Shown: piece by piece, positions 1-64,000 of the stretch
Layout: the number at the start of each line of letters is the position of its first letter
How positions within the stretch are numbered: the first letter of the stretch is position 1
Source: Mesorhizobium sp. RMAD-H1
GTDB lineage: Bacteria; Pseudomonadota; Alphaproteobacteria; Rhizobiales; Rhizobiaceae
Direction: 5' to 3'
Length of the DNA: 64,000 nucleotides
NCBI RefSeq assembly: GCF_014191375.1
Contig: NZ_JACHWN010000003.1
Location: forward strand, 310,001 to 374,000
Notes under the pieces: generated by a model
Databases searched by the model: none
What the model saw: only the letters and a program-made list of their open reading frames with translations
What the model was told of the DNA's origin: nothing
Position numbers and translations under genes: made by a program

Positions 1-390
1 GTGCCGAGGGTGCCGGGTTCGCTGCCGCCGGTCATCGATGTCGAGTGGAACGGCGAATCCCGCTGCAAACAGAACCTGCCGCGCAAGAAAGTCCTGGAGA
101 AGATGCAGGTCTTCATGGACAAGCTCGAGCGGCATTATGGGCAGCGGCCGATCATCTACACGGCGCCGGATTTCTACCGCGACAATCTCAAAGGCGAATT
201 CCTGGACTACCCCTTCTGGCTCCGCTCCGTGGCCGCGCACCCCTCCAAGGTCTATCCGGGCAGGAAATGGGTGTTCTGGCAATATTCGGGTTCCGGCCTT
301 TCGCACGGTGTCGACGGCCGGATCGATCTCAACGCCTTCCATGGGAGCGTAGACGAATGGCACCGATGGGTGGCGAAGAATGTGATGTGA
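1..390 (+). CDS. GH25-family muramidase (lysozyme), 3' part
   Basis: C-terminal part of a glycosyl hydrolase family 25 lysozyme, which cleaves the MurNAc-GlcNAc bond of peptidoglycan. The reading frame is open from the window edge, so the gene starts upstream; the GTG at position 1 is not taken as the true start. The motif PPVIDVEWN near residue 10 matches the GH25 strand carrying the catalytic Asp and Glu. Further family marks are RPIIYTAPDF, WVFWQYSGSG and DLNAF near the end. The remaining 129 residues cover roughly the second half of a domain of about 190 residues. Whether the protein is exported cannot be judged because the N-terminus is missing. Confidence 0.85.
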   Translation: MPRVPGSLPPVIDVEWNGESRCKQNLPRKKVLEKMQVFMDKLERHYGQRPIIYTAPDFYRDNLKGEFLDYPFWLRSVAAHPSKVYPGRKWVFWQYSGSGLSHGVDGRIDLNAFHGSVDEWHRWVAKNVM

Positions 391-398
391 CGGGGCGC

Positions 399-1226
399 CT
401 ATTGCCGTGAACCGCCGGCGATAGGCCCCTCTTCTTCAAGCGATTGGGCAAGGAAAGCGCGAATGATGGCGGTCAGCGCTTCCGGCTGCTCCACGCATGG
501 AATATGGCCGGCATTGGCGATGACCTCATAGCGCGCCCGCGGGATCAGTTTCGCCAGTTCGAGCACGAGACCAGGCGGTGTGGAGCCGTCCTGATCGCCG
601 ACGATGCAGATCGTGGGCACGGCGATCCTGCCTGCGGCCTCCGTATAATCGGCGTCGCGAACGGCGGCGCATGTCCCGGTGTAGCCGGCCACGGGCTGGC
701 GGATGAGCATGTTGCGATAGCCTTTGAATGCCGGGTTTGCCTCACTGCGGAAGGATGGTGTGAACCAGCGTTCGAGCACGCCGTCGGCGATGCTTTCGAT
801 GCCTTTTTCCTCGACTGCCGCAATGCGGGCGTTCCATATCTCCGTCGTGCCGATCTTGTGGGCGGTATCGCAGAGGATGAGCGCGCGCACCAGATCCGGC
901 CGCCTGGCAAAAAGCGCCTGCGCGATCATTCCGCCGACCGATAGACCGCAGATGACGGCATCCCTGACGGACAGATGGTCGAGGAGCCCGATGAGATCGC
1001 CGACATGGTCCTCTATGGAATAGGGAGCGTTGCCGATATCCGAAAGGCCATGACCGCGCTTGTCATAGGTGAGAATGGCGAAATCGCCGGCAAGCCGCAC
1101 GATCACATCGCGCCAGATGCGGAAATCCGTGCCGAGCGAATTGGCAAAGACGATCACCGGCTTTTCGGCGGGCGCACCGATGATTTGATAATGCAGCGTG
1201 ATGCCGTTGATACGGGCGAATTGCAC
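399..1226 (-). CDS. pcaD: 3-oxoadipate enol-lactonase-like alpha/beta hydrolase
   Basis: Alpha/beta hydrolase of 275 residues closely resembling PcaD, which opens 3-oxoadipate enol-lactone to 3-oxoadipate in the beta-ketoadipate pathway. The nucleophile elbow GLSVGG puts Ser at about residue 96; GDQDGSTP and NAGHIPCVEQP hold the likely acid and His. I chose the GTG at 1226 because GGAGG lies 8 nt upstream and the protein then begins MQFARINGITLHY, as in PcaD; an ATG five codons earlier overlaps that ribosome binding site. No other pca genes are present, so the substrate here may differ. The neighbour is a GntR regulator on the same strand. Confidence 0.82.
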   Translation of the reverse strand: MQFARINGITLHYQIIGAPAEKPVIVFANSLGTDFRIWRDVIVRLAGDFAILTYDKRGHGLSDIGNAPYSIEDHVGDLIGLLDHLSVRDAVICGLSVGGMIAQALFARRPDLVRALILCDTAHKIGTTEIWNARIAAVEEKGIESIADGVLERWFTPSFRSEANPAFKGYRNMLIRQPVAGYTGTCAAVRDADYTEAAGRIAVPTICIVGDQDGSTPPGLVLELAKLIPRARYEVIANAGHIPCVEQPEALTAIIRAFLAQSLEEEGPIAGGSRQ

Positions 1227-1329
1227 GGGGATTTCCTCCATATCGGATGATGGGCGGGCGATATGTGCGCATGATGCACAGAAACGGCCGTCGCTCCACT
1301 CCCGGACGGCAAAGCACGCAAGGCGTCTC

Positions 1330-2043
1330 TTACAGGCTCAGGGCCTGGCGCAACCCGATATCCTCGCCCGACCGGTAATTCAGGTCCGCTTCCAGATGAT
1401 CAATATGATGCCGGGTCAGCGCAACCGCTTTTGCGGCATCCCGGGCGGCGATTGCGTCGACGATCTCGATATGATCGTCATGCCCGCAGCTGGAGGCTCC
1501 CGATTGTCCGTAAAGAGCGATCACCAGACAGGAGCGGGCTATCAGTTCACTCATGAAGCGCTGCACGATGAGATTTCCGGCGATCGAGGCCAGCAGCAGA
1601 TGAAAATCGCCGGAGGCCCGTATCTCGATACGGCGCGCGCTCAGTCCATGCCGGTTCATCGCCTCGTTCTCATGTTGCAGATGCTTTCTGAGACGCGCCA
1701 GATCCTCATTGCTGGCCCGCTTGATTGCATCGACCACGATGCCCGGCTCGACCAGCCGGCGCGCATCGAATATCTGTCGCGCCTCCTCGGGCGAGGGCTT
1801 GGCGACAAAGGCGCCGCGATTGCGCTCGATGCGCACGAGGCCGAGAAAGCTCAGTTCCTGAAGCGCTGTCCTGACGATGGTCCGGCTGACGTCGAACAAT
1901 GCGCCGATTTCGGCTTCGACCAGCTTCATGCCCGGCGGCAGGCGGCGCTCGACAATGGCGTCCTGCAGCGCTTCGCTGATCACGGTGGCGCGCTCGGCTT
2001 CCCTTGCGGTGTTTCCCCCGGATTTGATCGCTGCGGTTTCCAA
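1330..2043 (-). CDS. GntR-family regulator, FadR/FCD subfamily
   Basis: Transcriptional regulator of 237 residues with an N-terminal winged helix (about residues 18-82, including VSRTIVRTALQELSFLGLV) and a C-terminal all-helical FCD ligand domain. FCD members usually sense carboxylic acids or sugar acids. The HxxxH-type residues expected for metal binding in this fold are plausible (DFHLLL, HDDH, HHIDH). The start is a TTG preceded by AGGGG. The gene sits between pcaD and the divergent ABC importer, so it probably controls one or both. A TTG start and divergent placement fit a low-level local repressor. Confidence 0.85.
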   Translation of the reverse strand: METAAIKSGGNTAREAERATVISEALQDAIVERRLPPGMKLVEAEIGALFDVSRTIVRTALQELSFLGLVRIERNRGAFVAKPSPEEARQIFDARRLVEPGIVVDAIKRASNEDLARLRKHLQHENEAMNRHGLSARRIEIRASGDFHLLLASIAGNLIVQRFMSELIARSCLVIALYGQSGASSCGHDDHIEIVDAIAARDAAKAVALTRHHIDHLEADLNYRSGEDIGLRQALSL

Positions 2044-2127
2044 ATCAGCCCCTGTCTTCTTGTCCCGCTCTTCTAGCTCAATTCACGGCCCAAGGCACGG
2101 GGATTTTGAATGCATGATTGCGCATGG

Positions 2128-2139
2128 ATTGCATACAAT
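2128..2139. promoter_or_regulatory. candidate GntR operator
   Basis: Imperfect palindrome ATTGCATACAAT (10 of 12 positions symmetric) in the 264-bp region between the GntR regulator and the ABC ATPase. Operators of FadR/FCD regulators are often of the form TTGTATACAA, which this resembles. Assignment to the neighbouring regulator is inference from position and symmetry only. Confidence 0.4.
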
Positions 2140-2307
2140 TTTGCCTTTGATCTCGAACAAAGGGCCTAGAATTTGTGCATCGCAGGATGAGCAGGGAAGG
2201 TCATTGTCATAAGGCGGCGGAAAAGGGCCAGACATATCAATGAGGTGACGAGACCGGGCAGGATTGGCATGCATTGTGCTTTGCTTGTTGCGAAGATGGA
2301 GCCCCGG

Positions 2308-3396
2308 ATGTCGCAAGCTGCCGAAATCGAAATCATTTCCGTTTCGAAGAAATATGGTTCAACGACAGCCGTCGACGGCATCAGCCTGAAGATTCCGGCA
2401 GGAGCCTATTGCTGCCTGCTCGGCCCTTCCGGCTGCGGCAAGAGTTCGACACTGCGGATGATCGCCGGCCATGAGACAATTTCCGATGGGGATATCCGCC
2501 TGGGTGGCAAGGTGGTGACGGATTTCCCGCCGGCGAAGCGCGGCACGGCGATGATGTTCCAGTCCTACGCGCTATTTCCCCATATGGACCTCGTCGACAA
2601 CGTCGCCTTCAGCCTTAAGATGAAGGGCGTGGAGAAGAAGGAGCGCCGCGCGAGAGCGCTCGACATGCTGAAGCTGATGCAGATGGAGCCTTACGCGACG
2701 CGGCGTCCGGCACAGCTTTCCGGCGGCCAGCAGCAGCGCGTAGCGCTCGCCCGCGCACTCATCACCGATCCCGAAGCCCTGCTTCTCGACGAGCCGCTTT
2801 CCGCGCTCGATCCATTCCTGAAGATCCGCATGCGCGCCGAGTTGAAGCGGCTGCAGAAGAGCCTCGGCATTACATTCGTTCATGTCACCCACAGCCAGGA
2901 CGAGGCGATGGCGCTCGCCGATCTGATCGTGGTGATGAATAATGGCAGGATCGAGCAGGCCGCCCCGCCGCGCGAGGTCTTCGAGCGTCCGGCAACAGCC
3001 TTTGTCGCCCGCTTCATGGGTGATCACAATGTGGTTTCGGGCCGCGTGACCGGCCACAGGGACGGGCTGGTGACCTTCGAAGTCCCGGGCGGCCAGGAGC
3101 TTGCGGCAAGCGGCAGGGCGATGGAAGCGGGGAGGGCGGTCGACATCGGCATCCGCACCGATCGCGTGCGCATCGGCGCACCGGAAGAGGAAGGCTTCGG
3201 CTTTACCGGGATCATCTCCAACATCGAATATCAGGGGAGCTCTGTGAAGATCTCCGTCACCGGCGCCGGCATCGAGGATTTCACGGTGATCACCGACGAT
3301 GCGAGCTTCTTCGCCAATCCGGTCGCCGCAGGTGAAGCCATCCCGCTGTCATGGGCGGCCCGGGATGCGTCGGTTCTCGGCGCGCTCGATTCATGA
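2308..3396 (+). CDS. ABC importer ATPase, PotA type
   Basis: ATP-binding subunit (362 residues) of a spermidine/putrescine/iron-type importer acting on the cytoplasmic face. Walker A GPSGCGKSS (about 38-46), Q-loop MFQSYALFP, signature LSGGQQQRV (about 137-145), Walker B ALLLDEPLSALD and the switch His in HVTHSQDEA are all intact, followed by a C-terminal TOBE-like domain from about residue 235. I prefer the ATG at 2308 (GGAG 6 nt upstream; start MSQAAEIEI) over an upstream ATG at 2245. It is the first gene of an operon with the binding protein 40 bp downstream. The likely substrate class is polyamine or an amino acid derivative; the exact substrate is unknown. Confidence 0.93.
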   Translation: MSQAAEIEIISVSKKYGSTTAVDGISLKIPAGAYCCLLGPSGCGKSSTLRMIAGHETISDGDIRLGGKVVTDFPPAKRGTAMMFQSYALFPHMDLVDNVAFSLKMKGVEKKERRARALDMLKLMQMEPYATRRPAQLSGGQQQRVALARALITDPEALLLDEPLSALDPFLKIRMRAELKRLQKSLGITFVHVTHSQDEAMALADLIVVMNNGRIEQAAPPREVFERPATAFVARFMGDHNVVSGRVTGHRDGLVTFEVPGGQELAASGRAMEAGRAVDIGIRTDRVRIGAPEEEGFGFTGIISNIEYQGSSVKISVTGAGIEDFTVITDDASFFANPVAAGEAIPLSWAARDASVLGALDS

Positions 3397-3436
3397 CCAT
3401 CAATACCGATAACCAATCAATCAAGGGGAACAGGAC

Positions 3437-4735
3437 ATGACGAAGAAAACGGAAATCAACACAAAGGGCGCCGGCATCAGCCGCCGCACATTGCTGAAGT
3501 CAGGCGCTGCCGCGGCCGGTCTGGCCGCCGGCTCCGGCATCATCACCGGTTTTCCGACAATCTGGGCACAGAACCCGATAACCCTGCGCCAGTTCGGCAC
3601 CGGCGTTTCGAACATCAACGCCATCGCCGACAAGTGCAAGGAAGACCTCGGCATTACCCTGGAGATGACTGCAACGGATTCCGACGCCGCCGCGCAGCGC
3701 GCCGTCACCCAGCCCGATTCCTATGACATCGCCGATATCGAATACTGGATCGCCAAGAAGGTGTTCCCGTCGGGCGTCATGCAGCCGATGGACGTCTCGA
3801 AGATCAAGTATTTCGGCAAGATCGTGCCGCTGTTCATCAACGGCAAATTGACGCCCGACAGCGTAATCGCGCAAGGCACGGCGCCGCACACGGTGGGCTT
3901 TGTCGAAGGGCCTGACGCCAAGACCTTCGCCAAGGAGCCGACCAACTGGATGACGCTGATCCCGACGATCTACAATGCCGACACGCTCGGCATCCGTCCC
4001 GATCTCGTCGGCCGCGACATCACCAGCTGGGCCGACATCATGGACCCGGCCTTCAAGGGCAAGACGGCGATCCTCAACATCCCCTCCATCGGCATCATGG
4101 ATGCGGCCATGATCATGGAGGCGATGGGTCAGATCCAATATGCCGACAAGGGCAACATGACGCGCGAGGAGATCGACAAGACCATCGACTTCCTGATCAA
4201 GGCCAAGCAGGACGGCCAGTTCCGCGCCTTCTGGAAGTCCTTCGACGAGAGCGTCAACCTGATGGCCTCGGGCGAGGTGGTGATCCAGTCCATGTGGTCG
4301 CCCGCCGTAGCGGCCGTGCGCTCGAAGGGCATCGCCTGCAAATACCAGCCGCTCAAGGAAGGCTACCGTGCCTGGGGCGGCGGCCTCGGCCTTGCCCGCC
4401 ATCTGGAGGGCGCCAAGCTCGACGCTGCCTATGAATATATCAACTGGTATCTCTCGGGCTGGGTCGGCGCCTATCTCAACCGCCAGGGCTATTACTCGGC
4501 GGCCATGGAGACAGCCAAGGAATTCATGTCTCCCGACGAGTGGGGCTACTGGGTCGAGGGCAAGCCGGCGCAGGGTGACATCATGTCCCCCGAAGGCAAG
4601 GTCATGGAAAAGGCCGGCGCGGTGCGCGATGGCGGCTCGTTCGAGGAGCGCATGGGCAAGGTCGCCTGCTGGAACTCCGTGATGGACGAGGACCGCTACA
4701 TGGTCCGCCGCTGGAACGAATTCATCGCGGCGTGA
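3437..4735 (+). CDS. Tat-exported ABC substrate-binding protein (PotD-like)
   Basis: Periplasmic binding protein of 432 residues. The N-terminus carries a twin-arginine signal (SRRTLLKSG at about 15-23, then an Ala-rich hydrophobic stretch and cleavage near residue 44), so it is exported folded. The mature part resembles the extracellular solute-binding family 1/8 proteins that serve polyamine-type importers. RBS AGGGGAACAGGA lies just upstream. It is the second gene of the ATPase-SBP-permease-permease-racemase operon. A perfect hairpin follows the stop codon. The racemase at the end of the operon suggests an amino acid, hydantoin or related ligand rather than a simple polyamine, but this is inference. 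Confidence 0.9.
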   Translation: MTKKTEINTKGAGISRRTLLKSGAAAAGLAAGSGIITGFPTIWAQNPITLRQFGTGVSNINAIADKCKEDLGITLEMTATDSDAAAQRAVTQPDSYDIADIEYWIAKKVFPSGVMQPMDVSKIKYFGKIVPLFINGKLTPDSVIAQGTAPHTVGFVEGPDAKTFAKEPTNWMTLIPTIYNADTLGIRPDLVGRDITSWADIMDPAFKGKTAILNIPSIGIMDAAMIMEAMGQIQYADKGNMTREEIDKTIDFLIKAKQDGQFRAFWKSFDESVNLMASGEVVIQSMWSPAVAAVRSKGIACKYQPLKEGYRAWGGGLGLARHLEGAKLDAAYEYINWYLSGWVGAYLNRQGYYSAAMETAKEFMSPDEWGYWVEGKPAQGDIMSPEGKVMEKAGAVRDGGSFEERMGKVACWNSVMDEDRYMVRRWNEFIAA

Positions 4736-4753
4736 TGACTGAACCTTCAATGT

Positions 4754-4779
4754 CCTCCCCTCCTTGGCGGGAGGGGAGG
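4754..4779 (+). terminator. hairpin after binding-protein gene
   Basis: Perfect 10-bp inverted repeat CCTCCCCTCC / GGAGGGGAGG with a 6-nt loop, 18 nt after the binding-protein stop codon. No clear U-run follows, so it is more likely an mRNA-stabilising or attenuating hairpin than a full terminator. The permease genes downstream are on the same strand. Confidence 0.55.
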
Positions 4780-4869
4780 CTCCACGTGCCTCTCTTAGAG
4801 CATTTCAGATGGAATGATGACGTTCATTTTGTCAGCCGAGTTGTCAGCCGAGCCGCTACGGCACCGTAG

Positions 4870-5044
4870 AGGCATGGATCCCAGTGGCAAGTGTTCAGCC
4901 CGGAGAGATGGCGGCAAGCACGGGGATGACGGGTGGAGATGTTTGTCCGCAAACGAGGACCGTTATGCAGGCAGAGGCGTTGGAGCTTGTCTGGCAACCG
5001 CCAATATGGCGTCATCCCAGTGCTTGTCACTGGGATCCACGCCT
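4870..5044. repeat. rhizobial-type intergenic mosaic palindrome
   Basis: The 395-bp stretch between the binding protein and the first permease holds no gene. Its main content is an element bounded by inverted arms at 4870-4891 and 5023-5044 that match at 20 of 22 positions (core GGATCCCAGTG). Inside are a second inverted pair, GGGGATGAC (4922-4930) and GTCATCCC (5011-5018). Just before it are a direct repeat GTCAGCCGAG (4831-4840 and 4843-4852) and a small hairpin CTACGG-CA-CCGTAG (4856-4869). The structure is that of a non-coding dispersed repeat inserted inside an operon; which named family it belongs to I cannot say. Confidence 0.65.
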
Positions 5045-5130
5045 CAACCTTTCCGCCATCACGGCGGGTTTAGAATGGAACCGTCTGCACGGTTGGGTCA
5101 GAAAGAGATCGGCTCCGAAGGATGGCAGCC

Positions 5131-6036
5131 ATGACCATCGCCGCCGATCAGCCGCTCATACAAGTCAGCACCCGGGCTGGAGGCTTCAGCTTCGCCCGCC
5201 TGGCCTCCTATCTCCAGGCGCTGCCGCTGACCTTGATCCTTGGCTTCTTCTTCGTCCTGCCTATTCTGACCATCATCGTCGTCAGCTTCTGGGATTATGA
5301 TTTCGCCGGCATCTATCCTGATTTCCTGACCATGAATTATACCGACACGCTCGGTTCCTGGGTCACCTGGAAGACCTATCTCAATACATTGAAATATGCG
5401 GCGATCGTCTGGGCATTGACGCTGGTGATCGGCTTCTGGGTCGCCTATTTCCTCGCCTTTCATGTGCGCACTGCTGCCATGCAGATGGTGCTGTTCCTGG
5501 TCTGCACGGTGCCCTTCCTCACCTCCAACATCATCCGCATGATCTCCTGGATTCCGGTGCTGGGCCGGAACGGCCTCGTCAATTCGACGCTGGTTCAGGC
5601 GGGCATCATCCCTGCGCCGGTCGAATGGCTGCTCTATTCCGATTTCGCCGTGGTGCTGGCGATGGTGCATCTCTACACGCTGTTCATGGTGACGCCCGTC
5701 TTCAACACGCTGATGCGCATCGACCGCTCGCTGATCGAGGCGGCGCGGGATGCCGGCGCATCCGGCTGGCAGACGCTCTGGAACGTCGTCATTCCGCTCG
5801 CGAAGCCCGGCATGGCGATCGGCACCATCTTCGTCGTCACGCTGGTAATGGCGGATTTCTCCACCGTACAGGTGATGTCCGGCGGCCAGAGCGCTTCCGT
5901 CGCGCTGATGATGAAGAACCAGATGTCGCTCCTGCAATATCCGGCCGCTGCCGCCAATGCAGTCGTGCTTCTCGTCATCGTCCTGCTGATGGTCGCCACC
6001 ATCTTGCGCGTCGTCGATATCCGCAAGGAGCTCTGA
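5131..6036 (+). CDS. ABC importer permease, PotB type
   Basis: Inner-membrane permease of about 301 residues with six predicted membrane segments and the binding-protein-dependent transport loop (EAARDAGASGWQTLWNVVIPLAKPG at about 205-230) that docks the ATPase. I chose the ATG at 5131 because AAGGA lies at a workable distance; an in-frame ATG at 5122 overlaps it. The gene lies after a 395-bp repeat-bearing gap from the binding protein and 1 bp before the second permease, so the two permeases are translationally linked. With the ATPase and binding protein it forms a PotABCD-like importer. Confidence 0.92.
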   Translation: MTIAADQPLIQVSTRAGGFSFARLASYLQALPLTLILGFFFVLPILTIIVVSFWDYDFAGIYPDFLTMNYTDTLGSWVTWKTYLNTLKYAAIVWALTLVIGFWVAYFLAFHVRTAAMQMVLFLVCTVPFLTSNIIRMISWIPVLGRNGLVNSTLVQAGIIPAPVEWLLYSDFAVVLAMVHLYTLFMVTPVFNTLMRIDRSLIEAARDAGASGWQTLWNVVIPLAKPGMAIGTIFVVTLVMADFSTVQVMSGGQSASVALMMKNQMSLLQYPAAAANAVVLLVIVLLMVATILRVVDIRKEL

Positions 6037-6037
6037 G

Positions 6038-6859
6038 ATGCATAACGAGAAACGCACCCTCGGCTTCTATATCCTTGCAGCCTTCTTCACCCTTTTCGTG
6101 CTCTTCCTCTACGGGCCGCTGTCGGCCATCCTCATCCTGTCGTTCCAGGGGCCGGATGGCGGCCTGACCTTTCCGCTCAACGGCGTCTCGCTGCACTGGT
6201 TCGGCAATCTTTTCGAGCGCCAGGCGGTCGGCGATTTCGGCGCGTCCTTCACGCGCTCGCTCCTGCTCGGCCTGATGGTGATGGCGGCGACGGTGGTCGT
6301 CTCGCTTCTGGCCGGGCTTGCCTTCCGCCGCCGGTTCAGGGGCGCATCGGCGCTGTTCTATTTGAGCGTCGCAAGCCTCGTGGTGCCGTCGATCGTCGTC
6401 AGTCTCGGCATTGGTGTCGTCTTCCAGCAGCTGGGCCTCAAGCCCGCCTGGTATTCCTCCGCCTTCGGCGCGCATCTCACCTGGACACTGCCTTTCGGTG
6501 TCCTGATCATGTTCGCTGTCTTCAACCGTTTCTCGCCAGCTTACGAGGAGGCGGCTCGCGATCTCGGCGCGAGTTCCTGGCAGACCTTCCGCCACGTCCT
6601 CCTGCCGATGATCGCGCCGAGCCTGATCGGCGTCGGCTTGTTCGGCTTCTCGCTTTCCTATGATGAGTTCGCCCGCACGCTGATGACGGCGGGAAGCTAC
6701 AATACCCTGCCGCTCGAGATCTACGGCATGACAACCAATGTCACGACGCCGGTGCTCTATGCGCTCGGCACGGTGACCACGCTCTTTTCCTTCACGATCA
6801 TCCTTCTGGCGCTGGCGGTCATCATGATCCTGCGGCGCCGCAGCGCCCGCATGGGATAG
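6038..6859 (+). CDS. ABC importer permease, PotC type
   Basis: Second inner-membrane permease, 273 residues, with about six membrane segments and the EAA loop EEAARDLGASSWQTFRHVLLP at about 168-188. AAGGAG overlaps the end of the previous gene and serves as RBS. It pairs with the preceding permease to form the channel of the importer. A racemase gene starts 9 bp after the stop, so transcription continues into it. Confidence 0.92.
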   Translation: MHNEKRTLGFYILAAFFTLFVLFLYGPLSAILILSFQGPDGGLTFPLNGVSLHWFGNLFERQAVGDFGASFTRSLLLGLMVMAATVVVSLLAGLAFRRRFRGASALFYLSVASLVVPSIVVSLGIGVVFQQLGLKPAWYSSAFGAHLTWTLPFGVLIMFAVFNRFSPAYEEAARDLGASSWQTFRHVLLPMIAPSLIGVGLFGFSLSYDEFARTLMTAGSYNTLPLEIYGMTTNVTTPVLYALGTVTTLFSFTIILLALAVIMILRRRSARMG

Positions 6860-6868
6860 GACTTCATT

Positions 6869-7603
6869 TTGCGCATTCTCGTCATCAATCCAAACACCAC
6901 CGCCAGCATGACGGAAACGATCCGCAAGGCCGCCATCGGCGCGGCGAGCCGCGATACGCAAATCGAGGCGGTGACCTCGCTGATGGGCCCCGTCTCGATC
7001 GAAGGCTATTATGACGAGGCGCTTGCCGTCCCCGGTCTTCTGGAGCGGCTTTCCTATGGTGAGAGCCGTGGTGCCGAGGCCGCCATCATCGCCTGTTTCG
7101 ACGATACGGGCCTCGATGCCGCACGTGCGCTCGCCGGCATTCCCGTCATCGGCATCTGCGAGGCGGCGCTGACGGCGGCGTCGTTCATCGCCCAGCGCTA
7201 TACGGTCGTCACGACGCTCGAACGTTCCCGCATCCCGATCGAGGCGCTGGTCCGCCGCTATGGTGCTGAGCGACGGGCAAAGGTGCGGGCCGCCGACATC
7301 CCGGTCCTCTCGCTGGAAGATCCCGCCTCCGGCGCTATCGACCGCCTGAAGCAGGAGATCGACCGCGCCATCGCCGAGGACCGGGCGGAGGCGATCGTGC
7401 TCGGCTGCGCCGGTATGGCCGATCTCGCCCGCGCCCTGCAGGCGGAATATGGCCTGCCGGTGGTCGACGGCGTCAGCGCCGCGGTCAAGCAGGCCGAAAT
7501 GCTGGTGGCGCTGGGGATTTCGACGGCCAAGCGCGGAGCCTATGCGACGCCGGGCGGCAAACCTTACAAGGGCGTGCTCGCGCCGTTCGCGCCGCGCGGT
7601 TGA
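6869..7603 (+). CDS. Asp/Glu/hydantoin racemase family protein
   Basis: Cofactor-independent racemase of 244 residues. The N-terminal ILVINPNTT is the hallmark of the hydantoin/allantoin racemase branch. The two catalytic Cys are visible in IIACFDDTGLDAAR (about residue 73) and IVLGCAGMADLA (about residue 179). It starts at a TTG with AGGA upstream. As the last gene of the ABC importer operon it may interconvert stereoisomers of the imported compound, for instance a hydantoin, allantoin or amino acid derivative. No hydantoinase or carbamoylase gene is nearby, so the pathway is incomplete in this window. Confidence 0.85.
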   Translation: MRILVINPNTTASMTETIRKAAIGAASRDTQIEAVTSLMGPVSIEGYYDEALAVPGLLERLSYGESRGAEAAIIACFDDTGLDAARALAGIPVIGICEAALTAASFIAQRYTVVTTLERSRIPIEALVRRYGAERRAKVRAADIPVLSLEDPASGAIDRLKQEIDRAIAEDRAEAIVLGCAGMADLARALQAEYGLPVVDGVSAAVKQAEMLVALGISTAKRGAYATPGGKPYKGVLAPFAPRG

Positions 7604-7610
7604 GCCCTGC

Positions 7611-8333
7611 TCAGCGGACCCGGAGCCATTCGCCGAGCTCGGCCTCGGCGCGCTCCAGGGCGCTGTAGTTCAGGAGTTTCCTGAGAAAGGCCACCGTGAC
7701 GGCACGTGAGCGCAGATTGAACCGCCCTTCCTCGTGCTCCGGCGCTGACGGGTGATGGACGCCGAGCTTTTCATAGAGATGCTGCAGGCGGTTCTGCACG
7801 CTGCGCAGCGACAGGTTCCGGCGGCGGGCGATGGCGCGATCGGTCAGGCCGAGCGCGATATCGACGAGGATCTCATATTCGGAATCGGTGAAGCCGTTGG
7901 TCTGCCCGAGGCTTTTCTGCTGCATGCCGCGCACCTCGCGGTCGATCACGCATTGCGCCTCGATGAAGATGCTGCGCAGCGCCAGCTTGAGCCGGTCATC
8001 GGAGGCCGATTTCAGGACATAGCCATAGGCCGCGCCGTCGGGCACGATGCGTGAGACGCCGCGCACATAGGCTTCGTCCGAATAGTTCGACCAGAACAGG
8101 ATGCGGGTCTCCGGGCGCTCCTTCCAGATCGTGCGTGCCGCCTCGATGCCGTTGCGCGGACTCATCTGCAGGTCCATGACGATATGCTCGGATTTATATT
8201 CGCGTGCGATGCGTTCGCCCGCGATCCCGTTCTCCGCCTCGATAACCCTGTCGCATTCCGGCAGCGCCGCGCGCACGGCTTCGTTCAAATAAGAACGGTG
8301 CAGTGGATCATCCTCGATGATCAGAACCTTCAT
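7611..8333 (-). CDS. NarL/LuxR-type response regulator
   Basis: Response regulator of 240 residues. The receiver domain has the acidic pair EDD at 7-9, the phospho-acceptor Asp in IVMDLQM at about 54 and the conserved Lys in YVLKSAS at about 108. The C-terminal LuxR-type helix-turn-helix is at about 147-195 (FTDSEYEILVDIALGLTD). It starts 3 bp after the histidine kinase stop, so the two form a pair transcribed leftward. A C-terminal tail of about 40 residues follows the usual end of the HTH. The likely target is the divergent sugar importer at 9852, by position. Confidence 0.92.
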   Translation of the reverse strand: MKVLIIEDDPLHRSYLNEAVRAALPECDRVIEAENGIAGERIAREYKSEHIVMDLQMSPRNGIEAARTIWKERPETRILFWSNYSDEAYVRGVSRIVPDGAAYGYVLKSASDDRLKLALRSIFIEAQCVIDREVRGMQQKSLGQTNGFTDSEYEILVDIALGLTDRAIARRRNLSLRSVQNRLQHLYEKLGVHHPSAPEHEEGRFNLRSRAVTVAFLRKLLNYSALERAEAELGEWLRVR

Positions 8334-8336
8334 TGT

Positions 8337-9566
8337 TCACCTCCCATGGTCGGACGGCGGCACGGGGAACATGACGCTGACGCAGGTTCCGCCCATCTGC
8401 GCATTTGTCCTGATATCGAATTTGGCCGAGATCAGCCGGGCGCGGGTGCGCATGTTCTCCAGACCGCTGCCAGCGCGTTTGCCTGATATTTCCAGGCCCT
8501 TTCCATCATCATTGATCTCGATCGCGATATTGCGTTTCATCATATGGAGCCGCACCGTAATCCGGCTCGCGCGCGAATGGCGGACGGCGTTGTTGATGGC
8601 CTCCTGAACTATGCGGAAAAGCGCGATGCTGACGGTCTGGTCGAGACTGTCGATCGCCCCGCCGGTATCATCGGTCAACTGCCAGTCGACGCAGGACTCG
8701 CTTTCGCTGACCGAGCGGTGGAGATGATTCTCCACCGCCTGCGCGAAGCCGAAAAGCTGGAGGATCGACGGTTTCGCCTGTTCGATGATCTGGCGGAGGT
8801 CCTGCATGCATTGCTGCAGCCCGCGCGACAAGGGCTCCAGCGTTTCTCCTGTCACCTCCGGCAGGTGTGTCAGCCGTTCGATACGCCGCGCCAGCCGGGT
8901 GAGGTCGGCGAGCGTCTGGTCGTGCAGATCCATGCCTATACGCTGTCTTTCGGTTTCGAGCGCTTCGGTCAGTTTCAAGGCGCCGAGGCGCAGGCCTTCC
9001 TCGCGTGCCCGCGCTTCCGCCTCGACGATTGCCGAGCGTTGCGCCTGCTCTGCCGCGCGCAGCGCAAAGAAATAAGGAGCTAGCAGATCGGCGATCGGCT
9101 GGGCATTCTGTACATCCTGCATGGAATAAAGATTGGCGGTATGGCTTGAGCAGCTCAGCGCGCCGATGACGTCGCCCCGCACCTTCAGAGGCACATGCAG
9201 CCGGCTGCGAAGCGACTGTTGCTGGATCGGCGCGGAAAAGGCGCCATCGAAATGAAACCGCGGATCGTTGCAGGCATCGTCGGTCAGGAGAAACGCCTCC
9301 TCGCCCCAGAGCAGCGCCCGGATCGGGCTGCCGGCCAGCGGCGCCGGCGGCGGCTTGCCCCAGGCGGTTTCTATCCCGGTTTCATAGGCGGTGTGATACT
9401 TGCCGTCGAGCATGATGATGCAGACGTCGAGATGGTCGTGCGGGATGATGTGGCTGATCTCCGCCGCAACCGCCTGAATGGCGGAATGGAAATCGAGCTG
9501 GCCGGCCAATAGCCGCGATATGCCGATATAGTGGTCCAAAAGCCTGGCCGGCGCCGGACTGAGCAT
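8337..9566 (-). CDS. cytoplasmic GAF-domain histidine kinase (HisKA_3)
   Basis: Sensor kinase of 409 residues with no membrane segment. A GAF domain (about 15-170) is followed by a helical linker, the HisKA_3 phospho-acceptor in ERQRIGMDLHDQTL (His about 215) and an HATPase domain with N box NNAVRHSRA, DDGKGL and GSGLENM. I chose the ATG at 9566 because GGAGGAGG lies 8 nt upstream; longer starts up to 9710 are possible but would place a 14-bp palindrome inside the gene. It probably senses a cytoplasmic small molecule through GAF and signals to the adjacent response regulator. Confidence 0.9.
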   Translation of the reverse strand: MLSPAPARLLDHYIGISRLLAGQLDFHSAIQAVAAEISHIIPHDHLDVCIIMLDGKYHTAYETGIETAWGKPPPAPLAGSPIRALLWGEEAFLLTDDACNDPRFHFDGAFSAPIQQQSLRSRLHVPLKVRGDVIGALSCSSHTANLYSMQDVQNAQPIADLLAPYFFALRAAEQAQRSAIVEAEARAREEGLRLGALKLTEALETERQRIGMDLHDQTLADLTRLARRIERLTHLPEVTGETLEPLSRGLQQCMQDLRQIIEQAKPSILQLFGFAQAVENHLHRSVSESESCVDWQLTDDTGGAIDSLDQTVSIALFRIVQEAINNAVRHSRASRITVRLHMMKRNIAIEINDDGKGLEISGKRAGSGLENMRTRARLISAKFDIRTNAQMGGTCVSVMFPVPPSDHGR

Positions 9567-9660
9567 CTGCGCATCCTCCTCCATCGTGCTGTCTCGCCTC
9601 TCCCTGGCGATAGGCACCACCTCTATACCCGATTTAGCGCTTTTCAGGGCCATTCCGTCT

Positions 9661-9674
9661 TGCGGGATCCCGCA
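9661..9674. promoter_or_regulatory. palindrome upstream of histidine kinase
   Basis: Perfect 14-bp palindrome TGCGGGATCCCGCA in the 285-bp region between the histidine kinase and the sugar-binding protein gene. It is followed by GATTTTT on the plus strand. It could be an operator or part of a promoter; nothing ties it firmly to a regulator. Confidence 0.35.
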
Positions 9675-9782
9675 GATTTTTGAGAACATACCGCAAATGG
9701 GTTGCCTCAATGCGCCTGTACAATACCGCCGATCTTCGTCATCCTGCCGCCACTGAGAGGAGGAAGCTCAGTTCCGGGATAG

Positions 9783-9836
9783 TTTCCGACCATTGGAAAC
9801 GGAAGAATATAGCGGGCCTGTTGCAGCAACAGGCCA
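9783..9836. promoter_or_regulatory. inverted repeats in leader of sugar importer operon
   Basis: Two inverted repeats precede the binding-protein gene at 9852. One is GTTTCC-N7-GGAAAC (9783-9801), a spacing typical of regulator sites. The other is a perfect stem with 10-bp arms GGCCTGTTGC (9816-9825) and its complement (9827-9836) and a 1-nt centre, ending 15 nt before the start codon. The second could fold in the mRNA leader beside the ribosome binding site GGGAGAGAG. The divergent two-component pair is a candidate regulator. Confidence 0.4.
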
Positions 9837-9851
9837 TGAGGGAGAGAGACA

Positions 9852-10865
9852 ATGAACATCAGAAAGATGCTTCTGGCATCGGTGGCGATCGCGTGCGCGG
9901 TTCCGGCCGCGGCCCTGGCGGATACGTCGGACAAGAAGATCGCGCTGTCCAACAATTATGCCGGCAATTCCTGGCGTCAGGCGATGCTGACCAGTTGGGA
10001 AAAGGTGACCGGCGAAGCCGTGAAGGCCGGTATCGTCGCCGCTGCCGATGCATTCACAACGGCGGAGAACCAGGCGACCGAGCAGGCCGCGCAAATCCAG
10101 AACATGATCCTGCAGGGCTATGACGCGATCGTCATCAATGCCGCGTCCCCGACGGCACTCAACGGTGCGGTCAAGGAAGCCTGCGATGCCGGCATCACCG
10201 TCGTCTCCTTCGACGGCATCGTCACCGAGCCTTGCGCCTGGCGCATCGCGGTCGATTTCAAGGAGATGGGCCGCAGCGAGATCGAATATCTCGCAAAGCG
10301 GCTTCCCGATGGCGGCAATCTTCTGGAAATCCGCGGGCTGGCCGGTGTCTTCGTCGATGACGTGATTTCGGGCGGTATCCACGAAGGCGTTGCCAAACAT
10401 TCGCAGTTCAAGATCGTCGGCTCGGTTCATGGCGACTGGGCGCAGGACGTCGCCCAGCGCGCCGTTGCCGGCATCCTGCCGAGCCTGCCGGAGATCGCCG
10501 CCGTGGTGACGCAGGGCGGCGACGGTTATGGCGCCGCACAGGCCTTTGCCGCCGCCAAACGCCCGACGCCCATCATCATCATGGGCAACCGTCAGGACGA
10601 GCTTGCCTGGTGGAAGGAGCAGAAGGACGCCAACGGCTATGAGACCATGTCGGTTTCGATCGCGCCGGGCGTCTCGACGCTCGCTTTCTGGGTCGCCCAG
10701 CAGATCCTCGACGGCAAGGAGGTCAAGAAGGACCTCGTCGTGCCGTTCCTGCGCATAGACCAGGACAATCTCGAGGCCAATCTGGAGAAGACCCCGCAGG
10801 GCGGCGTCGCCAATGTCGAATATACGCTGGAGGATGCCCAGAAGGTGATCGAGAACGCAAAATGA
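9852..10865 (+). CDS. ribose-type ABC sugar-binding protein
   Basis: Periplasmic binding protein of 337 residues in the periplasmic-binding-protein 4 (ribose/galactose) family. A Sec signal peptide covers about residues 1-23 (cleavage after AALA). Typical elements include ALSNNYAGNSWRQ at the N-terminus and QIQNMILQGYDAIVINAASP. It has a strong RBS (GGGAGAG). It leads an operon with an RbsA-type ATPase and two RbsC-type permeases, then an SMP-30 lactonase. The ligand is probably a sugar or sugar derivative that is handled as a lactone or acid, but is not identifiable from sequence. Confidence 0.92.
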   Translation: MNIRKMLLASVAIACAVPAAALADTSDKKIALSNNYAGNSWRQAMLTSWEKVTGEAVKAGIVAAADAFTTAENQATEQAAQIQNMILQGYDAIVINAASPTALNGAVKEACDAGITVVSFDGIVTEPCAWRIAVDFKEMGRSEIEYLAKRLPDGGNLLEIRGLAGVFVDDVISGGIHEGVAKHSQFKIVGSVHGDWAQDVAQRAVAGILPSLPEIAAVVTQGGDGYGAAQAFAAAKRPTPIIIMGNRQDELAWWKEQKDANGYETMSVSIAPGVSTLAFWVAQQILDGKEVKKDLVVPFLRIDQDNLEANLEKTPQGGVANVEYTLEDAQKVIENAK

Positions 10866-10871
10866 ACCTGC

Positions 10872-10907
10872 GGCCGGCACCAGCCGTCACTTCCGCCGGT
10901 GCCGGCC
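10872..10907 (+). terminator. hairpin after sugar-binding-protein gene
   Basis: Perfect inverted repeat GGCCGGCACC / GGTGCCGGCC with a 16-nt loop, starting 6 nt after the binding-protein stop and 75 nt before the ATPase. TCTTCAATT follows rather than a U-run. It is likely a partial terminator or 3' stabiliser that raises binding-protein over membrane-component levels. Confidence 0.6.
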
Positions 10908-10981
10908 TCTTCAATTCAGCTTCATCCGCATCGAGTCGGATAGAGCCATAATCCCGGCGAACAGAGGCCGCAAGACAGATT

Positions 10982-12478
10982 ATGACAGGCAGTTCCCAAT
11001 CCGGGCCGGTAGTCGAGGTACAGGGCGTCAAGGTCAGCTTCGGCGCCGTGCGTGCGCTTGCCGGCGTCGATCTCACCATCCGGCCGGGTGAATGCGTCGG
11101 CCTCGTCGGCCATAATGGCGCGGGCAAATCGACCATCGTCAATGTCATCAATGGCGGACTTTCCCCGCATGAGGGCACGATCGCCTATGAAGGCGAGGAG
11201 CGTGGCCGCACAGGGATCGCTGCTGCGCGCAGCCATGGCATACGCTGCGTGTTTCAGGAATTGTCGCTATGCCCGAACCTGACCGTCATCGAGAATACGC
11301 GGATCATGCACCGCGCGCTCACCGGCTGGAACTGGCGCAGCAGGGCGGCTGCCGCCATCAGGGATAAGCTGGACGAAATTTTCCCCGGCCATCGCATCGA
11401 TTGTTCCCGCGCCGTGGGCGATCTCTCGATCGCCGAGCGCCAGATGGTGGAGATCGCGACGGCGTTCGCCGATGTCGGCCAGGCGCCGAAGTTGGTCATT
11501 CTGGACGAGCCGACCTCCTCGCTCGATGCGAGTCTTGCGGAGCAGTTGCTGGCGCATGTCCGCACATATGTAGCGGACGGCGGCTCGATCATCTTCATCT
11601 CGCATATTCTGGGCGAGGTGCTTTCGACGGCGACCCGCATCCTGGTGATGAAGGATGGCCGCGTCGTCGCCGACCGCCCGGCCGTCGAGTTCACGCAAGC
11701 AGGGCTCGTCCAGGCGATGGGAAGTGTCGTGGCGGAGAAGAAGGATGCGCGGGCGGCGCGCGAGCGCGCTACATCCGAGCCAGTGCTCTCCTTGCCACAG
11801 CGCCGCGGACGTGGCCTGCCGTTCCAGGCATTTGCTGGCGAGATCGTCGGGCTTGCCGGGTTGAGCGGGCATGGCCAGACCGACATGCTGGTTGACCTCT
11901 ATCTCTCACGCAGCGGCAACTGGCTGCGGCGCAGGAATCCCGAGGTGGCCTTCGTCGCCGGCGATCGCGGCTATAACGGCACCTTCCCGCTGTGGAGCAT
12001 TCTCAAGAATCTGAGCATTGGCTCGCTCACCGATCTCTCCCGCGCCACGCTCGTCGACGAGCGGCACGAGGCAGAACTGGGTGAGGAGTGGAAGCGCAGG
12101 ATCGCGATCCGCACACCGGACATGGAGAATGGCATTCTGTCGCTTTCCGGCGGCAATCAGCAGAAGGTGCTCTTTGCCCGTGCATTGGCAGTCCGCGCGC
12201 CTGTGGTGCTGATGGACGATCCGATGCGCGGCGTCGATATCGGCACCAAGCAGGAGGTCTACGACATGGTGCGCAAGGAGGCGGAGGCCGGGCGCACCTT
12301 CATCTGGTATTCGACCGAGATGGACGAAGTCTGTATCTGCGACCGCGTCTATGTCTTCAACGCGGGTGCCATCGTCGCCGAACTCACCGGAAATGAGATC
12401 AATGAGGAAAATATCCTCGCCGCTTCCTTCACCGAAGCGTCGGCTTCGGATGCCGTGACCAAGGGTGCCGCTGCATGA
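10982..12478 (+). CDS. ribose-type ABC sugar importer ATPase (RbsA-like)
   Basis: Tandem ABC ATPase of 498 residues. The first domain has Walker [10 protein letters not shown] (about 43-51), signature [12 protein letters not shown] and Walker [13 protein letters not shown]. The second has a degenerate Walker A ([11 protein letters not shown]), signature LSGGNQQKV and [13 protein letters not shown], as is normal for this family where only one site is fully catalytic. The stop overlaps the first permease start by 4 bp. The middle of the second domain is compact. It energises the importer whose binding protein precedes it. Confidence 0.93.
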
Positions 12479-13422
12479 AATTGAACCTATCCGCCGATAG
12501 CGTCCGGCTGCTGATACCGGCGCTGTCGCTGACCGTTCTTTTATGCGCGGTTTTCTATCTGCAGCCGCGCGCCATGAGCTATACCGGACTCAATCTCCTC
12601 TTCAATCTCGCAGTGCCGATCACTCTTGCGACCATTGCGCAGATGCTGATCATGACGGTCAATGATCTCGATTTGTCGATGGGCACATTCGTCAGTTTCG
12701 TCGCCTGCGTCGCCGCCACCTTCCTGCCGACCGAGCCGCTTATCGGCGCCCTCATTCTTCTGGCCGCAATCGCTGCCTACGCCGTTCTCGGCGTCGTCAT
12801 CCACGTCCGCGAGCTGCCGTCGATCGTCGTCACCCTCGGCATGAGCTTTGTCTGGGGCGGTCTTGCCGTGCTGATCCTGCCCGCACCCGGCGGCCAGGCG
12901 CCGGTCTGGGCGCGCGCCCTCATGACCTCCAAGCCGCCGCTCGTGCCCATGGCAATCGTTGCAAGCATCATCATCGCCGTGATCACCCATTTCATCGTCA
13001 TGCGCTCGTCCTTCGGCGTGCTGATCCGCGGCGTCGGCGGCAACACCCGTTCCGTCGAGCGCGCCGGCTGGTCGATCATCGCCGCGCGGGCGGGCGCCTA
13101 TGCGCTCGCCGCCTTCTTTGCCGTTTTGGCCGGCATAGCGCTCGTCGGGCTGACCACATCGGCCGACGCCAATATCGCCCTTCGCTATACGTTGCTCTCC
13201 ATCGCCGGGGTCATTCTCGGCGGCGGCGAGTTTGTCGGCGGGCGCGTGTCCCCGGTGGGTGCGGTCATCGGCGCCCTGACGCTGACGCTCGCCGGGTCCT
13301 TCCTTTCGTTCCTCAGGATTTCGCCGGACTGGCAGATCGGTGCGCAGGGAGCGATCCTGATCATCGTGCTTGCGCTGCGCCTTCTTCTCAATCGGCTGGA
13401 AAAGCGGGAGAAAGGCCGATGA
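12475..13422 (+). CDS. ribose-type ABC sugar importer permease 1
   Basis: Hydrophobic permease of 315 residues of the RbsC-like (BPD_transp_2) family, with about nine membrane segments and the family motif [19 protein letters not shown] in the cytoplasmic loop. It overlaps the ATPase stop and the next permease start by 4 bp each (ATGA), which implies translational coupling. Two different permeases in the operon suggest a heterodimeric channel. Confidence 0.92.
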
Positions 13423-14369
13423 ACGCGCTTCGTTCGCTCGTCCAGAAGCCATGGATATGGTCCTTCGCGGCGACCGCCATCGTCTGGTTCATAACGATCA
13501 TGTTCACCGGTGGCGCCAGCGCCGCGGGCCTGTCGCAGGCCGCATTCACCTTCGCGTCGTTTTCGGTTATCGTCGGCATCGGCCAGATGTTCGTCATCAC
13601 GCTGGGGCCGGGCAACATCGATCTCTCCGTCCCGGCGATGATGACGCTTTCAGGCGCGGTGGCGCTCAAGCTGATGGATGTGGACAATTCCATGATCCTG
13701 CCCGGCCTTGCCGTGGCAATTCTGCTCGGTGTTGCGGTCGGCGTCGGCAATTATGCATTCATCAAGCTCCTGCGCATCCCGCCGATCATCGCGACGCTTT
13801 CGATGAGCTTCATCGTCCAGTCCATGGCGATCTGGACCAATCGCGGCATCCGGATCAAACCGCCGGCGCTGCTGGCCGATTTCACCACCTCCAGTTTCTG
13901 GGGCATACCGAACGTCGCCATCGTCGCCTTCGTGCTGTCCGTGATCGCCTGGATCCTTCTGCAGAAAAGTGTCTATGGACGCTGGATCTCGGCGATCGGC
14001 CAGAGCATCCCGGCGGCCCGGATGGCGGGCGTCCCGGTCGATGGCGTCCGCCTCGCGACCTATGTGCTGTGCGCGGTGCTTGCCTCCGTCTGTGGCTATC
14101 TGCTGGCCAGCTTTTCGGGGGGTGCGGCACTCAATATGGGTACCGAATATCTCCTGATGTCGATCGCCGTCGTCGTCATCGGCGGCACCGCCGTTGCCGG
14201 CGGCGATTCCAATGTCCCAGGCATCTGGGGCGCATCGCTGTTCCTCTTCCTCGTCGTCTCCATGCTCAACACCTATGGCCTTGGCGCGGGCATCCGCCTT
14301 GTCATGACGGGCATCATCATCATCGCGGTGATCATGGTAGCGGGAGGCCGCAAGCGCGGGCGCTCCTGA
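13419..14369 (+). CDS. ribose-type ABC sugar importer permease 2
   Basis: Second RbsC-like permease, 316 residues, with about nine membrane segments. The conserved stretch GNIDLSVPAMMTLSG and the loop AIGQSIPAARMAGVPVDGVR are typical. It is coupled to the first permease through an ATGA overlap. The SMP-30 gene starts 43 bp downstream with its own good RBS. Confidence 0.92.
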   Translation: MNALRSLVQKPWIWSFAATAIVWFITIMFTGGASAAGLSQAAFTFASFSVIVGIGQMFVITLGPGNIDLSVPAMMTLSGAVALKLMDVDNSMILPGLAVAILLGVAVGVGNYAFIKLLRIPPIIATLSMSFIVQSMAIWTNRGIRIKPPALLADFTTSSFWGIPNVAIVAFVLSVIAWILLQKSVYGRWISAIGQSIPAARMAGVPVDGVRLATYVLCAVLASVCGYLLASFSGGAALNMGTEYLLMSIAVVVIGGTAVAGGDSNVPGIWGASLFLFLVVSMLNTYGLGAGIRLVMTGIIIIAVIMVAGGRKRGRS

Positions 14370-14412
14370 CGCTGCGTCGGAATTTTTAAATCTTTACACG
14401 AGGAGCAGGCGC

Positions 14413-15327
14413 ATGCTGCATAATCCGATCTATGAAATTCACGACCGGCGGTTTCAGAGCCTGATCGTCAAGAATGCCGATCTGGAAGAGCTCCATACCG
14501 GCTGCCGATGGGCGGAAGGGCCGGTTTGGCTCGCCGATGCGCGCTGCCTCCTGTGGAGCGATATTCCGAACCAGCGGATGCTGCGCTGGGTTCCGGAAGG
14601 CGGCGTCTCGACCTTCCGGGCACCGTCCAATTTCACCAATGGCAATACCCGCGACCGGCAGGGGCGGCTCGTGTCCTGCGAGCACGGCACGCGCCGCGTG
14701 ACCCGCACCGAAATCGACGGGACGATCACCGTCCTCGCCGACAGCTACCAGGGCAGGCGCCTCAATTCACCCAATGACGTTGTGGTACGCTCGGACGGCT
14801 CGATCTGGTTCACCGATCCGACCTACGGCATCCTCTCGGATTATGAGGGTTACAAGGCAGAGCCGGAGCAGGCCGCGCGCAATGTCTTCCGCCTTGACCC
14901 TGATACGGGAGCGCTGGAATCCGCCGTCGACGATTTTATCCAGCCGAACGGGCTCGCTTTTTCGCCCGACGAGAGCAAGCTCTATATCGCCGATTCAGGC
15001 GGCAGCAGTGACGAGACGCTGCCGCGCCATATCCGCGTCTTCGACGTGGAAGGTGGCAAGCGCCTGACCAATGGGAGGCTGTTCTGCACCATCGACAAGG
15101 GCGTGCCGGACGGGATGCGGGTCGATACGGAAGGCAATGTCTGGACCAGCGCCGGCGATGGCGTGCAGTGCTTTGCGCCGGATGGCGCTCTGCTCGGCAA
15201 GATCCTGGTGCCGCAGGTGGTGGCGAACCTCACCTTCGGCGGTCCGCGCCGCAACCGGTTGTTCATCGCGGCTACCAAATCCCTCTATTCGATCTATGTC
15301 ACGGCGACGGGTGCGCAGGTCCCCTGA
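14413..15327 (+). CDS. SMP-30/gluconolactonase family lactonase
   Basis: Six-bladed beta-propeller hydrolase of 304 residues that opens sugar lactones. Metal-ligand motifs of the family are visible: the Glu in RWAEGPVW (about 35), the Asn in NSPNDVVV (about 121), PNGLAFSPDES, and PDGMRVDTEGNVW. RBS GAGGAGCAGG is well placed. As the fifth gene of the sugar importer operon it suggests that the imported sugar is oxidised to a lactone and hydrolysed in the cytoplasm; no sugar dehydrogenase is in the operon unless the beta-hydroxyacid dehydrogenase downstream plays that part. Confidence 0.9.
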   Translation: MLHNPIYEIHDRRFQSLIVKNADLEELHTGCRWAEGPVWLADARCLLWSDIPNQRMLRWVPEGGVSTFRAPSNFTNGNTRDRQGRLVSCEHGTRRVTRTEIDGTITVLADSYQGRRLNSPNDVVVRSDGSIWFTDPTYGILSDYEGYKAEPEQAARNVFRLDPDTGALESAVDDFIQPNGLAFSPDESKLYIADSGGSSDETLPRHIRVFDVEGGKRLTNGRLFCTIDKGVPDGMRVDTEGNVWTSAGDGVQCFAPDGALLGKILVPQVVANLTFGGPRRNRLFIAATKSLYSIYVTATGAQVP

Positions 15328-15346
15328 TGCGGGCTGGGCTGTGAAT

Positions 15347-15456
15347 GCCCCTCATCTGCCTCTGGCATCTTCTCCCCGCACGCGGGGAGAAGAAAGAAGC
15401 GGCAACGCTGGTGTCTCCCTCTCCCCGCTTGCGGGGAGAGGGTAAGGGTGAGGGGC
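15347..15456. repeat. RIME1-like rhizobial intergenic palindromic element
   Basis: Compound palindromic element of about 110 bp. Outer inverted ends are GCCCCTCA (15347-15354) and TGAGGGGC (15449-15456). Inside are two large hairpins: CTTCTCCCC-N6-GGGGAGAAG (15369-15392) and a 12-bp arm pair CCCTCTCCCCGC / GCGGGGAGAGGG (15417-15442). Size, two-palindrome layout and base content agree with my memory of the RIME1 repeat of Rhizobium and relatives. It may also end transcription of the sugar importer operon. Confidence 0.8.
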
Positions 15457-15557
15457 AATTTACGCCATATAGGATTGCCTTGCTGATGTGGGGTGACGGC
15501 CGCGACTTTCTGTAGGTAGACTGAACAAGAAGTACCGCGAACGGGAGGAGTGACTGC

Positions 15558-16457
15558 ATGAGCAAGGAACGGATCGGTTTCATCGGCGTCGGGCTGATGG
15601 GGCACGGCATGGCCAAGAACATCGTGGAGAAGGGTTGGCCCCTGACCGTGCTCGGGCATCGCAACCGCGCGCCGGTCGAGGATCTGAAGGCCCGCGGCGC
15701 GGCCGAGGCCACCAGCGCGCGCGACCTTGCCGAAAAGAGCGACATCGTCGTCATCTGCGTCACCGGCAGCCCGCAGGTGGAAGCGGCCGTCAACGGCCCG
15801 GAAGGACTGGCTTCGGCGGGCAAGCCCTTGCTCATCTGTGACTGCTCGACATCGGAGCCTTCCTCGACCATCAGGCTCGCGGCCGAGCTTGCGCCCAAGG
15901 GCATCACGCTGATCGATGCGCCGCTCAGCCGTACGCCCAAGGACGCGGAGGCTGGCACGCTCGATGTCATGGTCGGCGGCGATCCGGAGGCGGTCGAGCG
16001 CGCCTGGCCGGTGCTCGACGCCTTTGCCCAGCGCATCGTCAAGACCGGGCCGGTCGGCACGGGTCACACGATGAAGCTCCTCAACAATTTCGTCTCGATG
16101 GGCTATGCCGCCATCTATGCGGAGGCCTTGGCGCTCGGCGCGAAAGCGGGCATCACGCCGGCCGTCTTCGACAGCGTCATCCGCGGCGGCCGGATGGACT
16201 GCCTCTTCTACCAGACCTTCTTCAAATATGTGCTCGAACGCGACCGCGACGCGCACAAATTCACCCTCGCCAATGCGCTGAAGGACACCACCTATCTCGC
16301 CGCCTTCGCCAATGCCGCCGGCCTTGCCAATCCGGTTGGCGCGGCGGTGCGCAACTCCTTCGCCCTGGCGGTCAATACCGGCCATGCTGAGGACTACGTG
16401 CCGATGCTCTCCGACATCGTGGCTGAGATGAACGGGGTCAAGCTGGTCGATGGTTGA
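15558..16457 (+). CDS. beta-hydroxyacid dehydrogenase (3-hydroxyisobutyrate dehydrogenase family)
   Basis: NAD(P)-dependent oxidoreductase of 299 residues. It has the Rossmann motif GFIGVGLMGHGM (about 6-17), the substrate region DAPLSRTPKDAEAGTL (about 119-134) and the catalytic Lys in TGHTMKLLNNF (about 173). Family members act on 3-hydroxyisobutyrate, tartronate semialdehyde, 2-hydroxy-3-oxopropionate or similar 3-hydroxy acids. RBS GGGAGGAG lies 8 nt upstream. It follows the lactonase after a repeat element; it may act further along the same sugar-acid pathway, but could also be independently transcribed. Confidence 0.88.
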   Translation: MSKERIGFIGVGLMGHGMAKNIVEKGWPLTVLGHRNRAPVEDLKARGAAEATSARDLAEKSDIVVICVTGSPQVEAAVNGPEGLASAGKPLLICDCSTSEPSSTIRLAAELAPKGITLIDAPLSRTPKDAEAGTLDVMVGGDPEAVERAWPVLDAFAQRIVKTGPVGTGHTMKLLNNFVSMGYAAIYAEALALGAKAGITPAVFDSVIRGGRMDCLFYQTFFKYVLERDRDAHKFTLANALKDTTYLAAFANAAGLANPVGAAVRNSFALAVNTGHAEDYVPMLSDIVAEMNGVKLVDG

Positions 16458-16497
16458 GCTTCTCGGTCGTCTCAAGGCCGGTCTCCGCCGCAAAAGG

Positions 16498-16923
16498 CTA
16501 TGCTTGGTGACTGCGCTCGATCTTGGCGATGATCACGAGAGCCGTGGCGAGCAATAGTGCTCCATTGAACGGGTGCATCGCCTGTAGCAGGCCGGAGCCT
16601 GTGCTCTGGCCGGCCACGACATAGACGATCTGCAGCACGTAGAGCAGCGCGAGGCAGCCTGCCCACCAGCGGAGCGCTCTAACGCTGCGCACCAGCAGCG
16701 TCGAGATGAACAGGGCGAGAATCGGTATGGCGACCAAAGCGCCGATGGCGGCGTGCCATTCCCAGAATGCGGCATTCTGGAAGAGCGAGAGACCCGCCGT
16801 GAAGAACTGCGCCAGCATGAGAATAGGCAAGAGCCGCGCCGAAAGGACGAAATGGCGCGGCGCTATACGATGGGAACGGTCGCGAGCCGTAAGGTTTTCC
16901 TGCAGGACGGACATGTCGGTCAT
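16498..16923 (-). CDS. small four-helix membrane protein (DUF6220-like)
   Basis: Protein of 141 residues with an N-terminal cytoplasmic segment of about 28 residues and four predicted membrane helices (about 29-50, 57-78, 87-104, 117-133). Conserved-looking His residues near membrane edges (WEWHAAIG, AMHPFNG) resemble heme-coordinating small membrane proteins or DUF6220 members. The ATG at 16923 overlaps the TGA of the oxidoreductase upstream (ATGA), so the two are co-translated. A longer in-frame extension to 17430 is a shadow of the oxidoreductase and is not used. The function is unknown. Confidence 0.75.
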   Translation of the reverse strand: MTDMSVLQENLTARDRSHRIAPRHFVLSARLLPILMLAQFFTAGLSLFQNAAFWEWHAAIGALVAIPILALFISTLLVRSVRALRWWAGCLALLYVLQIVYVVAGQSTGSGLLQAMHPFNGALLLATALVIIAKIERSHQA

Positions 16924-17521
16924 CCCTGTACCGGAGCAAGGTGACGGGATGCGGTCCGGGCTTCCGCGTGCGAGGTCCTGGCGATCCATGTGCCAAGCTG
17001 CGCGGCGTAGCGCTGGCCGGCCTCTTCCAGCGTTTCGTCGGAAAGCTTGTCCGCCCGGTAGAGAATGAAGGGCTGCGCCCAGTCCAGCCCGCAGCGATGC
17101 GCGGTGGCTCGCAACGGGGCAAGCAATGCTTCCATGGTGAACATATTGCGTCCGCCGGGGCGATAGGCATCGGGAACATTGCCCGCCGTCGCAGCGATCA
17201 TCACGGGTGTGCCTTCGAGGAGACGCCCTTCCGTCTCGTAGGCGAGATAGAACATGCGGGTGAGCACGGCATCCTGCCATGCCTTCATCACGGTGGCGTG
17301 GAATACCACTGGATAGGAAACTGCAGCACGATGCGATCGGCATGAAGGAGACGCTCGGCCTCCCTTTCGCCATCCCGGACCATGTCGATGCCATGGGGAT
17401 AGAGCGCCTGCATGTCGATGAACTCAACATGCGGCCGCCGGGCCGCGGCTCTCATCAGCGCGGCATTGGCCCTTGAGCGGGACAGGTCGGGATGAAACAG
17501 CAGGATCAGGGTTTTCGACAT
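16920..17521 (-). pseudogene. NAD(P)H oxidoreductase (flavodoxin-like fold), frameshifted
   Basis: Two reading frames together make one NQO/KefF-type NAD(P)H dehydrogenase of about 199 residues. The first (17521 down to 17288) gives KTLILLFHPDLSRSRANAAL and the substrate loop FPIQWYSTPP; the second (from about 17290 to 16920) continues MKAWQDAVLTRMFYLAYE and the glycine-containing FMN loop region. The family has FPxxWYSxPxLMKAW, so one base is missing around 17290-17291, where CCG-CTG-ATG has become CCG-TG-ATG. Either a true pseudogene or a sequence error. It is divergent from a LysR gene and overlaps the small membrane protein gene downstream. Confidence 0.82.
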
Positions 17522-17569
17522 AACTACCTCCTTGTGATGGAGGCATGATGCAGATAGCCGATAAATTAT

Positions 17570-17584
17570 TCCAATCGATATCGA
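17570..17584. promoter_or_regulatory. candidate LysR site
   Basis: The 84-bp region between the oxidoreductase and the LysR gene holds TCCAATCGAT followed by the perfect palindrome TCGATATCGA (17575-17584). The same 10-mer TCCAATCGAT occurs at 44821-44830 in another LysR/oxidoreductase intergenic region. LysR regulators bind such AT-rich dyads between divergent genes. Confidence 0.4.
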
Positions 17585-17605
17585 ATATGTTCTATTATAG
17601 ATGCT

Positions 17606-18496
17606 ATGAATTTAAGATCGGTCGATCTCAACCTCCTGGTCATTCTGGATGCGCTGCTCGATGAAGCGCATGTCAGTCGCGCGGCCGACAGGCTGGGTCT
17701 CACCCAGCCTGCCGCTTCAGCGGCCCTGCAACGCTGCCGCCATCTCTTCCGTGACGATCTCCTGGAACGCGGTCGGGGCGTGATGCGACTGACGCCGAAG
17801 GCAGAAGCGCTGCGGGCGCCGTTGAAATCGCTCCTCGCCGATGTGACGGACCTGATCGTCCCGCCCGAGATGCCGCTGCGTGAAATCCACCAGACGCTGC
17901 GCGTCACCATGGCCGATTATCCCGCACTGTTCGTGATCGTTCCGCTCCAGCGCGAACTGCAGGACTCCGCACCCGGCATCGACCTGGTGATCCAGCCCTG
18001 GCACGGGGCCGATGCGGCGCGGGCAGCGCTGAACGACGGGACGAGCGATCTTGCCATTTCCGTATTTCCGCCGATGGAGGACGATCTTCATCGCCAGGAG
18101 CTTCTGACAGAGCATTACGTGATTGCCATGCGCAAGGAACATCCGGCCGCGGAAAGCTTCGATCTGGAGACTTGGCTCAGCTATCCGCATGTGCTCGTCT
18201 CGGGACGCGGTGACAGGCGGACGCCACTCGATGCTGAACTGTCCGGCCGTGGTCTGACCCGGCGTGTGGGGCTGGTGGTACCGAATTTTCAGATGGTGCC
18301 GTCGCTGTTACTGGGCTCCGACATGATTGCCATGCTGCCCTCGCGCTGCGTGCCGGAGGACGGCAGTCTCGCGACATTCCTGCCGCCGATACCCGTTCCC
18401 GGCTTCCCGTTGCATCTCGCTTGGCATCGCCGGCGCGAGAAGGATGCGGCGCTCCAGCATGTAGCGGCAGTCCTTGCCGGGCTGCTGCGCCCGTAG
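17606..18496 (+). CDS. LysR-family regulator
   Basis: Regulator of 296 residues with an N-terminal winged helix (about 3-62, including ALLDEAHVSRAADRLGLTQPAASAALQRCR) and a C-terminal ligand domain with periplasmic-binding-protein fold. The N-terminus MNLRSVDLNLLVILDALL is typical of the NodD/PcpR/LinR branch. It is transcribed divergently from the frameshifted oxidoreductase and small membrane protein and most likely controls them. If that oxidoreductase is truly inactive, this regulator may have lost its main target. Confidence 0.92.
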   Translation: MNLRSVDLNLLVILDALLDEAHVSRAADRLGLTQPAASAALQRCRHLFRDDLLERGRGVMRLTPKAEALRAPLKSLLADVTDLIVPPEMPLREIHQTLRVTMADYPALFVIVPLQRELQDSAPGIDLVIQPWHGADAARAALNDGTSDLAISVFPPMEDDLHRQELLTEHYVIAMRKEHPAAESFDLETWLSYPHVLVSGRGDRRTPLDAELSGRGLTRRVGLVVPNFQMVPSLLLGSDMIAMLPSRCVPEDGSLATFLPPIPVPGFPLHLAWHRRREKDAALQHVAAVLAGLLRP

Positions 18497-18498
18497 AG

Positions 18499-19392
18499 CT
18501 ATCCGACCGGAGATTGGGGCCTCGTCAGATGATCGATAACGGCCCGGACTGCTGGCAACTGCCCGCGCCGATGCGGCGTCAGGATGGTCGTCGTGATCGT
18601 GTTCTCGAACCAGTCGGGCAGGACGTGAACCAACTCACCACGTGCGAGGCTTGCACGCGCGATGGTTTCGGGCACGCATACGATGCCGAGGCCGGCTTTC
18701 GCCGCCTGCAGCAGCATTCCGGCCTCGTCGGCTGCGAAGCTGGAGCGCGGCGTGACAGTCATTTCCTCGTTCGAGTCATTGCGCAGCAGCCAGTTCCTTA
18801 CCGAGAGGCTGCCATTGACGCCGTCGTGCTGTGAGAGATCCTGCGGCGTGCGCGGCATGCCGCGACGCTCGAGATAGGCGGGTGCCGCCACCAGAATGGT
18901 CCGTTCGACCGACATTCGTCTCTGCACGAGACCGGTATCCGGCAGGGCAGACCTGTGGCTGCGCACCGCGATATCGAAGTTTTCGTGGACGAGGTCTACG
19001 AAACGATCGGTAACATGAAGCTGCACTTCGATTTTTGGGTAAGCCTGAAGGAGTCCCGGCAGATGCTCGGCGAGCTGGAACTGCGCGACGGGAACCGAGG
19101 CCGTGATCCTGACGGTGCCGATGGGCTCGGCCATGCGTTGGCGCACGACGTTCTGGGCAGCCTCCGCTTCTATGATTGCCGCACGGGCATGCTCGTAGAA
19201 TTCGCGCCCCAGCTCGGTGAGCGTGAAGCTGCGCGATGTGCGATGAATGAGACGAGCGCCGAGTTCGGCTTCGAGTTCCGCCACCCGTTTGCTGATCGTG
19301 GATTTCGGTGAGCCGAGCCGCCGGGCCGCGGCGGTAAACCCGCTGCTTTCCACTGCCTGGACGAACATTCGAAGGTCATTGAGATTGAGCAT
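18499..19392 (-). CDS. LysR-family regulator
   Basis: Regulator of 297 residues: winged helix at about 2-60 (FTAAARRLGSPKSTISKRVAELEAELGARLIHR) and effector domain from about 90. It resembles the CrgA/DsdC-like branch that often controls adjacent redox or detoxification genes. It ends 2 bp from the preceding LysR stop (convergent). It is divergent from the glutathione transferase gene, its probable target. Confidence 0.92.
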   Translation of the reverse strand: MLNLNDLRMFVQAVESSGFTAAARRLGSPKSTISKRVAELEAELGARLIHRTSRSFTLTELGREFYEHARAAIIEAEAAQNVVRQRMAEPIGTVRITASVPVAQFQLAEHLPGLLQAYPKIEVQLHVTDRFVDLVHENFDIAVRSHRSALPDTGLVQRRMSVERTILVAAPAYLERRGMPRTPQDLSQHDGVNGSLSVRNWLLRNDSNEEMTVTPRSSFAADEAGMLLQAAKAGLGIVCVPETIARASLARGELVHVLPDWFENTITTTILTPHRRGQLPAVRAVIDHLTRPQSPVG

Positions 19393-19400
19393 GCATGATC

Positions 19401-19460
19401 GTCCATGAATACAGACTTTAAGGCGATGATATCGGGTCTACAGGGAAGAAGTCCATGAAT
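19401..19460. repeat. direct repeat between LysR and GST genes
   Basis: The 10-mer GTCCATGAAT occurs twice in the same orientation, at 19401-19410 and 19451-19460, in the divergent region before the glutathione transferase. A 50-bp period is about five helical turns, compatible with a multi-site LysR interaction. It could be chance. Confidence 0.3.
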
Positions 19461-19514
19461 CTATGTTTCAGACAGGAAATCAATCCTCCGCTATCGCGAA
19501 ACATGGAGACAGAA

Positions 19515-20225
19515 ATGGCACCGATCCTTTTTTATGGCATCCCGTCGGGATGTTCGTTCGGCTCTATCGTTGCACTGGAATGGCTGGGTAAGCCTTATCG
19601 GCTCTGCCGCATCGACATGATGAGCGACATGATCGGAAGCGATGCCTATCGGCGTATTAATCCGGTCGCTGAAACGCCGGCGTTCATGACGGAAAACGGC
19701 GCGGTCATCAGCGAAAGCATGGCAATTCTCAACCATATTGCCGCGCGAGGCATCGACAAGGGGCTCGGATTTGCGCAGGGAAGCCCGGAATTCGACCGCC
19801 TTAACCAGATGCTCGCCTTCCTCAACACGAGCCTTTTCGGGGGCTTTGCGCCGCTCTGGTATGCTCTCGAACATGGATTGGGAGGCACCGAGAAACAGGC
19901 GCTGCGGGCCTATGGCTCAGCCATTCTGACCAAGGTGCATGCCCAACTGGAGGCGATGATCGGCGATCGGGACTGGCTGCTCGGCGACCGGCGTTCACTT
20001 GCCGATGCCTATTTCATCGGTATTGCGCGTTGGACGAAATATCACGACGTGATCGACCGCCGGGACTATCCCGCGCTGCAGCGGCTTTTTGAAAAGCTGG
20101 AGTCGGATCCGGCGGTGCAGTTCGCCCATGCTGTCGAACGTGGCGAAGCCCCTGTCGGAAGCGGCGGGTTCAAAGGCGAGATCTCGCTGGAGGAAGCGCT
20201 TGGCGTGCTGAAATCTGCCGCCTGA
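19515..20225 (+). CDS. glutathione S-transferase family protein
   Basis: Protein of 236 residues with an N-terminal thioredoxin-like domain (LFYGIPSGCSFGSIVALEWLGKPY) and the cis-Pro/ESMAI glutathione-binding region (INPVAETPAFMTENGAVISESMAILNHIA at about 47-75), then a helical C-terminal domain. The position of the usual catalytic residue is Ser or Cys (PSGCS), as in bacterial beta-class and related enzymes. I chose the ATG at 19515 with GGAG 8 nt upstream. It is divergent from a LysR regulator and is probably involved in detoxification of electrophiles. Confidence 0.87.
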   Translation: MAPILFYGIPSGCSFGSIVALEWLGKPYRLCRIDMMSDMIGSDAYRRINPVAETPAFMTENGAVISESMAILNHIAARGIDKGLGFAQGSPEFDRLNQMLAFLNTSLFGGFAPLWYALEHGLGGTEKQALRAYGSAILTKVHAQLEAMIGDRDWLLGDRRSLADAYFIGIARWTKYHDVIDRRDYPALQRLFEKLESDPAVQFAHAVERGEAPVGSGGFKGEISLEEALGVLKSAA

Positions 20226-20247
20226 TCCGCAAGGATGAGTTATATCC

Positions 20248-22197
20248 TCATTCCACGAAGGATCTGGACTGATTGATCCATTCGATCACTTCGCGGTGGG
20301 GCATCGGCTTCGCGAAATAATGGCCCTGCATGATCGAGCAGCCGAGTTGCCGCAATATGTTCCGGTTCTCTTCTGTCTCGACACCCTCGGCGACCACCTC
20401 GATCCCCAGTGATTTGCCGAGGGTGACGATCGATCGAACGACATTGCGGTCGTCGGCCGATCCGGCGATGCCATGGACGAAGGAGCGGTCGATCTTGATA
20501 CGGTCGACATGCAATTGCCGCAGCGACGACATCGAGGAATAGCCCACTCCGAAATCGTCGACCGCGATCCGCACGCCCGCTTTTGTCAGGGCCGCAAGCT
20601 TGTCCTGCACCGCCCGGATATCCTTGGCGGTATCCTCGGTGATCTCGATTTCCAGCATGGAAGCGGGAAGGTCGAGCTTGCGCAGTTTCGCAATGATCAG
20701 GCTATCGACGCTGATCTGGGAAATCTCGCGGGGGGAGATGTTCATCGCCACCCGCAAATGGCCGAGATTCATGGCGCGCAAGGTCTGCATCATCGCCCCC
20801 ACGTCCCGCAGGATGTAGCGGAACAGCGGCTCCGCCAGCCCGGAGAAGGATGCCACGGTCACCAGATCGGTGGGGGGAATCCAGCCATGTCTGGGATGAT
20901 TCCAGCGCACGAGCGCTTCGAGATCGGTCAATTTGCGCCCGCCCTCGCCAAGGATGGGCTGGAACCAGACTTCCAGCGCGTCATTGCTCATCGCATTGGC
21001 GAGATCGCGTTCTATATCGCGCCGCATCGCGAGGTGATCGCGCAGGTCGTCGTCGAACACATAGTGCCGGTTGCGCCCCTGCGCCTTCGCCCGGTAGAGA
21101 GCGGCATCCGCCCGTACCAGCATTTCGTCGACGTCGAGCTCGTCCGATACGCAGACGCCGATGCTGATGCCGATGCGGCCGGCATCGAAGCTGGCAAATG
21201 GAATTGAGACGGTCGCAATCAGTTTGGTGGCCAGGATCGAGGGTGTTTCTTCACAGAGCGCCTGATCGAGCAGGATGGCGAATTCGTCTCCGCCAAGGCG
21301 CGTCACCAGGGCATGGTCGGGGAGGTTCTCACAAAGCCTTCTGCCGACTTCCACCAGAACCTTGTCGCCGACCTTATGGCCGAACGCGTCGTTGATGGGT
21401 TTGAAGCCATCGAGATCGAGAAGCATGAGCACGAATCCGGTCGTGCCTGAAGAAGCAAAGCATGCCGCTTCCTGCATGAAACCGCTGCGGTTGAGAAGCC
21501 CCGTCAGCGGGTCGTGGGTGGCGCGGTATTCCATTCCGATAGCGGCTTTGGTTGCCTGGTCCCTGGCCGCGGCGAGCGATTCCGCCATGGCCGTCGCCTC
21601 GTGCTTCAGCCTGCTGGACTGCCGGAACAGCGCTTCGCTTTCCCTCGCCCCGCGTGACAGCGCCGCAAGGTAGAGGAGCGTCGTCGCCGCCAGGCAATAG
21701 CGCTCGAACCCACCGGCATAAATGAGACAGCCGGCGACGGACAGCAGGACCGGGACGATATAGCACACCGGCATGCGCGCATAGGCAAAGCCGTGGGTTA
21801 TGGCGCCGGCGGTAATTCCGCACAGCACGACCAGGTAGAAGATGGATTGCGGGGCAGTGTAGCCGTCGCTCAGAACCGCGATGAAGGCCCATACGATGCC
21901 CGATGTCGCCGCCATGGCCGATTGCAGGAAGAGATGCTGCTTTACAGATGCGGGGTCGAGGTTCTTCGGGTCGGCAGGCTTATCCGCATCGAGCCGTCGG
22001 ACGGGAAACCGGCACAGGACGACCCGGGCGCTATTGACAAGGCTGGATGCGAGAAACCACCACAATCCCGCTTGGCCATTCCCGTAGTAGAAGGCCACCA
22101 GCACGCTCATCAGACCGAGAACGAAACTCACCGGAATGGAGATAAGCATGCTGCGGCGCACAGCCATCAGCTGGTCGGCAAGAATCAGGTGTTGCAC
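20248..22197 (-). CDS. membrane GGDEF-EAL cyclic-di-GMP protein
   Basis: Protein of 649 residues. About five or six membrane helices occupy residues 14-180, then a short coiled linker, a GGDEF domain (about 225-385) with the intact active-site motif RLGGDEFAIL, and an EAL domain (about 400-640) with LEALVRW and downstream catalytic motifs such as DDFGVGYSSM and KIDRSF. Both domains look catalytically competent, so it could make or degrade c-di-GMP. The N-terminal membrane region probably senses a signal. The start is a GTG with no strong RBS. It stands alone between convergent and divergent neighbours. Confidence 0.92.
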   Translation of the reverse strand: MQHLILADQLMAVRRSMLISIPVSFVLGLMSVLVAFYYGNGQAGLWWFLASSLVNSARVVLCRFPVRRLDADKPADPKNLDPASVKQHLFLQSAMAATSGIVWAFIAVLSDGYTAPQSIFYLVVLCGITAGAITHGFAYARMPVCYIVPVLLSVAGCLIYAGGFERYCLAATTLLYLAALSRGARESEALFRQSSRLKHEATAMAESLAAARDQATKAAIGMEYRATHDPLTGLLNRSGFMQEAACFASSGTTGFVLMLLDLDGFKPINDAFGHKVGDKVLVEVGRRLCENLPDHALVTRLGGDEFAILLDQALCEETPSILATKLIATVSIPFASFDAGRIGISIGVCVSDELDVDEMLVRADAALYRAKAQGRNRHYVFDDDLRDHLAMRRDIERDLANAMSNDALEVWFQPILGEGGRKLTDLEALVRWNHPRHGWIPPTDLVTVASFSGLAEPLFRYILRDVGAMMQTLRAMNLGHLRVAMNISPREISQISVDSLIIAKLRKLDLPASMLEIEITEDTAKDIRAVQDKLAALTKAGVRIAVDDFGVGYSSMSSLRQLHVDRIKIDRSFVHGIAGSADDRNVVRSIVTLGKSLGIEVVAEGVETEENRNILRQLGCSIMQGHYFAKPMPHREVIEWINQSRSFVE

Positions 22198-22304
22198 GGG
22201 CAGCGTACTCGCTTTCGGTGGCGTTCATCGCTTTACCTATCAGAACCACATTGTTTTGTGGAAGGTTGGCTGACGCAGTTGTGAACAACTATTAGTAGTC
22301 AAGA

Positions 22305-23195
22305 TCAGATCGGTTGCATCCGGCGCATGTCGGAAAGCTGACGCTTCATCTGGTGGACGCGGGCCTGATGTTCCGGCGAGCGGCGCATGGCAACGCTGGT
22401 GGAGAGAATGTCAATGACGACGAGTGCCGCGATGCGGGAGATCGTCGGCGTGTACATATTGGTGTTTTCCAGGGTCTCCACGATCAGAGACACGTCGCAA
22501 TAGCTGGTCAGCGGCGAGTCCGAACCGGTGAGGCAGATGACGGTCGCGCCATTGTCGCGCGCGATACGGGCGATCTCGATGATCGAGCGCGTCGTGCCGG
22601 TGTTCGAAATGACGAAAGCCACTTCCCCCGGCTTCATCATCGAGGCGACCATGACCTGCTGGTGGGAATCGAGTTCCGCGGCGCAGGGGATGCCGAAGAG
22701 CGGAAATTTCTGCTGCGCGTCGCGCGCGACGATGCCTGAGGCGCCGAAGCCGAAGAAGACGATCGACCTGGCCGCCGTCAGCACGTCGATTGCCTTGTTG
22801 AGGGCCTGCTTGTCGAGGCGCGAGCGCGCCCAGTCAAGGCTTGTCATCGTATAATCGAAGATCTTCTCGGCAACCGTTTCGGGCTGGTCCGTATCGAGCA
22901 GGACGGAATGGGTCGCGGGCGTGCCGAGCGCCAGGCTCTGGGCGAGGCGGATCTTGAAATCCGGAAAGCCGCTGCAGCCGATCGCGGTCGTGAAGCGCAG
23001 GACGGTCGGCTGGCTCACCTGAGCAAGGGCGGCGGTTTCGCCCACCGTGGCATTGAGGATGCGGCGCGGATCTTCCAGGACGACATCCGCCACCTTGCGG
23101 TCGGACTTGCGCAAATCGGGCCGCATGGTGCGGATGACCTCGATGATGTTCCGCCCACCCTGGTTCCGACTGTCGATGCGCGAATCCGTGTCCAT
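22305..23195 (-). CDS. RpiR/HexR-like transcriptional regulator with SIS domain
   Basis: Regulator of 296 residues: N-terminal RpiR helix-turn-helix (about 10-85, with SDRKVADVVLEDP and VSQPTVLRFTTAIG) and a C-terminal sugar isomerase (SIS) domain (about 120-260, GFGASGIVARDAQQKF, ISNTGTTRSIIEIA). It is close in sequence style to HexR, which senses KDPG and controls Entner-Doudoroff genes. The ATG at 23195 has AAGGAC upstream. It is the last gene of the leftward operon containing KDPG aldolase and cupin phosphoglucose isomerase, and two HexR-like sites lie in the operon's divergent promoter region at 27300-27428. Confidence 0.9.
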   Translation of the reverse strand: MDTDSRIDSRNQGGRNIIEVIRTMRPDLRKSDRKVADVVLEDPRRILNATVGETAALAQVSQPTVLRFTTAIGCSGFPDFKIRLAQSLALGTPATHSVLLDTDQPETVAEKIFDYTMTSLDWARSRLDKQALNKAIDVLTAARSIVFFGFGASGIVARDAQQKFPLFGIPCAAELDSHQQVMVASMMKPGEVAFVISNTGTTRSIIEIARIARDNGATVICLTGSDSPLTSYCDVSLIVETLENTNMYTPTISRIAALVVIDILSTSVAMRRSPEHQARVHQMKRQLSDMRRMQPI

Positions 23196-23218
23196 ATGTT
23201 TGTCCTTCCGGGCGGACT

Positions 23219-24082
23219 CTATGTCAGGGCCCATTCGAAGGCAATTGCCTGCCTTGCGCGGCAGAGGTTGATATCGTTTGCGGATTGCGCCATGGAATCA
23301 ATCAGTTCCGGCTCTATGGTATTGAAATCGAACAGGCCATAATGATGGGCGATCATGCTGGAAGCGCCGATTGCGCGCGTGAGTTCCACCGCCTCGGAAA
23401 GAGTGAGATTGCCGGGAACGCCCTGCGAGGAGAGTTCCGGGCGGCGGCCATTGACCGGCAGCAGCGCGATATCGGGCCGGTGCGGCGATACCTCCTCGAC
23501 CTGTCCGTCGAAAGGGATCGTATCCCCCGAATGCCAGAGCGTCACGTCCGGGCCTTTGATGAGGAAGCCGAGGAAGCGATGATTGCCATGCATATCCCGC
23601 TCGATTGTCTCATGCGCGGCGCGGGTCGGTATCACGCGGAGATCATCCCCGAGGTCGAGAGCCTCTCCGGCATCCACGAAACGGATGCGCGATTCCGGAA
23701 GGCCCGAACGCTCCAGGGCGGCCGCGCGCACCGCGCGAGGCGCGATCAGTGTTGCAGCCGGATTGGCGGCGAAAAGCGCAGGCAGCGTGCCCGGATCCAT
23801 GTGATCCGTATGCGCATGGGTGCAAAGCACATAGTCTACACCGATAAGCTCCGCCGGCTCTATCGGCGGCGGCATCGCCCGCTGATGCGGGTAGCGCGTG
23901 CCGCGATATTTGCTTGCGAGGAAATCGGAAAGATAGGGGTCGATGACGAGACGCCTGCCGGCAATATCGACGACGAAACCCGCCTGGCCGAGCCAGTAGA
24001 AGGTTGGGTTGCTGCCTGGCTTCCCGGCAAGGGCGCCGGCAAGCGCTCCTCCGAATGGTCTTTCGCGAAGCCTGCCTGCCAT
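23219..24082 (-). CDS. UlaG-like MBL-fold metallo-hydrolase
   Basis: Metallo-beta-lactamase-fold protein of 287 residues. The metal motif THAHTDHMD (about 89-97) is intact, with further ligands in GNHRFLGF, LWHSGDT and AHHYGLFDF. The UlaG branch includes L-ascorbate-6-phosphate lactonase, so this could open a sugar-phosphate lactone. The ATG at 24082 (MAGRLRERP) is preferred since a longer start at 24133 would run 38 bp into the upstream gene. It lies in the operon between the 2-hydroxyacid dehydrogenase and the RpiR regulator. Confidence 0.85.
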   Translation of the reverse strand: MAGRLRERPFGGALAGALAGKPGSNPTFYWLGQAGFVVDIAGRRLVIDPYLSDFLASKYRGTRYPHQRAMPPPIEPAELIGVDYVLCTHAHTDHMDPGTLPALFAANPAATLIAPRAVRAAALERSGLPESRIRFVDAGEALDLGDDLRVIPTRAAHETIERDMHGNHRFLGFLIKGPDVTLWHSGDTIPFDGQVEEVSPHRPDIALLPVNGRRPELSSQGVPGNLTLSEAVELTRAIGASSMIAHHYGLFDFNTIEPELIDSMAQSANDINLCRARQAIAFEWALT

Positions 24083-24095
24083 TGTCCGGTTCCCG

Positions 24096-25031
24096 TCAGT
24101 TTTGCAAGGCGGAGAGAAGATTGCGTGCGGCAATGCGCGTGGCCCGATCGACGCTTTCCGCCGTAAAGCCGCCGATATGGCTGGTCGCGATCACCCGCGG
24201 ATGGGCGGCGAGGCGGAGATCGACCGGCGGCTCGGGCTCGAAGACGTCGGTCGCATAGCATCCGATGCGTCCGAGGTCGAGCGCCTCGATCAGCGCATCC
24301 TCATCGACCAGCCGCGCGCGGGCGGTATTGACGAGCACAAGCCCGTTGCGGACCGTCGAAAGCCGCTGGCGATCGAGAAGCGCGGAACCGTCCTTCGGCA
24401 GTGGGCAATGCAGGGAGAGGATCTCAGCGCCGGCGATGATCTCATCGATTTCGCGATACGCGAAGTGCGTGGAGGGCAGGTCGAGGTTGGGCCGGAGCGG
24501 GTCATGGGCGATCACCCTGGCGCCGAGAGCCACGACCATCCGGGCCACCTCGCGGCCGATCGCGCCACAGCCGATGATGCCGACGGTGCGATCACGGATT
24601 TCCATGCCGCGCACCCGCGGCCAGCTGCCGGCCTTGATGCCGGCATCGGCGAGCGGAATGGCGCGCAGCACGCTGAACATAAGACCGATGGTGAGCTCGG
24701 CCACGCCGAGCGCATTGGCGCCCTCCGCGATCATGATCTTTACGCCACGCTTCGCCAGCATGTCGACTGGCAGATTGTCGATGCCGACGCCGTTGCGGCT
24801 GATCACCCTGAGGTTTGCCGCCGCTTCGACGACACGCGGGGTCACCGGCTCGACACCGGCCAGCCAGCCGACGCAACCGGGCACGAGCTCGAGCAACTCG
24901 TCCTCGGTCGGTGTCTGCCCGGCCCTGGAATAGACGATGTCGAAGCCGTTCTCCCGCAGCCGCTCCACATCCGGGTGCGGTTCGGCCGTCAGCGAACGGG
25001 GGGTGACGAGAATTCGGGTGTTGTCATTCAT
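24096..25031 (-). CDS. D-2-hydroxyacid dehydrogenase (phosphoglycerate dehydrogenase-like)
   Basis: NAD-dependent dehydrogenase of 311 residues. The Rossmann motif IIGCGAIGREVARM is at about 144-157; catalytic Arg is in VLVNTARARLVDEDAL (about 230), Glu in DVFEPEPP (about 259) and His in TSHIGGFT (about 283). Relatives reduce or oxidise 2-hydroxy acids such as glycerate, 3-phosphoglycerate or 2-keto sugar acids. The start overlaps the stop of the shikimate-dehydrogenase-like gene by 4 bp. In this operon it may act on a 2-keto or 2-hydroxy sugar acid. Confidence 0.9.
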   Translation of the reverse strand: MNDNTRILVTPRSLTAEPHPDVERLRENGFDIVYSRAGQTPTEDELLELVPGCVGWLAGVEPVTPRVVEAAANLRVISRNGVGIDNLPVDMLAKRGVKIMIAEGANALGVAELTIGLMFSVLRAIPLADAGIKAGSWPRVRGMEIRDRTVGIIGCGAIGREVARMVVALGARVIAHDPLRPNLDLPSTHFAYREIDEIIAGAEILSLHCPLPKDGSALLDRQRLSTVRNGLVLVNTARARLVDEDALIEALDLGRIGCYATDVFEPEPPVDLRLAAHPRVIATSHIGGFTAESVDRATRIAARNLLSALQN

Positions 25032-25981
25032 CGTCCCGCGGCCTCGCGTGCGATATCGGAAATGCGGTCGAGGGGGGGGCCTGAGGTCGGGATGCCGATC
25101 GCGAAGACTTCCGCGATGACCTGCGTCCAGCCATGGATGAAATAGGTCCAGCCGTCCTCGATCTGCAGGAAACGCGTCTTCTCCTGTGCCCGGGCCTGAT
25201 CGAGGAAGACGAGGTCGCCGCGATAGTTGAGGTCCCAGACGACCGCCTTTACCGGAAAGATCGCGGCATTGGAAAGCGGCGAGCCGGGCGCGTCCTTGCC
25301 GAGGCCGGTCGCGTTGATGACGAGCGAGCCGGGCTTGAGGCCGGCGAGCACGGCGTCATTGTCCTCCGGCTGCGGGGCGAGCACATAGTCGACGGGAACA
25401 TCGCTCTCGATACCCGCATGGATACGACGGATCTCGTCGAGCCGGTGCTGGCTGCGGTTGGAGACCACGATACGGCCCGGCACATCCTTGCCCCGCGCAC
25501 GGCGCATCAGATGCCAGGTGATGGCGATCGTCGAGCCGCCGGCACCCATGGAGAAGAGGTCCGCTCCCGTGCGCTCGAAATGGCCATTGCCGAGGAAGCC
25601 GTCGATTGCCAGCCCGGAGGAGATCGGATCCTTGGCGTGGCAGATGAGCTTGCCATCGCGCTTCGAAATGCAGCTGGTCTCGCCCATCAGGGCAGCATGC
25701 GGATCGATGACGTCGAAGAGATCCGAGCAGGCGGCGAAGAGGTCGATCTTGTGCGTGGTGACGAGGGCGCCCATGGAAAGCGGATCGTCGCGGATGAATT
25801 CCACGGCGGCGCGGTAGGCAGCCGGATCGTCATGCAGCTTGAAGTCGATGCCCTTGATCACGGCATCCTTCAGGCCGAGATATTCCGCCCATGCCGGGAA
25901 GACCTTCATGATCGAGCTTTTGCCCGTCGTGACGCCGATGAAATAGAGCGTCGGCTGGCTGGCTGGCTGATAATGCGTCAC
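25028..25981 (-). CDS. atypical shikimate dehydrogenase family protein
   Basis: AroE-fold protein of 317 residues. The catalytic Lys is kept in GALVTTHKIDLF (about 91), and the nucleotide-binding loop is FSMGAGGSTIAITW (about 150). The usual SxSPxxHN motif is replaced by GKSSIMKVFPAW, and the NTD motif region reads AKDPISSG, so shikimate itself is unlikely. It is fused by 4-bp overlaps to KDPG aldolase upstream and the 2-hydroxyacid dehydrogenase downstream, which places it in carbohydrate catabolism. It may oxidise a polyhydroxy acid or cyclic polyol. Confidence 0.85.
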   Translation of the reverse strand: MTHYQPASQPTLYFIGVTTGKSSIMKVFPAWAEYLGLKDAVIKGIDFKLHDDPAAYRAAVEFIRDDPLSMGALVTTHKIDLFAACSDLFDVIDPHAALMGETSCISKRDGKLICHAKDPISSGLAIDGFLGNGHFERTGADLFSMGAGGSTIAITWHLMRRARGKDVPGRIVVSNRSQHRLDEIRRIHAGIESDVPVDYVLAPQPEDNDAVLAGLKPGSLVINATGLGKDAPGSPLSNAAIFPVKAVVWDLNYRGDLVFLDQARAQEKTRFLQIEDGWTYFIHGWTQVIAEVFAIGIPTSGPPLDRISDIAREAAGR

Positions 25982-26631
25982 GCGCGTTTCTCCAGGTGTT
26001 CTTTAGCCGCCTTCACCGCTTCCGCGGCATTGCGGGTGATTTCAGCGAAGCGACCTTCGCGGATGTCTTCCGTCTTGGCGATCCATGTGCCGCCGACGGC
26101 CACCACCTGCTTGACGGCGAGCCAGTCGCCGATGGTGGCCTGGGTTACGCCACCGGTCGGAATGAAACGCACGCCCAGATGGGCGAAAGGGGCCGCGATG
26201 CCGGCGAGCGCCTTCGGTCCGCCCGCGACGCCGGCCGGAAAGAACTTCGCCAGGCGGACACCGCGTGCGGTGGCGAGCGTCAGGTCCGTCGGTGTCATGA
26301 TGCCCGGGCAGAAGGGGAGGCTCGCCGCCCCTGCGGCTTCGACGATCTCCGGATCATAACCCGGCGCCAGCGCGAAGCGGGCGCCACTGTCGATCGCGCG
26401 CTTCAGGCTGCCTCTGTCGAGGATCGTTCCGGCGCCGATGCAGAGCTCCGGCCGCGTATCACGGATGGCGGCCAGGACATCGGCGGCCGCTTCCGTGCGA
26501 AAGGTGATTTCCGCCACGGGAAGGCCGCCTTCAAGAAGCGCATCGGCGAGCGGCACGGCATCCGAGGCGCGCTCGATCGCGATGACAGGCACAACGCCAA
26601 GACCGGCGATGACATCGATGGGGTTTTCCAT
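25978..26631 (-). CDS. eda: 2-dehydro-3-deoxy-phosphogluconate (KDPG) aldolase
   Basis: Class I aldolase of 217 residues that splits KDPG, or a close analogue, to pyruvate and glyceraldehyde-3-phosphate. Conserved features are VAEITFRT (Glu about 40), the phosphate/carboxylate site GAGTILD, the Schiff-base Lys in LAKFFPAGVAGG (about 129) and RFIPTGGVT. The stop overlaps the next gene by 4 bp. Together with a HexR-like regulator and phosphoglucose isomerase in the same operon, it points to an Entner-Doudoroff type route. Specificity for KDPG versus KDPGal cannot be read from sequence. Confidence 0.93.
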   Translation of the reverse strand: MENPIDVIAGLGVVPVIAIERASDAVPLADALLEGGLPVAEITFRTEAAADVLAAIRDTRPELCIGAGTILDRGSLKRAIDSGARFALAPGYDPEIVEAAGAASLPFCPGIMTPTDLTLATARGVRLAKFFPAGVAGGPKALAGIAAPFAHLGVRFIPTGGVTQATIGDWLAVKQVVAVGGTWIAKTEDIREGRFAEITRNAAEAVKAAKEHLEKRA

Positions 26632-26661
26632 GATTTCTACTCCTTCCGGTTCTGCGCCGGC

Positions 26662-27285
26662 TCATGCATATCGTTTCATCAGCGCAGCGACCGTGTCGCT
26701 GCTGCGGGGGCGGTAATCCCGGTTCTCGACGAGAATCCAGCCGCCATTGCCATCTGTCTTCACGCGGTGGCGCATGCCGTTAGACGCTTCGATGATGCCG
26801 TAGTCCTGACCGCTGTCGGAGGGATAGGCGAAGAGCATCACGAGATCCTCGTCGCCGACATTGATGGAACGGTGGATCCAATAGGGCGGCACGTAGCAGA
26901 TCGACTGCGGGCCTATCTCCACGATGCGAGTTTCGCCTTCCGGCGATTCGAGCTGCATCAGGCCTTTGCCCTTCTGGCCGTAATAAATCTCAGGCCGGTC
27001 GGCCTTCGCATGGATGTGCCCGCGGGTGAGGAAGAACTCGTCGCCGATCCGCCCAGGGCTCATGCGCGTGATGCCATAGATCAGGTCCCCGGCGTGATCA
27101 CCCGGCCGGAAGTCCTCAACCGCGTAGACGACCGGGTCCCCGAGCTTTTGCGTCAATTGCGCATGCGCGGCCGCGTTTTCGTAAAGACCCGAGAGGTCAC
27201 TCAGCCGCTTCTCGTAACGTCCCGTATTGCCGCTCATGCCGCCGCTGTTTGCGTCGACGATGCTTGTGACCGGTTCTCTCAACAT
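26662..27285 (-). CDS. cupin-type glucose-6-phosphate isomerase
   Basis: Cupin-fold phosphoglucose isomerase of 207 residues, a metal-dependent enzyme type first known from archaea and also reported from Ensifer and Salmonella. The metal motif GHIHAKADRPEIYYG (His about 94 and 96, Glu about 101) and the later His in PPYWIHRSINVG match the family. It interconverts glucose-6-phosphate and fructose-6-phosphate. RBS GGAGG is well placed before the ATG at 27285. It is the first gene of the leftward operon and sits directly after a promoter overlapped by a HexR-like site. Confidence 0.92.
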   Translation of the reverse strand: MLREPVTSIVDANSGGMSGNTGRYEKRLSDLSGLYENAAAHAQLTQKLGDPVVYAVEDFRPGDHAGDLIYGITRMSPGRIGDEFFLTRGHIHAKADRPEIYYGQKGKGLMQLESPEGETRIVEIGPQSICYVPPYWIHRSINVGDEDLVMLFAYPSDSGQDYGIIEASNGMRHRVKTDGNGGWILVENRDYRPRSSDTVAALMKRYA

Positions 27286-27299
27286 GCCTACCTCCGTTT

Positions 27300-27314
27300 G
27301 GTAGTAAAATTACA
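27300..27314. promoter_or_regulatory. HexR-like operator 1
   Basis: GGTAGTAAAATTACA matches 14 of 15 positions of the HexR consensus TGTARTWWWAYTACA known from gammaproteobacteria. It overlaps the -10 box of a leftward promoter for the isomerase operon. The local RpiR/HexR-like regulator (22305-23195) is the likely binder. Confidence 0.65.
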
Positions 27315-27339
27315 TAAATTATTGCTATTAGACCTGCAA
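27311..27339 (-). promoter_or_regulatory. predicted promoter of leftward catabolic operon
   Basis: On the minus strand TTGCAG (27339-27334), a 17-nt spacer and TATGTA (27316-27311) form a sigma-70-type promoter upstream of the cupin isomerase start at 27285. HexR-like operator 1 overlaps its -10 box, which fits repression. Confidence 0.5.
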
Positions 27340-27413
27340 GTACAAAATTTCGCTTGTTTGCAGTTCAAAATCACGCCGTTGTGCCAAAAATTTATGTTGA
27401 CGATGAAAAAATT

Positions 27414-27428
27414 GGTAACTACGCTACA
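27414..27428. promoter_or_regulatory. HexR-like operator 2
   Basis: GGTAACTACGCTACA matches 11 of 15 positions of the HexR consensus and keeps both outer GTA/TAC half-sites. It lies 54 bp before the rightward binding-protein gene and 12 nt downstream of a TTGACG box (27397-27402). The 114-bp centre-to-centre distance from operator 1 would allow joint control of both operons. Confidence 0.45.
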
Positions 27429-27481
27429 TAAAGCCAAGAGGAAATGGCTCGCGATGGAACGCGCTCACCGGAGGAGAAATC

Positions 27482-28462
27482 ATGACCCGCAAGAAGAACA
27501 CCGTCCTCAAAATCGCCTTGGCTGCCGCCGCATCGCTGCTTGCGATCGGCTCGGCGCAGGCCGCCGACTGCAAGATCGGCATTTCCATGAAAACGCTCGA
27601 TGCGCCTTATTTCGCCGCGCAGGAAGTCGCCGCGAAGAAGCACGCCGAGGAACTCGGCTGCGAGGTGATCACGGCTGATGCGCAGAACGACCTCAACAAG
27701 CAGATCGCCGATGTCGAGGACATGGTCGCGCAGGGGATCGGCGCGCTGATCATCAATCCGCGCGACAGCAAGGGCATGGTTCCGGCGGTCAATGCCGCCA
27801 CGGCCGCGGGCGTCAAGGTGTTCGTGATCGACTCCACGCTCGATCCGGCCGCGAATTTCGTGACGCTGGTCCAGTCCTCCAACAGCCGAAACGGCATGCT
27901 CGTCGGCCAGTGGTTGGCCGATCAGATGAAGGGCAAGGATTTGAAGATCGCGCTTCTGTCTGGCGACAAGGGCAATGAAGTCGGCCAGGAGCGTCGCCTG
28001 GGCGTGCTTGCGGGCCTGATCGAAGGCCAGCTCAGGAACGAAGGCCGCGCGCGGGTGGAGATCGTCGGCCAGGGCTGGGGCCTGTGGGGCCATGAGGGTG
28101 GCCTGAAGGCCATGGAAGACCTGTTGGTCGCCAACCCGGATATCAATGTCGTGCTCGGCGAGAACGATTCCATGGTGCTCGGCGCGAAAAAGGCGCTTGA
28201 ACAGGCCGGTCGTCTCGACGGCGTGCTTCTGGTCGCCGCCGCCGACGGGCAGAAGGAAGCGCTCGAGATGATCAAGGAAGGCGGCTACGGCGCGACCGGT
28301 CTCAACGATCCGGCGCTCGTCGCCTCCACCGCGGTCGATCTCGCCAAGAAGGCGCTCGATGGCGCTCTGCCGGCCGACACGCCGAAGATCACCTATACGA
28401 CGCCGGTGGCGATCACCAAGGGCAATGTCGATCAGTACTACAAGCCTGACGCGGTATTCTGA
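27482..28462 (+). CDS. ribose-type ABC sugar/polyol-binding protein
   Basis: Periplasmic binding protein of 326 residues with a Sec signal peptide (about 1-28, cleavage after AQA). It belongs to the ribose-type periplasmic-binding-protein 4 family (QIADVEDMVAQGIGALIINPRD, GENDSMVLGAKKALEQ). RBS GGAGGAG. It is the first gene of an eight-gene rightward operon with ATPase, permease, FGGY kinase, HAD phosphatase, two SDRs and a GldA-like dehydrogenase. Ligand class: monosaccharide or polyol; identity unknown. Confidence 0.93.
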   Translation: MTRKKNTVLKIALAAAASLLAIGSAQAADCKIGISMKTLDAPYFAAQEVAAKKHAEELGCEVITADAQNDLNKQIADVEDMVAQGIGALIINPRDSKGMVPAVNAATAAGVKVFVIDSTLDPAANFVTLVQSSNSRNGMLVGQWLADQMKGKDLKIALLSGDKGNEVGQERRLGVLAGLIEGQLRNEGRARVEIVGQGWGLWGHEGGLKAMEDLLVANPDINVVLGENDSMVLGAKKALEQAGRLDGVLLVAAADGQKEALEMIKEGGYGATGLNDPALVASTAVDLAKKALDGALPADTPKITYTTPVAITKGNVDQYYKPDAVF

Positions 28463-28481
28463 CCGCTTGTCCTCCCGAAGT

Positions 28482-28511
28482 CGCCGACGGGTCCTTTGCG
28501 GCCCGCCGGCG
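28482..28511 (+). terminator. hairpin after binding-protein gene
   Basis: Inverted repeat CGCCGACGGG / CCCGCCGGCG (9 of 10 pairs) with a 10-nt loop, 20 nt after the binding-protein stop and 37 nt before the ATPase. No U-run. Probably a 3' stabiliser or attenuator. Confidence 0.45.
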
Positions 28512-28547
28512 GCAATCGACACCTGATCTCGAAGAAGCAATCGCGCA

Positions 28548-30055
<1,508 letters not shown>

Positions 30056-30056
<1 letters not shown>

Positions 30057-31039
30057 TGAGTACCGCCATGACAGACGTTACCGAAACTGCCCGCCCGTCG
30101 CTGAACATCAGCCAGATCCTGCAGCGCTATGGTACGCTAGCGATCCTCGTGGCGCTCGTCATCGTGGCGGCCAGCATGTCGGATGTGTTCCTGACGGAGC
30201 GCAACATCCTCAACGTGCTGCGCCAGATCTCCGGCACCAGCCTCATGGCGATCGGCATGCTCTTCGTCATCCTGACGCGCGGCATTGACCTCTCGGTCGG
30301 CTCCGTCGCGGCGCTCGGCAGCGTGCTTTCGGCGATCCTCATCCAGCAATACGGGCCGGGTCTCTCCATCGCGGCGACCCTTCTCGCGGGTGCCGGGTGC
30401 GGCCTGGTGTCCGGTGTGCTCGTCGCATTCCTGAAACTGCCGCCCTTCGTGACGACCCTTGCCATGATGACCGTGGCGCGCGGCCTTTCGCTGATCATCT
30501 CCGCGGGCCAGCCGATCGTCATGGGCGACGGAGGTGCTTTGATTACCGCGTTCGGTTCAGGCTCCTTCGCGGGCATTCCCTATCCCGTCATCCTGATGGC
30601 CATTGTCTTCCTCATCGCCGGGACGGTCCTGATGTTCACCCGCTATGGCCGTCTGGTGAAGGCGATCGGTTCGAATGTCGAGGCCGTGCGGCTCTCGGGC
30701 ATCCCGGTCGCCTGGTACACGATGTCGGTTTATGTGATTTCCGGTGTGCTTGCCGCCGCTGCCGGCATCGTTTCGGCAAGCCGCACCGGCGTCGGCTCGG
30801 CCAATATCGGCGTGGGCGCCGAACTCGATGCGATCGCGGCCGTCGTGATCGGTGGCGCGAGCCTGATGGGTGGTCGTGGCGGCGCCTTCAATACCTTTAT
30901 TGGGGTGATCGTCCTTGGCATCATCGCAAACATGATGAATCTCGCCCGCGTGCCCGGCTATCACCAGCAGGTCTTCATGGGTTGCATCATCATCGGCGCC
31001 ATGCTCCTGCAATACGCATCCAACTGGCTGCGCCGCTAA
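30056..31039 (+). CDS. ribose-type ABC importer permease
   Basis: RbsC-family permease of 327 residues with about eight to ten membrane segments and the conserved ILTRGIDLSVGSVAALGSV and AIGSNVEAVRLSGIPVAWY motifs. It is the sole permease gene and probably works as a homodimer, unlike the two-permease importer at 12475-14369. A short rhizobial-type repeat follows the stop, then the kinase gene. Confidence 0.94.
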
Positions 31040-31040
31040 G

Positions 31041-31083
31041 GCATGCTCCCGAAAAGTTGCAGGCTTTTCGGATAAGGGCATGC
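31041..31083. repeat. short rhizobial palindromic repeat
   Basis: Nested inverted repeat: outer GCATG (31041-31045) and CATGC (31079-31083), inner CCGAAAAG (31049-31056) and CTTTTCGG (31064-31071). I recall closely similar GCATG-CCGAAAAGT-CTTTTCGG-CATGC units as frequent intergenic repeats in rhizobial genomes. It lies inside the operon between the permease and kinase genes and may fold in the mRNA. Confidence 0.55.
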
Positions 31084-31165
31084 GGTTAAAACAATGGCCC
31101 GAAGGCGCGGCATGTCGGCCCGGACATGCGACCGGGCCATGGAGGAGGCGGAGCAGGGGGTAACG

Positions 31166-32668
31166 ATGTCCGAGGAGCTGTTTCTCACCATCGATGTCGG
31201 CACAGGCAGCGTGCGCGCTGCGCTCGTCGACAGGCGCGGCAAGGTACTCGCAATCAGCCTACGCGAGCACGAGCAGATCGTGCCGCAGTTCGGCTGGTCC
31301 GAGCAGCGGCCGGCCGACTGGTGGAGCGGGGTGGTCGCCGCGATCCGCGACGTGCTGGCAAAGGAGCCGGATGCGTGCGGGCGCATCTCCGCCGTCGCCG
31401 CCTGTGGCCAGATGCATGGCACCGTGCTTGTCGACGATCGCGGAAATCTCGCGCGCGATACGGCGCCGCTCTGGAACGACAAGCGCACCGTCGCCCATGT
31501 GAAGGCGTTCGAAAAGGCGCACCGGCCCGAAACCTATCTTGCCGACAGCGCCAATCCGGCAGCGCCGGCCTGGCCGGGCTTCAAGCTGCAATGGCTGCGC
31601 GACATGGACCCCGGGGCCTGGCGCAGGGCGGCGGCGGTCCTCATGCCGAAGGACTGGATCAATCTCAAGCTCACCGGTGAAATCGCCATGGACCGCACCG
31701 AGGGCGGCGCAAGCTTCCTGATGGATCCGCGTACCGGCGAATGGTCCGACCGGATGATCGGCCTTCTTGGTCTCGACAAGGCGAAGCTTGCGCCGCTGCG
31801 CAATCCCGTCGAGATACTCGGTCATGTCAATGCTGCGGCTGCCCGGGAGACGGGCCTGCGCGAAGGCACGCCCGTGCTCGTCGGCGGCGGTGACTATCCC
31901 ATGGCGCTGCTCGGTTCCGGTGTCTGCCGGCCGGGCATCGGTTCGGAGGTGATGGGCACATCGGCCATCATCACGGCAATTGCGGAAAAGCCGCTGCTCG
32001 ATGCGGCCGTTTCCAATGTCGGTACGGTGGAAGGCAATTGGGGCGCCTTCATGCTGCTTGAATCCGGCGGCGACGCCATGCGCTGGGCGCGGCGCGCCTT
32101 CCATGAGAAGCAGGTGAGCTACGAAGAGATCGTGGCCAAGGCGGCCGAGGCGCCGGCGGGCAGCGACCGGCTTTTCTTCATGCCCTATCTCGCCGGCGAG
32201 CGGCTTGGCGACCACCGCAATGCGCGCGCCCAGTTCTTCGGCATCGGTGCAGCGCACGGGCTCGCCCATATGCACCGGGCGGTGCTGGAAGGCGTGGCCT
32301 TTGCGGTGAAGCGCCACATCGACATCCTCGACCGTATTTCCGGGACGCCGCTGCAGCGGGTGATCGCATCGGGCGGCGGGGCGAAGACGAAGCTCTGGAT
32401 GAAGATCAAGGCCAGCGTCTACGGCATTCCGATCCTCGTTCCTGCCGAAGCCGAATGCGGCATTGTCGGCTGCGCGGCGATGGCGGCAGCGGCGACCGGG
32501 CTCTACTCCACCGTCGAGGATGCGGCGGAAACCTATGTAACCTATGCGGAGGAGATCATGCCCGATCCGGCCTGGGCCGAAGTCTACCGGCCGATGCAGG
32601 CCGTTTTCGAGAAACTCTATTTCCATAGCCAGTCGCTTTATGACGATCTGGACCGGTTGCCGTCATGA
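31166..32668 (+). CDS. FGGY-family carbohydrate kinase (xylulokinase-like)
   Basis: Sugar kinase of 500 residues. The N-terminal actin-like ATPase motif is LTIDVGTGSVRAALVD (about 6-21), with QMHGTVLVDDRGN and LWNDKR as in xylulokinases, and the C-terminal ATPase domain carries GGGDYPMALLGSG and ASGGGAKTKLWMKIKA. I chose the ATG at 31166 (GCAGGGGG upstream) over an ATG at 31094. FGGY kinases phosphorylate ketoses, polyols or sugar acids. The stop overlaps the HAD gene by 4 bp. It probably phosphorylates the imported sugar or the ketose made by the SDR enzymes. Confidence 0.92.
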   Translation: MSEELFLTIDVGTGSVRAALVDRRGKVLAISLREHEQIVPQFGWSEQRPADWWSGVVAAIRDVLAKEPDACGRISAVAACGQMHGTVLVDDRGNLARDTAPLWNDKRTVAHVKAFEKAHRPETYLADSANPAAPAWPGFKLQWLRDMDPGAWRRAAAVLMPKDWINLKLTGEIAMDRTEGGASFLMDPRTGEWSDRMIGLLGLDKAKLAPLRNPVEILGHVNAAAARETGLREGTPVLVGGGDYPMALLGSGVCRPGIGSEVMGTSAIITAIAEKPLLDAAVSNVGTVEGNWGAFMLLESGGDAMRWARRAFHEKQVSYEEIVAKAAEAPAGSDRLFFMPYLAGERLGDHRNARAQFFGIGAAHGLAHMHRAVLEGVAFAVKRHIDILDRISGTPLQRVIASGGGAKTKLWMKIKASVYGIPILVPAEAECGIVGCAAMAAAATGLYSTVEDAAETYVTYAEEIMPDPAWAEVYRPMQAVFEKLYFHSQSLYDDLDRLPS

Positions 32669-33348
32669 GCCGCAAAGCCGTTCTCTTCGATATGGACGGA
32701 ACACTGGTCGACAGCGAAGTCCTGCATTTCGAGACGCTGGCGGCTGCGGTGGAAAGCTTCGGCTACGCAGTACCCGACGGCTATGCCGAACGCGTTACAG
32801 GCAGGACGATCGGCGACTGCCACGCCTTGCTGGCAGAGATGGTCGGTTTCGCACTGCCACTCGACGACTTTGTGGCGCGGAAATACGCCCTCTATATCGA
32901 AAGGGCAGGGAGCCTGCGGACGCGGGAGGGCGCGCAAGCGGTGCTGGCGCTCATCCGCTCTTCCGGTGCGGCCATGGCCATCGTCTCGAATTCGGACCGG
33001 ATGCTGGCCGATGCCAATCTCACCGCCGTTGGCCTGCAGACGCCCGGCCTCGTCAGTGTGACGCGCAACGACGTGCGTATGGGCAAACCCCATCCCGAGC
33101 CCTATCTGCGCGCCGCCTGGCTGCTTGGCGTCGAGCCTTCCGACTGCATTGTCGTGGAAGACAGCGCGCCCGGCGCCAGCGCCGGTCTTGCCGCCGGCAT
33201 GACGGTGATCGGCTGGCCGGAGCCGCATCGCCCCGACATCGTCTTTCCCGCCGGAACGGTCATTGCCGATCCGCACGATCTCGTCGCAACGCTCCGGCCG
33301 CTTTTCTCCACTTCGCTCGAAACAGTTCCCGTTCCAAGGATCGCCTGA
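32665..33348 (+). CDS. HAD-superfamily sugar phosphatase/phosphoglucomutase-like
   Basis: HAD hydrolase of 227 residues. Motif I is LFDMDGTLVDSE (about 7-18), motif II lies in VSNSDRM, the Lys of motif III in RMGKPHPEPYL and the acidic motif IV in IVVEDSAPGASAG. This is the beta-phosphoglucomutase/2-deoxyglucose-6-phosphatase branch. It is coupled to the kinase by a 4-bp overlap and may remove a dead-end phosphosugar or act on a pathway intermediate. Confidence 0.9.
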   Translation: MSRKAVLFDMDGTLVDSEVLHFETLAAAVESFGYAVPDGYAERVTGRTIGDCHALLAEMVGFALPLDDFVARKYALYIERAGSLRTREGAQAVLALIRSSGAAMAIVSNSDRMLADANLTAVGLQTPGLVSVTRNDVRMGKPHPEPYLRAAWLLGVEPSDCIVVEDSAPGASAGLAAGMTVIGWPEPHRPDIVFPAGTVIADPHDLVATLRPLFSTSLETVPVPRIA

Positions 33349-33349
33349 C

Positions 33350-34123
33350 ATGTATCTCGACAAGTTCAAGCTCACCGGCAAAATCGCCGTCATCACGGGC
33401 GCCGCGCGCGGCATCGGCCTCTCGACCGCCGAGGCGCTTGCCGAAGCCGGCGCGACTGTCGTGCTCACCGACATGAACCCGGATCTGCTTGCCGCCGCGA
33501 CCGAGGGCCTGAAGGCGAAGGGCTACGACGTCGACAGCGAAGTGCTCGACGTGACGGATGTGAAGGCCGTGCAGGCGGTGCACGACGCGATCCTCGCCCG
33601 CCATGGCAGGGTTGACGTACTGGTCAACAATGCCGGCATCGCCATCTCCAACCATCCGGCCGAGACGATGGCCGACGAGGTGTGGAACAAGGTGATCGAT
33701 GTCAATCTCAACGGCGTCTTCTGGTGCTGCCGTGCGTTCGGCAACACGATGCTGAAGCAGGGCGCCGGCTCGATCGTCAATGTGGGTTCGATGTCGGGCT
33801 TCATCGTCAACCGACCGCAGGAGCAGGCCAACTACAACGCCTCGAAAGCCGCTGTCCATCACCTGACGAAGTCGCTTGCCGCCGAATGGGGTGCACGCGG
33901 CGTGCGCGTCAATTCGGTCGCGCCGACCTATATCGACACCGAGATGAACAAATATGTCTATGAGGACGAGGAGATGTACCGCCACTGGGTCGGCGGCACG
34001 CCGATGAACCGGCTTGGCCGCACCGACGAGGTGGCCTCGGTCATCCTGTTCCTGGCGAGCGATGCCGCAAGCCTGATGACCGGTTCCATCGTGCTGGCCG
34101 ATGGAGGCTACGTATGCTGGTGA
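33350..34123 (+). CDS. short-chain dehydrogenase/reductase (sugar or polyol)
   Basis: Classical SDR of 257 residues: cofactor motif TGAARGIG (about 15-22), an Asp after strand 2 (LTDMN) favouring NAD, NNAG at about 92-95, catalytic Ser in VGSMSG (about 144) and YNASK at about 160-164. The start at 33350 places the ATG across the end of the HAD gene stop. It ends 10 bp inside the GldA-like gene. Similar SDRs in sugar operons oxidise polyols to ketoses. Confidence 0.92.
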   Translation: MYLDKFKLTGKIAVITGAARGIGLSTAEALAEAGATVVLTDMNPDLLAAATEGLKAKGYDVDSEVLDVTDVKAVQAVHDAILARHGRVDVLVNNAGIAISNHPAETMADEVWNKVIDVNLNGVFWCCRAFGNTMLKQGAGSIVNVGSMSGFIVNRPQEQANYNASKAAVHHLTKSLAAEWGARGVRVNSVAPTYIDTEMNKYVYEDEEMYRHWVGGTPMNRLGRTDEVASVILFLASDAASLMTGSIVLADGGYVCW

Positions 34124-35205
34124 AGGCGGATCAGGCAGGCACGGTCCGCGGCGCGCGCTTCCCCGGCCGTTATATCCAGGGGCCCGGCGTTATCGCGCGG
34201 CTCGGCGCCGAGGCGAAGGCTTTCGGCGACAAGGCGATCGTTCTGCTCGACAATGGCATTTTTGATCTGCTGAAGGCCGATATTGAAGCCGCCTTCGCAG
34301 AAGGACCGGCGGTCGAGATCGTCCGCCATGGCGGCGAGTGTTCGGAAATAGCGATTGGATCTCTCGCTGATGCCGCAAAAGCGGCGGGCGCTTCGGTCAT
34401 CATCGGGGCAGGGGGCGGCAAGGCGCTCGATACCGCGAAGGCGGCGGCGCGTGACGTCTCGCTTCCAGTCATCGTCTTTCCCACCATCGCCGCATCCGAT
34501 GCGCCCTGCAGCGCGCTGGCGGTGGTCTATAATGAAGACGGGACAGTCGCCTACGACACGTTCCTTGCGCGCAATCCCGATCTGGTGCTGGTCGACACCG
34601 CGCTGATCGCCAGGGCTCCGGCGCGTTTCCTGGCGGCGGGCATTGGTGACGCCCTTGCCACCTGGTACGAGGCGGACTCCTGCCGCCAAAGCGGTGCCTT
34701 CAACTGCATGAAGATGCCGGGCGTGCCGCTCGCCTATGAAATCGCCCGCTTCTGCCGCGACACGATTTTCGCGTTCGGCGCGGCCGCCTTGCAGGAATGC
34801 GACGCAAAGAGCGCCGGGCCGGCGCTCGAGCGCGTCGTCGAAGCCAACATTCTTTTGTCGGGCATCGGCTTCGAATCCGGCGGTGTCGCAGCCGCCCACG
34901 CCATCCATCACGGGCTGTGCGAACTCGACGACGTGCACCATCACCTGCATGGCGAGAAGGTGGCGATCGGCGTGCTCGCAGGGCTGAAGCTGCATGGGCT
35001 CACGGAAGAATATGAGCGCGTGCGGCGGTTCTGCCTTTCCGTCCGCCTGCCGACGAAGCTTGCCGATATCGGCATCGCTGAAGTGACGCCGGAGAAGCTT
35101 GCGACTGTTGCGAAGCGCGCCTGCCGGGCGGGCGAGATCATCCACAACGAGCCCATCCCGGTGACCGAGGCGATGGTCATCAAGGCGCTCGAAGCATTGG
35201 TTTGA
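34114..35205 (+). CDS. GldA-like iron/zinc-dependent alcohol dehydrogenase
   Basis: Glycerol-dehydrogenase-family protein of 363 residues. The N-terminal NAD domain has GAGGGKALDTAKA (about 90-102); metal ligands of the family are visible in GIGDALATWYEAD (Asp about 172), AAHAIHHGL (His about 255) and HHLHGEKVAIG (His about 272). It overlaps the preceding SDR by 10 bp and the following SDR by a few bases, so all are tightly coupled. It probably oxidises a polyol or hydroxyketone in the pathway; glycerol itself is only one option. Confidence 0.9.
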   Translation: MLVKADQAGTVRGARFPGRYIQGPGVIARLGAEAKAFGDKAIVLLDNGIFDLLKADIEAAFAEGPAVEIVRHGGECSEIAIGSLADAAKAAGASVIIGAGGGKALDTAKAAARDVSLPVIVFPTIAASDAPCSALAVVYNEDGTVAYDTFLARNPDLVLVDTALIARAPARFLAAGIGDALATWYEADSCRQSGAFNCMKMPGVPLAYEIARFCRDTIFAFGAAALQECDAKSAGPALERVVEANILLSGIGFESGGVAAAHAIHHGLCELDDVHHHLHGEKVAIGVLAGLKLHGLTEEYERVRRFCLSVRLPTKLADIGIAEVTPEKLATVAKRACRAGEIIHNEPIPVTEAMVIKALEALV

Positions 35206-35222
35206 GAATGGAGGAGAAGGAA

Positions 35223-35960
35223 GTGGAAGCATTCAAGCCCGGACTGTTCTCCGGCAACAGGGTCGTCGTCTCCGGCGGCACGAGCGGCATAGGTCTTTCG
35301 CTCGCCAAGGGTTTTGCCGAGGCCGGTGCGATGGTGATCGCCACCGGCAGTTCCGAAAGCCGGCTTGCCGCCGCAAGGGCCGAAGGCGTGGATGGCCTCT
35401 TGTTCCAGCGTCTCGATGTCCGCGACAAGGCGTCGGTCAACGCCTTCTTCTCCGGCCTTGAACGGCTCGACGTTCTGGTAAACTGCCAGGGCGTGGCGCG
35501 ACCCGGTGCCGAATGGGAGGAGGAAACCTTCATGGATGTCATGGACATCAACCTCTCCAGCGCCATGCGGTTATCGCGCGAGGCTTTCCCGCTGTTGAAG
35601 GAAGCCAAGGGCAGCATCCTCAACGTCGCCTCGATGCTGAGCTATCTGGCGGATGAGACGGTGCCAGCCTACACGGCCAGCAAGACGGGCATCCTCGGCC
35701 TCACCCGCGCTCTTGCGCATAAATATGGGCGGGACGGGGTTCGCGTGAACGCAATCGCGCCGGGCTATCACCGCACCGACATGACGAAGCCGCTCTGGTC
35801 GGTTCCCGAGAGCGAAAGGATAATCAGCGACCGCTCGGCCCTGAAACGGTGGGGAACGACGGAAGATCTTGTCGGTCCGGTGCTTTTCCTGGCGTCTCCG
35901 GCGGCTGCATTCGTGACCGGCATAACCCTGCCGGTCGATGGCGGCTATCACGTCGGATAG
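35223..35960 (+). CDS. short-chain dehydrogenase/reductase
   Basis: Second SDR of the operon, 245 residues from a GTG start at 35223 that has GGAGAAGGAA directly upstream; an ATG at 35208 is the alternative. Cofactor motif SGGTSGIG near the N-terminus, NCQG in place of NNAG, catalytic Ser in VASMLS and YTASK. The residue after strand 2 (TGSSES) suggests NADP. It is the last gene of the rightward operon. Its use with the first SDR suggests an oxidation-reduction pair that epimerises or isomerises a sugar. Confidence 0.88.
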   Translation: MEAFKPGLFSGNRVVVSGGTSGIGLSLAKGFAEAGAMVIATGSSESRLAAARAEGVDGLLFQRLDVRDKASVNAFFSGLERLDVLVNCQGVARPGAEWEEETFMDVMDINLSSAMRLSREAFPLLKEAKGSILNVASMLSYLADETVPAYTASKTGILGLTRALAHKYGRDGVRVNAIAPGYHRTDMTKPLWSVPESERIISDRSALKRWGTTEDLVGPVLFLASPAAAFVTGITLPVDGGYHVG

Positions 35961-35972
35961 GAGACCGGATCC

Positions 35973-37199
35973 TCAGAGGCTTCGGCCATTGGAGACGAGG
36001 CGCAGGGTTTCCTTGCCTCGGCTCGGTACCACGACGAGCTGCTTGACCTTGCCCTGCTTGAAGGCTTTCAGGAACCGGTCATAGTCCTTGAACGCGACGC
36101 AGCCATGGGACTGCGCCTCCCGGCCGCGCAGCAGATAGCTGTGGGTCAGGAAGCCGTCGCGGCCATATTTGTTCTTGCCGTCCACGGGCAGCATGCGGAT
36201 GGCCTCCACGCCGTGGAAGCGCTTTTCGCGCATCCTGAGATTATAGGTATGGGGCGGGGTGGGTCCGTTCATCTTGACGTGGACATAACGCGGGTCGTCC
36301 GCCATCTTGCCGATGCCGGAATGGGCCTCGAGCACGCTGCCGTCGGGCATATAGACCTTTGCCGCGCTGATATCGTAGACGGCAACGCCGTTTCCCGGCT
36401 TGGGATCACCGCCACCGAACAGATCGCGCAGCGTCTTGCCAAAGCCGCCGCCTCTCGCCTTTTCGGCGGGGTTGTCCGGCCGCGCATAGGCAAGCATCTG
36501 CGGCTTCGAGGCCTCGCGTTCGGGGACGGTCTTCGGCAGCGGCGGCTTTTCCGTCGACTGCACGGCGGATTGCGCCATTTCCTCGGCGAGCCGGCGGCCT
36601 TCCGCACCACGCGGGCGAAGCTGCGGCAGGGGAATGTCTGACTGATCGCCGTCGAAACCTGGAAGGGCCGCCACATTCTCACCCTCGCCTTCGTCCTCTG
36701 CGGCGGCGGACTGCTCCTCCAGCGAGGCGGCCAGCCAGGCCGAGAGAGCGGCACTGGCCGCCGCGCCGGGAACGGGGTTGGCATAGGCCAGCAGGGTCTG
36801 CGGCTGGCCGGCGGTGCCAGCGGTCCGTGGCCCGAACCGGTCCGGAACAGGCTTGCCGATCTCCGCCGCCATGCGCTGTGGCTTTGAATTATCGGGCAGG
36901 CGGGTGGATTTGCCGTCAGCGACGGTCATGACCGCAGAGGCGGCTTCCAGGGCGGCTATGAACTTCAGCGCCCTGTCCTTCATCGTCTGCTGGTCGAGAG
37001 GTTGTGCGTCCCTTCTCTCTACTGCATGGAGCTTCGGCTTGGGCAAAAAGGGTTCCGGGCCATAGGTGAGAGAGCCGGTCATCGCGGCCATGCTGATCAT
37101 CGACCACACGACCCCGCCGGCAAAAGCGGTACCGAAAGAAGCAATGAGCAGCGGGCGCAGGAAACTGCGCAGGGACTTTTTACGAACGGTTTTACTCAC
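35973..37199 (-). CDS. DUF2778 (Tlde1-like) envelope protein
   Basis: Protein of 408 residues with one N-terminal membrane anchor (about 12-38, LRPLLIASFGTAFAGGVVWSMIS), a long low-complexity linker rich in Pro, Ala and charged residues (about 55-260), and a C-terminal DUF2778 domain. The end holds HSYLLRGREAQSHGCVAFKDYDRFLKAF, whose His and Ser-His-Gly-Cys resemble L,D-transpeptidase active sites. I prefer a GTG at 37199 (MSKTVRKKSLRSF) to a longer ATG at 37313. The domain is likely periplasmic and could modify peptidoglycan. It is convergent with the catabolic operon. Confidence 0.78.
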   Translation of the reverse strand: MSKTVRKKSLRSFLRPLLIASFGTAFAGGVVWSMISMAAMTGSLTYGPEPFLPKPKLHAVERRDAQPLDQQTMKDRALKFIAALEAASAVMTVADGKSTRLPDNSKPQRMAAEIGKPVPDRFGPRTAGTAGQPQTLLAYANPVPGAAASAALSAWLAASLEEQSAAAEDEGEGENVAALPGFDGDQSDIPLPQLRPRGAEGRRLAEEMAQSAVQSTEKPPLPKTVPEREASKPQMLAYARPDNPAEKARGGGFGKTLRDLFGGGDPKPGNGVAVYDISAAKVYMPDGSVLEAHSGIGKMADDPRYVHVKMNGPTPPHTYNLRMREKRFHGVEAIRMLPVDGKNKYGRDGFLTHSYLLRGREAQSHGCVAFKDYDRFLKAFKQGKVKQLVVVPSRGKETLRLVSNGRSL

Positions 37200-37472
37200 A
37201 ACGCTTACCAAACCGAAAATTCCACAAGGGTCCCAGGGGCCGGCCAGCGACCGCTGCTGCGTAATTTCCGGATTTCCCTCTACTTGACCGTATGATTGAG
37301 AAAAGATGGGCAAATATGGTTAAATTTTGCTTTTCAGCGTACGAGATATTCGAATTTTGTCTTGCCTGCGCCGGGGAAGGACTGGCGAAGGGCTGAATAT
37401 CAGGCGGTGAGAGGGGTCAAACGCCTGTTGTGGCTGGTGCTCAAGGGCGCGCGGACGGGATCCGAAACGGTC

Positions 37473-39515
37473 CTAGCGAGCGGTCGAAGCCGCTTCGCTT
37501 TTTCTTCCGTCGCTGTCGGCGGGCTGAACTTTTGCCGTTCGTTCTTTTCCAAAGACGGCCTGCTCCACAGGCCCTGCCAGAGATGCAGCGTAAGGTGTGG
37601 CGATGTGGTGCCGGTCACGGAAGGTGAGCTTGCCGTCGATCATCGCCTGGCATGTCGTCTGGTTGCAGAAGAGATCGGTCATGTCGACATAGCGTGCATT
37701 CGCGATGCGCGCGATGATCTCCCTTTCCGTCTTCGAATCCGCCTCATCCATCGCTTCGGCACGCGGCGTATCGCAGACCGAGGGATTGCGCTTTTGCCAC
37801 AGCGCCCGTGCGACGCATTTGTCGATATAGGATTTATGGGTGGGCACATCGCGAAGATAGACGATTTCCATGCCGGCATCGCTGAGCGTGCGGACCGTCG
37901 AGCCGATGCCCTCGGCCCATTGCTTCTTGCGGGCCGCATATTCGGAGGGATCACTGATTTCTTCATCCAGATGGCCGATCGAAAGCTGGGAAATGATGAC
38001 CATCTGCGGCTTCATCGCGATGATCTCCCTCATCGCCTGCTCCCGCCATTCATCGCATTCCGTATAGTTGCGCCTCAGCTTGGTGCTATATGTCGTCATC
38101 CGCGTCGCCCGGCAGGACGATTTCATATAGGTGACGAGGCGGAAGCCCTCCTTCTTCGCAATCTCGATCAGCGGCGTCGACCAGTGATCCGCGTGGGAAT
38201 CCCCGAACAGGACGACGGTTCTGTCCGACACGGGTGCGCCGAACGCACAGAATTTCGGCTTGATCGTCTGAAGATCCGCGACGCAGCTCTCGTCGCTCTG
38301 CCGTACGCTCGACGAGCGTTCGGCGCTTGTGGCGATCATTTGCTGCTCAGAGCTGAAATTGCGGCCCGCGAATTTGGCGTTGCCATAAGCGACGGCAGCG
38401 CCGCTCACGGTGAGGATCGCGGCGAGCCCTATCGAACGGCCCGTGCCGGCGATCAGCCAGGCATTTCTGCGGATCGGGTTCTCGACCAGATGATAGCTGA
38501 TGATGGAGAGGACGAAGGTCAGCGCCAGGCATGCGAAGTGCTGCATCACCGTCATGTCGGGCATCAGCATTGCTGCATAGACGATCACCGGCCAGTGCCA
38601 GAGATAGAGGGAATAGGAAAGCTTTCCCGTCCACTGGAATGGCGCCATCGCGAGAAGGCGCATCGGCCCCGCGGCGCTTTGGCGAAGGCCGCTCAAAAGC
38701 ACCATGACTGTGCCCGCAGCCGGCGCCAGCGCGATGAAGCCGGGGAAGGGATCCTGCTCCGACACCGTCAGATAGGTCGCCATGATGAGGCCGAGGCCAA
38801 GCCAGCCCAGCAGGGGAGAGACGGGAGAGCGCTTCGCCCAGTTTTCCGACAGCGTCATCGAGGCAAGGCCGCCGAGTGCGAATTCCCAGGCGCGGAAGGG
38901 CGAAAAATAGAAGGCCCAGGGCTGCGAGACTTCCGTCAGCCACGCGCAGAGCGCGAAGGAGATGACGGCGATGCCGGCCATCATGATGAAGAGGCTGCGC
39001 CTGCCGGCACGCACGCGGACGAAGAGGAGCAGGACCGCCGGCCATACCAGATAGAACTGTTCCTCGACCGACAATGACCAGAAATGGATGAACGGATTAC
39101 TGTTCGCATCCGGGGCGAAATAGTCGAGAGACCAGCGGATCAGCCACAGATTAATGACATAGGTGGAAGCAAACAGCGCGCCTTTCGAATAGAGCTGCTG
39201 CTCCGATGGCGCGAGAATGAAATAGCCGGCCAGAAGCGTCACCAGAATGACGAAAATCGATGCTGGCAGCAGGCGGCGCGCGCGCCGGGCATAGAAGGTC
39301 AGGAGATCGACCGTGCCGCGCCTGTCCATCTCCTGGAGAAGATGTTTGGTGATCAGATATCCTGAAATGACGAAAAAGACGTCGACCCCGACAAAACCGC
39401 CAGGCAGGTCCGTGACGCCGAAATGAAATGCGATCACCCCTAAAACCGCCAGGGCACGCAACCCTTCAATATCGGCACGGAAGAAGGATTTCGGTTCGGC
39501 GATGATGGCGCTCAT
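37473..39515 (-). CDS. acyltransferase-3 / SGNH fusion protein (OafA-like)
   Basis: Protein of 680 residues. An N-terminal acyltransferase-3 domain with about ten membrane helices (IEGLRALAVLGVIAFHFG near 18-35; FFVISGYLIT) is followed by a C-terminal SGNH hydrolase-like domain from about residue 410 (VVLFGDSHADHW; DRHHIATPYAA near the end carrying the Asp-His). Such proteins O-acetylate lipopolysaccharide or exopolysaccharide in the periplasm. No polysaccharide genes lie next to it. The ATG at 39515 gives a normal family length. Confidence 0.92.
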   Translation of the reverse strand: MSAIIAEPKSFFRADIEGLRALAVLGVIAFHFGVTDLPGGFVGVDVFFVISGYLITKHLLQEMDRRGTVDLLTFYARRARRLLPASIFVILVTLLAGYFILAPSEQQLYSKGALFASTYVINLWLIRWSLDYFAPDANSNPFIHFWSLSVEEQFYLVWPAVLLLFVRVRAGRRSLFIMMAGIAVISFALCAWLTEVSQPWAFYFSPFRAWEFALGGLASMTLSENWAKRSPVSPLLGWLGLGLIMATYLTVSEQDPFPGFIALAPAAGTVMVLLSGLRQSAAGPMRLLAMAPFQWTGKLSYSLYLWHWPVIVYAAMLMPDMTVMQHFACLALTFVLSIISYHLVENPIRRNAWLIAGTGRSIGLAAILTVSGAAVAYGNAKFAGRNFSSEQQMIATSAERSSSVRQSDESCVADLQTIKPKFCAFGAPVSDRTVVLFGDSHADHWSTPLIEIAKKEGFRLVTYMKSSCRATRMTTYSTKLRRNYTECDEWREQAMREIIAMKPQMVIISQLSIGHLDEEISDPSEYAARKKQWAEGIGSTVRTLSDAGMEIVYLRDVPTHKSYIDKCVARALWQKRNPSVCDTPRAEAMDEADSKTEREIIARIANARYVDMTDLFCNQTTCQAMIDGKLTFRDRHHIATPYAASLAGPVEQAVFGKERTAKVQPADSDGRKSEAASTAR

Positions 39516-39670
39516 GCGATCGTCGACCTCTCAATTGGTGGCAGCCCGCCCTTGAGAAGCCCAACCTTAGGCAGGCATCTGCTGCAATGCAACAAAGCGG
39601 AGCGGCTTATCGCGAACACGAATTGCTTTATGCCGACCCAATATGTGATGGGGCGAATGTGTTGACAGGC

Positions 39671-40564
39671 TCACACGTCCTCCTGCGTCTCCTCGATGAG
39701 GAAGTCGATGAACGCCCGCACCTTCGGCAGCACATATTGCCTGGAGGGATAGACGGCGTAGATCGAGGTTTCGACAGGCACCCAATCGTCGAGAACCGTC
39801 GTCAGCCGCCCTCGGGCAATGTCGTCCTCGACATAGAGCCGGGGAATGAGGCTCAGGCCGAACCCTGCGAGGAGCGCATCGCGGACGGCAAGGCTGGTGG
39901 TCACCTTGTAGCGGCCGCGGACGGGCACCCGGACGGTGCGGCCATCGCGCGTGAAATCCCATTCATTGGCATGGCCCGACAAGGTGAACTGCAGGCAGTT
40001 ATGGCTCCGGAGGTCCTCCGGTGTCCGGGGATGGCCGGCGCGCCCGAAATAGGCGGGCGAACCGCAGACCACGTGCCGCAGCGACATCAGCCTGCGGGCG
40101 ATGAGGCTTGAATCCTCCAGCCTGTCGCTTCCCCGGATGGCGAGGTCGAAGCCTTCCTTGACGATGTCGATGCGCCGATCCTCCAGTTGCAGATCGAGTG
40201 TCAGATCGGGGTAGCGGGCGAGGAAGTCCACGATCGCGCGGGACAGGCGGGTGAGGGTGAACGTCATCGGCGCGCTGACGCGCAGAAGACCATGCGGCAT
40301 CTGCTGAAGGGGCCCCAGCGAATGATCCGCTTCGGCCAGATCGTCGAGGATGCGGGCCACCTGCTCGAAATAGCGCGTGCCGGCCTCCGTCAGGCTCATC
40401 CGGCGGGTCGTGCGGTTCAGGAGCCGCACGTTCAGATACGCTTCGAGCTCGCCGATATTCTTGCTCACCGCCGCTGGCGACAACCGCATATGCCTTGCCG
40501 CATCGGCAAAGGAGCCGCGCTCCACCACCTGGCGGAATACTCTTAATGCCGTGAGCTGATCCAT
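39671..40564 (-). CDS. LysR-family regulator
   Basis: Regulator of 297 residues; winged helix at about 3-60 (FRQVVERGSFADAARHMRLSPAAVSKNIGELEAYL) and effector domain from about 90. It belongs to the CrgA-like branch. It is divergent from the nitroreductase gene at 40686 and probably controls the nitroreductase-EamA pair. The 121-bp region between them is AT-richer and holds CCGGATTATCCGG. Confidence 0.92.
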   Translation of the reverse strand: MDQLTALRVFRQVVERGSFADAARHMRLSPAAVSKNIGELEAYLNVRLLNRTTRRMSLTEAGTRYFEQVARILDDLAEADHSLGPLQQMPHGLLRVSAPMTFTLTRLSRAIVDFLARYPDLTLDLQLEDRRIDIVKEGFDLAIRGSDRLEDSSLIARRLMSLRHVVCGSPAYFGRAGHPRTPEDLRSHNCLQFTLSGHANEWDFTRDGRTVRVPVRGRYKVTTSLAVRDALLAGFGLSLIPRLYVEDDIARGRLTTVLDDWVPVETSIYAVYPSRQYVLPKVRAFIDFLIEETQEDV

Positions 40565-40685
40565 GATTGTTCACCAGAAGTAATCAGTTCCCTCACTGAA
40601 TACCGGATTATCCGGGAACGAGAAAGGAATTATCTCTGTCCCGAACGCGGGGAGAACCCGCCCGGAACCAGGCCGAAGGGCACAT

Positions 40686-41306
40686 ATGATGAAGAACGAA
40701 ATCGTCACCGCCATCGAAAATCGCGTTTCGACCAATCTGTTCGATCGCCGGAAATCGCTGGACGGCGAAGAAATCCAGGAACTCATCCGTTTGGCGACGC
40801 GCGCGCCCACCGCTTATAATCTGCAGAACTGGCGCTTCATCGCCGTCAGCACACCAGAAGCGAAGACGCGCCTGCTGGCTGCAGCCCATGGTCAGGCCAA
40901 GGTGGCGGACGCGGCGGTAACCTACATTATTTGCGGCCGGTTTCCCTCGCATGAGGCGCTCGGCGAACGGCTCAACCCGGCAGTCGAGGCAGGCATCATG
41001 CCGGCCGCGGTTGCCCAGTCATGGGCCGACGCGGTGAAGCAGACCTATGCCGGCGATCCGCAGATGCAGCGTGACGAGGCCATCCGCACGGCGACGCTCG
41101 CCGGCGCGTTTCTGATGTTCGCCGCCGCGGCGCATGGTCTTGCCACGGGGCCGATGGTCGGCTTCGATCCGGCGGCGGTTGCGCGGGAGTTCGATCTTGC
41201 CGCCGATGAAATTCCGGTCATGCTCATGGCGGTGGGGCATTCCGCAGAAGGCAACTGGCCGCAGAAGCCGAGGCTCCCGGTTTCCCGGGTGCTCGAAACA
41301 GTCTGA
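40686..41306 (+). CDS. nitroreductase family FMN oxidoreductase
   Basis: Nitroreductase-fold protein of 206 residues. The N-terminal FMN-contact residues RVSTNLFDRR (normally RRSxRxF) and RAPTAYNLQNWRFI are visible, with a later VMLMAVGHSAEG segment. It uses NAD(P)H to reduce quinones or nitro compounds. The RRS motif is degenerate (NRVSTN). An EamA-family exporter follows 37 bp downstream on the same strand and a LysR regulator lies upstream, forming a probable stress-response unit. Confidence 0.88.
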   Translation: MMKNEIVTAIENRVSTNLFDRRKSLDGEEIQELIRLATRAPTAYNLQNWRFIAVSTPEAKTRLLAAAHGQAKVADAAVTYIICGRFPSHEALGERLNPAVEAGIMPAAVAQSWADAVKQTYAGDPQMQRDEAIRTATLAGAFLMFAAAAHGLATGPMVGFDPAAVAREFDLAADEIPVMLMAVGHSAEGNWPQKPRLPVSRVLETV

Positions 41307-41343
41307 GTGCTGCAGCGCCGCCAAACATTCCCGAGGAAACATC

Positions 41344-42228
41344 ATGTCCCGCGCTTCCGACATTCTCCTGACGGCTATTGCCCCTTGCATCTGGGGCAGC
41401 ACGTATATCGTGACGACCGAGCTCCTGCCGCAGGGCTATCCCATTACGGTCGCCATGATACGCGCCCTGCCGGCGGGACTGCTGCTGCTCATGATCGTGC
41501 GGCAATGGCCGAAAGGCATATGGCTCATGCGTTCCTTCATCCTGGGTGCGCTCAACTTCTCCATCTTCCAGACCCTGCTCTTTGTCGCGGCCTATCGGCT
41601 GCCGGGCGGCATCGCCGCAACGCTGGGGGCCATCCAGCCCCTGATCGTGATATTCCTCGCAGGGGCCTTGCTCGGTTCGGCCGTGCGCCTGCCGTCCATC
41701 CTTGCCGCCCTGGCGGGTATGGCCGGCGTTGCCCTGCTGGTCCTGCGCAACGAGGCGGTTCTCGATCCGATGGGCATTGCCGCGGCCCTCGGCGGGGCAT
41801 TGTCGATGGCGCTGGGCACGGTTCTTTCCCGCAAATGGCAGCCACCGGTCTCGCCGCTTGCCTTTGCCGCGTGGCAGCTGACGACGGGTGGCATCCTGCT
41901 TCTTCCCGTCGCGCTGTGGCTCGAACCGGCATTGCCCGTGCTGACGCCCACCAACGCAGCGGGCTTCGTCTATCTCGTGCTGTTCACCGCCATCACCTAT
42001 ATCCTCTGGTTCCGCGGCGTAGGGCGGCTCGAGCCGGCGGCGGTCTCTTCCCTGGGCTTTCTCAGCCCGCTCACGGCCGTTCTTCTCGGCTGGGTCATCC
42101 TGGGCCAGGCACTGAGCCCAATGCAGGTATTGGGCGTGGCTGTCGTCATCGCCGGCGTCTGGATGAGCCAGAGGGCAAGCCGCGGTGCCGTGGGACCGGC
42201 CTCCGTCACGCTGAGGCCTGCCGATTGA
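41344..42228 (+). CDS. EamA/DMT-family transporter
   Basis: Drug/metabolite transporter of 294 residues with ten predicted membrane helices and two EamA repeats (IAPCIWGSTYIVTTELLP near the N-terminus; AALGGALSMALGTVLSRKW starting the second half). The start at 41344 follows GAGGAAAC; a longer frame reaching into the nitroreductase is not used. Likely exports a small metabolite or toxic compound processed by the nitroreductase. It ends 6 bp before the convergent OhrR-like gene. Confidence 0.9.
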   Translation: MSRASDILLTAIAPCIWGSTYIVTTELLPQGYPITVAMIRALPAGLLLLMIVRQWPKGIWLMRSFILGALNFSIFQTLLFVAAYRLPGGIAATLGAIQPLIVIFLAGALLGSAVRLPSILAALAGMAGVALLVLRNEAVLDPMGIAAALGGALSMALGTVLSRKWQPPVSPLAFAAWQLTTGGILLLPVALWLEPALPVLTPTNAAGFVYLVLFTAITYILWFRGVGRLEPAAVSSLGFLSPLTAVLLGWVILGQALSPMQVLGVAVVIAGVWMSQRASRGAVGPASVTLRPAD

Positions 42229-42234
42229 GCGCGG

Positions 42235-42702
42235 TCAGTTGCGGCTATAGTCTTCGAGCGCGTTCCTGAGCACGGTGATTTCCGTCAACAGCCGCTTGGC
42301 TTCTCCGAGTTCCAGGCCCGTGGCCTCAAGGACGCATTGTGGGACCACCTGCGCCTGTTCGCGCAACGCACGCCCTTGGTCGGTCAACTGTACCCGTACC
42401 TGGCGCTCGTCGGCGGGATCGCGGCTGCGCTTGACGAAACCCATTGCCTCCAGCCGCTTGAGCAGCGGCGTCAGCGTGCTCGATTCAAGAAACAGTTTCT
42501 CGCCGAGACCGCCGACCGTCTGATTGTCCTCGCTCCATAGCAGCACCATCACCAGATATTGCGGATAGGTCAGGCCAAGCCTGTCCAGCAAGGGTTTATA
42601 GACGCGATTGAACGCGTGGCTGGCGGAATAGACGGCGAAGCAGAGAAAATTTCCAAGATCCAGGATGTCCTCAGGCTTCTGATCAGATTTTGGCTTGGGC
42701 AT
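42235..42702 (-). CDS. OhrR-like MarR-family peroxide-sensing repressor
   Basis: MarR-type winged-helix regulator of 155 residues. The N-terminal FLCFAVYSASHAFNRVYKPLLDRLGLTYPQYLVM matches OhrR, including the peroxide-sensing Cys (here about residue 21). The DNA-binding wing DPADERQVRVQLT follows. The ATG at 42702 gives the usual OhrR length. No Ohr peroxidase is adjacent; the divergent gene is a chloroperoxidase-like hydrolase, which is the probable target through palindromes in the 133-bp intergenic region. It likely derepresses on organic hydroperoxide. Confidence 0.88.
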   Translation of the reverse strand: MPKPKSDQKPEDILDLGNFLCFAVYSASHAFNRVYKPLLDRLGLTYPQYLVMVLLWSEDNQTVGGLGEKLFLESSTLTPLLKRLEAMGFVKRSRDPADERQVRVQLTDQGRALREQAQVVPQCVLEATGLELGEAKRLLTEITVLRNALEDYSRN

Positions 42703-42733
42703 GATATACCTCGTTATTTCTCCAAACATATAA

Positions 42734-42753
42734 ATCGCCTGCGATATGATCGC
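42734..42753. promoter_or_regulatory. upstream dyads in OhrR-like control region
   Basis: Two overlapping dyads, ATCGC-CT-GCGAT (42734-42745) and GCGAT-ATG-ATCGC (42741-42753), lie 32 bp inside the regulator side of the intergenic region. They could be a second binding site allowing autoregulation of the MarR gene. Confidence 0.4.
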
Positions 42754-42759
42754 AAGCGC

Positions 42760-42787
42760 TTGACATCTGGAAGAATGATCGTATTTT
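42760..42787 (+). promoter_or_regulatory. predicted promoter of hydrolase gene
   Basis: TTGACA (42760-42765), 16-nt spacer, TATTTT (42782-42787). It points toward the hydrolase at 42836. The palindrome at 42790-42801 covers the expected transcription start, fitting repression by the divergent OhrR-like protein. Confidence 0.55.
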
Positions 42788-42789
42788 AC

Positions 42790-42801
42790 ATCGTGCACGA
42801 T
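42790..42801. promoter_or_regulatory. candidate OhrR/MarR operator
   Basis: Perfect 12-bp palindrome ATCGTGCACGAT directly after the -10 box of the hydrolase promoter, followed by a further half-site ATCGTGAGAT (42804-42813). Symmetry and position fit a MarR-family dimer site. Confidence 0.6.
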
Positions 42802-42835
42802 CTAATCGTGAGATATAGAAATACGGAGAACGGCC

Positions 42836-43831
42836 ATGAACGTGATTTCGTCCGATCAGCCCAGGAGCGGGAATGTCGTATCCCGCCGGTGGGTTCTGCT
42901 CGCCGGCGCGAGCATCGCCGTACTACCTCCAATTGCCGTCGCGACTGAAAACGGCGGCGGACATATTCTTTCAACCCCTGCAATTCAATCACCAGGAGCA
43001 AGCACCATGAGCACCATCACCACCCGCGACGGCGTCGAGATCTATTACAAGGACTGGGGCAAGGGCGATCCCGTCATCCTCAGCCATGGCTGGCCGCTGA
43101 GCTCGGACAGCTGGGAAGCCCAGGCTCTTCATCTCGCTTCCAATGGCTTCCGCGTCATCACCCATGACCGTCGCGGCCATGGCCGGTCCAGCCAGCCCTG
43201 GGACGGCAACGACATGGACCATTACGCCGACGATCTGGCCCAGGTGATCGAAGCGCTCGATCTGCGGAACGTCTCGTTATTCGGCTTTTCGACCGGCGGT
43301 GGAGAGGTGGCGCGCTATGTCGGGCGTCACGGCACCGGCCGCGTCGCCAAGCTTGGCCTGATCTCGGCCGTGCCGCCCCTGATGCTCAAGACGGAGGCAA
43401 ATCCCGCGGGCACGCCGATCGACGTCTTTGACGGGTTGCGCGCCGCCAGCATCGCCGACCGCTCGACACTCTATCGGGATCTCGCCAGTGGTCCGTTCTT
43501 TGGCTTCAATCGGCCGGGCGCCAAGGTCAGCCAGGGCATGATCGATTCCTTCTGGCTGCAGGGCATGCAGTCCGGCCACAAGAATGCCTATGACTGCATC
43601 AAGGCTTTCTCGGAAACCGATTTCACCGAGGACCTGAATAAGTTCGACAAGCCGACCCTGATCGTCCATGGCGATGACGATCAGATCGTGCCGATCGATG
43701 CGGCGGGACGGGCTTCGAAGCGGCTGGTACCGCATGCCGAACTCAAGGTCTATCCCGGCGCACCGCACGGCCTCGCCGATACCCATAAGGAGCAGCTCAA
43801 TGCCGACCTGCTTGCTTTCCTGAGGTCATAA
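42836..43831 (+). CDS. chloroperoxidase-like alpha/beta hydrolase with Tat-like leader
   Basis: Protein of 331 residues. The last 274 (from [18 protein letters not shown], internal ATG at 43008) form a cofactor-free non-heme haloperoxidase/arylesterase: nucleophile GFSTGGGE, acid in [10 protein letters not shown], His in GAPHGLAD. The first 57 residues look like a twin-arginine leader ([21 protein letters not shown]), suggesting export. Translation may start at either site, giving secreted or cytoplasmic forms. It is under a promoter with a perfect palindrome and is divergent from the OhrR-like gene, so it is probably induced by organic peroxide. Confidence 0.88.
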
Positions 43832-43839
43832 CGAAGACT

Positions 43840-43865
43840 GCCGGGCCGGCTACAACCGGTCCGGC
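43840..43865 (+). terminator. terminator after hydrolase gene
   Basis: Inverted repeat GCCGGGCCGG / CCGGTCCGGC (one G-T type mismatch) with a 6-nt loop, 8 nt after the stop, followed by GTCTTTCC. Probable intrinsic terminator between the hydrolase and a convergent LysR gene. Confidence 0.6.
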
Positions 43866-43896
43866 GTCTTTCCATCATTGCTGCGGTGCAGGGTGG

Positions 43897-44814
43897 TCAG
43901 CTGGTTGGAGCCGCGGCTATCCGTATCAGCGCCCTGCGAAACGCCTGTGCTGCCGGTCCGAGTGGCTCGTCCAGTCGATGGGCGAGATAAGCTTCCGAGG
44001 TGACCTGGCTCCGCCGTCCCAGCGCCTTGGTGTCAAGGCGGACCAGAAGTCCTTCCCTGAGATCGCGCTCGACCAGCCACAAGGGCAGGCGCCCCCAGCC
44101 GAGGCCCGCAAGGATAAGGGCGTGCTTGGTCTCCTGATTGCCGACGCGGCAGGTCTGGGTTGAAAGCACCCCGAAATCACGCCCCTCCGACAGCGGCGTC
44201 GGATCGGTCAGGACGATCTGCAGATGATCCGCCAGATCGGGCAGGCCGATGCTTTCGCCGTGCAGCTGCATCGCAAGCGGATGTTGGGCCGCAACGACGG
44301 CGACCTGTGCGACGGAGGAGAGGGCTTCCTGAACGATGCGCGGATCACGGAAATTCTCGCCCACCACAATTGCAAGCGTGCTGCGCTTTTCGATCAGCGC
44401 GGCGATCGGGCCGCCCAGCGGCTCGACAGCCAGCCGGACCGAAACCGAGGGATACTCCGCCCGCATCTGCCTCAGTGCCGCGCCGATTTCGTCGATCGGA
44501 TAGAGCGTATCCACCACAAGCGACAATTCGCGTTCGACACCTTCACCGAGACCTCTGGCCCGCGCCCGCATTGCATCCACCCTAAGAAGAATGTCGCGGG
44601 CATTGGCGAGGAGCGCCTTTCCCTCCGCTGTCAGTGCAGGACGATGCCCCGACCGGTCGAACAGCGTGATGCCGAGTTCTGCCTCGAGATTGGCGATGGC
44701 ATGGCTGACGGCCGACTGGACGCGTGACAGCCGCACTGCGCCCGAACGGAAGCTTCCGCTTTCCGCAACGGTGACGAAGGTCCTGATCTGATCCAGGGTA
44801 AGCGCATCCAGCAT
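43897..44814 (-). CDS. LysR-family regulator
   Basis: Regulator of 305 residues with winged helix at about 4-62 (FVTVAESGSFRSGAVRLSRVQSAVSHAIANLEAEL) and effector domain from about 90. It is divergent from wrbA (44919) and its neighbouring MFS gene. The 104-bp intergenic region has several ATCGAT/CTATCGA half-sites, including the 10-mer shared with the 17570 region. Likely activator or repressor of wrbA-MFS in response to a quinone or oxidant. Confidence 0.92.
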   Translation of the reverse strand: MLDALTLDQIRTFVTVAESGSFRSGAVRLSRVQSAVSHAIANLEAELGITLFDRSGHRPALTAEGKALLANARDILLRVDAMRARARGLGEGVERELSLVVDTLYPIDEIGAALRQMRAEYPSVSVRLAVEPLGGPIAALIEKRSTLAIVVGENFRDPRIVQEALSSVAQVAVVAAQHPLAMQLHGESIGLPDLADHLQIVLTDPTPLSEGRDFGVLSTQTCRVGNQETKHALILAGLGWGRLPLWLVERDLREGLLVRLDTKALGRRSQVTSEAYLAHRLDEPLGPAAQAFRRALIRIAAAPTS

Positions 44815-44820
44815 GATCTA

Positions 44821-44840
44821 TCCAATCGATCAATCCTATC
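44821..44840. promoter_or_regulatory. candidate LysR site upstream of wrbA
   Basis: TCCAATCGAT followed by CAATCCTATCGA. The first ten bases equal 17570-17579 in the other LysR/flavoprotein intergenic region. It lies close to the LysR start, where autoregulatory sites usually sit. Confidence 0.4.
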
Positions 44841-44918
44841 GAAATTATATCACTCCCACCGATATAGCAGAAGCGTCATTTTCTTCTTGAAGCGCAGTTG
44901 CAATCGAGAGGATTGACG

Positions 44919-45545
44919 ATGGTGAAGGTTCTTGTGCTGTATTATTCGTCCTATGGCCATATCGAAGAAATGGCAGCGGCCGTTGCGGAGGGCGTGAGAG
45001 AGACCGGCGCCCGGGCGGTGCTCAAGCGTGTGCCGGAGATCGTCCCCGATCACGTCGCCAGGAAAGCCGGATACAAACTCGATCAGGCGGCCGAAATCGC
45101 CACGGTCGAGGAATTGGCCGATTATGATGCCATCATCATCGGCACGCCGACCCGTTTCGGCAACATGGCGGCGCAGATGAAGAATTTCCTGGATCAGGCG
45201 GGCGGGCTCTGGGCGAGGGATGCGCTCGTCGGGCGTGTGGGAAGTGTCTTCACGTCAACCGGCTCCCAGCATGGCGGTCAGGAGTCGACCATTCTTTCCA
45301 CTCATATCGTGCTCCTGTATCTGGGGATGCTGATTGCGGGCCTGCCCTATACGTTCAAAGGACAGTTGCGGATGGACGAGATCACGGGCGGCTCGCCCTA
45401 CGGCGCCTCGACCCTTGCCGATGACGGGAATGGCGGCAATCGTCTGCCGAGCGACAATGAGCTCCAGGGCGCCCGGTTTCAGGGCCGCCATGTCGCGGAA
45501 CTCGCCCGTGCCCTCGCCGCCGCCCGGGTGAAGGAGGTAGCGTGA
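44919..45545 (+). CDS. wrbA: NAD(P)H:quinone oxidoreductase, WrbA type
   Basis: Flavodoxin-fold quinone reductase of 208 residues. The N-terminal FMN phosphate loop [12 protein letters not shown] (about 7-18), the [24 protein letters not shown] segment and [13 protein letters not shown], then [12 protein letters not shown], are characteristic of WrbA. It performs two-electron reduction of quinones, protecting against redox cycling. The ATG at 44919 is used ([11 protein letters not shown]). It overlaps the MFS gene by 4 bp and is controlled presumably by the divergent LysR. Confidence 0.93.
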
Positions 45546-46750
45546 CAATGGTCGTCATCTCTTCCCAGCCAAATCAGGCCATGCGCCTGACAGTGGTTGG
45601 AGCCGTTGTGGGATCCGGTATCGTCGCTTCGCTTCAGGTCGGCAAGGCGGCAATAGCCGCGCCGATGCTGCAGGAGGGTCTTGGTCTCGATTTGGGCGCA
45701 GTGGGATGGCTGGCGGGCATCTTCGCCCTCCTCGGGCTTCTCGGCGGCATTCCGGCGGGCGCCGTGATCGCCGGCGTGGGCGACCGCCGCATCATGATTG
45801 TCGGCCTGTTTGCCATTCTCCTCGGTGCTTCCCTGGGTGCGGTCGTACCTTCCTACCCGTTGCTTCTCGCTTCCCGGGTGGTCGAAGGCCTAGGCTTTCT
45901 GCTGGTCACCGTCGCCGGCCCTGCAATCCTGCAGCGTGTGGTAGCCGCCCCACATCGTGATATCGCATTTGCCCTATGGAGTTGTTTCATGCCCGCCGGC
46001 ATTGCAATCGCCATGCTTGCAGGTCCGCTCTTTGCCGATTGGAGAACGCTCTGGTGGTGCAGCGCCGGCATTGCGGCGGTCGCGATGATCATGATCTCGG
46101 TCCTTGTGCCGGGTGTCGAGGCCAGCAAGGTGATTTCCTGGCGCGGCCTCGGCGCTGATGCCCTCGAGATCCTGAGGGAGCGCGGCCCCGTTTTGCTGGC
46201 GACATGCTTCGCGCTCTACAGCCTCATGTTTTTTGCGCTCTTCAGTTTTCTCCCGGTATTGCTGATGCAGCGGATGGGCGTGGCACATGGTGTCGCCGGC
46301 CTCCTGAGCGCAGTTGCGACGGCAGCCAATATTATCGGCAATCTTGCGGCGGGCTATCTCCTTGCCCGTGGTGTCGGCCGTCCGGTATTGATCGCTGTTG
46401 CAAGTAGCGTCATGGGAATCTCGGCATTGGGCATCTTCCTGCCGGTATTTGCCGACACGCCGACTTTCCTGCTCTGTCTTCTGTTTTCAGCCGTGGGAGG
46501 CCTGATTCCGGCGACCCTTCTTTCCTCGGCATCCGTGATTGCCCCCTCCGCCATGCTCGCTCCGATGGTGATCGGGCTGTCGATGCAGGGCAGCAATCTT
46601 GGCCAGATCGCTGGTCCGGTTGTCATCGGTGAGGCAATCGACGCTTTTGGCTGGTCGGCCGCCGCCGTGGCGGTTCTCCTGGCCGCTATTCTTGCAAGCC
46701 TCGCTGCGCTGGCCCTCGGGAAGAACCTCGCAAGAAATGGGAAAGGCTAG
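45542..46750 (+). CDS. MFS transporter
   Basis: Major facilitator of 402 residues with about twelve membrane helices and the loop motif [14 protein letters not shown] between helices 2 and 3. It begins at a GTG that overlaps the wrbA stop. Pairing with a quinone reductase suggests efflux of a quinone, drug or oxidant product. It ends 4 bp before the convergent GntR gene stop. Confidence 0.9.
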
Positions 46751-46754
46751 GATC

Positions 46755-47489
46755 TCACCGGCTGGGCCGGCTTGCGGCTCCGCCCGCTTTTTCACCGAAC
46801 ATAGAGGGGTGCTGATTGACGAGCTGATCGATCGAGCGGAAGACTTCTCTCAAGTGCGTCCTCATGTGCCGGGCGGCCAGATCGGGATCGTTTGCCTGTA
46901 CCGCCGCCGCGATATTTGCATGTTGCACGTAAAGCTGCTCGATATGTCCTGGTTGCGGCAGGCTCAGGTAGCGCACCCGGTCGAGCTGGCTTTTCACCGA
47001 CTGGATCACCTTCCAGCTGCGCGGCAGCGCGGCGATGTCGGAAAAGGCATGATGAAACTGGTCGTCAAGGACCATGAAATCATCGAGCCGCCGTGCGTCG
47101 ACGGCCTGTTTCTGCAGCCGCAACTGCTCGTCAAGGCGAGCGGCAAAGGCCGCATCCGCCCCGCGCGCCACCCGGCGCACCACGGCGATCTCCAGCGCCT
47201 CGCGGATGAACTGCGCTTCCATGACTTCGGCCACGCGAATGGGCGAGACATAGGTGCCGCGTTGCGGGAAGATATCGACCATCCCTTCATCGGCAAGCTT
47301 GATGAGCGCTTCGCGCACAGGCGTGCGGCTGACGCCGAGCTTCAGCGAGAGCTCCTTTTCGCTCAAGGCTTCGTTCGGCGCCAGTTCGAGCGTCAGGATC
47401 GCTCGTTTTATCTGGCTATGGACCTGCGCGCCGATCGGTGCCTTCGGATCGATCGCGCTCGGCCAGTCTGTTGCCTGACGAACTGACAC
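46755..47489 (-). CDS. GntR/FCD regulator of the uronate operon
   Basis: Regulator of 244 residues with winged helix at about 20-85 (LSEKELSLKLGVSRTPVREALIKLADEGMV) and FCD ligand domain after it. The GTG at 47489 has a very good RBS (GGGAGGAG), which decides against a longer ATG start. It is the last gene of the leftward dehydrogenase-TRAP-uxuB-uxuA operon, so it is probably autoregulated with it, sensing a hexuronate or mannonate-type acid, as UxuR-like regulators do. A candidate operator is at 54277-54288. Confidence 0.9.
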   Translation of the reverse strand: MSVRQATDWPSAIDPKAPIGAQVHSQIKRAILTLELAPNEALSEKELSLKLGVSRTPVREALIKLADEGMVDIFPQRGTYVSPIRVAEVMEAQFIREALEIAVVRRVARGADAAFAARLDEQLRLQKQAVDARRLDDFMVLDDQFHHAFSDIAALPRSWKVIQSVKSQLDRVRYLSLPQPGHIEQLYVQHANIAAAVQANDPDLAARHMRTHLREVFRSIDQLVNQHPSMFGEKAGGAASRPSR

Positions 47490-47559
47490 GTTTCTCCTCC
47501 CTTTCCCTATCCGGAGACCGGCGGCGGGGCCGGATTCTCGCGGATAGGCAATTTGCCGA

Positions 47560-48783
47560 TCACGCCGCGGTGCCCTCCAACGCCGCAACGGCCGCCATGA
47601 CGCCGCGAAGCTCCGCGAGCCCCCTGAGGCGACCGATGATCGGATAGCCCGGATGGGTCTTGCGCGTGTGATCGTCGATCAGCTCGTGACCATGGTCGGG
47701 GCGCATGGGGATTTGCCAGTCCTCGCGGCCCTCTGCCTTGCGGCGGCGGCATTCGGCGAGGAGGACGCGCACCAGCTTTACCATATCCGTATCGCCGCCC
47801 AGATGATCGGCTTCCATGAACGAGCCGTCCGGATCCTTCTTCACATTGCGCAAGTGCGCGAAATGGATCTTGTCGGCGAAGCGCGCTGCGATGGCGGGAA
47901 CGTCGTTGGCCGGGTTCGCGCCGAGCGAGCCCGAGCAGAGCGTCAGGCCGTTGGCAGGCGAGGGAACGACCGAGAGGATGAAATCGATATCCTCGGCGGA
48001 GGAAACGATGCGGTCCAGCCCGAAAAGCGAGCGCGGCGGATCGTCGGGATGCACGCAGAGCCTGATCCCCACCTCTTCCGCTGTGGGCACCACCTCGCGC
48101 AGGAAGCGGGCATAGTTCTCCCGCAGCTCGTCGCGCGAGACCTCGCTGTAGCGCTCCAGCATGGCGCGCAATCCCGGCACGTCGTAACGGTCATAGGCGC
48201 CGGGCAGGCCGGCCATGATGTTGGCGAGCAGCTGGTCGCGGTCGCTCTGCGACGATGCAGCCATCCATGCGCGCGCCTTGTCCAGCGTGGCGGTGTCCTG
48301 CTCGTCCTCGGCGCCGGGCCGTTTCAGAATATAGCAGTCGAAAGCCGCATATTCGTGGATGTTGAAACGCAGTGCCGTGCCGCCGCCCGGCAGGGGCGCG
48401 GCAAGCTCGGTGCGGGTCCAGTCGAGGATCGGCATGAAATTGTAGCAGATGATCTTCAGACCGCATGCGGCGAGATTGCGCAGCGATTGCCGGTAGTTGT
48501 CGAAGAGCGGCGTCAGATTGCCGGCACCGAGCTTGATGTTTTCATGAATAGGCAGGCTCTCGACCACCCGCCATTCCAGTCCGAGCGTGGGATCGGCGGC
48601 AATGATCGCCTGCCGGCGTCTGATCTCGTCGACGGTCCAGACCTCGCCATAGGCAATGTGGTGGAGGGCTGTGACGATGCCGCGGGCACCGGCCTGCCGG
48701 ATGTGCTTCAGTTCGCAGGCATCCTCCGGGCCGAACCAACGCCAGGTTTCCTCCATGGTGATCGCTCCGATCTGATCTGTCAT
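47560..48783 (-). CDS. uxuA: D-mannonate dehydratase
   Basis: UxuA family protein of 407 residues that dehydrates D-mannonate to 2-keto-3-deoxy-D-gluconate. The N-terminal MEETWRWFGPEDACELKHIRQAGARG and HHIAYGEVW are typical, as are metal-site regions ICYNFMPILDWTRT, LCVHPDDPPRS, CSGSLGAN and HFAHLRN. It overlaps uxuB by 4 bp. It acts after UxuB in hexuronate catabolism. The product would be phosphorylated by a KDG kinase not present here and split by KDPG aldolase, such as the one at 25978. Confidence 0.95.
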   Translation of the reverse strand: MTDQIGAITMEETWRWFGPEDACELKHIRQAGARGIVTALHHIAYGEVWTVDEIRRRQAIIAADPTLGLEWRVVESLPIHENIKLGAGNLTPLFDNYRQSLRNLAACGLKIICYNFMPILDWTRTELAAPLPGGGTALRFNIHEYAAFDCYILKRPGAEDEQDTATLDKARAWMAASSQSDRDQLLANIMAGLPGAYDRYDVPGLRAMLERYSEVSRDELRENYARFLREVVPTAEEVGIRLCVHPDDPPRSLFGLDRIVSSAEDIDFILSVVPSPANGLTLCSGSLGANPANDVPAIAARFADKIHFAHLRNVKKDPDGSFMEADHLGGDTDMVKLVRVLLAECRRRKAEGREDWQIPMRPDHGHELIDDHTRKTHPGYPIIGRLRGLAELRGVMAAVAALEGTAA

Positions 48784-50270
48784 TTCTCTTGTTTCGCTGT
48801 CTGGTTGATTGCGCTGACCGCGGCATGGGCGCCACCGGAGAGGAGGCCGCGCCAGGCGGTTTCGACGGTATCGAGGAAGCGTTCATCCCGGCTGAGATCC
48901 GTGCCGAAGATGCTCTCGATCGAGATCACGCGGCGCAGGTGCGCCGGATCGACTTGACCTTCGGCCTTCAGCCGGTCGGCAAGCGGGTCCTTGACGTCGA
49001 TCGGCCGGCCCTTTTCGTCGGAGCCCGCGGTATAGAAGATGAAGGCGGCGACCGCCAGCGCCAGCCGGTCCCACGGCGCGCCGGTCTTCAGCCGGTCGCG
49101 GATGGTGCCGAGCAGGCGTTGCGGCAGCTTCTGCGAACCGTCCATGGCGATCTGCGCCGTGCGGTGGCTGATGGCGGGATTGGCGTAGCGCTCCAGAAGT
49201 TGGCTCGCATAGGCGGCGAGATCGGTGCCGGCCGGCGCGGGTACCGTCGGAATGATCTCCTCATGCCAGAGACCGGCGAGGAATTCCCGAAAAACGGGAT
49301 CGGCCACTGTTTGCGCGATCGTCTCGTAGCCCGAGAGAAAGCCGAGATAGGCGAGCGATGAGTGGGTGCCGTTGAGCATGCGCAGCTTCATCAACTCGAA
49401 CGGCTCGACATCGGCGACGAACTGTGCCCCGGCCCGTTCCCAGGCTGGCCGTTCAGCCGACCCGAAAATATCCTCGATCACCCACTGGCGGAAGGGCTCG
49501 TGGATGACGGGCGCCACATCGGTGAGCCCGATGAGATCCTGGGCAAGCCGCAGATCATCCTCGGTCGAGGCGGGGACGATGCGATCCACCATGGTGCTGG
49601 GGAATGCGACATTGCTCTCGATCCATGCGGCGAGGCGATCATCGCGCAGCGCCGCGAAATCGCGGATCAGGCCGCGCAGCAGCTTGCCGTTGGAAGGGAG
49701 ATTATCGCAGCTGAGACACACGAACGGCGCGATCCCGCGGTCCTTGCGCAGCGCCAGCGCCGCGACGATAAAGCCGGGCAGGGAGACAGGGCTTTCCGGA
49801 TGTTTCAGATCATGGATGATGTCGGGATGGGACGGATTGAGCCGCCCCGTCGCCGGATCATGGCAATAGCCCTTTTCGGTGACCGTGATGGTGACGATGC
49901 GGATACCGGGATCAGCCAGCGTCTCGACAAGGCCTTTCGGGTCTTCCGGCGCCACGACGGACTGCAGGAGTGAGCCCATGATACGCGGCTCATCACCGGA
50001 GGCCGAGCGCTCGACCGTGGTGTAGAGACCATCCTGCGGCGTGAGCTTGTCGCGCTGCGAGGGGCTGCGCAGGCTGACGCCGATGATCCCCCAACCGCCA
50101 TGGGTCGCCGGGTCGCTCTCGATCGCATCGTCATTATAGACGATGCCATGGGCACGGAAGAACGCCCCGAGGCCGATATGGACGATGCCGGGCCGCAGCT
50201 TCGTTCTGTCGAAGCGGGGGAGGCGAGCCTTCGCGTCCTGCAGGGTTGTGCTGCCAAGTCTCTCAGTCAT
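48780..50270 (-). CDS. uxuB: D-fructuronate reductase / mannitol dehydrogenase family
   Basis: Polyol-type long-chain dehydrogenase of 496 residues, probably UxuB (NADH-dependent fructuronate to mannonate). The N-terminal IVHIGLGAFFRAHG nucleotide region, NGTHSSLAYLGFL and the catalytic Lys in the LMKLRMLNG segment (about 217) fit the family. It sits between the TRAP permease and uxuA and overlaps uxuA by 4 bp, which favours fructuronate over mannitol as the substrate. Confidence 0.92.
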   Translation of the reverse strand: MTERLGSTTLQDAKARLPRFDRTKLRPGIVHIGLGAFFRAHGIVYNDDAIESDPATHGGWGIIGVSLRSPSQRDKLTPQDGLYTTVERSASGDEPRIMGSLLQSVVAPEDPKGLVETLADPGIRIVTITVTEKGYCHDPATGRLNPSHPDIIHDLKHPESPVSLPGFIVAALALRKDRGIAPFVCLSCDNLPSNGKLLRGLIRDFAALRDDRLAAWIESNVAFPSTMVDRIVPASTEDDLRLAQDLIGLTDVAPVIHEPFRQWVIEDIFGSAERPAWERAGAQFVADVEPFELMKLRMLNGTHSSLAYLGFLSGYETIAQTVADPVFREFLAGLWHEEIIPTVPAPAGTDLAAYASQLLERYANPAISHRTAQIAMDGSQKLPQRLLGTIRDRLKTGAPWDRLALAVAAFIFYTAGSDEKGRPIDVKDPLADRLKAEGQVDPAHLRRVISIESIFGTDLSRDERFLDTVETAWRGLLSGGAHAAVSAINQTAKQEK

Positions 50271-50277
50271 CTCAAGC

Positions 50278-51555
50278 TCAATCGAAGAATACGGAAGGCA
50301 GCCACAGGGACAGCGCCGGAATGAAGGTCACCAGCATCAGCACGATCAGATTGCTGAGGATGAAGGGCAGAACCTCGCGGCTGATGATTCGCAGCGGCAC
50401 TTTACCGATATTGCCGGCGACGAACAGGCAGATTCCGACCGGCGGAGTGGTCAGGCCGATCATCAGATTGATGACTGCGATGATGGCGAACTGGATGGGA
50501 TCGATACCCACTTGCAGCGCCACCGCAAGCAGCGGCGGGAACAGGATGATCAGCGCGGCGATCGTCTCCATGAAGGTGCCGACGAAGAGGAGCAGCAGGT
50601 TGATCATCACGAGGATCAGATATTTGTTGTCCGTCACCGACAGCATCGCGCCGGCGATCATCTGCGGGATCTGCTCACTGGTGAGAATCCACCCGAATAC
50701 ATTGGCGAGACCGACCAGAAGGATCAGCGCGCCGGAGCCGACGGCCGATTCCAGCATGATGCGGGGCAATTGCTGGAGCTTGAAGCCTTTATAGATGAAC
50801 AGGCCCACGACGAAGGCATAGAGCGAGGCGACGACCGACGCCTCGGTAGGGGTGAAGACGCCGCCGACGATGCCGAACAGGATGATCACGGTCATGAGGA
50901 TGGCCCAGAAGGCGGCCTTGCCCGAGACGAAAACCTCGCGGAAGCCGACCCATTCGCCCTTGGGATAGTTCCGCATCCGCGCGATGATATAGGCCGTCAG
51001 CATCATGCCGAGACCCATCATGATGCCGGGAATGGCGCCGGCGAGGAACATGCGGCCGACGGACAGGCCCGTCAACGTGCCGACGATGATCATCGGGACC
51101 GAGGGCGGGATGATCGGACCGACCGTGGAAGCGGCAGCGGTCAAAGCCGAGGCGAAGCCGGCGCTATAGCCGGATTTCTTCATGGCCGGGATCATGACCG
51201 AGCCGATCGAGGCCGTCTCCGAGACGGCTGTTCCCGATATGCCGGCAAAGATCATCGATCCCGTGACGTTGGCGAGCCCGAGGCCACCGCGGATATGGCC
51301 GACAAGGGCGTTGCCGAAACGCACGATCTGGTCGGTGATGCCGCCATTGTTCATCAGATTGCCGGCCAGCACGAAACCGGGAATGCAGAGCAGGACGAAG
51401 CTGTCCATGCCCGAGAACATGAATTGCGGGACCACCGCCAGGTCTATATCGGCCAGAAAGAGATAGACGACCGAGGAAATGCCGAGCGTGATGGCGACCG
51501 GGACGCCCAGCGCCAGACAGACGACGAAGGTGCCGAAAAGAGCTGCCACCAGCAT
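50278..51555 (-). CDS. TRAP transporter large permease (DctM type)
   Basis: TRAP membrane subunit of 425 residues with about twelve membrane helices and family motifs such as PGFVLAGNLMNNGGITD and GSVMIPAMKKSGYSAGFASALTAAAST. It uses a sodium gradient to import the ligand caught by DctP. The ATG at 51555 overlaps the stop of the small permease by one base. The operon context (UxuA/UxuB) points to a uronate or aldonate substrate. Confidence 0.95.
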   Translation of the reverse strand: MLVAALFGTFVVCLALGVPVAITLGISSVVYLFLADIDLAVVPQFMFSGMDSFVLLCIPGFVLAGNLMNNGGITDQIVRFGNALVGHIRGGLGLANVTGSMIFAGISGTAVSETASIGSVMIPAMKKSGYSAGFASALTAAASTVGPIIPPSVPMIIVGTLTGLSVGRMFLAGAIPGIMMGLGMMLTAYIIARMRNYPKGEWVGFREVFVSGKAAFWAILMTVIILFGIVGGVFTPTEASVVASLYAFVVGLFIYKGFKLQQLPRIMLESAVGSGALILLVGLANVFGWILTSEQIPQMIAGAMLSVTDNKYLILVMINLLLLFVGTFMETIAALIILFPPLLAVALQVGIDPIQFAIIAVINLMIGLTTPPVGICLFVAGNIGKVPLRIISREVLPFILSNLIVLMLVTFIPALSLWLPSVFFD

Positions 51556-52049
51556 TACAGCGTCTCCTGATGCTGCATCCGTTTGCCGAAGCCGAGGAGC
51601 CGACCGAGATAGAAAAAGGCAAGCGATACAGGGATGATGAGGATTGTGATGTAGACGATGACCATCGGCGCATCGAACGAACGGGCGCGTTCGCCGAAGC
51701 TGTTCATGACATAAGCATAGGCGCCGGGAATGATCATCAGCGAAAAGACGATCGTGGCGACATCGACGAGCTTGTCGATAGCGACCTGTACCTTGGCGGG
51801 CAGCATCGAGGTCACGAGATCGACATTGACCAGCTCCCCGTCGAGCGCGGCGAGACCGCAGGAGAACGCGACCAGATAGAGCAGGGCGAAGCGCGAGACT
51901 TCTTCCGTCCAGATCGGGGCAGAGATACCGGGGATACGTCCCAGAACCTGCAGGGTCACCACGATGATCAGCACGGCAAAGGCGGCGACTGTGCCGATCC
52001 TGCAGAGGATTGCGGCCCCCTCGATGATTTTTCCCAGCAGATTTCTCAT
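51555..52049 (-). CDS. TRAP transporter small permease (DctQ type)
   Basis: Small TRAP membrane subunit of 164 residues with four membrane helices and the ISAPIWTEEVSRFALLYLVAFSCGLA segment typical of DctQ. The ATG at 52049 with AGGGAT upstream is used in preference to an ATG at 52112 that lies in the preceding hairpin. It is coupled to DctM. Confidence 0.93.
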   Translation of the reverse strand: MRNLLGKIIEGAAILCRIGTVAAFAVLIIVVTLQVLGRIPGISAPIWTEEVSRFALLYLVAFSCGLAALDGELVNVDLVTSMLPAKVQVAIDKLVDVATIVFSLMIIPGAYAYVMNSFGERARSFDAPMVIVYITILIIPVSLAFFYLGRLLGFGKRMQHQETL

Positions 52050-52085
52050 GGCATCATCCCTGAATATGCGATCGCGCCGGAACTC

Positions 52086-52112
52086 ATGCGGCCGTCCGGA
52101 GGACGGCCGCAT
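52086..52112 (-). terminator. hairpin between DctP and DctQ genes
   Basis: Perfect 12-bp inverted repeat ATGCGGCCGTCC / GGACGGCCGCAT with a 3-nt loop in the 80-bp gap after the binding-protein stop. Very stable, without a U-run on the minus strand. Probably a processing or stabilising hairpin that raises binding-protein levels. Confidence 0.6.
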
Positions 52113-52129
52113 CTCACGCCCATTGACGC

Positions 52130-53122
52130 TTATTTGACGGCCAGGATCTCTTCATAGAGCGGCCGAACTTCCGGGTTGAGTGCGTTGGCCACCGCTTCCT
52201 TTGCCTTTTCGGCAAAGGCAGCCTTGTCCACCTCGACGAACTCCATGCCCTTGCTCTGCAATTCGCTCTTGAAGCGCTCCTCATCGGCAATAAAGAGCTC
52301 GTGCTCATAGGCCTGCGCCACCTTGGCGGCTTCCATCACAGCTTTGCGCTGCTCGTCCGTCAGGTTGTTCATCAGGCGCTGGCTGGCGACGAGATAGATC
52401 CAGCTGCGCACGTGATCAGTCATGTTCACGTATTTCTGGACTTCGTAGAAGCTCGCCGAGCGGATGAGAGCGAGAGGATTTTCCTGTGCATCGATGACGT
52501 GGCTCTGCAGGCCGGTGAAGACTTCCGAAAAGGCCATCGGCGTCGGCTTGGCGCCGAGCGCCTCCCAGACCGAGACGAAGAGCGGCACGTTCGGCACGCG
52601 CAGCTTCAGCCCGTTGAGTTCCTCGGGCGACTTGATCGGCCTGTTGGAGGTCAGCTCGCGCGGGCCGCGTTCGAACCAGGTGAGCGGCACGAGCTTGGCC
52701 TTGGTCTCGATTTCGGCGGCGATCTTCTGGCCGATCGGCCCTTCCACCACCTTGCGCATATGCTCGCTGTCGCGGATCGCATAGGGGACGGCCAGCAGCG
52801 AGGCATAGGGCGTCCAATTCTGCAGGGATTCGCCCGTAATGGTGAAATCGACGGTTCCGAGCTGCAGCCCCTTGATCAGGTCCGTTTCCTTACCGAGCTG
52901 CTCGTTCGGGAAGACCTGCACTTCGAGCTCGCCATTGGTGCGCGCCTTCACCTCCTCGGCGAATTTCATGGCGGCCTTGTGCCAGGAATTGTCCTCATTG
53001 CCCAAATGGCCGAGTTTCAGCGTCTTGGCCTCCGCGAGACCAGGCGTCAGCGCCGTCAGGGCAACGCAGGTCGCGAGCAGTCCGGCCAGCAGGCCGCGTC
53101 TCTTCAGGGTCGTCTTGATCAT
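52130..53122 (-). CDS. TRAP transporter substrate-binding protein (DctP type)
   Basis: Periplasmic DctP-family protein of 330 residues with a Sec signal peptide (about 1-32, cleavage after AEA). The carboxylate-binding Arg is in LRVPNVPLFVSVWEALGAKPTPMAFSEVFTGLQ (the LK/RVP motif at about 172) as in C4-dicarboxylate/uronate binders. It precedes the hairpin and the two membrane subunits. Probable ligand: a hexuronate or aldonate, by operon context. Confidence 0.94.
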   Translation of the reverse strand: MIKTTLKRRGLLAGLLATCVALTALTPGLAEAKTLKLGHLGNEDNSWHKAAMKFAEEVKARTNGELEVQVFPNEQLGKETDLIKGLQLGTVDFTITGESLQNWTPYASLLAVPYAIRDSEHMRKVVEGPIGQKIAAEIETKAKLVPLTWFERGPRELTSNRPIKSPEELNGLKLRVPNVPLFVSVWEALGAKPTPMAFSEVFTGLQSHVIDAQENPLALIRSASFYEVQKYVNMTDHVRSWIYLVASQRLMNNLTDEQRKAVMEAAKVAQAYEHELFIADEERFKSELQSKGMEFVEVDKAAFAEKAKEAVANALNPEVRPLYEEILAVK

Positions 53123-53197
53123 GTTATCCTCCCTTGGCTTCTGCCCACCCGACTATTGGTGAGCCCATTTGATCCGGCGGCTCGCGCCGCGTTGCAA

Positions 53198-54214
53198 TCA
53201 GCTGAAATCCAGCTGCACCTTAACCGTTTTTTCCGGAGCCTGCTCGATCAGTGCGAAGGCATCCCTTGCATCGCTGGCCCGGAATGTCTGGGTGATCATC
53301 GTATCCGGCTTCAACTGCCCGCTTTCGAGCCACCCTATGACCTCCGGCAGGAGACGCCGGCTGAGCCTGGAGCCGACAAGGGTCAGCTCCTTCTTGACGA
53401 TCTCCTGCTGCGATACGTTACAGGGGGCGGGCGAAAACCCGAGGATGCCGATGCGCCCTGCGGGGCTTGCCACGCGGCAGGCCTCTTCGAGAAGGGCGGG
53501 GATGCCGGCGCCGTCGATCACCAATGTCGGCCCGAGCCCGTCATTTTCGCTGGCCACGCCTGCCGGAACGTCGTCCTTGCCGGTCTGCAGAAGCCGGTCG
53601 GCGCCGAACTGTTCCGCACGCTCGAGGCGCCGCTTGTCCGGATCAGCGACGATGACCCGCGCGCCCTTCAGCTTGGCGACCTGCAGAACGGTCAGCCCGA
53701 CGGTGCCGGAGCCGTAGACGAGGACAGTATCACGCTCGTCGCAGCCGGTGCGTGACAGCACGTTGGCGGCGATGGAGAAGGGCTCGGCAAGCGCCGCCAC
53801 CGATATCGGCAGATCCTTCGAGACCTTCACCGCATTGGCGGCAGGCACGACGACTTCCGAGCGAAAGCCGCCATCGCGATGCACGCCCATGACCTCCAGA
53901 TTGGCGCAAACATTGGAACGTCCGATGCGGCAGGCATAGCAATGGCCGCAGGAGACGACAGGGTCGACCACCACATGATCGCCAATGGCAAGAGACGTAA
54001 CGGCAGCGCCCGTCGCCGCGACGGTGCCGGCGAACTCATGGCCGATCACGCGCGGATATTTGGCGAAGGGGTTGGAACCATGCAGGATGTGGATATCGGA
54101 GCCGCAAATCCCGGCGGTCGATACCTTTATGCGCAATTCGTTAGGGCCGGGTTCGGCGCGGTCGGTCTCTATGACCTCCAAGGAGTGCGGCGCACGCACG
54201 CGGATTGCTATCAA
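53198..54214 (-). CDS. zinc-dependent dehydrogenase, LgoD/RspB-like (L-gulonate/L-galactonate type)
   Basis: Medium-chain dehydrogenase of 338 residues. Catalytic zinc ligands lie in GICGSDIH (Cys about 36) and GHEFAG (His-Glu about 60), the structural zinc Cys cluster in CGHCYACRIGRSNVC, and the NAD motif in VYGSGTVGLTVLQ. The VMGVHRDGGF segment resembles LgoD and RspB, which convert L-galactonate or L-gulonate to a keto-uronate. Start: TTG at 54214 with GGAGGAAG upstream; an ATG at 54238 is possible. It is the first gene of the uxu-TRAP operon, so it probably feeds fructuronate to UxuB. Confidence 0.87.
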   Translation of the reverse strand: MIAIRVRAPHSLEVIETDRAEPGPNELRIKVSTAGICGSDIHILHGSNPFAKYPRVIGHEFAGTVAATGAAVTSLAIGDHVVVDPVVSCGHCYACRIGRSNVCANLEVMGVHRDGGFRSEVVVPAANAVKVSKDLPISVAALAEPFSIAANVLSRTGCDERDTVLVYGSGTVGLTVLQVAKLKGARVIVADPDKRRLERAEQFGADRLLQTGKDDVPAGVASENDGLGPTLVIDGAGIPALLEEACRVASPAGRIGILGFSPAPCNVSQQEIVKKELTLVGSRLSRRLLPEVIGWLESGQLKPDTMITQTFRASDARDAFALIEQAPEKTVKVQLDFS

Positions 54215-54276
54215 TTTCTTCTTCCTCCCGCATTCCACCTAGGGCGGTCAAGCGTCTGTTGCGCTTTCCTCTAATA

Positions 54277-54296
54277 CTACCATGGTAGCATGTCAA
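54277..54296 (-). promoter_or_regulatory. promoter -35 box and GntR operator of the uronate operon
   Basis: On the minus strand TTGACA (54296-54291) is followed directly by the perfect palindrome CTACCATGGTAG (54288-54277), placed where the promoter spacer should be. No convincing -10 box is seen. The site is 63 nt upstream of the TTG start of the first gene. The GntR regulator at the end of the operon is the natural candidate. Between here and the PACE gene (to 54572) there is no other gene. Confidence 0.6.
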
Positions 54297-54461
54297 CGCA
54301 TGGAATCCGCCTGTTGTGGGTGTTCAGGCCCATATCCCGTCATCAGCCGACGCGCCGATTGCCGAAATATCGCTGCGAGGATTGGGGAGAAATTCGGTCA
54401 TTGCGATTGCCGGGGTTCGGCTCGGCCAGATCGTGCGCTGCAGGCTTGATGGCCGCCTCCC

Positions 54462-54553
54462 TTGTCATTCACGTCCCCCAGGGACTATATAGAGGCGCAA
54501 GCGAGGACGACCTCCCCCAGCTTTCTGGGACGATTATTCGGGACGACCCGAAT
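54462..54553 (+). promoter_or_regulatory. promoter and hairpin leader of PACE gene
   Basis: TTGTCA (54462-54467), 17-nt spacer and CTATAT (54485-54490), close to the rhizobial sigma-70 form CTTGAC-N17-CTATAT. The transcribed leader then holds CCCAG-CTTT-CTGGG (54516-54529) and a perfect ATTCGGG-ACGA-CCCGAAT (54536-54553) before the RBS GGAGGG. The hairpins may affect translation of the membrane protein. Confidence 0.5.
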
Positions 54554-54572
54554 GTTTTCCCAGGAGGGTTGG

Positions 54573-55022
54573 ATGCGCACGGTACGCGATCGGATTCGTC
54601 ACGCGATCAGCTTTGAAATTATCGGATTAGCCATTGTAACGCCGCTCGGGGCGTTGGTCTTCGGCAAGCCTCTGCACGATATTGGCGTGGTCGGGGTCGC
54701 AAGCGCGACGCTCGCCACCGTCTGGAACTACGTCTACAACTGGCTGTTCGATCACGCGATGCAGCGTGTGCGCGGGACGACGCGGAAGACCGCCTCCATT
54801 CGGATAGCCCACACGGTTCTGTTCGAGCTGGGCCTGCTGGTGGTGTTGCTGCCGTTCATCGCCTGGTATCTCGGCATCGGCCTGCAGGAGGCGCTGCTCA
54901 TGGACATATCCTTCGCCGTTTTCTACATGGTCTATGCGCTTGTGTTCAACTGGGCCTATGACCGCCTGTTCCCATTGCCGGAGTGGAAGGACGAGGCCCG
55001 GATGGCAGTGGCGGAACGCTAG
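54573..55022 (+). CDS. PACE-family efflux protein
   Basis: Small membrane protein of 149 residues with four helices forming a tandem pair of bacterial transmembrane pair domains, each with a VWNYVYNWLFD- or VFNWAYDRLFP-type end. This matches the PACE family (AceI type), which exports cationic biocides and short diamines. A conserved acidic residue in helix 1 (SFEIIG) is present as in AceI. ATG at 54573 with GGAGGG directly upstream; an upstream ATG at 54462 is inside the promoter. Its TAG shares CTAG with the stop of the convergent phosphodiesterase. Confidence 0.85.
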   Translation: MRTVRDRIRHAISFEIIGLAIVTPLGALVFGKPLHDIGVVGVASATLATVWNYVYNWLFDHAMQRVRGTTRKTASIRIAHTVLFELGLLVVLLPFIAWYLGIGLQEALLMDISFAVFYMVYALVFNWAYDRLFPLPEWKDEARMAVAER

Positions 55023-55783
55023 ATATCTGCCGGGTTCCGGCAGGGAAATTCATGCATGTGGACGATTATGTTCTCACTGTCGGCGAGGATGACGGCATAG
55101 GCCGGCGCCTCGAAACTGACCTCGTGCGGACCGCTGAATCTAAGCGCGGACTGGAGGCTGGTGGCGCGCACCGTCACGAACGGGATGCCGCTCCAGCTGC
55201 CGGCAGCGAAGCGATGCACATGGCCGGCAAAAACATGTCTCACATTGTTGTGGCGGATGAGAATGTCCCGAAGGCGCTCGGCGTCGGACAACCGCCATTT
55301 GTCGAGGGAAGGCACGCCGATCGGGAAGGGCGGGTGATGCAGGAAGAGCAACGCGCCTTGCGCATCCGCCAGCGCCGCATCCAGCCAGGCGAGCCGCGCT
55401 TCACATAACCGGCCCTCGACATGGCCGGGCTCCAGCGTATCGAGGAGCACGATCCTGCCATCGGGCAGATCGATGGCCGACTGTACGAAGCCCTCTTCGA
55501 CGGGCGCGTCGGGAAAAGCCGCGCGGAAGGCAATACGGTCGTCATGATTGCCAAGCATCAAACGGAACGGCGCGGTGAGGCCCGCGAGCCTTTGCGCCAG
55601 TGCGGCGTAGGCCGGCGGCTCGCCGTCATTGGCGAGATCGCCCGAAAAGACGACGAGGTCGGCGTCGGCATGATTGCGGTTGAGGTCGGCGATGCAATCC
55701 TCCAGCCGCGCCAGCGGGTCGATCCCCAGGAGCTTCTCGCCCGGAATGCGAAGATGGAGATCGGAGACCTGAATGATCTTCAT
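55019..55783 (-). CDS. class III cyclic nucleotide phosphodiesterase (CpdA-like)
   Basis: Calcineurin-like phosphoesterase of 254 residues. All metal motifs are present: DLHL (about 8), GDLAND (about 47), GNHDD (about 79), HHPPFP (about 149) and GHVHRFAAG (about 187). The family hydrolyses cAMP or other phosphodiesters. It overlaps the convergent PACE gene by 4 bp. No link to the neighbours is evident. Confidence 0.9.
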   Translation of the reverse strand: MKIIQVSDLHLRIPGEKLLGIDPLARLEDCIADLNRNHADADLVVFSGDLANDGEPPAYAALAQRLAGLTAPFRLMLGNHDDRIAFRAAFPDAPVEEGFVQSAIDLPDGRIVLLDTLEPGHVEGRLCEARLAWLDAALADAQGALLFLHHPPFPIGVPSLDKWRLSDAERLRDILIRHNNVRHVFAGHVHRFAAGSWSGIPFVTVRATSLQSALRFSGPHEVSFEAPAYAVILADSENIIVHMHEFPCRNPADI

Positions 55784-55893
55784 GCGGCAGAATCCATGAT
55801 ACGGTTTTCGAAAGTGCGAGAGGGGAGAGGTGCAGTGCAGCCGGAGAGAGGAGCCTGCGCGGACTTCTAGAGCGTATTCTCCATGCTGTCATC

Positions 55894-56379
55894 TTACGAT
55901 TGATCGTCAGACACGGGGTCTTGGCTCCTTGTGAAATCCACCAGGATGGCGCGCTGGCCTTTATGGATCTTGCGCCCGGCCTCGGGCAGGGAAAACCAGC
56001 CTGCTCTGTCGACCTCGGGAAACTCCTTGACCGTTCCTGAATGTGGTGGCCATTCCATGCGGAACGTGTTGCTGGTGATTGCTTCGACGTTGATGTCGGG
56101 ATCCGCCTCGACAGCCCAGGCGATCACGATCTTGCCGCCGGGCTGCTTGTATTCGCCGAGCCGCTGGAAATGGCCGTCGATTTCGATGCCGAGCTCCTCC
56201 TGTGTTTCGCGCCGCGCTGCGGTGAGTTCATCCTCATCCGCGTCGACCAGGCCTTTCGGTATCGACCAGGCGGCCTCGTCCTTGCGCGCCCAGAACGGCC
56301 CGCCCGGATGGACCAGCAGCACCTCGCGGCCGTTTTCGCTCCTGCGGTGTATCAATAACCCGGCGCTGCGTCTCGCCAT
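55894..56379 (-). CDS. NUDIX hydrolase
   Basis: NUDIX protein of 161 residues. The Nudix box GLVDADEDELTAARRETQEELGI fits G-x5-E-x7-R-E-x2-E-E-x-G. Begins MARRSAGLLIHRR at the ATG at 56379; an ATG at 56403 eight codons upstream is possible. FWARKDEAAWSIPKG and TRMEW-like residues resemble the diadenosine/NTP pyrophosphatase branch; the substrate is not determined. It is 33 bp after the ABC exporter gene end on the minus strand. Confidence 0.88.
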   Translation of the reverse strand: MARRSAGLLIHRRSENGREVLLVHPGGPFWARKDEAAWSIPKGLVDADEDELTAARRETQEELGIEIDGHFQRLGEYKQPGGKIVIAWAVEADPDINVEAITSNTFRMEWPPHSGTVKEFPEVDRAGWFSLPEAGRKIHKGQRAILVDFTRSQDPVSDDQS

Positions 56380-56436
56380 TCCTTGATTCCCGCTGAATTG
56401 CATAAGAGGAAGGGCCGGTGACGGCCCTTCCCGAGA

Positions 56437-58239
56437 TTATACGAAGCCCTTGGTCAGCTCCAGCGCCTGACGCTCGAAGAGGCGGCGATAGACGCCGTTC
56501 TCGCGCCGGATGAGCCGGGCGTGATCACCTTCCTCGATCACGCGGCCGCGATCGAAGACGAGCAGCCGGTCGAGCGAGCGCACGGTGGAAAGCCGGTGCG
56601 CGATGACCAGGGTCGTGCGCCCGACCATCAGCCGCTCCATGGCTTCCTGGATCAGCACCTCCGATTCCGAATCGAGGCTTGACGTCGCCTCGTCGAAGAT
56701 CAGGATCGGCGCATCGGCCAGGAAGGCGCGGGCAATGGCGACCCGCTGGCGCTCGCCGCCCGAAAGCTTGACGCCGCGCTCGCCGACCAGTGTCGAATAG
56801 CCCTTCGGCAGGCTGGTGATGAAGTCGTGGGCGCTCGCAAGCTTCGCGGCCTGCTCGATTTCACGCATCGTAGCGCCCGGCCGGCCATAGGCGATGTTCT
56901 CCGCCAGCGAGCGGTGGAACAGGATCGGCTCCTGCTGCACGATGGCGATCTGCGAGCGCAGCGACGATTGCTCGACCTCGGCGATGTTCTGGCCATCGAT
57001 CAGGATCCGCCCGTCGGTGACGTCGTAGAGGCGCTGGATCAGCTTGACGAAAGTCGTCTTGCCCGATCCCGAATGCCCCACGAGGCCGACGCGCTGACCG
57101 GCTGGGATCGACAGCGAGAAATTCCGGTAGAGCGGGGTCGAATGCCCGCCATAAAGGAAGGTGACGTTCTCGAAATCGATCCGTCCTTCCTCGATGACGA
57201 TCGGCCTCGCGCCCGGATGATCCTCGATGCCGAGCGGCTCGTCATGGATATCGACCAGTTCCTCCATCTCGTTGACCGAGCGCTGCACGTTGCGCACATG
57301 CATGCCGACATCACGCAGATAGCCCTGCAGAACGAAGAAGGTGGTGAGCACGAAGGCGATGTCGCCCGCGCTTGCCCGTCCGCCGCTCCACAGGACGATG
57401 GCGAAGCCGATGATCGCAGCGCGCAGGACGAGCAGCGTCAGCCCCTGCGTGGTGCCGTTGATCGTGCCGCGCACCCAGGTGCGTCGTGTGCGGTGGCGCC
57501 ATTTGCCGATGACTCTGGCCAGACGCGCATCCTCACGCGCTTCCGCGCCGAAGGCCTTGACGACCGGATTGCACGAGACCGCATCGGCCAATGCGCCGCC
57601 CAGACGCGTATCCCAGGCATTCGCCAGGCTCGCCGCGGGGGCGACATAGCCGAGCGACAGCGCGACCGTCAGCGTCACATAAACGATCGAGCCTACGGCG
57701 ATGATGAGGCCCATCATCGGCCAGTACCAGCCGAGCAGCAGCGTCGAGCCCACCAGCATGACCGCCGAGGGTAGGAGAGCCACCAGGATGGTGTCGTTCA
57801 GGAGGTCAAGCGCCCACATGCCGCGCGTGATCTTGCGCACCGTCGACCCGGCGAAGCTGTTGGCATGCCAGTCGGTCGAGAAGCGCTGCACGCGGTGAAA
57901 GGTGTCGGCGGCGATCTCCGACATCATCTTGAGCGTCAGGTCGATAATGCCGATGAAGGCGATGTGCCGCATGATCGTCGAGCCGCCGGCAAGGGCAAGC
58001 AGCACGAGAAAGGCGGTCACCGCCGCGTTCCAGGCTATCTCGTCGGTGGCCGCACCCCGCGCCACGGCATCGACCAGACGGCCGGAATAGAGCGGCGTCA
58101 GCACGTCGGCCATGGTGGCGAGGAGCACGGCGCCGATGATGACGGCAAGCCTTGCCGGCTGGCGCCGCCAATGGACGCTCAGGAAGCGGAACACGCTGCG
58201 AAAGGCGCTGCCCCGCAGGGCATTGCGGAAGGAAGTCAT
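56437..58239 (-). CDS. ABC exporter, fused membrane and ATPase domains
   Basis: Half-size exporter of 600 residues (MsbA/LmrA type). Six membrane helices span about 30-320; the ATPase domain (about 355-595) has Walker A GHSGSGKTTF, Q-loop VQQEPILF, signature LSGGERQRV, Walker B LIFDEATSSLD and switch His AHRLST. It works as a homodimer exporting a lipid or drug. No partner gene is adjacent. The start at 58239 is supported by family length; the 461 bp upstream hold no gene. Confidence 0.92.
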   Translation of the reverse strand: MTSFRNALRGSAFRSVFRFLSVHWRRQPARLAVIIGAVLLATMADVLTPLYSGRLVDAVARGAATDEIAWNAAVTAFLVLLALAGGSTIMRHIAFIGIIDLTLKMMSEIAADTFHRVQRFSTDWHANSFAGSTVRKITRGMWALDLLNDTILVALLPSAVMLVGSTLLLGWYWPMMGLIIAVGSIVYVTLTVALSLGYVAPAASLANAWDTRLGGALADAVSCNPVVKAFGAEAREDARLARVIGKWRHRTRRTWVRGTINGTTQGLTLLVLRAAIIGFAIVLWSGGRASAGDIAFVLTTFFVLQGYLRDVGMHVRNVQRSVNEMEELVDIHDEPLGIEDHPGARPIVIEEGRIDFENVTFLYGGHSTPLYRNFSLSIPAGQRVGLVGHSGSGKTTFVKLIQRLYDVTDGRILIDGQNIAEVEQSSLRSQIAIVQQEPILFHRSLAENIAYGRPGATMREIEQAAKLASAHDFITSLPKGYSTLVGERGVKLSGGERQRVAIARAFLADAPILIFDEATSSLDSESEVLIQEAMERLMVGRTTLVIAHRLSTVRSLDRLLVFDRGRVIEEGDHARLIRRENGVYRRLFERQALELTKGFV

Positions 58240-58700
58240 GGTATCAGCCGGATGCGGCGCGCATCCGGTCCCAAATCAGAAATTCATGAAAATTGGCGCC
58301 GGGAACGAAAAACACGCCTCCAGGCGGTGCCGATGCAAAGCCAAGCGCGTCCCCTAAGGGAGGGGCTCGGGCGGCAGCCGCCTTGACGCTCTGGCGCGGT
58401 AAATGGCTGGTGACCTAGCCGCGCATACGCTTCAAGCCGCTGCCTTTTTGAGAAGAACCGAATGCTGGCATTCGTAGCCTCCTTGCAAGACAGGAACGGG
58501 AAGAAGCTTCATAGACGAGCATTATCGTTTCGCCAAGTCTCCCGATTGTGTTTCAATCTCGGTGTGGTCACGTTGCAACAGGTTGATCGGGCACGACGCC
58601 ATGCGCGCGCGAGTGGAAGCAGGCCGCTTCTTTGACTTTGACCGCGTCTCCTGCATGATGGCCGTGATACCATGAAGCAATTTTCACGCCCGGAGGCATC
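58240..58700. other. intergenic region, no gene seen
   Basis: The 461 bp between the divergent ABC exporter and S10 peptidase show no credible coding frame on either strand and no strong repeat. TTGACTTTGACC (58632-58643) is the only promoter-like motif, without a good -10. GGAGG just before 58701 is the RBS of the peptidase. Confidence 0.5.
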
Positions 58701-60218
58701 ATGCATTTCAAGCTCAGAGCATTGGCGGTCATCCTGTTCCTGTGTGCGGGCAGTCTTTGTTCGGGCCAGACCGCGCTGGCCGAGCGGGCGGCGCCTTCCG
58801 GCGGCGTGCTGTCGCTCCTCCCGCCGCCGCAGACGACCGATCATTCGATCACGATCGCAGGACGCACGCTGCAGTACCGGGCCAAGGCTGGCACGCTTTC
58901 GCTTCTATCCGGCAAGGGCGACGTCACGGCGGAGGTGTTCTACGTTTCCTACATGCTTTCCGGCGAAGCCTCGGGCAACAATTCGAAGCGGCCGATCACC
59001 TTCGTCTTCAACGGCGGTCCGGGAGCGGCGTCCGCCTATTTGCATATCGGGGCCATCGGCCCGCGCGTCATCGCGACTGCCGCTGACGGTGGTTTCCTGC
59101 CGCCGCCGCAGAGGCTGATCGACAATCCCGACAGCTGGCTCGACATGACAGACCTGGTGTTCGTCGATCCGGTCGGGACCGGATATAGCCGGGAGGCACC
59201 CGGCCAGGAGACGCGCAATTTCTGGGGCGTGAGCCAGGATGCTACTTCCATGGGGGCGTTTGTCCGGCTTTTCCTGACCCAGAACGGCCGCATGGGATCA
59301 CCGGTCTTTCTCGCGGGCGAAAGCTATGGCGGGTTCCGGGCCGCGCTTTTGGCCAAGACGCTGCAGGAAGACGCCGGTGTCAGCGTGAATGGCGTCGCGC
59401 TCATCTCGCCTGCGCTCGAATTCATGCTTGTCCGGCCGGATGAATTCGACCCGCTGCATTGGGCCCTGGAACTTCCGTCGCTTGCCGCCGTACGCCTGCA
59501 AAGCGAGGGGATTACGGGCGAGGCGCTGAGCGCGCGATTGGCCGAGGTGGAGCGCTATGCCATTGGCGACTATCTCTCAGCGCTTGCCGCCGGGCTGGAG
59601 GAAGGCGGCCGGCTGGCAAGCCAGCGCGTGGCGGAAATCACGGGCCTGCCGCTCGACCTCGTCCGGCGGAATTTCGCCCGCATCCCGACCTCGCTGTTCG
59701 CCAAGGAGTTTGCCCGCGCGAAGGGCGATATTCTCAGCGCCTATGATGGCACGATCGCAACGGCTGATATCGATCCCGGCAGTTCACGCATCAATGGTCC
59801 GGACCCGGTGCTCGACCGTAGCGTGCCGGTGCTTACCTCGGCTTTTGTCGGCTATGCGCGTGACGAGCTGAATTTCCGCACGGATATCAGCTATCGACTC
59901 CTGAACGGGGAGATCAGCCGCGCCTGGGATTACGGGATGGGCTCCTCGCGCCAGGGTTACGCCGGCGTCATGGACGATCTCCAGCGGGCGCGCTCGCTCA
60001 ACCCGGAACTCGGAGTCCTCATCATCAACGGCTACACCGACCTCGTGACGCCCTATATGACCTCGCGCTATCTCGTGAACCAGATTCCTTCCCTGGCCGG
60101 CGCAAGGCCCATTCGCGTCGCGGCCGTGGTAGGCGGGCATATGATGTATTTCAGGCCGGAAGGCCGGCGCGCGCTGAAGGAACATGCTTCCGAAATCTAC
60201 CGCGAAGCGACGGAATGA
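58701..60218 (+). CDS. S10 family serine carboxypeptidase
   Basis: Exported protein of 505 residues with a Sec signal peptide (about 1-28, cleavage after ALA). The S10 motifs are FNGGPGAASAYLHIGAIGPR, the nucleophile in AGESYGGFRA (Ser about 214), the Asp in NGYTDLVTPY (about 440) and the His in VVGGHMMYF (about 483). It removes C-terminal residues, probably in the periplasm under acidic conditions. S10 enzymes are uncommon in bacteria but recur in rhizobia and relatives. RBS GGAGG. It stands alone upstream of a regulator gene. Confidence 0.92.
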   Translation: MHFKLRALAVILFLCAGSLCSGQTALAERAAPSGGVLSLLPPPQTTDHSITIAGRTLQYRAKAGTLSLLSGKGDVTAEVFYVSYMLSGEASGNNSKRPITFVFNGGPGAASAYLHIGAIGPRVIATAADGGFLPPPQRLIDNPDSWLDMTDLVFVDPVGTGYSREAPGQETRNFWGVSQDATSMGAFVRLFLTQNGRMGSPVFLAGESYGGFRAALLAKTLQEDAGVSVNGVALISPALEFMLVRPDEFDPLHWALELPSLAAVRLQSEGITGEALSARLAEVERYAIGDYLSALAAGLEEGGRLASQRVAEITGLPLDLVRRNFARIPTSLFAKEFARAKGDILSAYDGTIATADIDPGSSRINGPDPVLDRSVPVLTSAFVGYARDELNFRTDISYRLLNGEISRAWDYGMGSSRQGYAGVMDDLQRARSLNPELGVLIINGYTDLVTPYMTSRYLVNQIPSLAGARPIRVAAVVGGHMMYFRPEGRRALKEHASEIYREATE

Positions 60219-60379
60219 AATCCGGAAGCGGTGAAATCGGGATCTCCTCAGAGCGGATGTTATGAACCGCGATCGCATGGTGCCTCCTTGACCGGGGGGC
60301 GCTCCGGGCTCATTCTACCAGCGCCGAAGGGTTGGAGCGGCGTTTGATAGACATCTGGTTCAGGCCCCGGGAGGAGCGC

Positions 60380-61345
60380 ATGGACGAGCACCCATTCGAC
60401 CGTCATGCGGATCGGGTTCAGGCTGCAATCGCGTCGGACGCGGCGGCGAGATCAGCGCTGATCGCCTCCTGGCGACGGTCCTGCAACCTGCACCGTCTCG
60501 ATCCGGCCTATCGCAAATCCCCCAAGCGCCTGTCGGATGCAGAGTTGAACGAGGCGCGGCAGCGGATCGAGCCGCTTATCGTGGCGGCCAAATCCAGCCT
60601 GGACAGGCTCTATCTCGCCGTGGGCGGGGCGGGGTGCTGCGTTCTCCTGGCCGATCGCGACGGCGTGCCGGTCGAGCGGCGCGGAGCCGTGGCCGATGAC
60701 GACACATTTCGCGAATGGGGTCTCTGGACCGGGGCGGTCTGGAGCGAGGACAGCGAAGGCACCAACGGCATCGGTACCTGCCTGGTCGAGAAGCGGGCAC
60801 TCACCATCCACCGTGATCAGCACTTTCTCACCCGCAATACCGGTTTGAGTTGCACGACGGCGCCGATTTATGATCAGGAGGGAAATCTGGCCGCGGCGCT
60901 CGACGTGTCGTCCTGCCGGTCCGATCTGACCGAAGGCTTCGCCAATCTCATTTCCATGGCGGTGATCGATGCGGCGCAGCGTATCGAAATGGACAATTTC
61001 CGCTTGGCCTTTCCCACGGCGCGCATTCTGCTCGCACCTGCCACCGAGAAAAGCGGCCGGGCGCTTGTTGCGGTCGATGCGGATGATCTCGTGATCGGTG
61101 CCACCCGCGCCGCCCGTCAGGCGCTGGGGATCACCGCCGATTGTCTGAAGAAGCCGCTTCCGGTGGCGAGCCTGTTCGGCTCCACGATCGAGGCGGAGAA
61201 TTTCGCCGATGCCGAGCGCGGGGTTCTGCAACGGGCGCTGGCTCGCGCGGGCGGGAATGTCTCGGCCGCGGCGCAACTTCTCGGCGTCAGCCGCGCCACG
61301 CTGCATCGCAAGCTGAAGCGCCTGCATATTGAGCGCCCGCACTGA
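60380..61345 (+). CDS. AcoR-like GAF/Fis regulator without AAA+ domain
   Basis: Regulator of 321 residues with the AcoR sensory half: [13 protein letters not shown] at about 27-39 and a GAF domain with [10 protein letters not shown] and [16 protein letters not shown] (about 135-170). It ends in a Fis-type helix-turn-helix (about 280-318, [25 protein letters not shown]). The sigma-54-interacting AAA+ domain (no GAFTGA, no Walker motifs) is absent, yet the ends are intact. ATG at 60380 with GGAGG. It is upstream of the aldehyde dehydrogenase and likely binds the palindrome at 61361-61380. Confidence 0.88.
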
Positions 61346-61360
61346 TTTTCATGCTCGTGA

Positions 61361-61380
61361 GTGTCGCAGGATTGCGACAC
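61361..61380. promoter_or_regulatory. inverted repeat upstream of aldehyde dehydrogenase
   Basis: Perfect dyad GTGTCGCA-N4-TGCGACAC, 105 bp before the aldehyde dehydrogenase start. TGTC...GACA dyads are typical of AcoR/Fis-type activators. No fitting sigma-54 -24/-12 box (GG-N10-GC) is seen between it and the gene. Confidence 0.6.
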
Positions 61381-61485
61381 TTCACGCTCCAATCGTCTCT
61401 GACCGGGCTGACAGCGTGGGGCGTAGGCGGCCATCCTCTGCACTGGAACGCCGCATTCTGCGGCGTCGCTTCTCGGGAGGAAGTC

Positions 61486-63003
61486 ATGAACAAGGTAGAG
61501 TTTTCCCGCACGGCGAAGGTCCCCTTTGCCAAGCGTTATGACAATTTCATTGGTGGCGAATGGGTCGCGCCTAAGGCGGGGCGATATTTCGAGAACATCT
61601 CGCCGGTGACGGGCCGGCCGCTCGGCGAAGTCGCCCGCTCCGACGCCGCCGATATCGAAGCCGCGCTCGACGCCGCCCATGCGGCGAAGGACGCCTGGGG
61701 CCGCACCAGTGCAGCGGAGCGCGCCCTGATCCTGAACCGCATCGCCGACCGGATGGAGGAAAATCTCGATCTGCTGGCGCTCGCCGAAACCTGGGACAAC
61801 GGCAAGCCGATCCGTGAGACGACCGCCGCCGACCTGCCGCTCGCCATCGATCATTTCCGCTATTTCGCCGGAGCGATACGCGCCCAGGAGGGCGGAATTT
61901 CCGAGATAGACCACGACACGGTCGCCTATCATTTCCACGAGCCGCTGGGCGTGGTCGGCCAGATCATCCCGTGGAACTTCCCGCTCTTGATGGCCTGCTG
62001 GAAACTCGCCCCGGCGCTCGCCGCGGGCAATTGCGTCGTCATCAAGCCCGCTGAGCAGACACCGGCGACGATCATGCTCTGGGCCGATCTCATCGGCGAT
62101 TTGCTGCCCCCTGGCGTGCTCAATATCGTCAACGGCTTCGGCCTCGAAGCGGGCAAGCCGCTCGCCTCGTCGCCGCGCATCGCCAAGATCGCCTTTACCG
62201 GCGAGACGACGACCGGGCGGCTGATCATGCAATATGCCAGCCAGAACCTGATCCCCGTCACGCTGGAGCTGGGGGGCAAGTCGCCTAACATCTTCTTCAA
62301 GGACGTCACCGCCGAGGACGACGATTTCTTCGACAAGGCGATCGAGGGCTTCGTCATGTTCGCGCTCAACCAGGGCGAGGTCTGCACCTGCCCGAGCCGG
62401 GCGCTCATCCAGGAAGACATCTATGACGAGTTCATGGAGCGGGCACTGAAACGGGTGGAAGCCATTTTGCAGGGCGATCCGCTCGACCCCGCCACCATGA
62501 TCGGCGCGCAGGCCTCCTCCGAGCAGCTGGAGAAAATCCTCTCCTATATTGATATCGGCCGCCAGGAGGGCGCCGAAGTCCTGACCGGGGGGACACGCAA
62601 CGAACTGCCGGGCGACCTCGCCGGCGGTTATTATGTCAAGCCGACCGTCTTCAAGGGCCACAACAAGATGCGCATCTTCCAGGAGGAGATTTTCGGCCCC
62701 GTTGTCTCAGTCACGACCTTCAAGGACGATGAAGAGGCCCTGTCCATCGCCAATGATACACTCTACGGGCTCGGCGCGGGCATCTGGAGCCGCGATGCGA
62801 ACCGCTGCTATCGCTTTGGGCGCGCCATACAGGCGGGCCGCGTCTGGACCAACTGCTATCACGCCTATCCGGCTCATGCGGCCTTCGGCGGCTACAAGCA
62901 GTCCGGCATCGGGCGCGAAACGCACAAGATGATGCTCGACCACTACCAGAACACGAAGAACATGCTGGTCAGCTACAGCCCGAAGAAGCTCGGCTTCTTC
63001 TAA
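61486..63003 (+). CDS. NAD-dependent aldehyde dehydrogenase (AcoD/ExaC-like)
   Basis: Aldehyde dehydrogenase of 505 residues. The N-terminus [31 protein letters not shown], oxyanion Asn in PWNFPLLM (about 164), Glu in TLELGGKSP (about 263) and catalytic Cys in [11 protein letters not shown] (about 302) match the acetaldehyde/aldehyde dehydrogenases found with AcoR regulators. The ATG at 61486 has GGGAGGAAG. A DUF779 gene follows 66 bp downstream. Likely role: oxidation of short aliphatic aldehydes, induced through the GAF regulator. Confidence 0.95.
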
Positions 63004-63069
63004 TAAATCTCATAAGCTCAGCGGCGCGGTTCGACGAAGCCGCGTCGCTGTTCATTCCCGGAGGATCGC

Positions 63070-63405
63070 ATGATGGGCAAGGTTTCGGCCACACTCGCCG
63101 CGCTTCAACTCATCGAGGAGATCGTCGCGGATCACGGCCCCGTCCTCTTCCATCAGTCCGGCGGCTGTTGCGACGGTTCATCACCGATGTGCTATCCGCA
63201 GGGCGATTTCATCGTTGGCGACAATGACGTGCTGCTGGGGCACATAGGCGGTGCGCCATTTTATATAAGCGCCTCCCAGTTCGAGGCGTGGAAGCATACC
63301 GATCTCATCATCGATGTGGTGCCGGGGCGCGGCGGCATGTTCTCGCTCGACAATGGACGTGAAAAGCGGTTCCTGACGCGTTCGAAAGTGTGTGCCGTCA
63401 GATAG
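63070..63405 (+). CDS. DUF779 protein linked to aldehyde dehydrogenase
   Basis: Protein of 111 residues with a conserved core FHQSGGCCDGSSPMCYPQGDF (three Cys, about 25-42) that looks like a metal or redox site. DUF779 proteins of unknown function recur next to aldehyde dehydrogenase genes. Start MMGKVS or MGKVS (ATG at 63070 or 63073); RBS CGGAGG upstream. Possibly an accessory or maturation factor; no function is demonstrated here. Confidence 0.88.
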   Translation: MMGKVSATLAALQLIEEIVADHGPVLFHQSGGCCDGSSPMCYPQGDFIVGDNDVLLGHIGGAPFYISASQFEAWKHTDLIIDVVPGRGGMFSLDNGREKRFLTRSKVCAVR

Positions 63406-63412
63406 GCACCGC

Positions 63413-64000
63413 TTAGACATCGACCTCCCTGATCAGATCGAGCGGGCCGGTCAGCGCCGTTCGAGGCTGAACGAGCTCTGGCCGGATCAGATGAATTTCG
63501 ACAGCAGGGCGTGGCTCTTCCATAATCTCGAAAGCCTTGGCGAGCATGCGTTCGACATCCTGCCGGATCATGAGGACGGGGAAGGGGAGGAAGGAGCCGA
63601 ACGGATCATAGTCGTAGCAGCCGACGACAATATCGGAGAAGGTTTCGTGCGGATGCTGCGCCAGAAAGCGCAGAAGTCCCTCGAAATTGATCGAGGAATT
63701 GATGAAAAGTCCGCGCGGCAACCTGTTTTCGCGGTTGTAGAATGCCTCGAATGCCTTCTGCGACATATCGGGTGAATAGCCTGTCGGCTGAATGCATTCG
63801 TCCGGATCCGCGCCGAGCATTTCCTTCTTGATGTCACGGAACCCCCTTATGCGCTCGTGGCTGGCATGGTCGTTGCGCCCGCCGAACAGGTAGATTTCGT
63901 CCGGACCGAGAGGACCGGTCGCGGAAAGGCGCTGGATGATCGCTTGCGTCAGCATCCGCGCGCCCTCATAATTGTCGCTGATGACCGACGGCGCCTTCGT
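63413..64000 (-). CDS. LacI-family transcriptional regulator, 3' part
   Basis: The C-terminal 195 residues of a LacI-type regulator; the gene begins beyond the window. The visible ligand domain has VISDNYEGARMLTQAI at the window edge, IYLFGGRNDH, FINSSINFEGLLRFL and VGCYDYDPFG, as in LacI proteins responsive to sugars. Translation of the last bases of the window continues the frame through the ATG at 63955. It is convergent with the DUF779 gene. Confidence 0.85.
   Translation of the reverse strand, partial: TKAPSVISDNYEGARMLTQAIIQRLSATGPLGPDEIYLFGGRNDHASHERIRGFRDIKKEMLGADPDECIQPTGYSPDMSQKAFEAFYNRENRLPRGLFINSSINFEGLLRFLAQHPHETFSDIVVGCYDYDPFGSFLPFPVLMIRQDVERMLAKAFEIMEEPRPAVEIHLIRPELVQPRTALTGPLDLIREVDV

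What the first reader, a model, noticed from the sequence alone, without database searches (positions are those of the whole stretch)
22305..35960. Uncharacterised sugar/polyol regulon with a HexR-like regulator, cupin PGI, KDPG aldolase and an unusual enzyme set
Thirteen or more genes in two divergent operons share one promoter region: importer, FGGY kinase, HAD phosphatase, two SDRs, GldA-like dehydrogenase on one side; cupin isomerase, KDPG aldolase, an atypical AroE paralogue, a 2-hydroxyacid dehydrogenase, an UlaG-like hydrolase and an RpiR/HexR-like regulator on the other. This set does not match any named pathway I know. The PGI and KDPG aldolase imply that the route ends in hexose phosphate and Entner-Doudoroff intermediates, while the extra dehydrogenases and lactonase suggest a rarer starting substrate (rare hexose, hexitol or polyhydroxy acid). 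The substrate is inferred, not known.
Basis: partly seen in the sequence, partly recalled or inferred. Interest (0 to 1): 0.85.

Follow-up and report, generated by a model that had tools for sequence, protein, structure and literature searches.

The report
Rhizobial polyol regulon with AroE-like dehydrogenase
Fourteen neighbouring genes, apparently switched by one local regulator through two matching DNA sites, look like a pathway that imports a rare sugar alcohol and breaks it down by an unstudied sequence of enzymes, one of them an unrecognised cousin of an enzyme of aromatic amino acid synthesis.

Summary
In detail: 14 open genes in two divergent operons around a 196-bp promoter region. Comparison indicates one regulon. 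A 15-bp palindrome (GTA-N7-TAC) occurs in 38 of 39 distinct cupin/importer promoter regions (73 sites; shuffles average 0.8). Its strict form occurs at three places in the genome, two of them here. In four related genomes the regulon is split over two loci, and both carry the site. The cupin 'glucose-6-phosphate isomerase' and the AroE-like protein are near-obligate partners: all 20 AroE-like genomes among 397 have the cupin, one doubtfully. Downstream genes drop out in order (MBL hydrolase, then 2-hydroxyacid dehydrogenase or GlcD-like flavoenzyme, then KDPG-type aldolase), as in a linear pathway. Best reading: polyol, ketose, ketose-P, aldose-P, lactone-P, aldonate-P, 2-keto acid-P, aldolase products. 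The substrate is probably a hexitol; the binding protein is 68% identical to Verminephrobacter protein 4RY9 (its D-talitol ligand is recalled, not confirmed). Ten searches of the held library gave no study of function. Reactions and substrate are inferred.

The parts
22305..23234 (-). RpiR-family regulator (HTH_6 + SIS), HexR-like
   Evidence: in 62 of 66 loci with at least 8 kb on both sides
23219..24133 (-). MBL-fold hydrolase, distantly UlaG-like; probable start 24082
   Evidence: metal motif THxHxDH conserved; 58 of 66 loci
24096..25031 (-). D-2-hydroxyacid dehydrogenase, PGDH/PdxB-like
   Evidence: 46 of 66 loci
25028..25981 (-). AroE-like dehydrogenase of unassigned function, probably NADP-dependent
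25978..26631 (-). KDPG-type aldolase
   Evidence: 38 of 66 loci, each of them with the 2-hydroxyacid dehydrogenase
26662..27285 (-). cupin-type phosphoglucose-isomerase-like protein
27300..27314 (.). operator-like palindrome GGTAGTAAAATTACA ahead of the cupin gene
27414..27428 (.). operator-like palindrome GGTAACTACGCTACA ahead of the importer operon
27482..28462 (+). CUT2 solute-binding protein, 204 of 301 aligned columns identical to PDB 4RY9 (VEIS_2079)
28548..30056 (+). CUT2 importer ATPase
30056..31039 (+). CUT2 importer permease
31094..32668 (+). FGGY kinase, XylB-like below cut-off (336 against 380 bits); probable start 31166
32665..33348 (+). HAD-family phosphatase
33350..34123 (+). 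SDR polyol dehydrogenase (nearest solved: 3awd putative polyol DH, 2wdz galactitol DH)
34114..35205 (+). GldA-like dehydrogenase
35202..35960 (+). second SDR

Best explanation
A dedicated catabolic regulon for a rare hexitol or the ketohexose made from it. The CUT2 importer takes up the polyol. The polyol dehydrogenases (SDR1, perhaps GldA and SDR2) oxidise it to a ketose, and the FGGY kinase makes a ketose phosphate. The cupin isomerase converts this to an aldose phosphate. The AroE-like enzyme oxidises that with NADP to a phospho-lactone. The MBL hydrolase opens it to a phospho-aldonate. The PGDH/PdxB-like enzyme oxidises C2 to a 2-keto phospho-acid, and the KDPG-type aldolase cleaves it to C3 products. 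The RpiR protein controls both operons from the two palindromes. Shown by sequence and comparison: gene content, cupin/AroE-like pairing, nested dropout order, shared palindromes. Inferred: every reaction, the substrate (a hexitol such as D-altritol = D-talitol is the leading guess), that the palindrome is this regulator's site, the effector, and whether the regulator represses.
For: Pairing: all 20 AroE-like genomes are among the 21 of 397 with the cupin (hypergeometric 8.8e-33 by genome, 2e-13 by genus, uncorrected for kinship), also where the genes are unlinked (G074, G145, G174, G222). Nested dropout in 66 loci with at least 8 kb on both sides: Eda implies HADH 38 of 38; HADH implies MBL 45 of 46; GlcD-like implies MBL 13 of 13; HADH and GlcD-like mostly replace each other, 3 loci having both. 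Polyol entry: SDR1 and CUT2 SBP together in 32 of 66 loci, SDR1 alone in 1; SDR1 nearest to polyol/galactitol dehydrogenases; GatD-like dehydrogenase + FGGY3 together in 8 of 80 loci, all with the CUT2 SBP. SBP groups with 4RY9. Palindromes. A differently ordered operon at 56% AroE identity keeps most of the set. AroE fold by Foldseek; catalytic Lys and Asp align with canonical AroE and are invariant in 20 rows.
Against: No biochemistry. I know of no AroE-family enzyme that oxidises an anomeric hydroxyl. If C3 carries a hydroxyl, the aldolase would have to release hydroxypyruvate rather than pyruvate, not its usual product. Three loci carry HxlA/HxlB-like genes beside the core, two of them without MBL, which a lactonase route does not predict. 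Eight of 66 loci lack MBL by my threshold, 10 of 66 have neither HADH nor GlcD-like. The cupin has Gln where archaeal cupin PGI has His158 (95 of 96 bacterial rows). The palindrome is absent ahead of the cupin in 22 of 56 loci without an adjacent CUT2 SBP, among them all 9 Burkholderiales loci, and one of 39 cupin/SBP regions has none. The nesting partly reflects shared ancestry, not corrected for. The ligand of 4RY9 is recalled only.
Confidence: 0.45

Rival explanations
1. Carbon-carbon hydrolase route: the AroE-like enzyme makes a beta-dicarbonyl sugar phosphate and the MBL protein cleaves a C-C bond (as proposed for IolN in inositol breakdown, recalled), giving small hydroxy acids such as glycolate or phosphoglycerate that the PGDH-like or GlcD-like enzyme oxidises.
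For: The interchangeable enzymes are PGDH-like and GlcD-like, both below the cut-offs of those models. HxlA/HxlB-like genes, whose family cleaves beta-keto sugar phosphates, sit beside the core in 3 of 66 loci. AroE enzymes oxidise secondary ring alcohols.
Against: It gives the KDPG-type aldolase no clear role. The MBL protein's weak named matches (PRK00685 hydrolase, UlaG lactonase, SaxA isothiocyanate hydrolase) do not point to C-C cleavage.
Confidence: 0.2
2. Redox isomerisation route: a polyol is oxidised, the AroE-like enzyme works as a ketose reductase (as 5-ketofructose reductase does), and the product enters normal metabolism as fructose 6-phosphate and glucose 6-phosphate through the cupin isomerase.
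For: The model matches 5-ketofructose reductase 7cok/7col about as well as shikimate dehydrogenases. The cupin matches archaeal cupin PGIs with all four metal ligands conserved.
Against: It gives the MBL, 2-hydroxyacid dehydrogenase and aldolase genes no role, yet these drop out in order after AroE-like. The genome already has PGI, Edd and Eda.
Confidence: 0.17
3. Deoxy-sugar route: the ketose is a 3-deoxy-hexulose (for example from 3-deoxyglucosone), so the same steps give KDPG itself and every enzyme acts in its textbook role without a dehydratase.
For: No dehydratase in the cluster; the aldolase keeps the residues I recall as catalytic, with Ser to Thr in the phosphate loop (alignment); DeoC with a second FGGY kinase joins in 8 of 66 loci.
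Against: Four loci carry a gene of one cluster whose three scanned members match D-psicose 3-epimerase best, below its cut-off; such an enzyme needs a C3 hydroxyl. The importer's relative binds a normal hexitol (recalled).
Confidence: 0.1
4. A known hexitol pathway (for example the D-altritol pathway of Agrobacterium tumefaciens C58) with extra paralogues.
For: Shared substrate suggestion; FGGY kinases and SDRs are common in such clusters.
Against: From recall, the published route uses tagatose 6-phosphate epimerisation and no AroE-like, cupin, MBL or aldolase genes of this kind. The paper is not held here, so it was not compared.
Confidence: 0.05

Closest known systems
Cupin-type phosphoglucose isomerase (Pyrococcus/Thermococcus; PF06560)
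   Same: Metal ligands H88, H90, E97, H136 conserved; the two signature motifs, recalled from the literature, can be read in the window protein
   Different: His158 replaced by Gln in 95 of 96 bacterial rows, also in the S. meliloti pSymB copy; near-obligate partner is an AroE-like protein; a separate classical PGI is encoded
Shikimate dehydrogenase AroE / 5-ketofructose reductase fold
   Same: Fold, glycine-rich loop, NR motif of the NADP type (recalled), catalytic Lys and Asp
   Different: At most 20% identity in the 50 structure matches shown; no Pfam hit; far below the shikimate dehydrogenase cut-offs; shikimate-binding Gln position is Gly; genome has its own AroE
Entner-Doudoroff pathway with HexR
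   Same: Isomerase, dehydrogenase, possible lactonase, KDPG-type aldolase, HexR-like regulator
   Different: No glucose-6-phosphate dehydrogenase and no Edd in the cluster; 2-hydroxyacid dehydrogenase instead; regulator below the HexR cut-off with an operator-like site almost confined to this promoter
D-altritol/galactitol pathways of A. tumefaciens C58 (Wichelecki 2015, seen only as a reference in PMC12193009)
   Same: SBP-led hexitol uptake, polyol dehydrogenase, sugar kinase (recalled)
   Different: No AroE-like, cupin, MBL or KDPG-aldolase steps (recalled, not compared)

Membership tests
Cupin PGI | Four metal ligands (His, His, Glu, His) | tested here: met
   Invariant in 96 bacterial rows aligned to P. 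furiosus PGI, some genomes counted twice
Cupin PGI | His158 of the archaeal enzyme | tested here: not met
   Gln in 95 of 96 bacterial rows including the window; whether this residue is required was not tested
Cupin PGI | Glucose-6-P/fructose-6-P isomerase activity | not testable with these tools
   A S. meliloti pgi mutant had no PGI activity above background although pgiA1 and pgiA2 are in the genome (PMC10433430, section 16 read); whether these were expressed is not known
Shikimate dehydrogenase AroE | Catalytic Lys and Asp | tested here: met
   K78 and D118 align with the Lys and Asp of canonical AroE of the same genome and are invariant in 20 rows
Shikimate dehydrogenase AroE | Score over a curated shikimate dehydrogenase cut-off | tested here: not met
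   40.6 bits or less against cut-offs of 200 to 432
Shikimate dehydrogenase AroE | Shikimate-binding residues (N-terminal Ser motif, C-terminal Gln) | tested here: not met
   Gln position is Gly284; the N-terminal motif lies outside that alignment and is judged by eye
HexR | Score over NF008451 cut-off | tested here: not met
   282.2 against 296 bits
HexR | KDPG as effector | not testable with these tools
   none
KDPG aldolase | Over TIGR01182 cut-off | tested here: met
   212.5 against 156 bits; aligns with solved KDPG aldolases
UlaG (ascorbate-6-P lactonase) | Over NF008688 cut-off | tested here: not met
   37.4 against 306 bits
D-talitol/D-altritol binding protein (4RY9 clade) | Same clade as 4RY9 | tested here: met
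   4RY9 groups with 8 Burkholderiaceae cluster SBPs (99/100) inside a 28-row group that holds the window (97/94); 57 rows
D-talitol/D-altritol binding protein (4RY9 clade) | Binds D-talitol | not tested
   The ligand of 4RY9 is recalled; the title shown is cut before any ligand

The most novel reading that the evidence does not exclude
A new Entner-Doudoroff-like route for a rare hexitol in which an AroE-family enzyme takes the place of glucose-6-phosphate dehydrogenase and a 2-hydroxyacid oxidation takes the place of the dehydratase, present in at least 576 sequenced relatives whose genes, where annotation was seen, are labelled shikimate dehydrogenase, glucose-6-phosphate isomerase and phosphoglycerate dehydrogenase.
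Probability: 0.35. Interest if true: 0.75.

Novelty: new variant of a known kind. Interest (0 to 1): 0.58.

Why it matters
If right, it adds a widespread sugar pathway, gives a function to a large AroE-like family that the annotated records seen here label shikimate dehydrogenase, and explains why rhizobia such as S. meliloti carry archaeal-type phosphoglucose isomerase genes beside a classical one. It makes testable predictions: a regulon, its operator, its regulator and a short list of substrates.

Tried and rejected
Rejected: that the cupin, aldolase and AroE-like protein are the genome's housekeeping copies (searches find separate AroE, Edd, PGI and Eda). Disfavoured: a global HexR regulon (strict palindrome at only 3 places in 5.14 Mb; the third lies inside an open reading frame). 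The palindrome was drawn by eye from the window and the shared words, so the count is not blind. The loci with other arrangements (34 of 56 without an adjacent CUT2 SBP carry GTA-N7-TAC within 350 bp of the cupin gene, 30 of 52 when identical stretches are counted once) and the split regulon were not used to draw it. Misses there include all 9 Burkholderiales loci and loci where the cupin is not the first gene. As controls within the clusters, the 350 bp ahead of AroE-like, HADH and MBL genes hold it in 0 of 94, 0 of 64 and 0 of 82. A sigma-70 scan of the promoter region found nothing.

Led nowhere: the single-sequence model of the binding protein was poor (pLDDT 43.7), so one search was used only for entry titles. 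No genome of the 398 sampled around G422 had a match to 4RY9 above 76%, so the 4RY9 gene's own neighbourhood was not seen. The chromosome of S. meliloti 1021 was not searched, so the identity of SMc02042 to SMc02045 with this cluster is inferred from strains Ak57 and 4H41 and gene names in papers. My gene calling produced some spurious reverse-strand frames; the counts used tblastn with identity thresholds set by me.

Counts: the 80 named loci are the best of at least 576 and lean towards close relatives; 66 had at least 8 kb on both sides; some appear to be the same genomes as. G039's cupin is doubtful (44%, one stop inside, another contig).
Full report
What is there. The window holds 14 open genes in two divergent operons around a 196-bp promoter region. 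Minus strand, from the promoter: cupin PGI-like, KDPG-type aldolase (Eda), AroE-like, D-2-hydroxyacid dehydrogenase (HADH), MBL hydrolase, RpiR regulator. Plus strand: solute-binding protein (SBP), ATPase, permease, FGGY kinase, HAD, SDR1, GldA, SDR2. Among the NCBIfam matches shown, only the aldolase, GldA (glycerol dehydrogenase subfamily), SDR1 (two general subfamilies) and the HAD (general HAD-IA models) pass a curated cut-off (the lists for the ATPase, HAD and SDRs were cut at 25). In annotated records the same genes are labelled shikimate dehydrogenase, glucose-6-phosphate isomerase, phosphoglycerate dehydrogenase and MBL-fold hydrolase.

These are not housekeeping copies. The genome has its own AroE (231 bits), Edd (1058 bits), classical PGI (668 bits) and a higher-scoring Eda, all on other contigs.

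The AroE-like protein. It has no Pfam family and weak aroE scores. The model (pLDDT 81.9) matches shikimate dehydrogenases and 5-ketofructose reductase (target-normalised TM 0.65-0.78, at most 20% identity in the 50 shown). Aligned with the genome's own AroE, the catalytic Lys (K78) and Asp (D118), the glycine-rich loop and the NR motif are kept, while the C-terminal Gln that binds shikimate (role recalled) is Gly284. K78 and D118 are invariant in 20 rows. So it is probably an active dehydrogenase with a different substrate. A scan of bacterial and archaeal genomes found at least 576 relatives; the best 80 became named loci, by their titles mostly alpha- and betaproteobacteria.

The cupin and the AroE-like protein are near-obligate partners. 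Of 397 genomes of the order, 20 have the AroE-like protein and 21 the cupin; all 20 are among the 21 (hypergeometric 8.8e-33; by genus 9 of 142 within 10 of 142, 2e-13; neither corrected for kinship). One of the 20 (G039) is doubtful. In G074, G145, G174 and G222 the two genes lie in different places, so linkage alone does not explain the pairing. In 66 named loci with at least 8 kb on both sides the cupin is present in all. The cupin keeps the four metal ligands of archaeal cupin PGI but has Gln in place of His158 in 95 of 96 bacterial rows. The cupin can occur without the AroE-like protein: in G346 (42% identity), and on S. meliloti 1021 pSymB, where no AroE-like match was found on that plasmid.

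Downstream genes drop out in order. In the same 66 loci: MBL 58, HADH 46, GlcD-like flavoenzyme 13, Eda 38. Eda occurs only with HADH (38 of 38), HADH almost only with MBL (45 of 46), GlcD-like only with MBL (13 of 13). HADH and the GlcD-like enzyme mostly replace each other (3 both, 43 HADH alone, 10 GlcD-like alone, 10 neither; p = 1.5e-4). This is what a linear pathway AroE-like, MBL, 2-hydroxyacid oxidation, aldolase would give. FAD enzymes of the GlcD kind run as oxidases or dehydrogenases (recalled), so the step is probably an oxidation; the GlcD-like proteins are below the glcD cut-off. Shared ancestry contributes and was not corrected for.

Entry of the substrate. SDR1 goes with the CUT2 SBP (32 both, 1 SDR1 alone, 6 SBP alone, 27 neither; p = 2e-11), and of 14 loci with a CUT1 importer 2 have SDR1. 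SDR1's nearest solved relatives are a putative polyol dehydrogenase and galactitol dehydrogenase. In 8 of 80 loci a GatD-like dehydrogenase and a third FGGY kinase occur together, always with the CUT2 SBP; a ninth has the GatD-like gene alone. That pair could phosphorylate the polyol first and then oxidise it. Both entries would converge on a ketose phosphate, the natural substrate for a PGI-like cupin. In 7 of 80 loci, all with the CUT1 ATPase, there is a DkgA-like reductase, and 4 CUT1 loci carry one cluster of xylose-isomerase-like proteins whose three scanned members match D-psicose 3-epimerase best, below its cut-off; these point to a ketohexose. The SBP is 68% identical to 4RY9, VEIS_2079 of Verminephrobacter, which falls inside the tree of cluster SBPs next to those of Burkholderiaceae clusters. 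I recall that 4RY9 was solved with D-talitol; the title shown is cut before any ligand and no held paper names the entry. D-talitol is D-altritol (PMC12193009, passages read); there galactitol dehydrogenase gave 11% D-psicose and 3.2% D-tagatose from it. So D-altritol and D-psicose are the leading guesses, no more.

One regulon. The pattern GTA-N7-TAC, consensus TGTAGTTTAACTACA, occurs in 38 of 39 distinct intergenic regions between the cupin and SBP genes, at least twice in 32 of 39; 73 sites in all against a mean of 0.8 and a maximum of 4 in 300 sets of dinucleotide shuffles. The window has one site 15-29 bp ahead of the cupin start and one 54-68 bp ahead of the SBP start. In the 5.14-Mb genome the strict form occurs at three places, two of them here, against 48 for the reversed pattern; the third lies inside an open frame. 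Within 350 bp ahead of the cupin gene it is in 34 of 56 loci with other arrangements, though in none of 9 Burkholderiales loci; ahead of AroE-like, HADH and MBL genes it is in 0 of 94, 0 of 64 and 0 of 82. In G074, G145, G174 and G222 the AroE-like locus with the RpiR gene and the separate cupin-importer locus without it both carry the site. The S. meliloti 1021 pSymB locus (cupin, importer, GatD-like, FGGY3, no RpiR match) also has two sites. The palindrome is therefore most likely the operator of the cluster's RpiR protein; binding is not shown.

Independent arrangement. A Shinella zoogloeoides plasmid has a 56% AroE-like relative in a differently ordered operon that still holds an FGGY kinase (26% to the window's), cupin (39%), HADH (49%), MBL (57%), Eda (46%), HAD, SDRs, GldA and an RpiR gene (29%).

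Mechanism and limits. The most economical reading is polyol, ketose, ketose-P, aldose-P, lactone-P, aldonate-P, 2-keto-aldonate-P, aldolase products. HADH scores best with phosphoglycerate dehydrogenase and also matches 4-phosphoerythronate dehydrogenase, both below cut-off; both act on C2 of phospho-hydroxy acids. The weak point is the last step: with a C3 hydroxyl the aldolase would release hydroxypyruvate. A 3-deoxy sugar would remove this problem and give KDPG itself, but the ketose-3-epimerase-like genes speak against it. A C-C hydrolase role for MBL is the main rival, helped by HxlA/HxlB-like genes in 3 Mesorhizobium loci, 2 of them without MBL.

What is known. S. meliloti 1021 has pgiA1 (SMc02042) and pgiA2 (SMb20857) besides pgi; a pgi mutant had no PGI activity above background (PMC10433430, section 16 and passages read). 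Passages elsewhere mention neighbouring locus tags only in expression results or tables: SMb20855, SMc02031, SMc02035 and SMc02037 (PMC12542648), SMc02045 and SMc02031 (PMC2848018), pgiA1 (PMC10315480), and SMb20854-SMb20856 in a BLAST table of transporters compared with myo-inositol importers (PMC2597717). PMC5729237 was seen only as a listing with SMc02032. I found no functional study of this cluster in the held library (searches named in the summary). A 2005 report of cupin PGI activity from Ensifer meliloti is recalled, not read, and would favour true PGI activity.

Verdict. A real, coherent, widely distributed and apparently unstudied regulon: a known kind of thing (SBP-kinase-dehydrogenase sugar regulon) with an unusual core. 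Exact chemistry is open.

Noticed in passing
35973-37313 (-): 446-aa protein with a Tlde1 domain (PF10908, 9e-29), convergent with the end of the plus-strand operon.
   Followed up: no
20248-22197 (-): GGDEF + EAL protein directly downstream of the regulator gene.
   Followed up: no
L172-L175 and L034, L032, L036, L037 (G222, G174, G145, G074): Regulon split over two distant loci, both with the same palindrome, only one with an RpiR match.
   Followed up: yes
L133 (S. meliloti 1021 pSymB 1245000-1280000): Cupin and CUT2 importer locus with two operator-like sites but no RpiR match nearby, a likely trans target.
   Followed up: partly
L118, L126, L128 (Mesorhizobium): HxlA-like and HxlB-like genes with a CUT1 importer divergent from cupin-AroE (scanned in L118 and L128).
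   Followed up: partly
L072, L073, L074, L076, L081, L083, L089, L092 and others: DeoC and a second FGGY kinase join the cluster in 8 of 66 loci, always together (loci from the gene clusters).
   Followed up: partly
L082: Record titled Mycobacterium sp. KBS0706 carries a binding protein that sits among those of Inquilinus limosus, perhaps a mislabelled or mixed assembly.
   Followed up: no
L168 (Shinella zoogloeoides plasmid): Another gene annotated shikimate dehydrogenase, two annotated sugar phosphate isomerase/epimerases and an inositol-monophosphatase-family gene lie near the divergent version of the operon.
   Followed up: no
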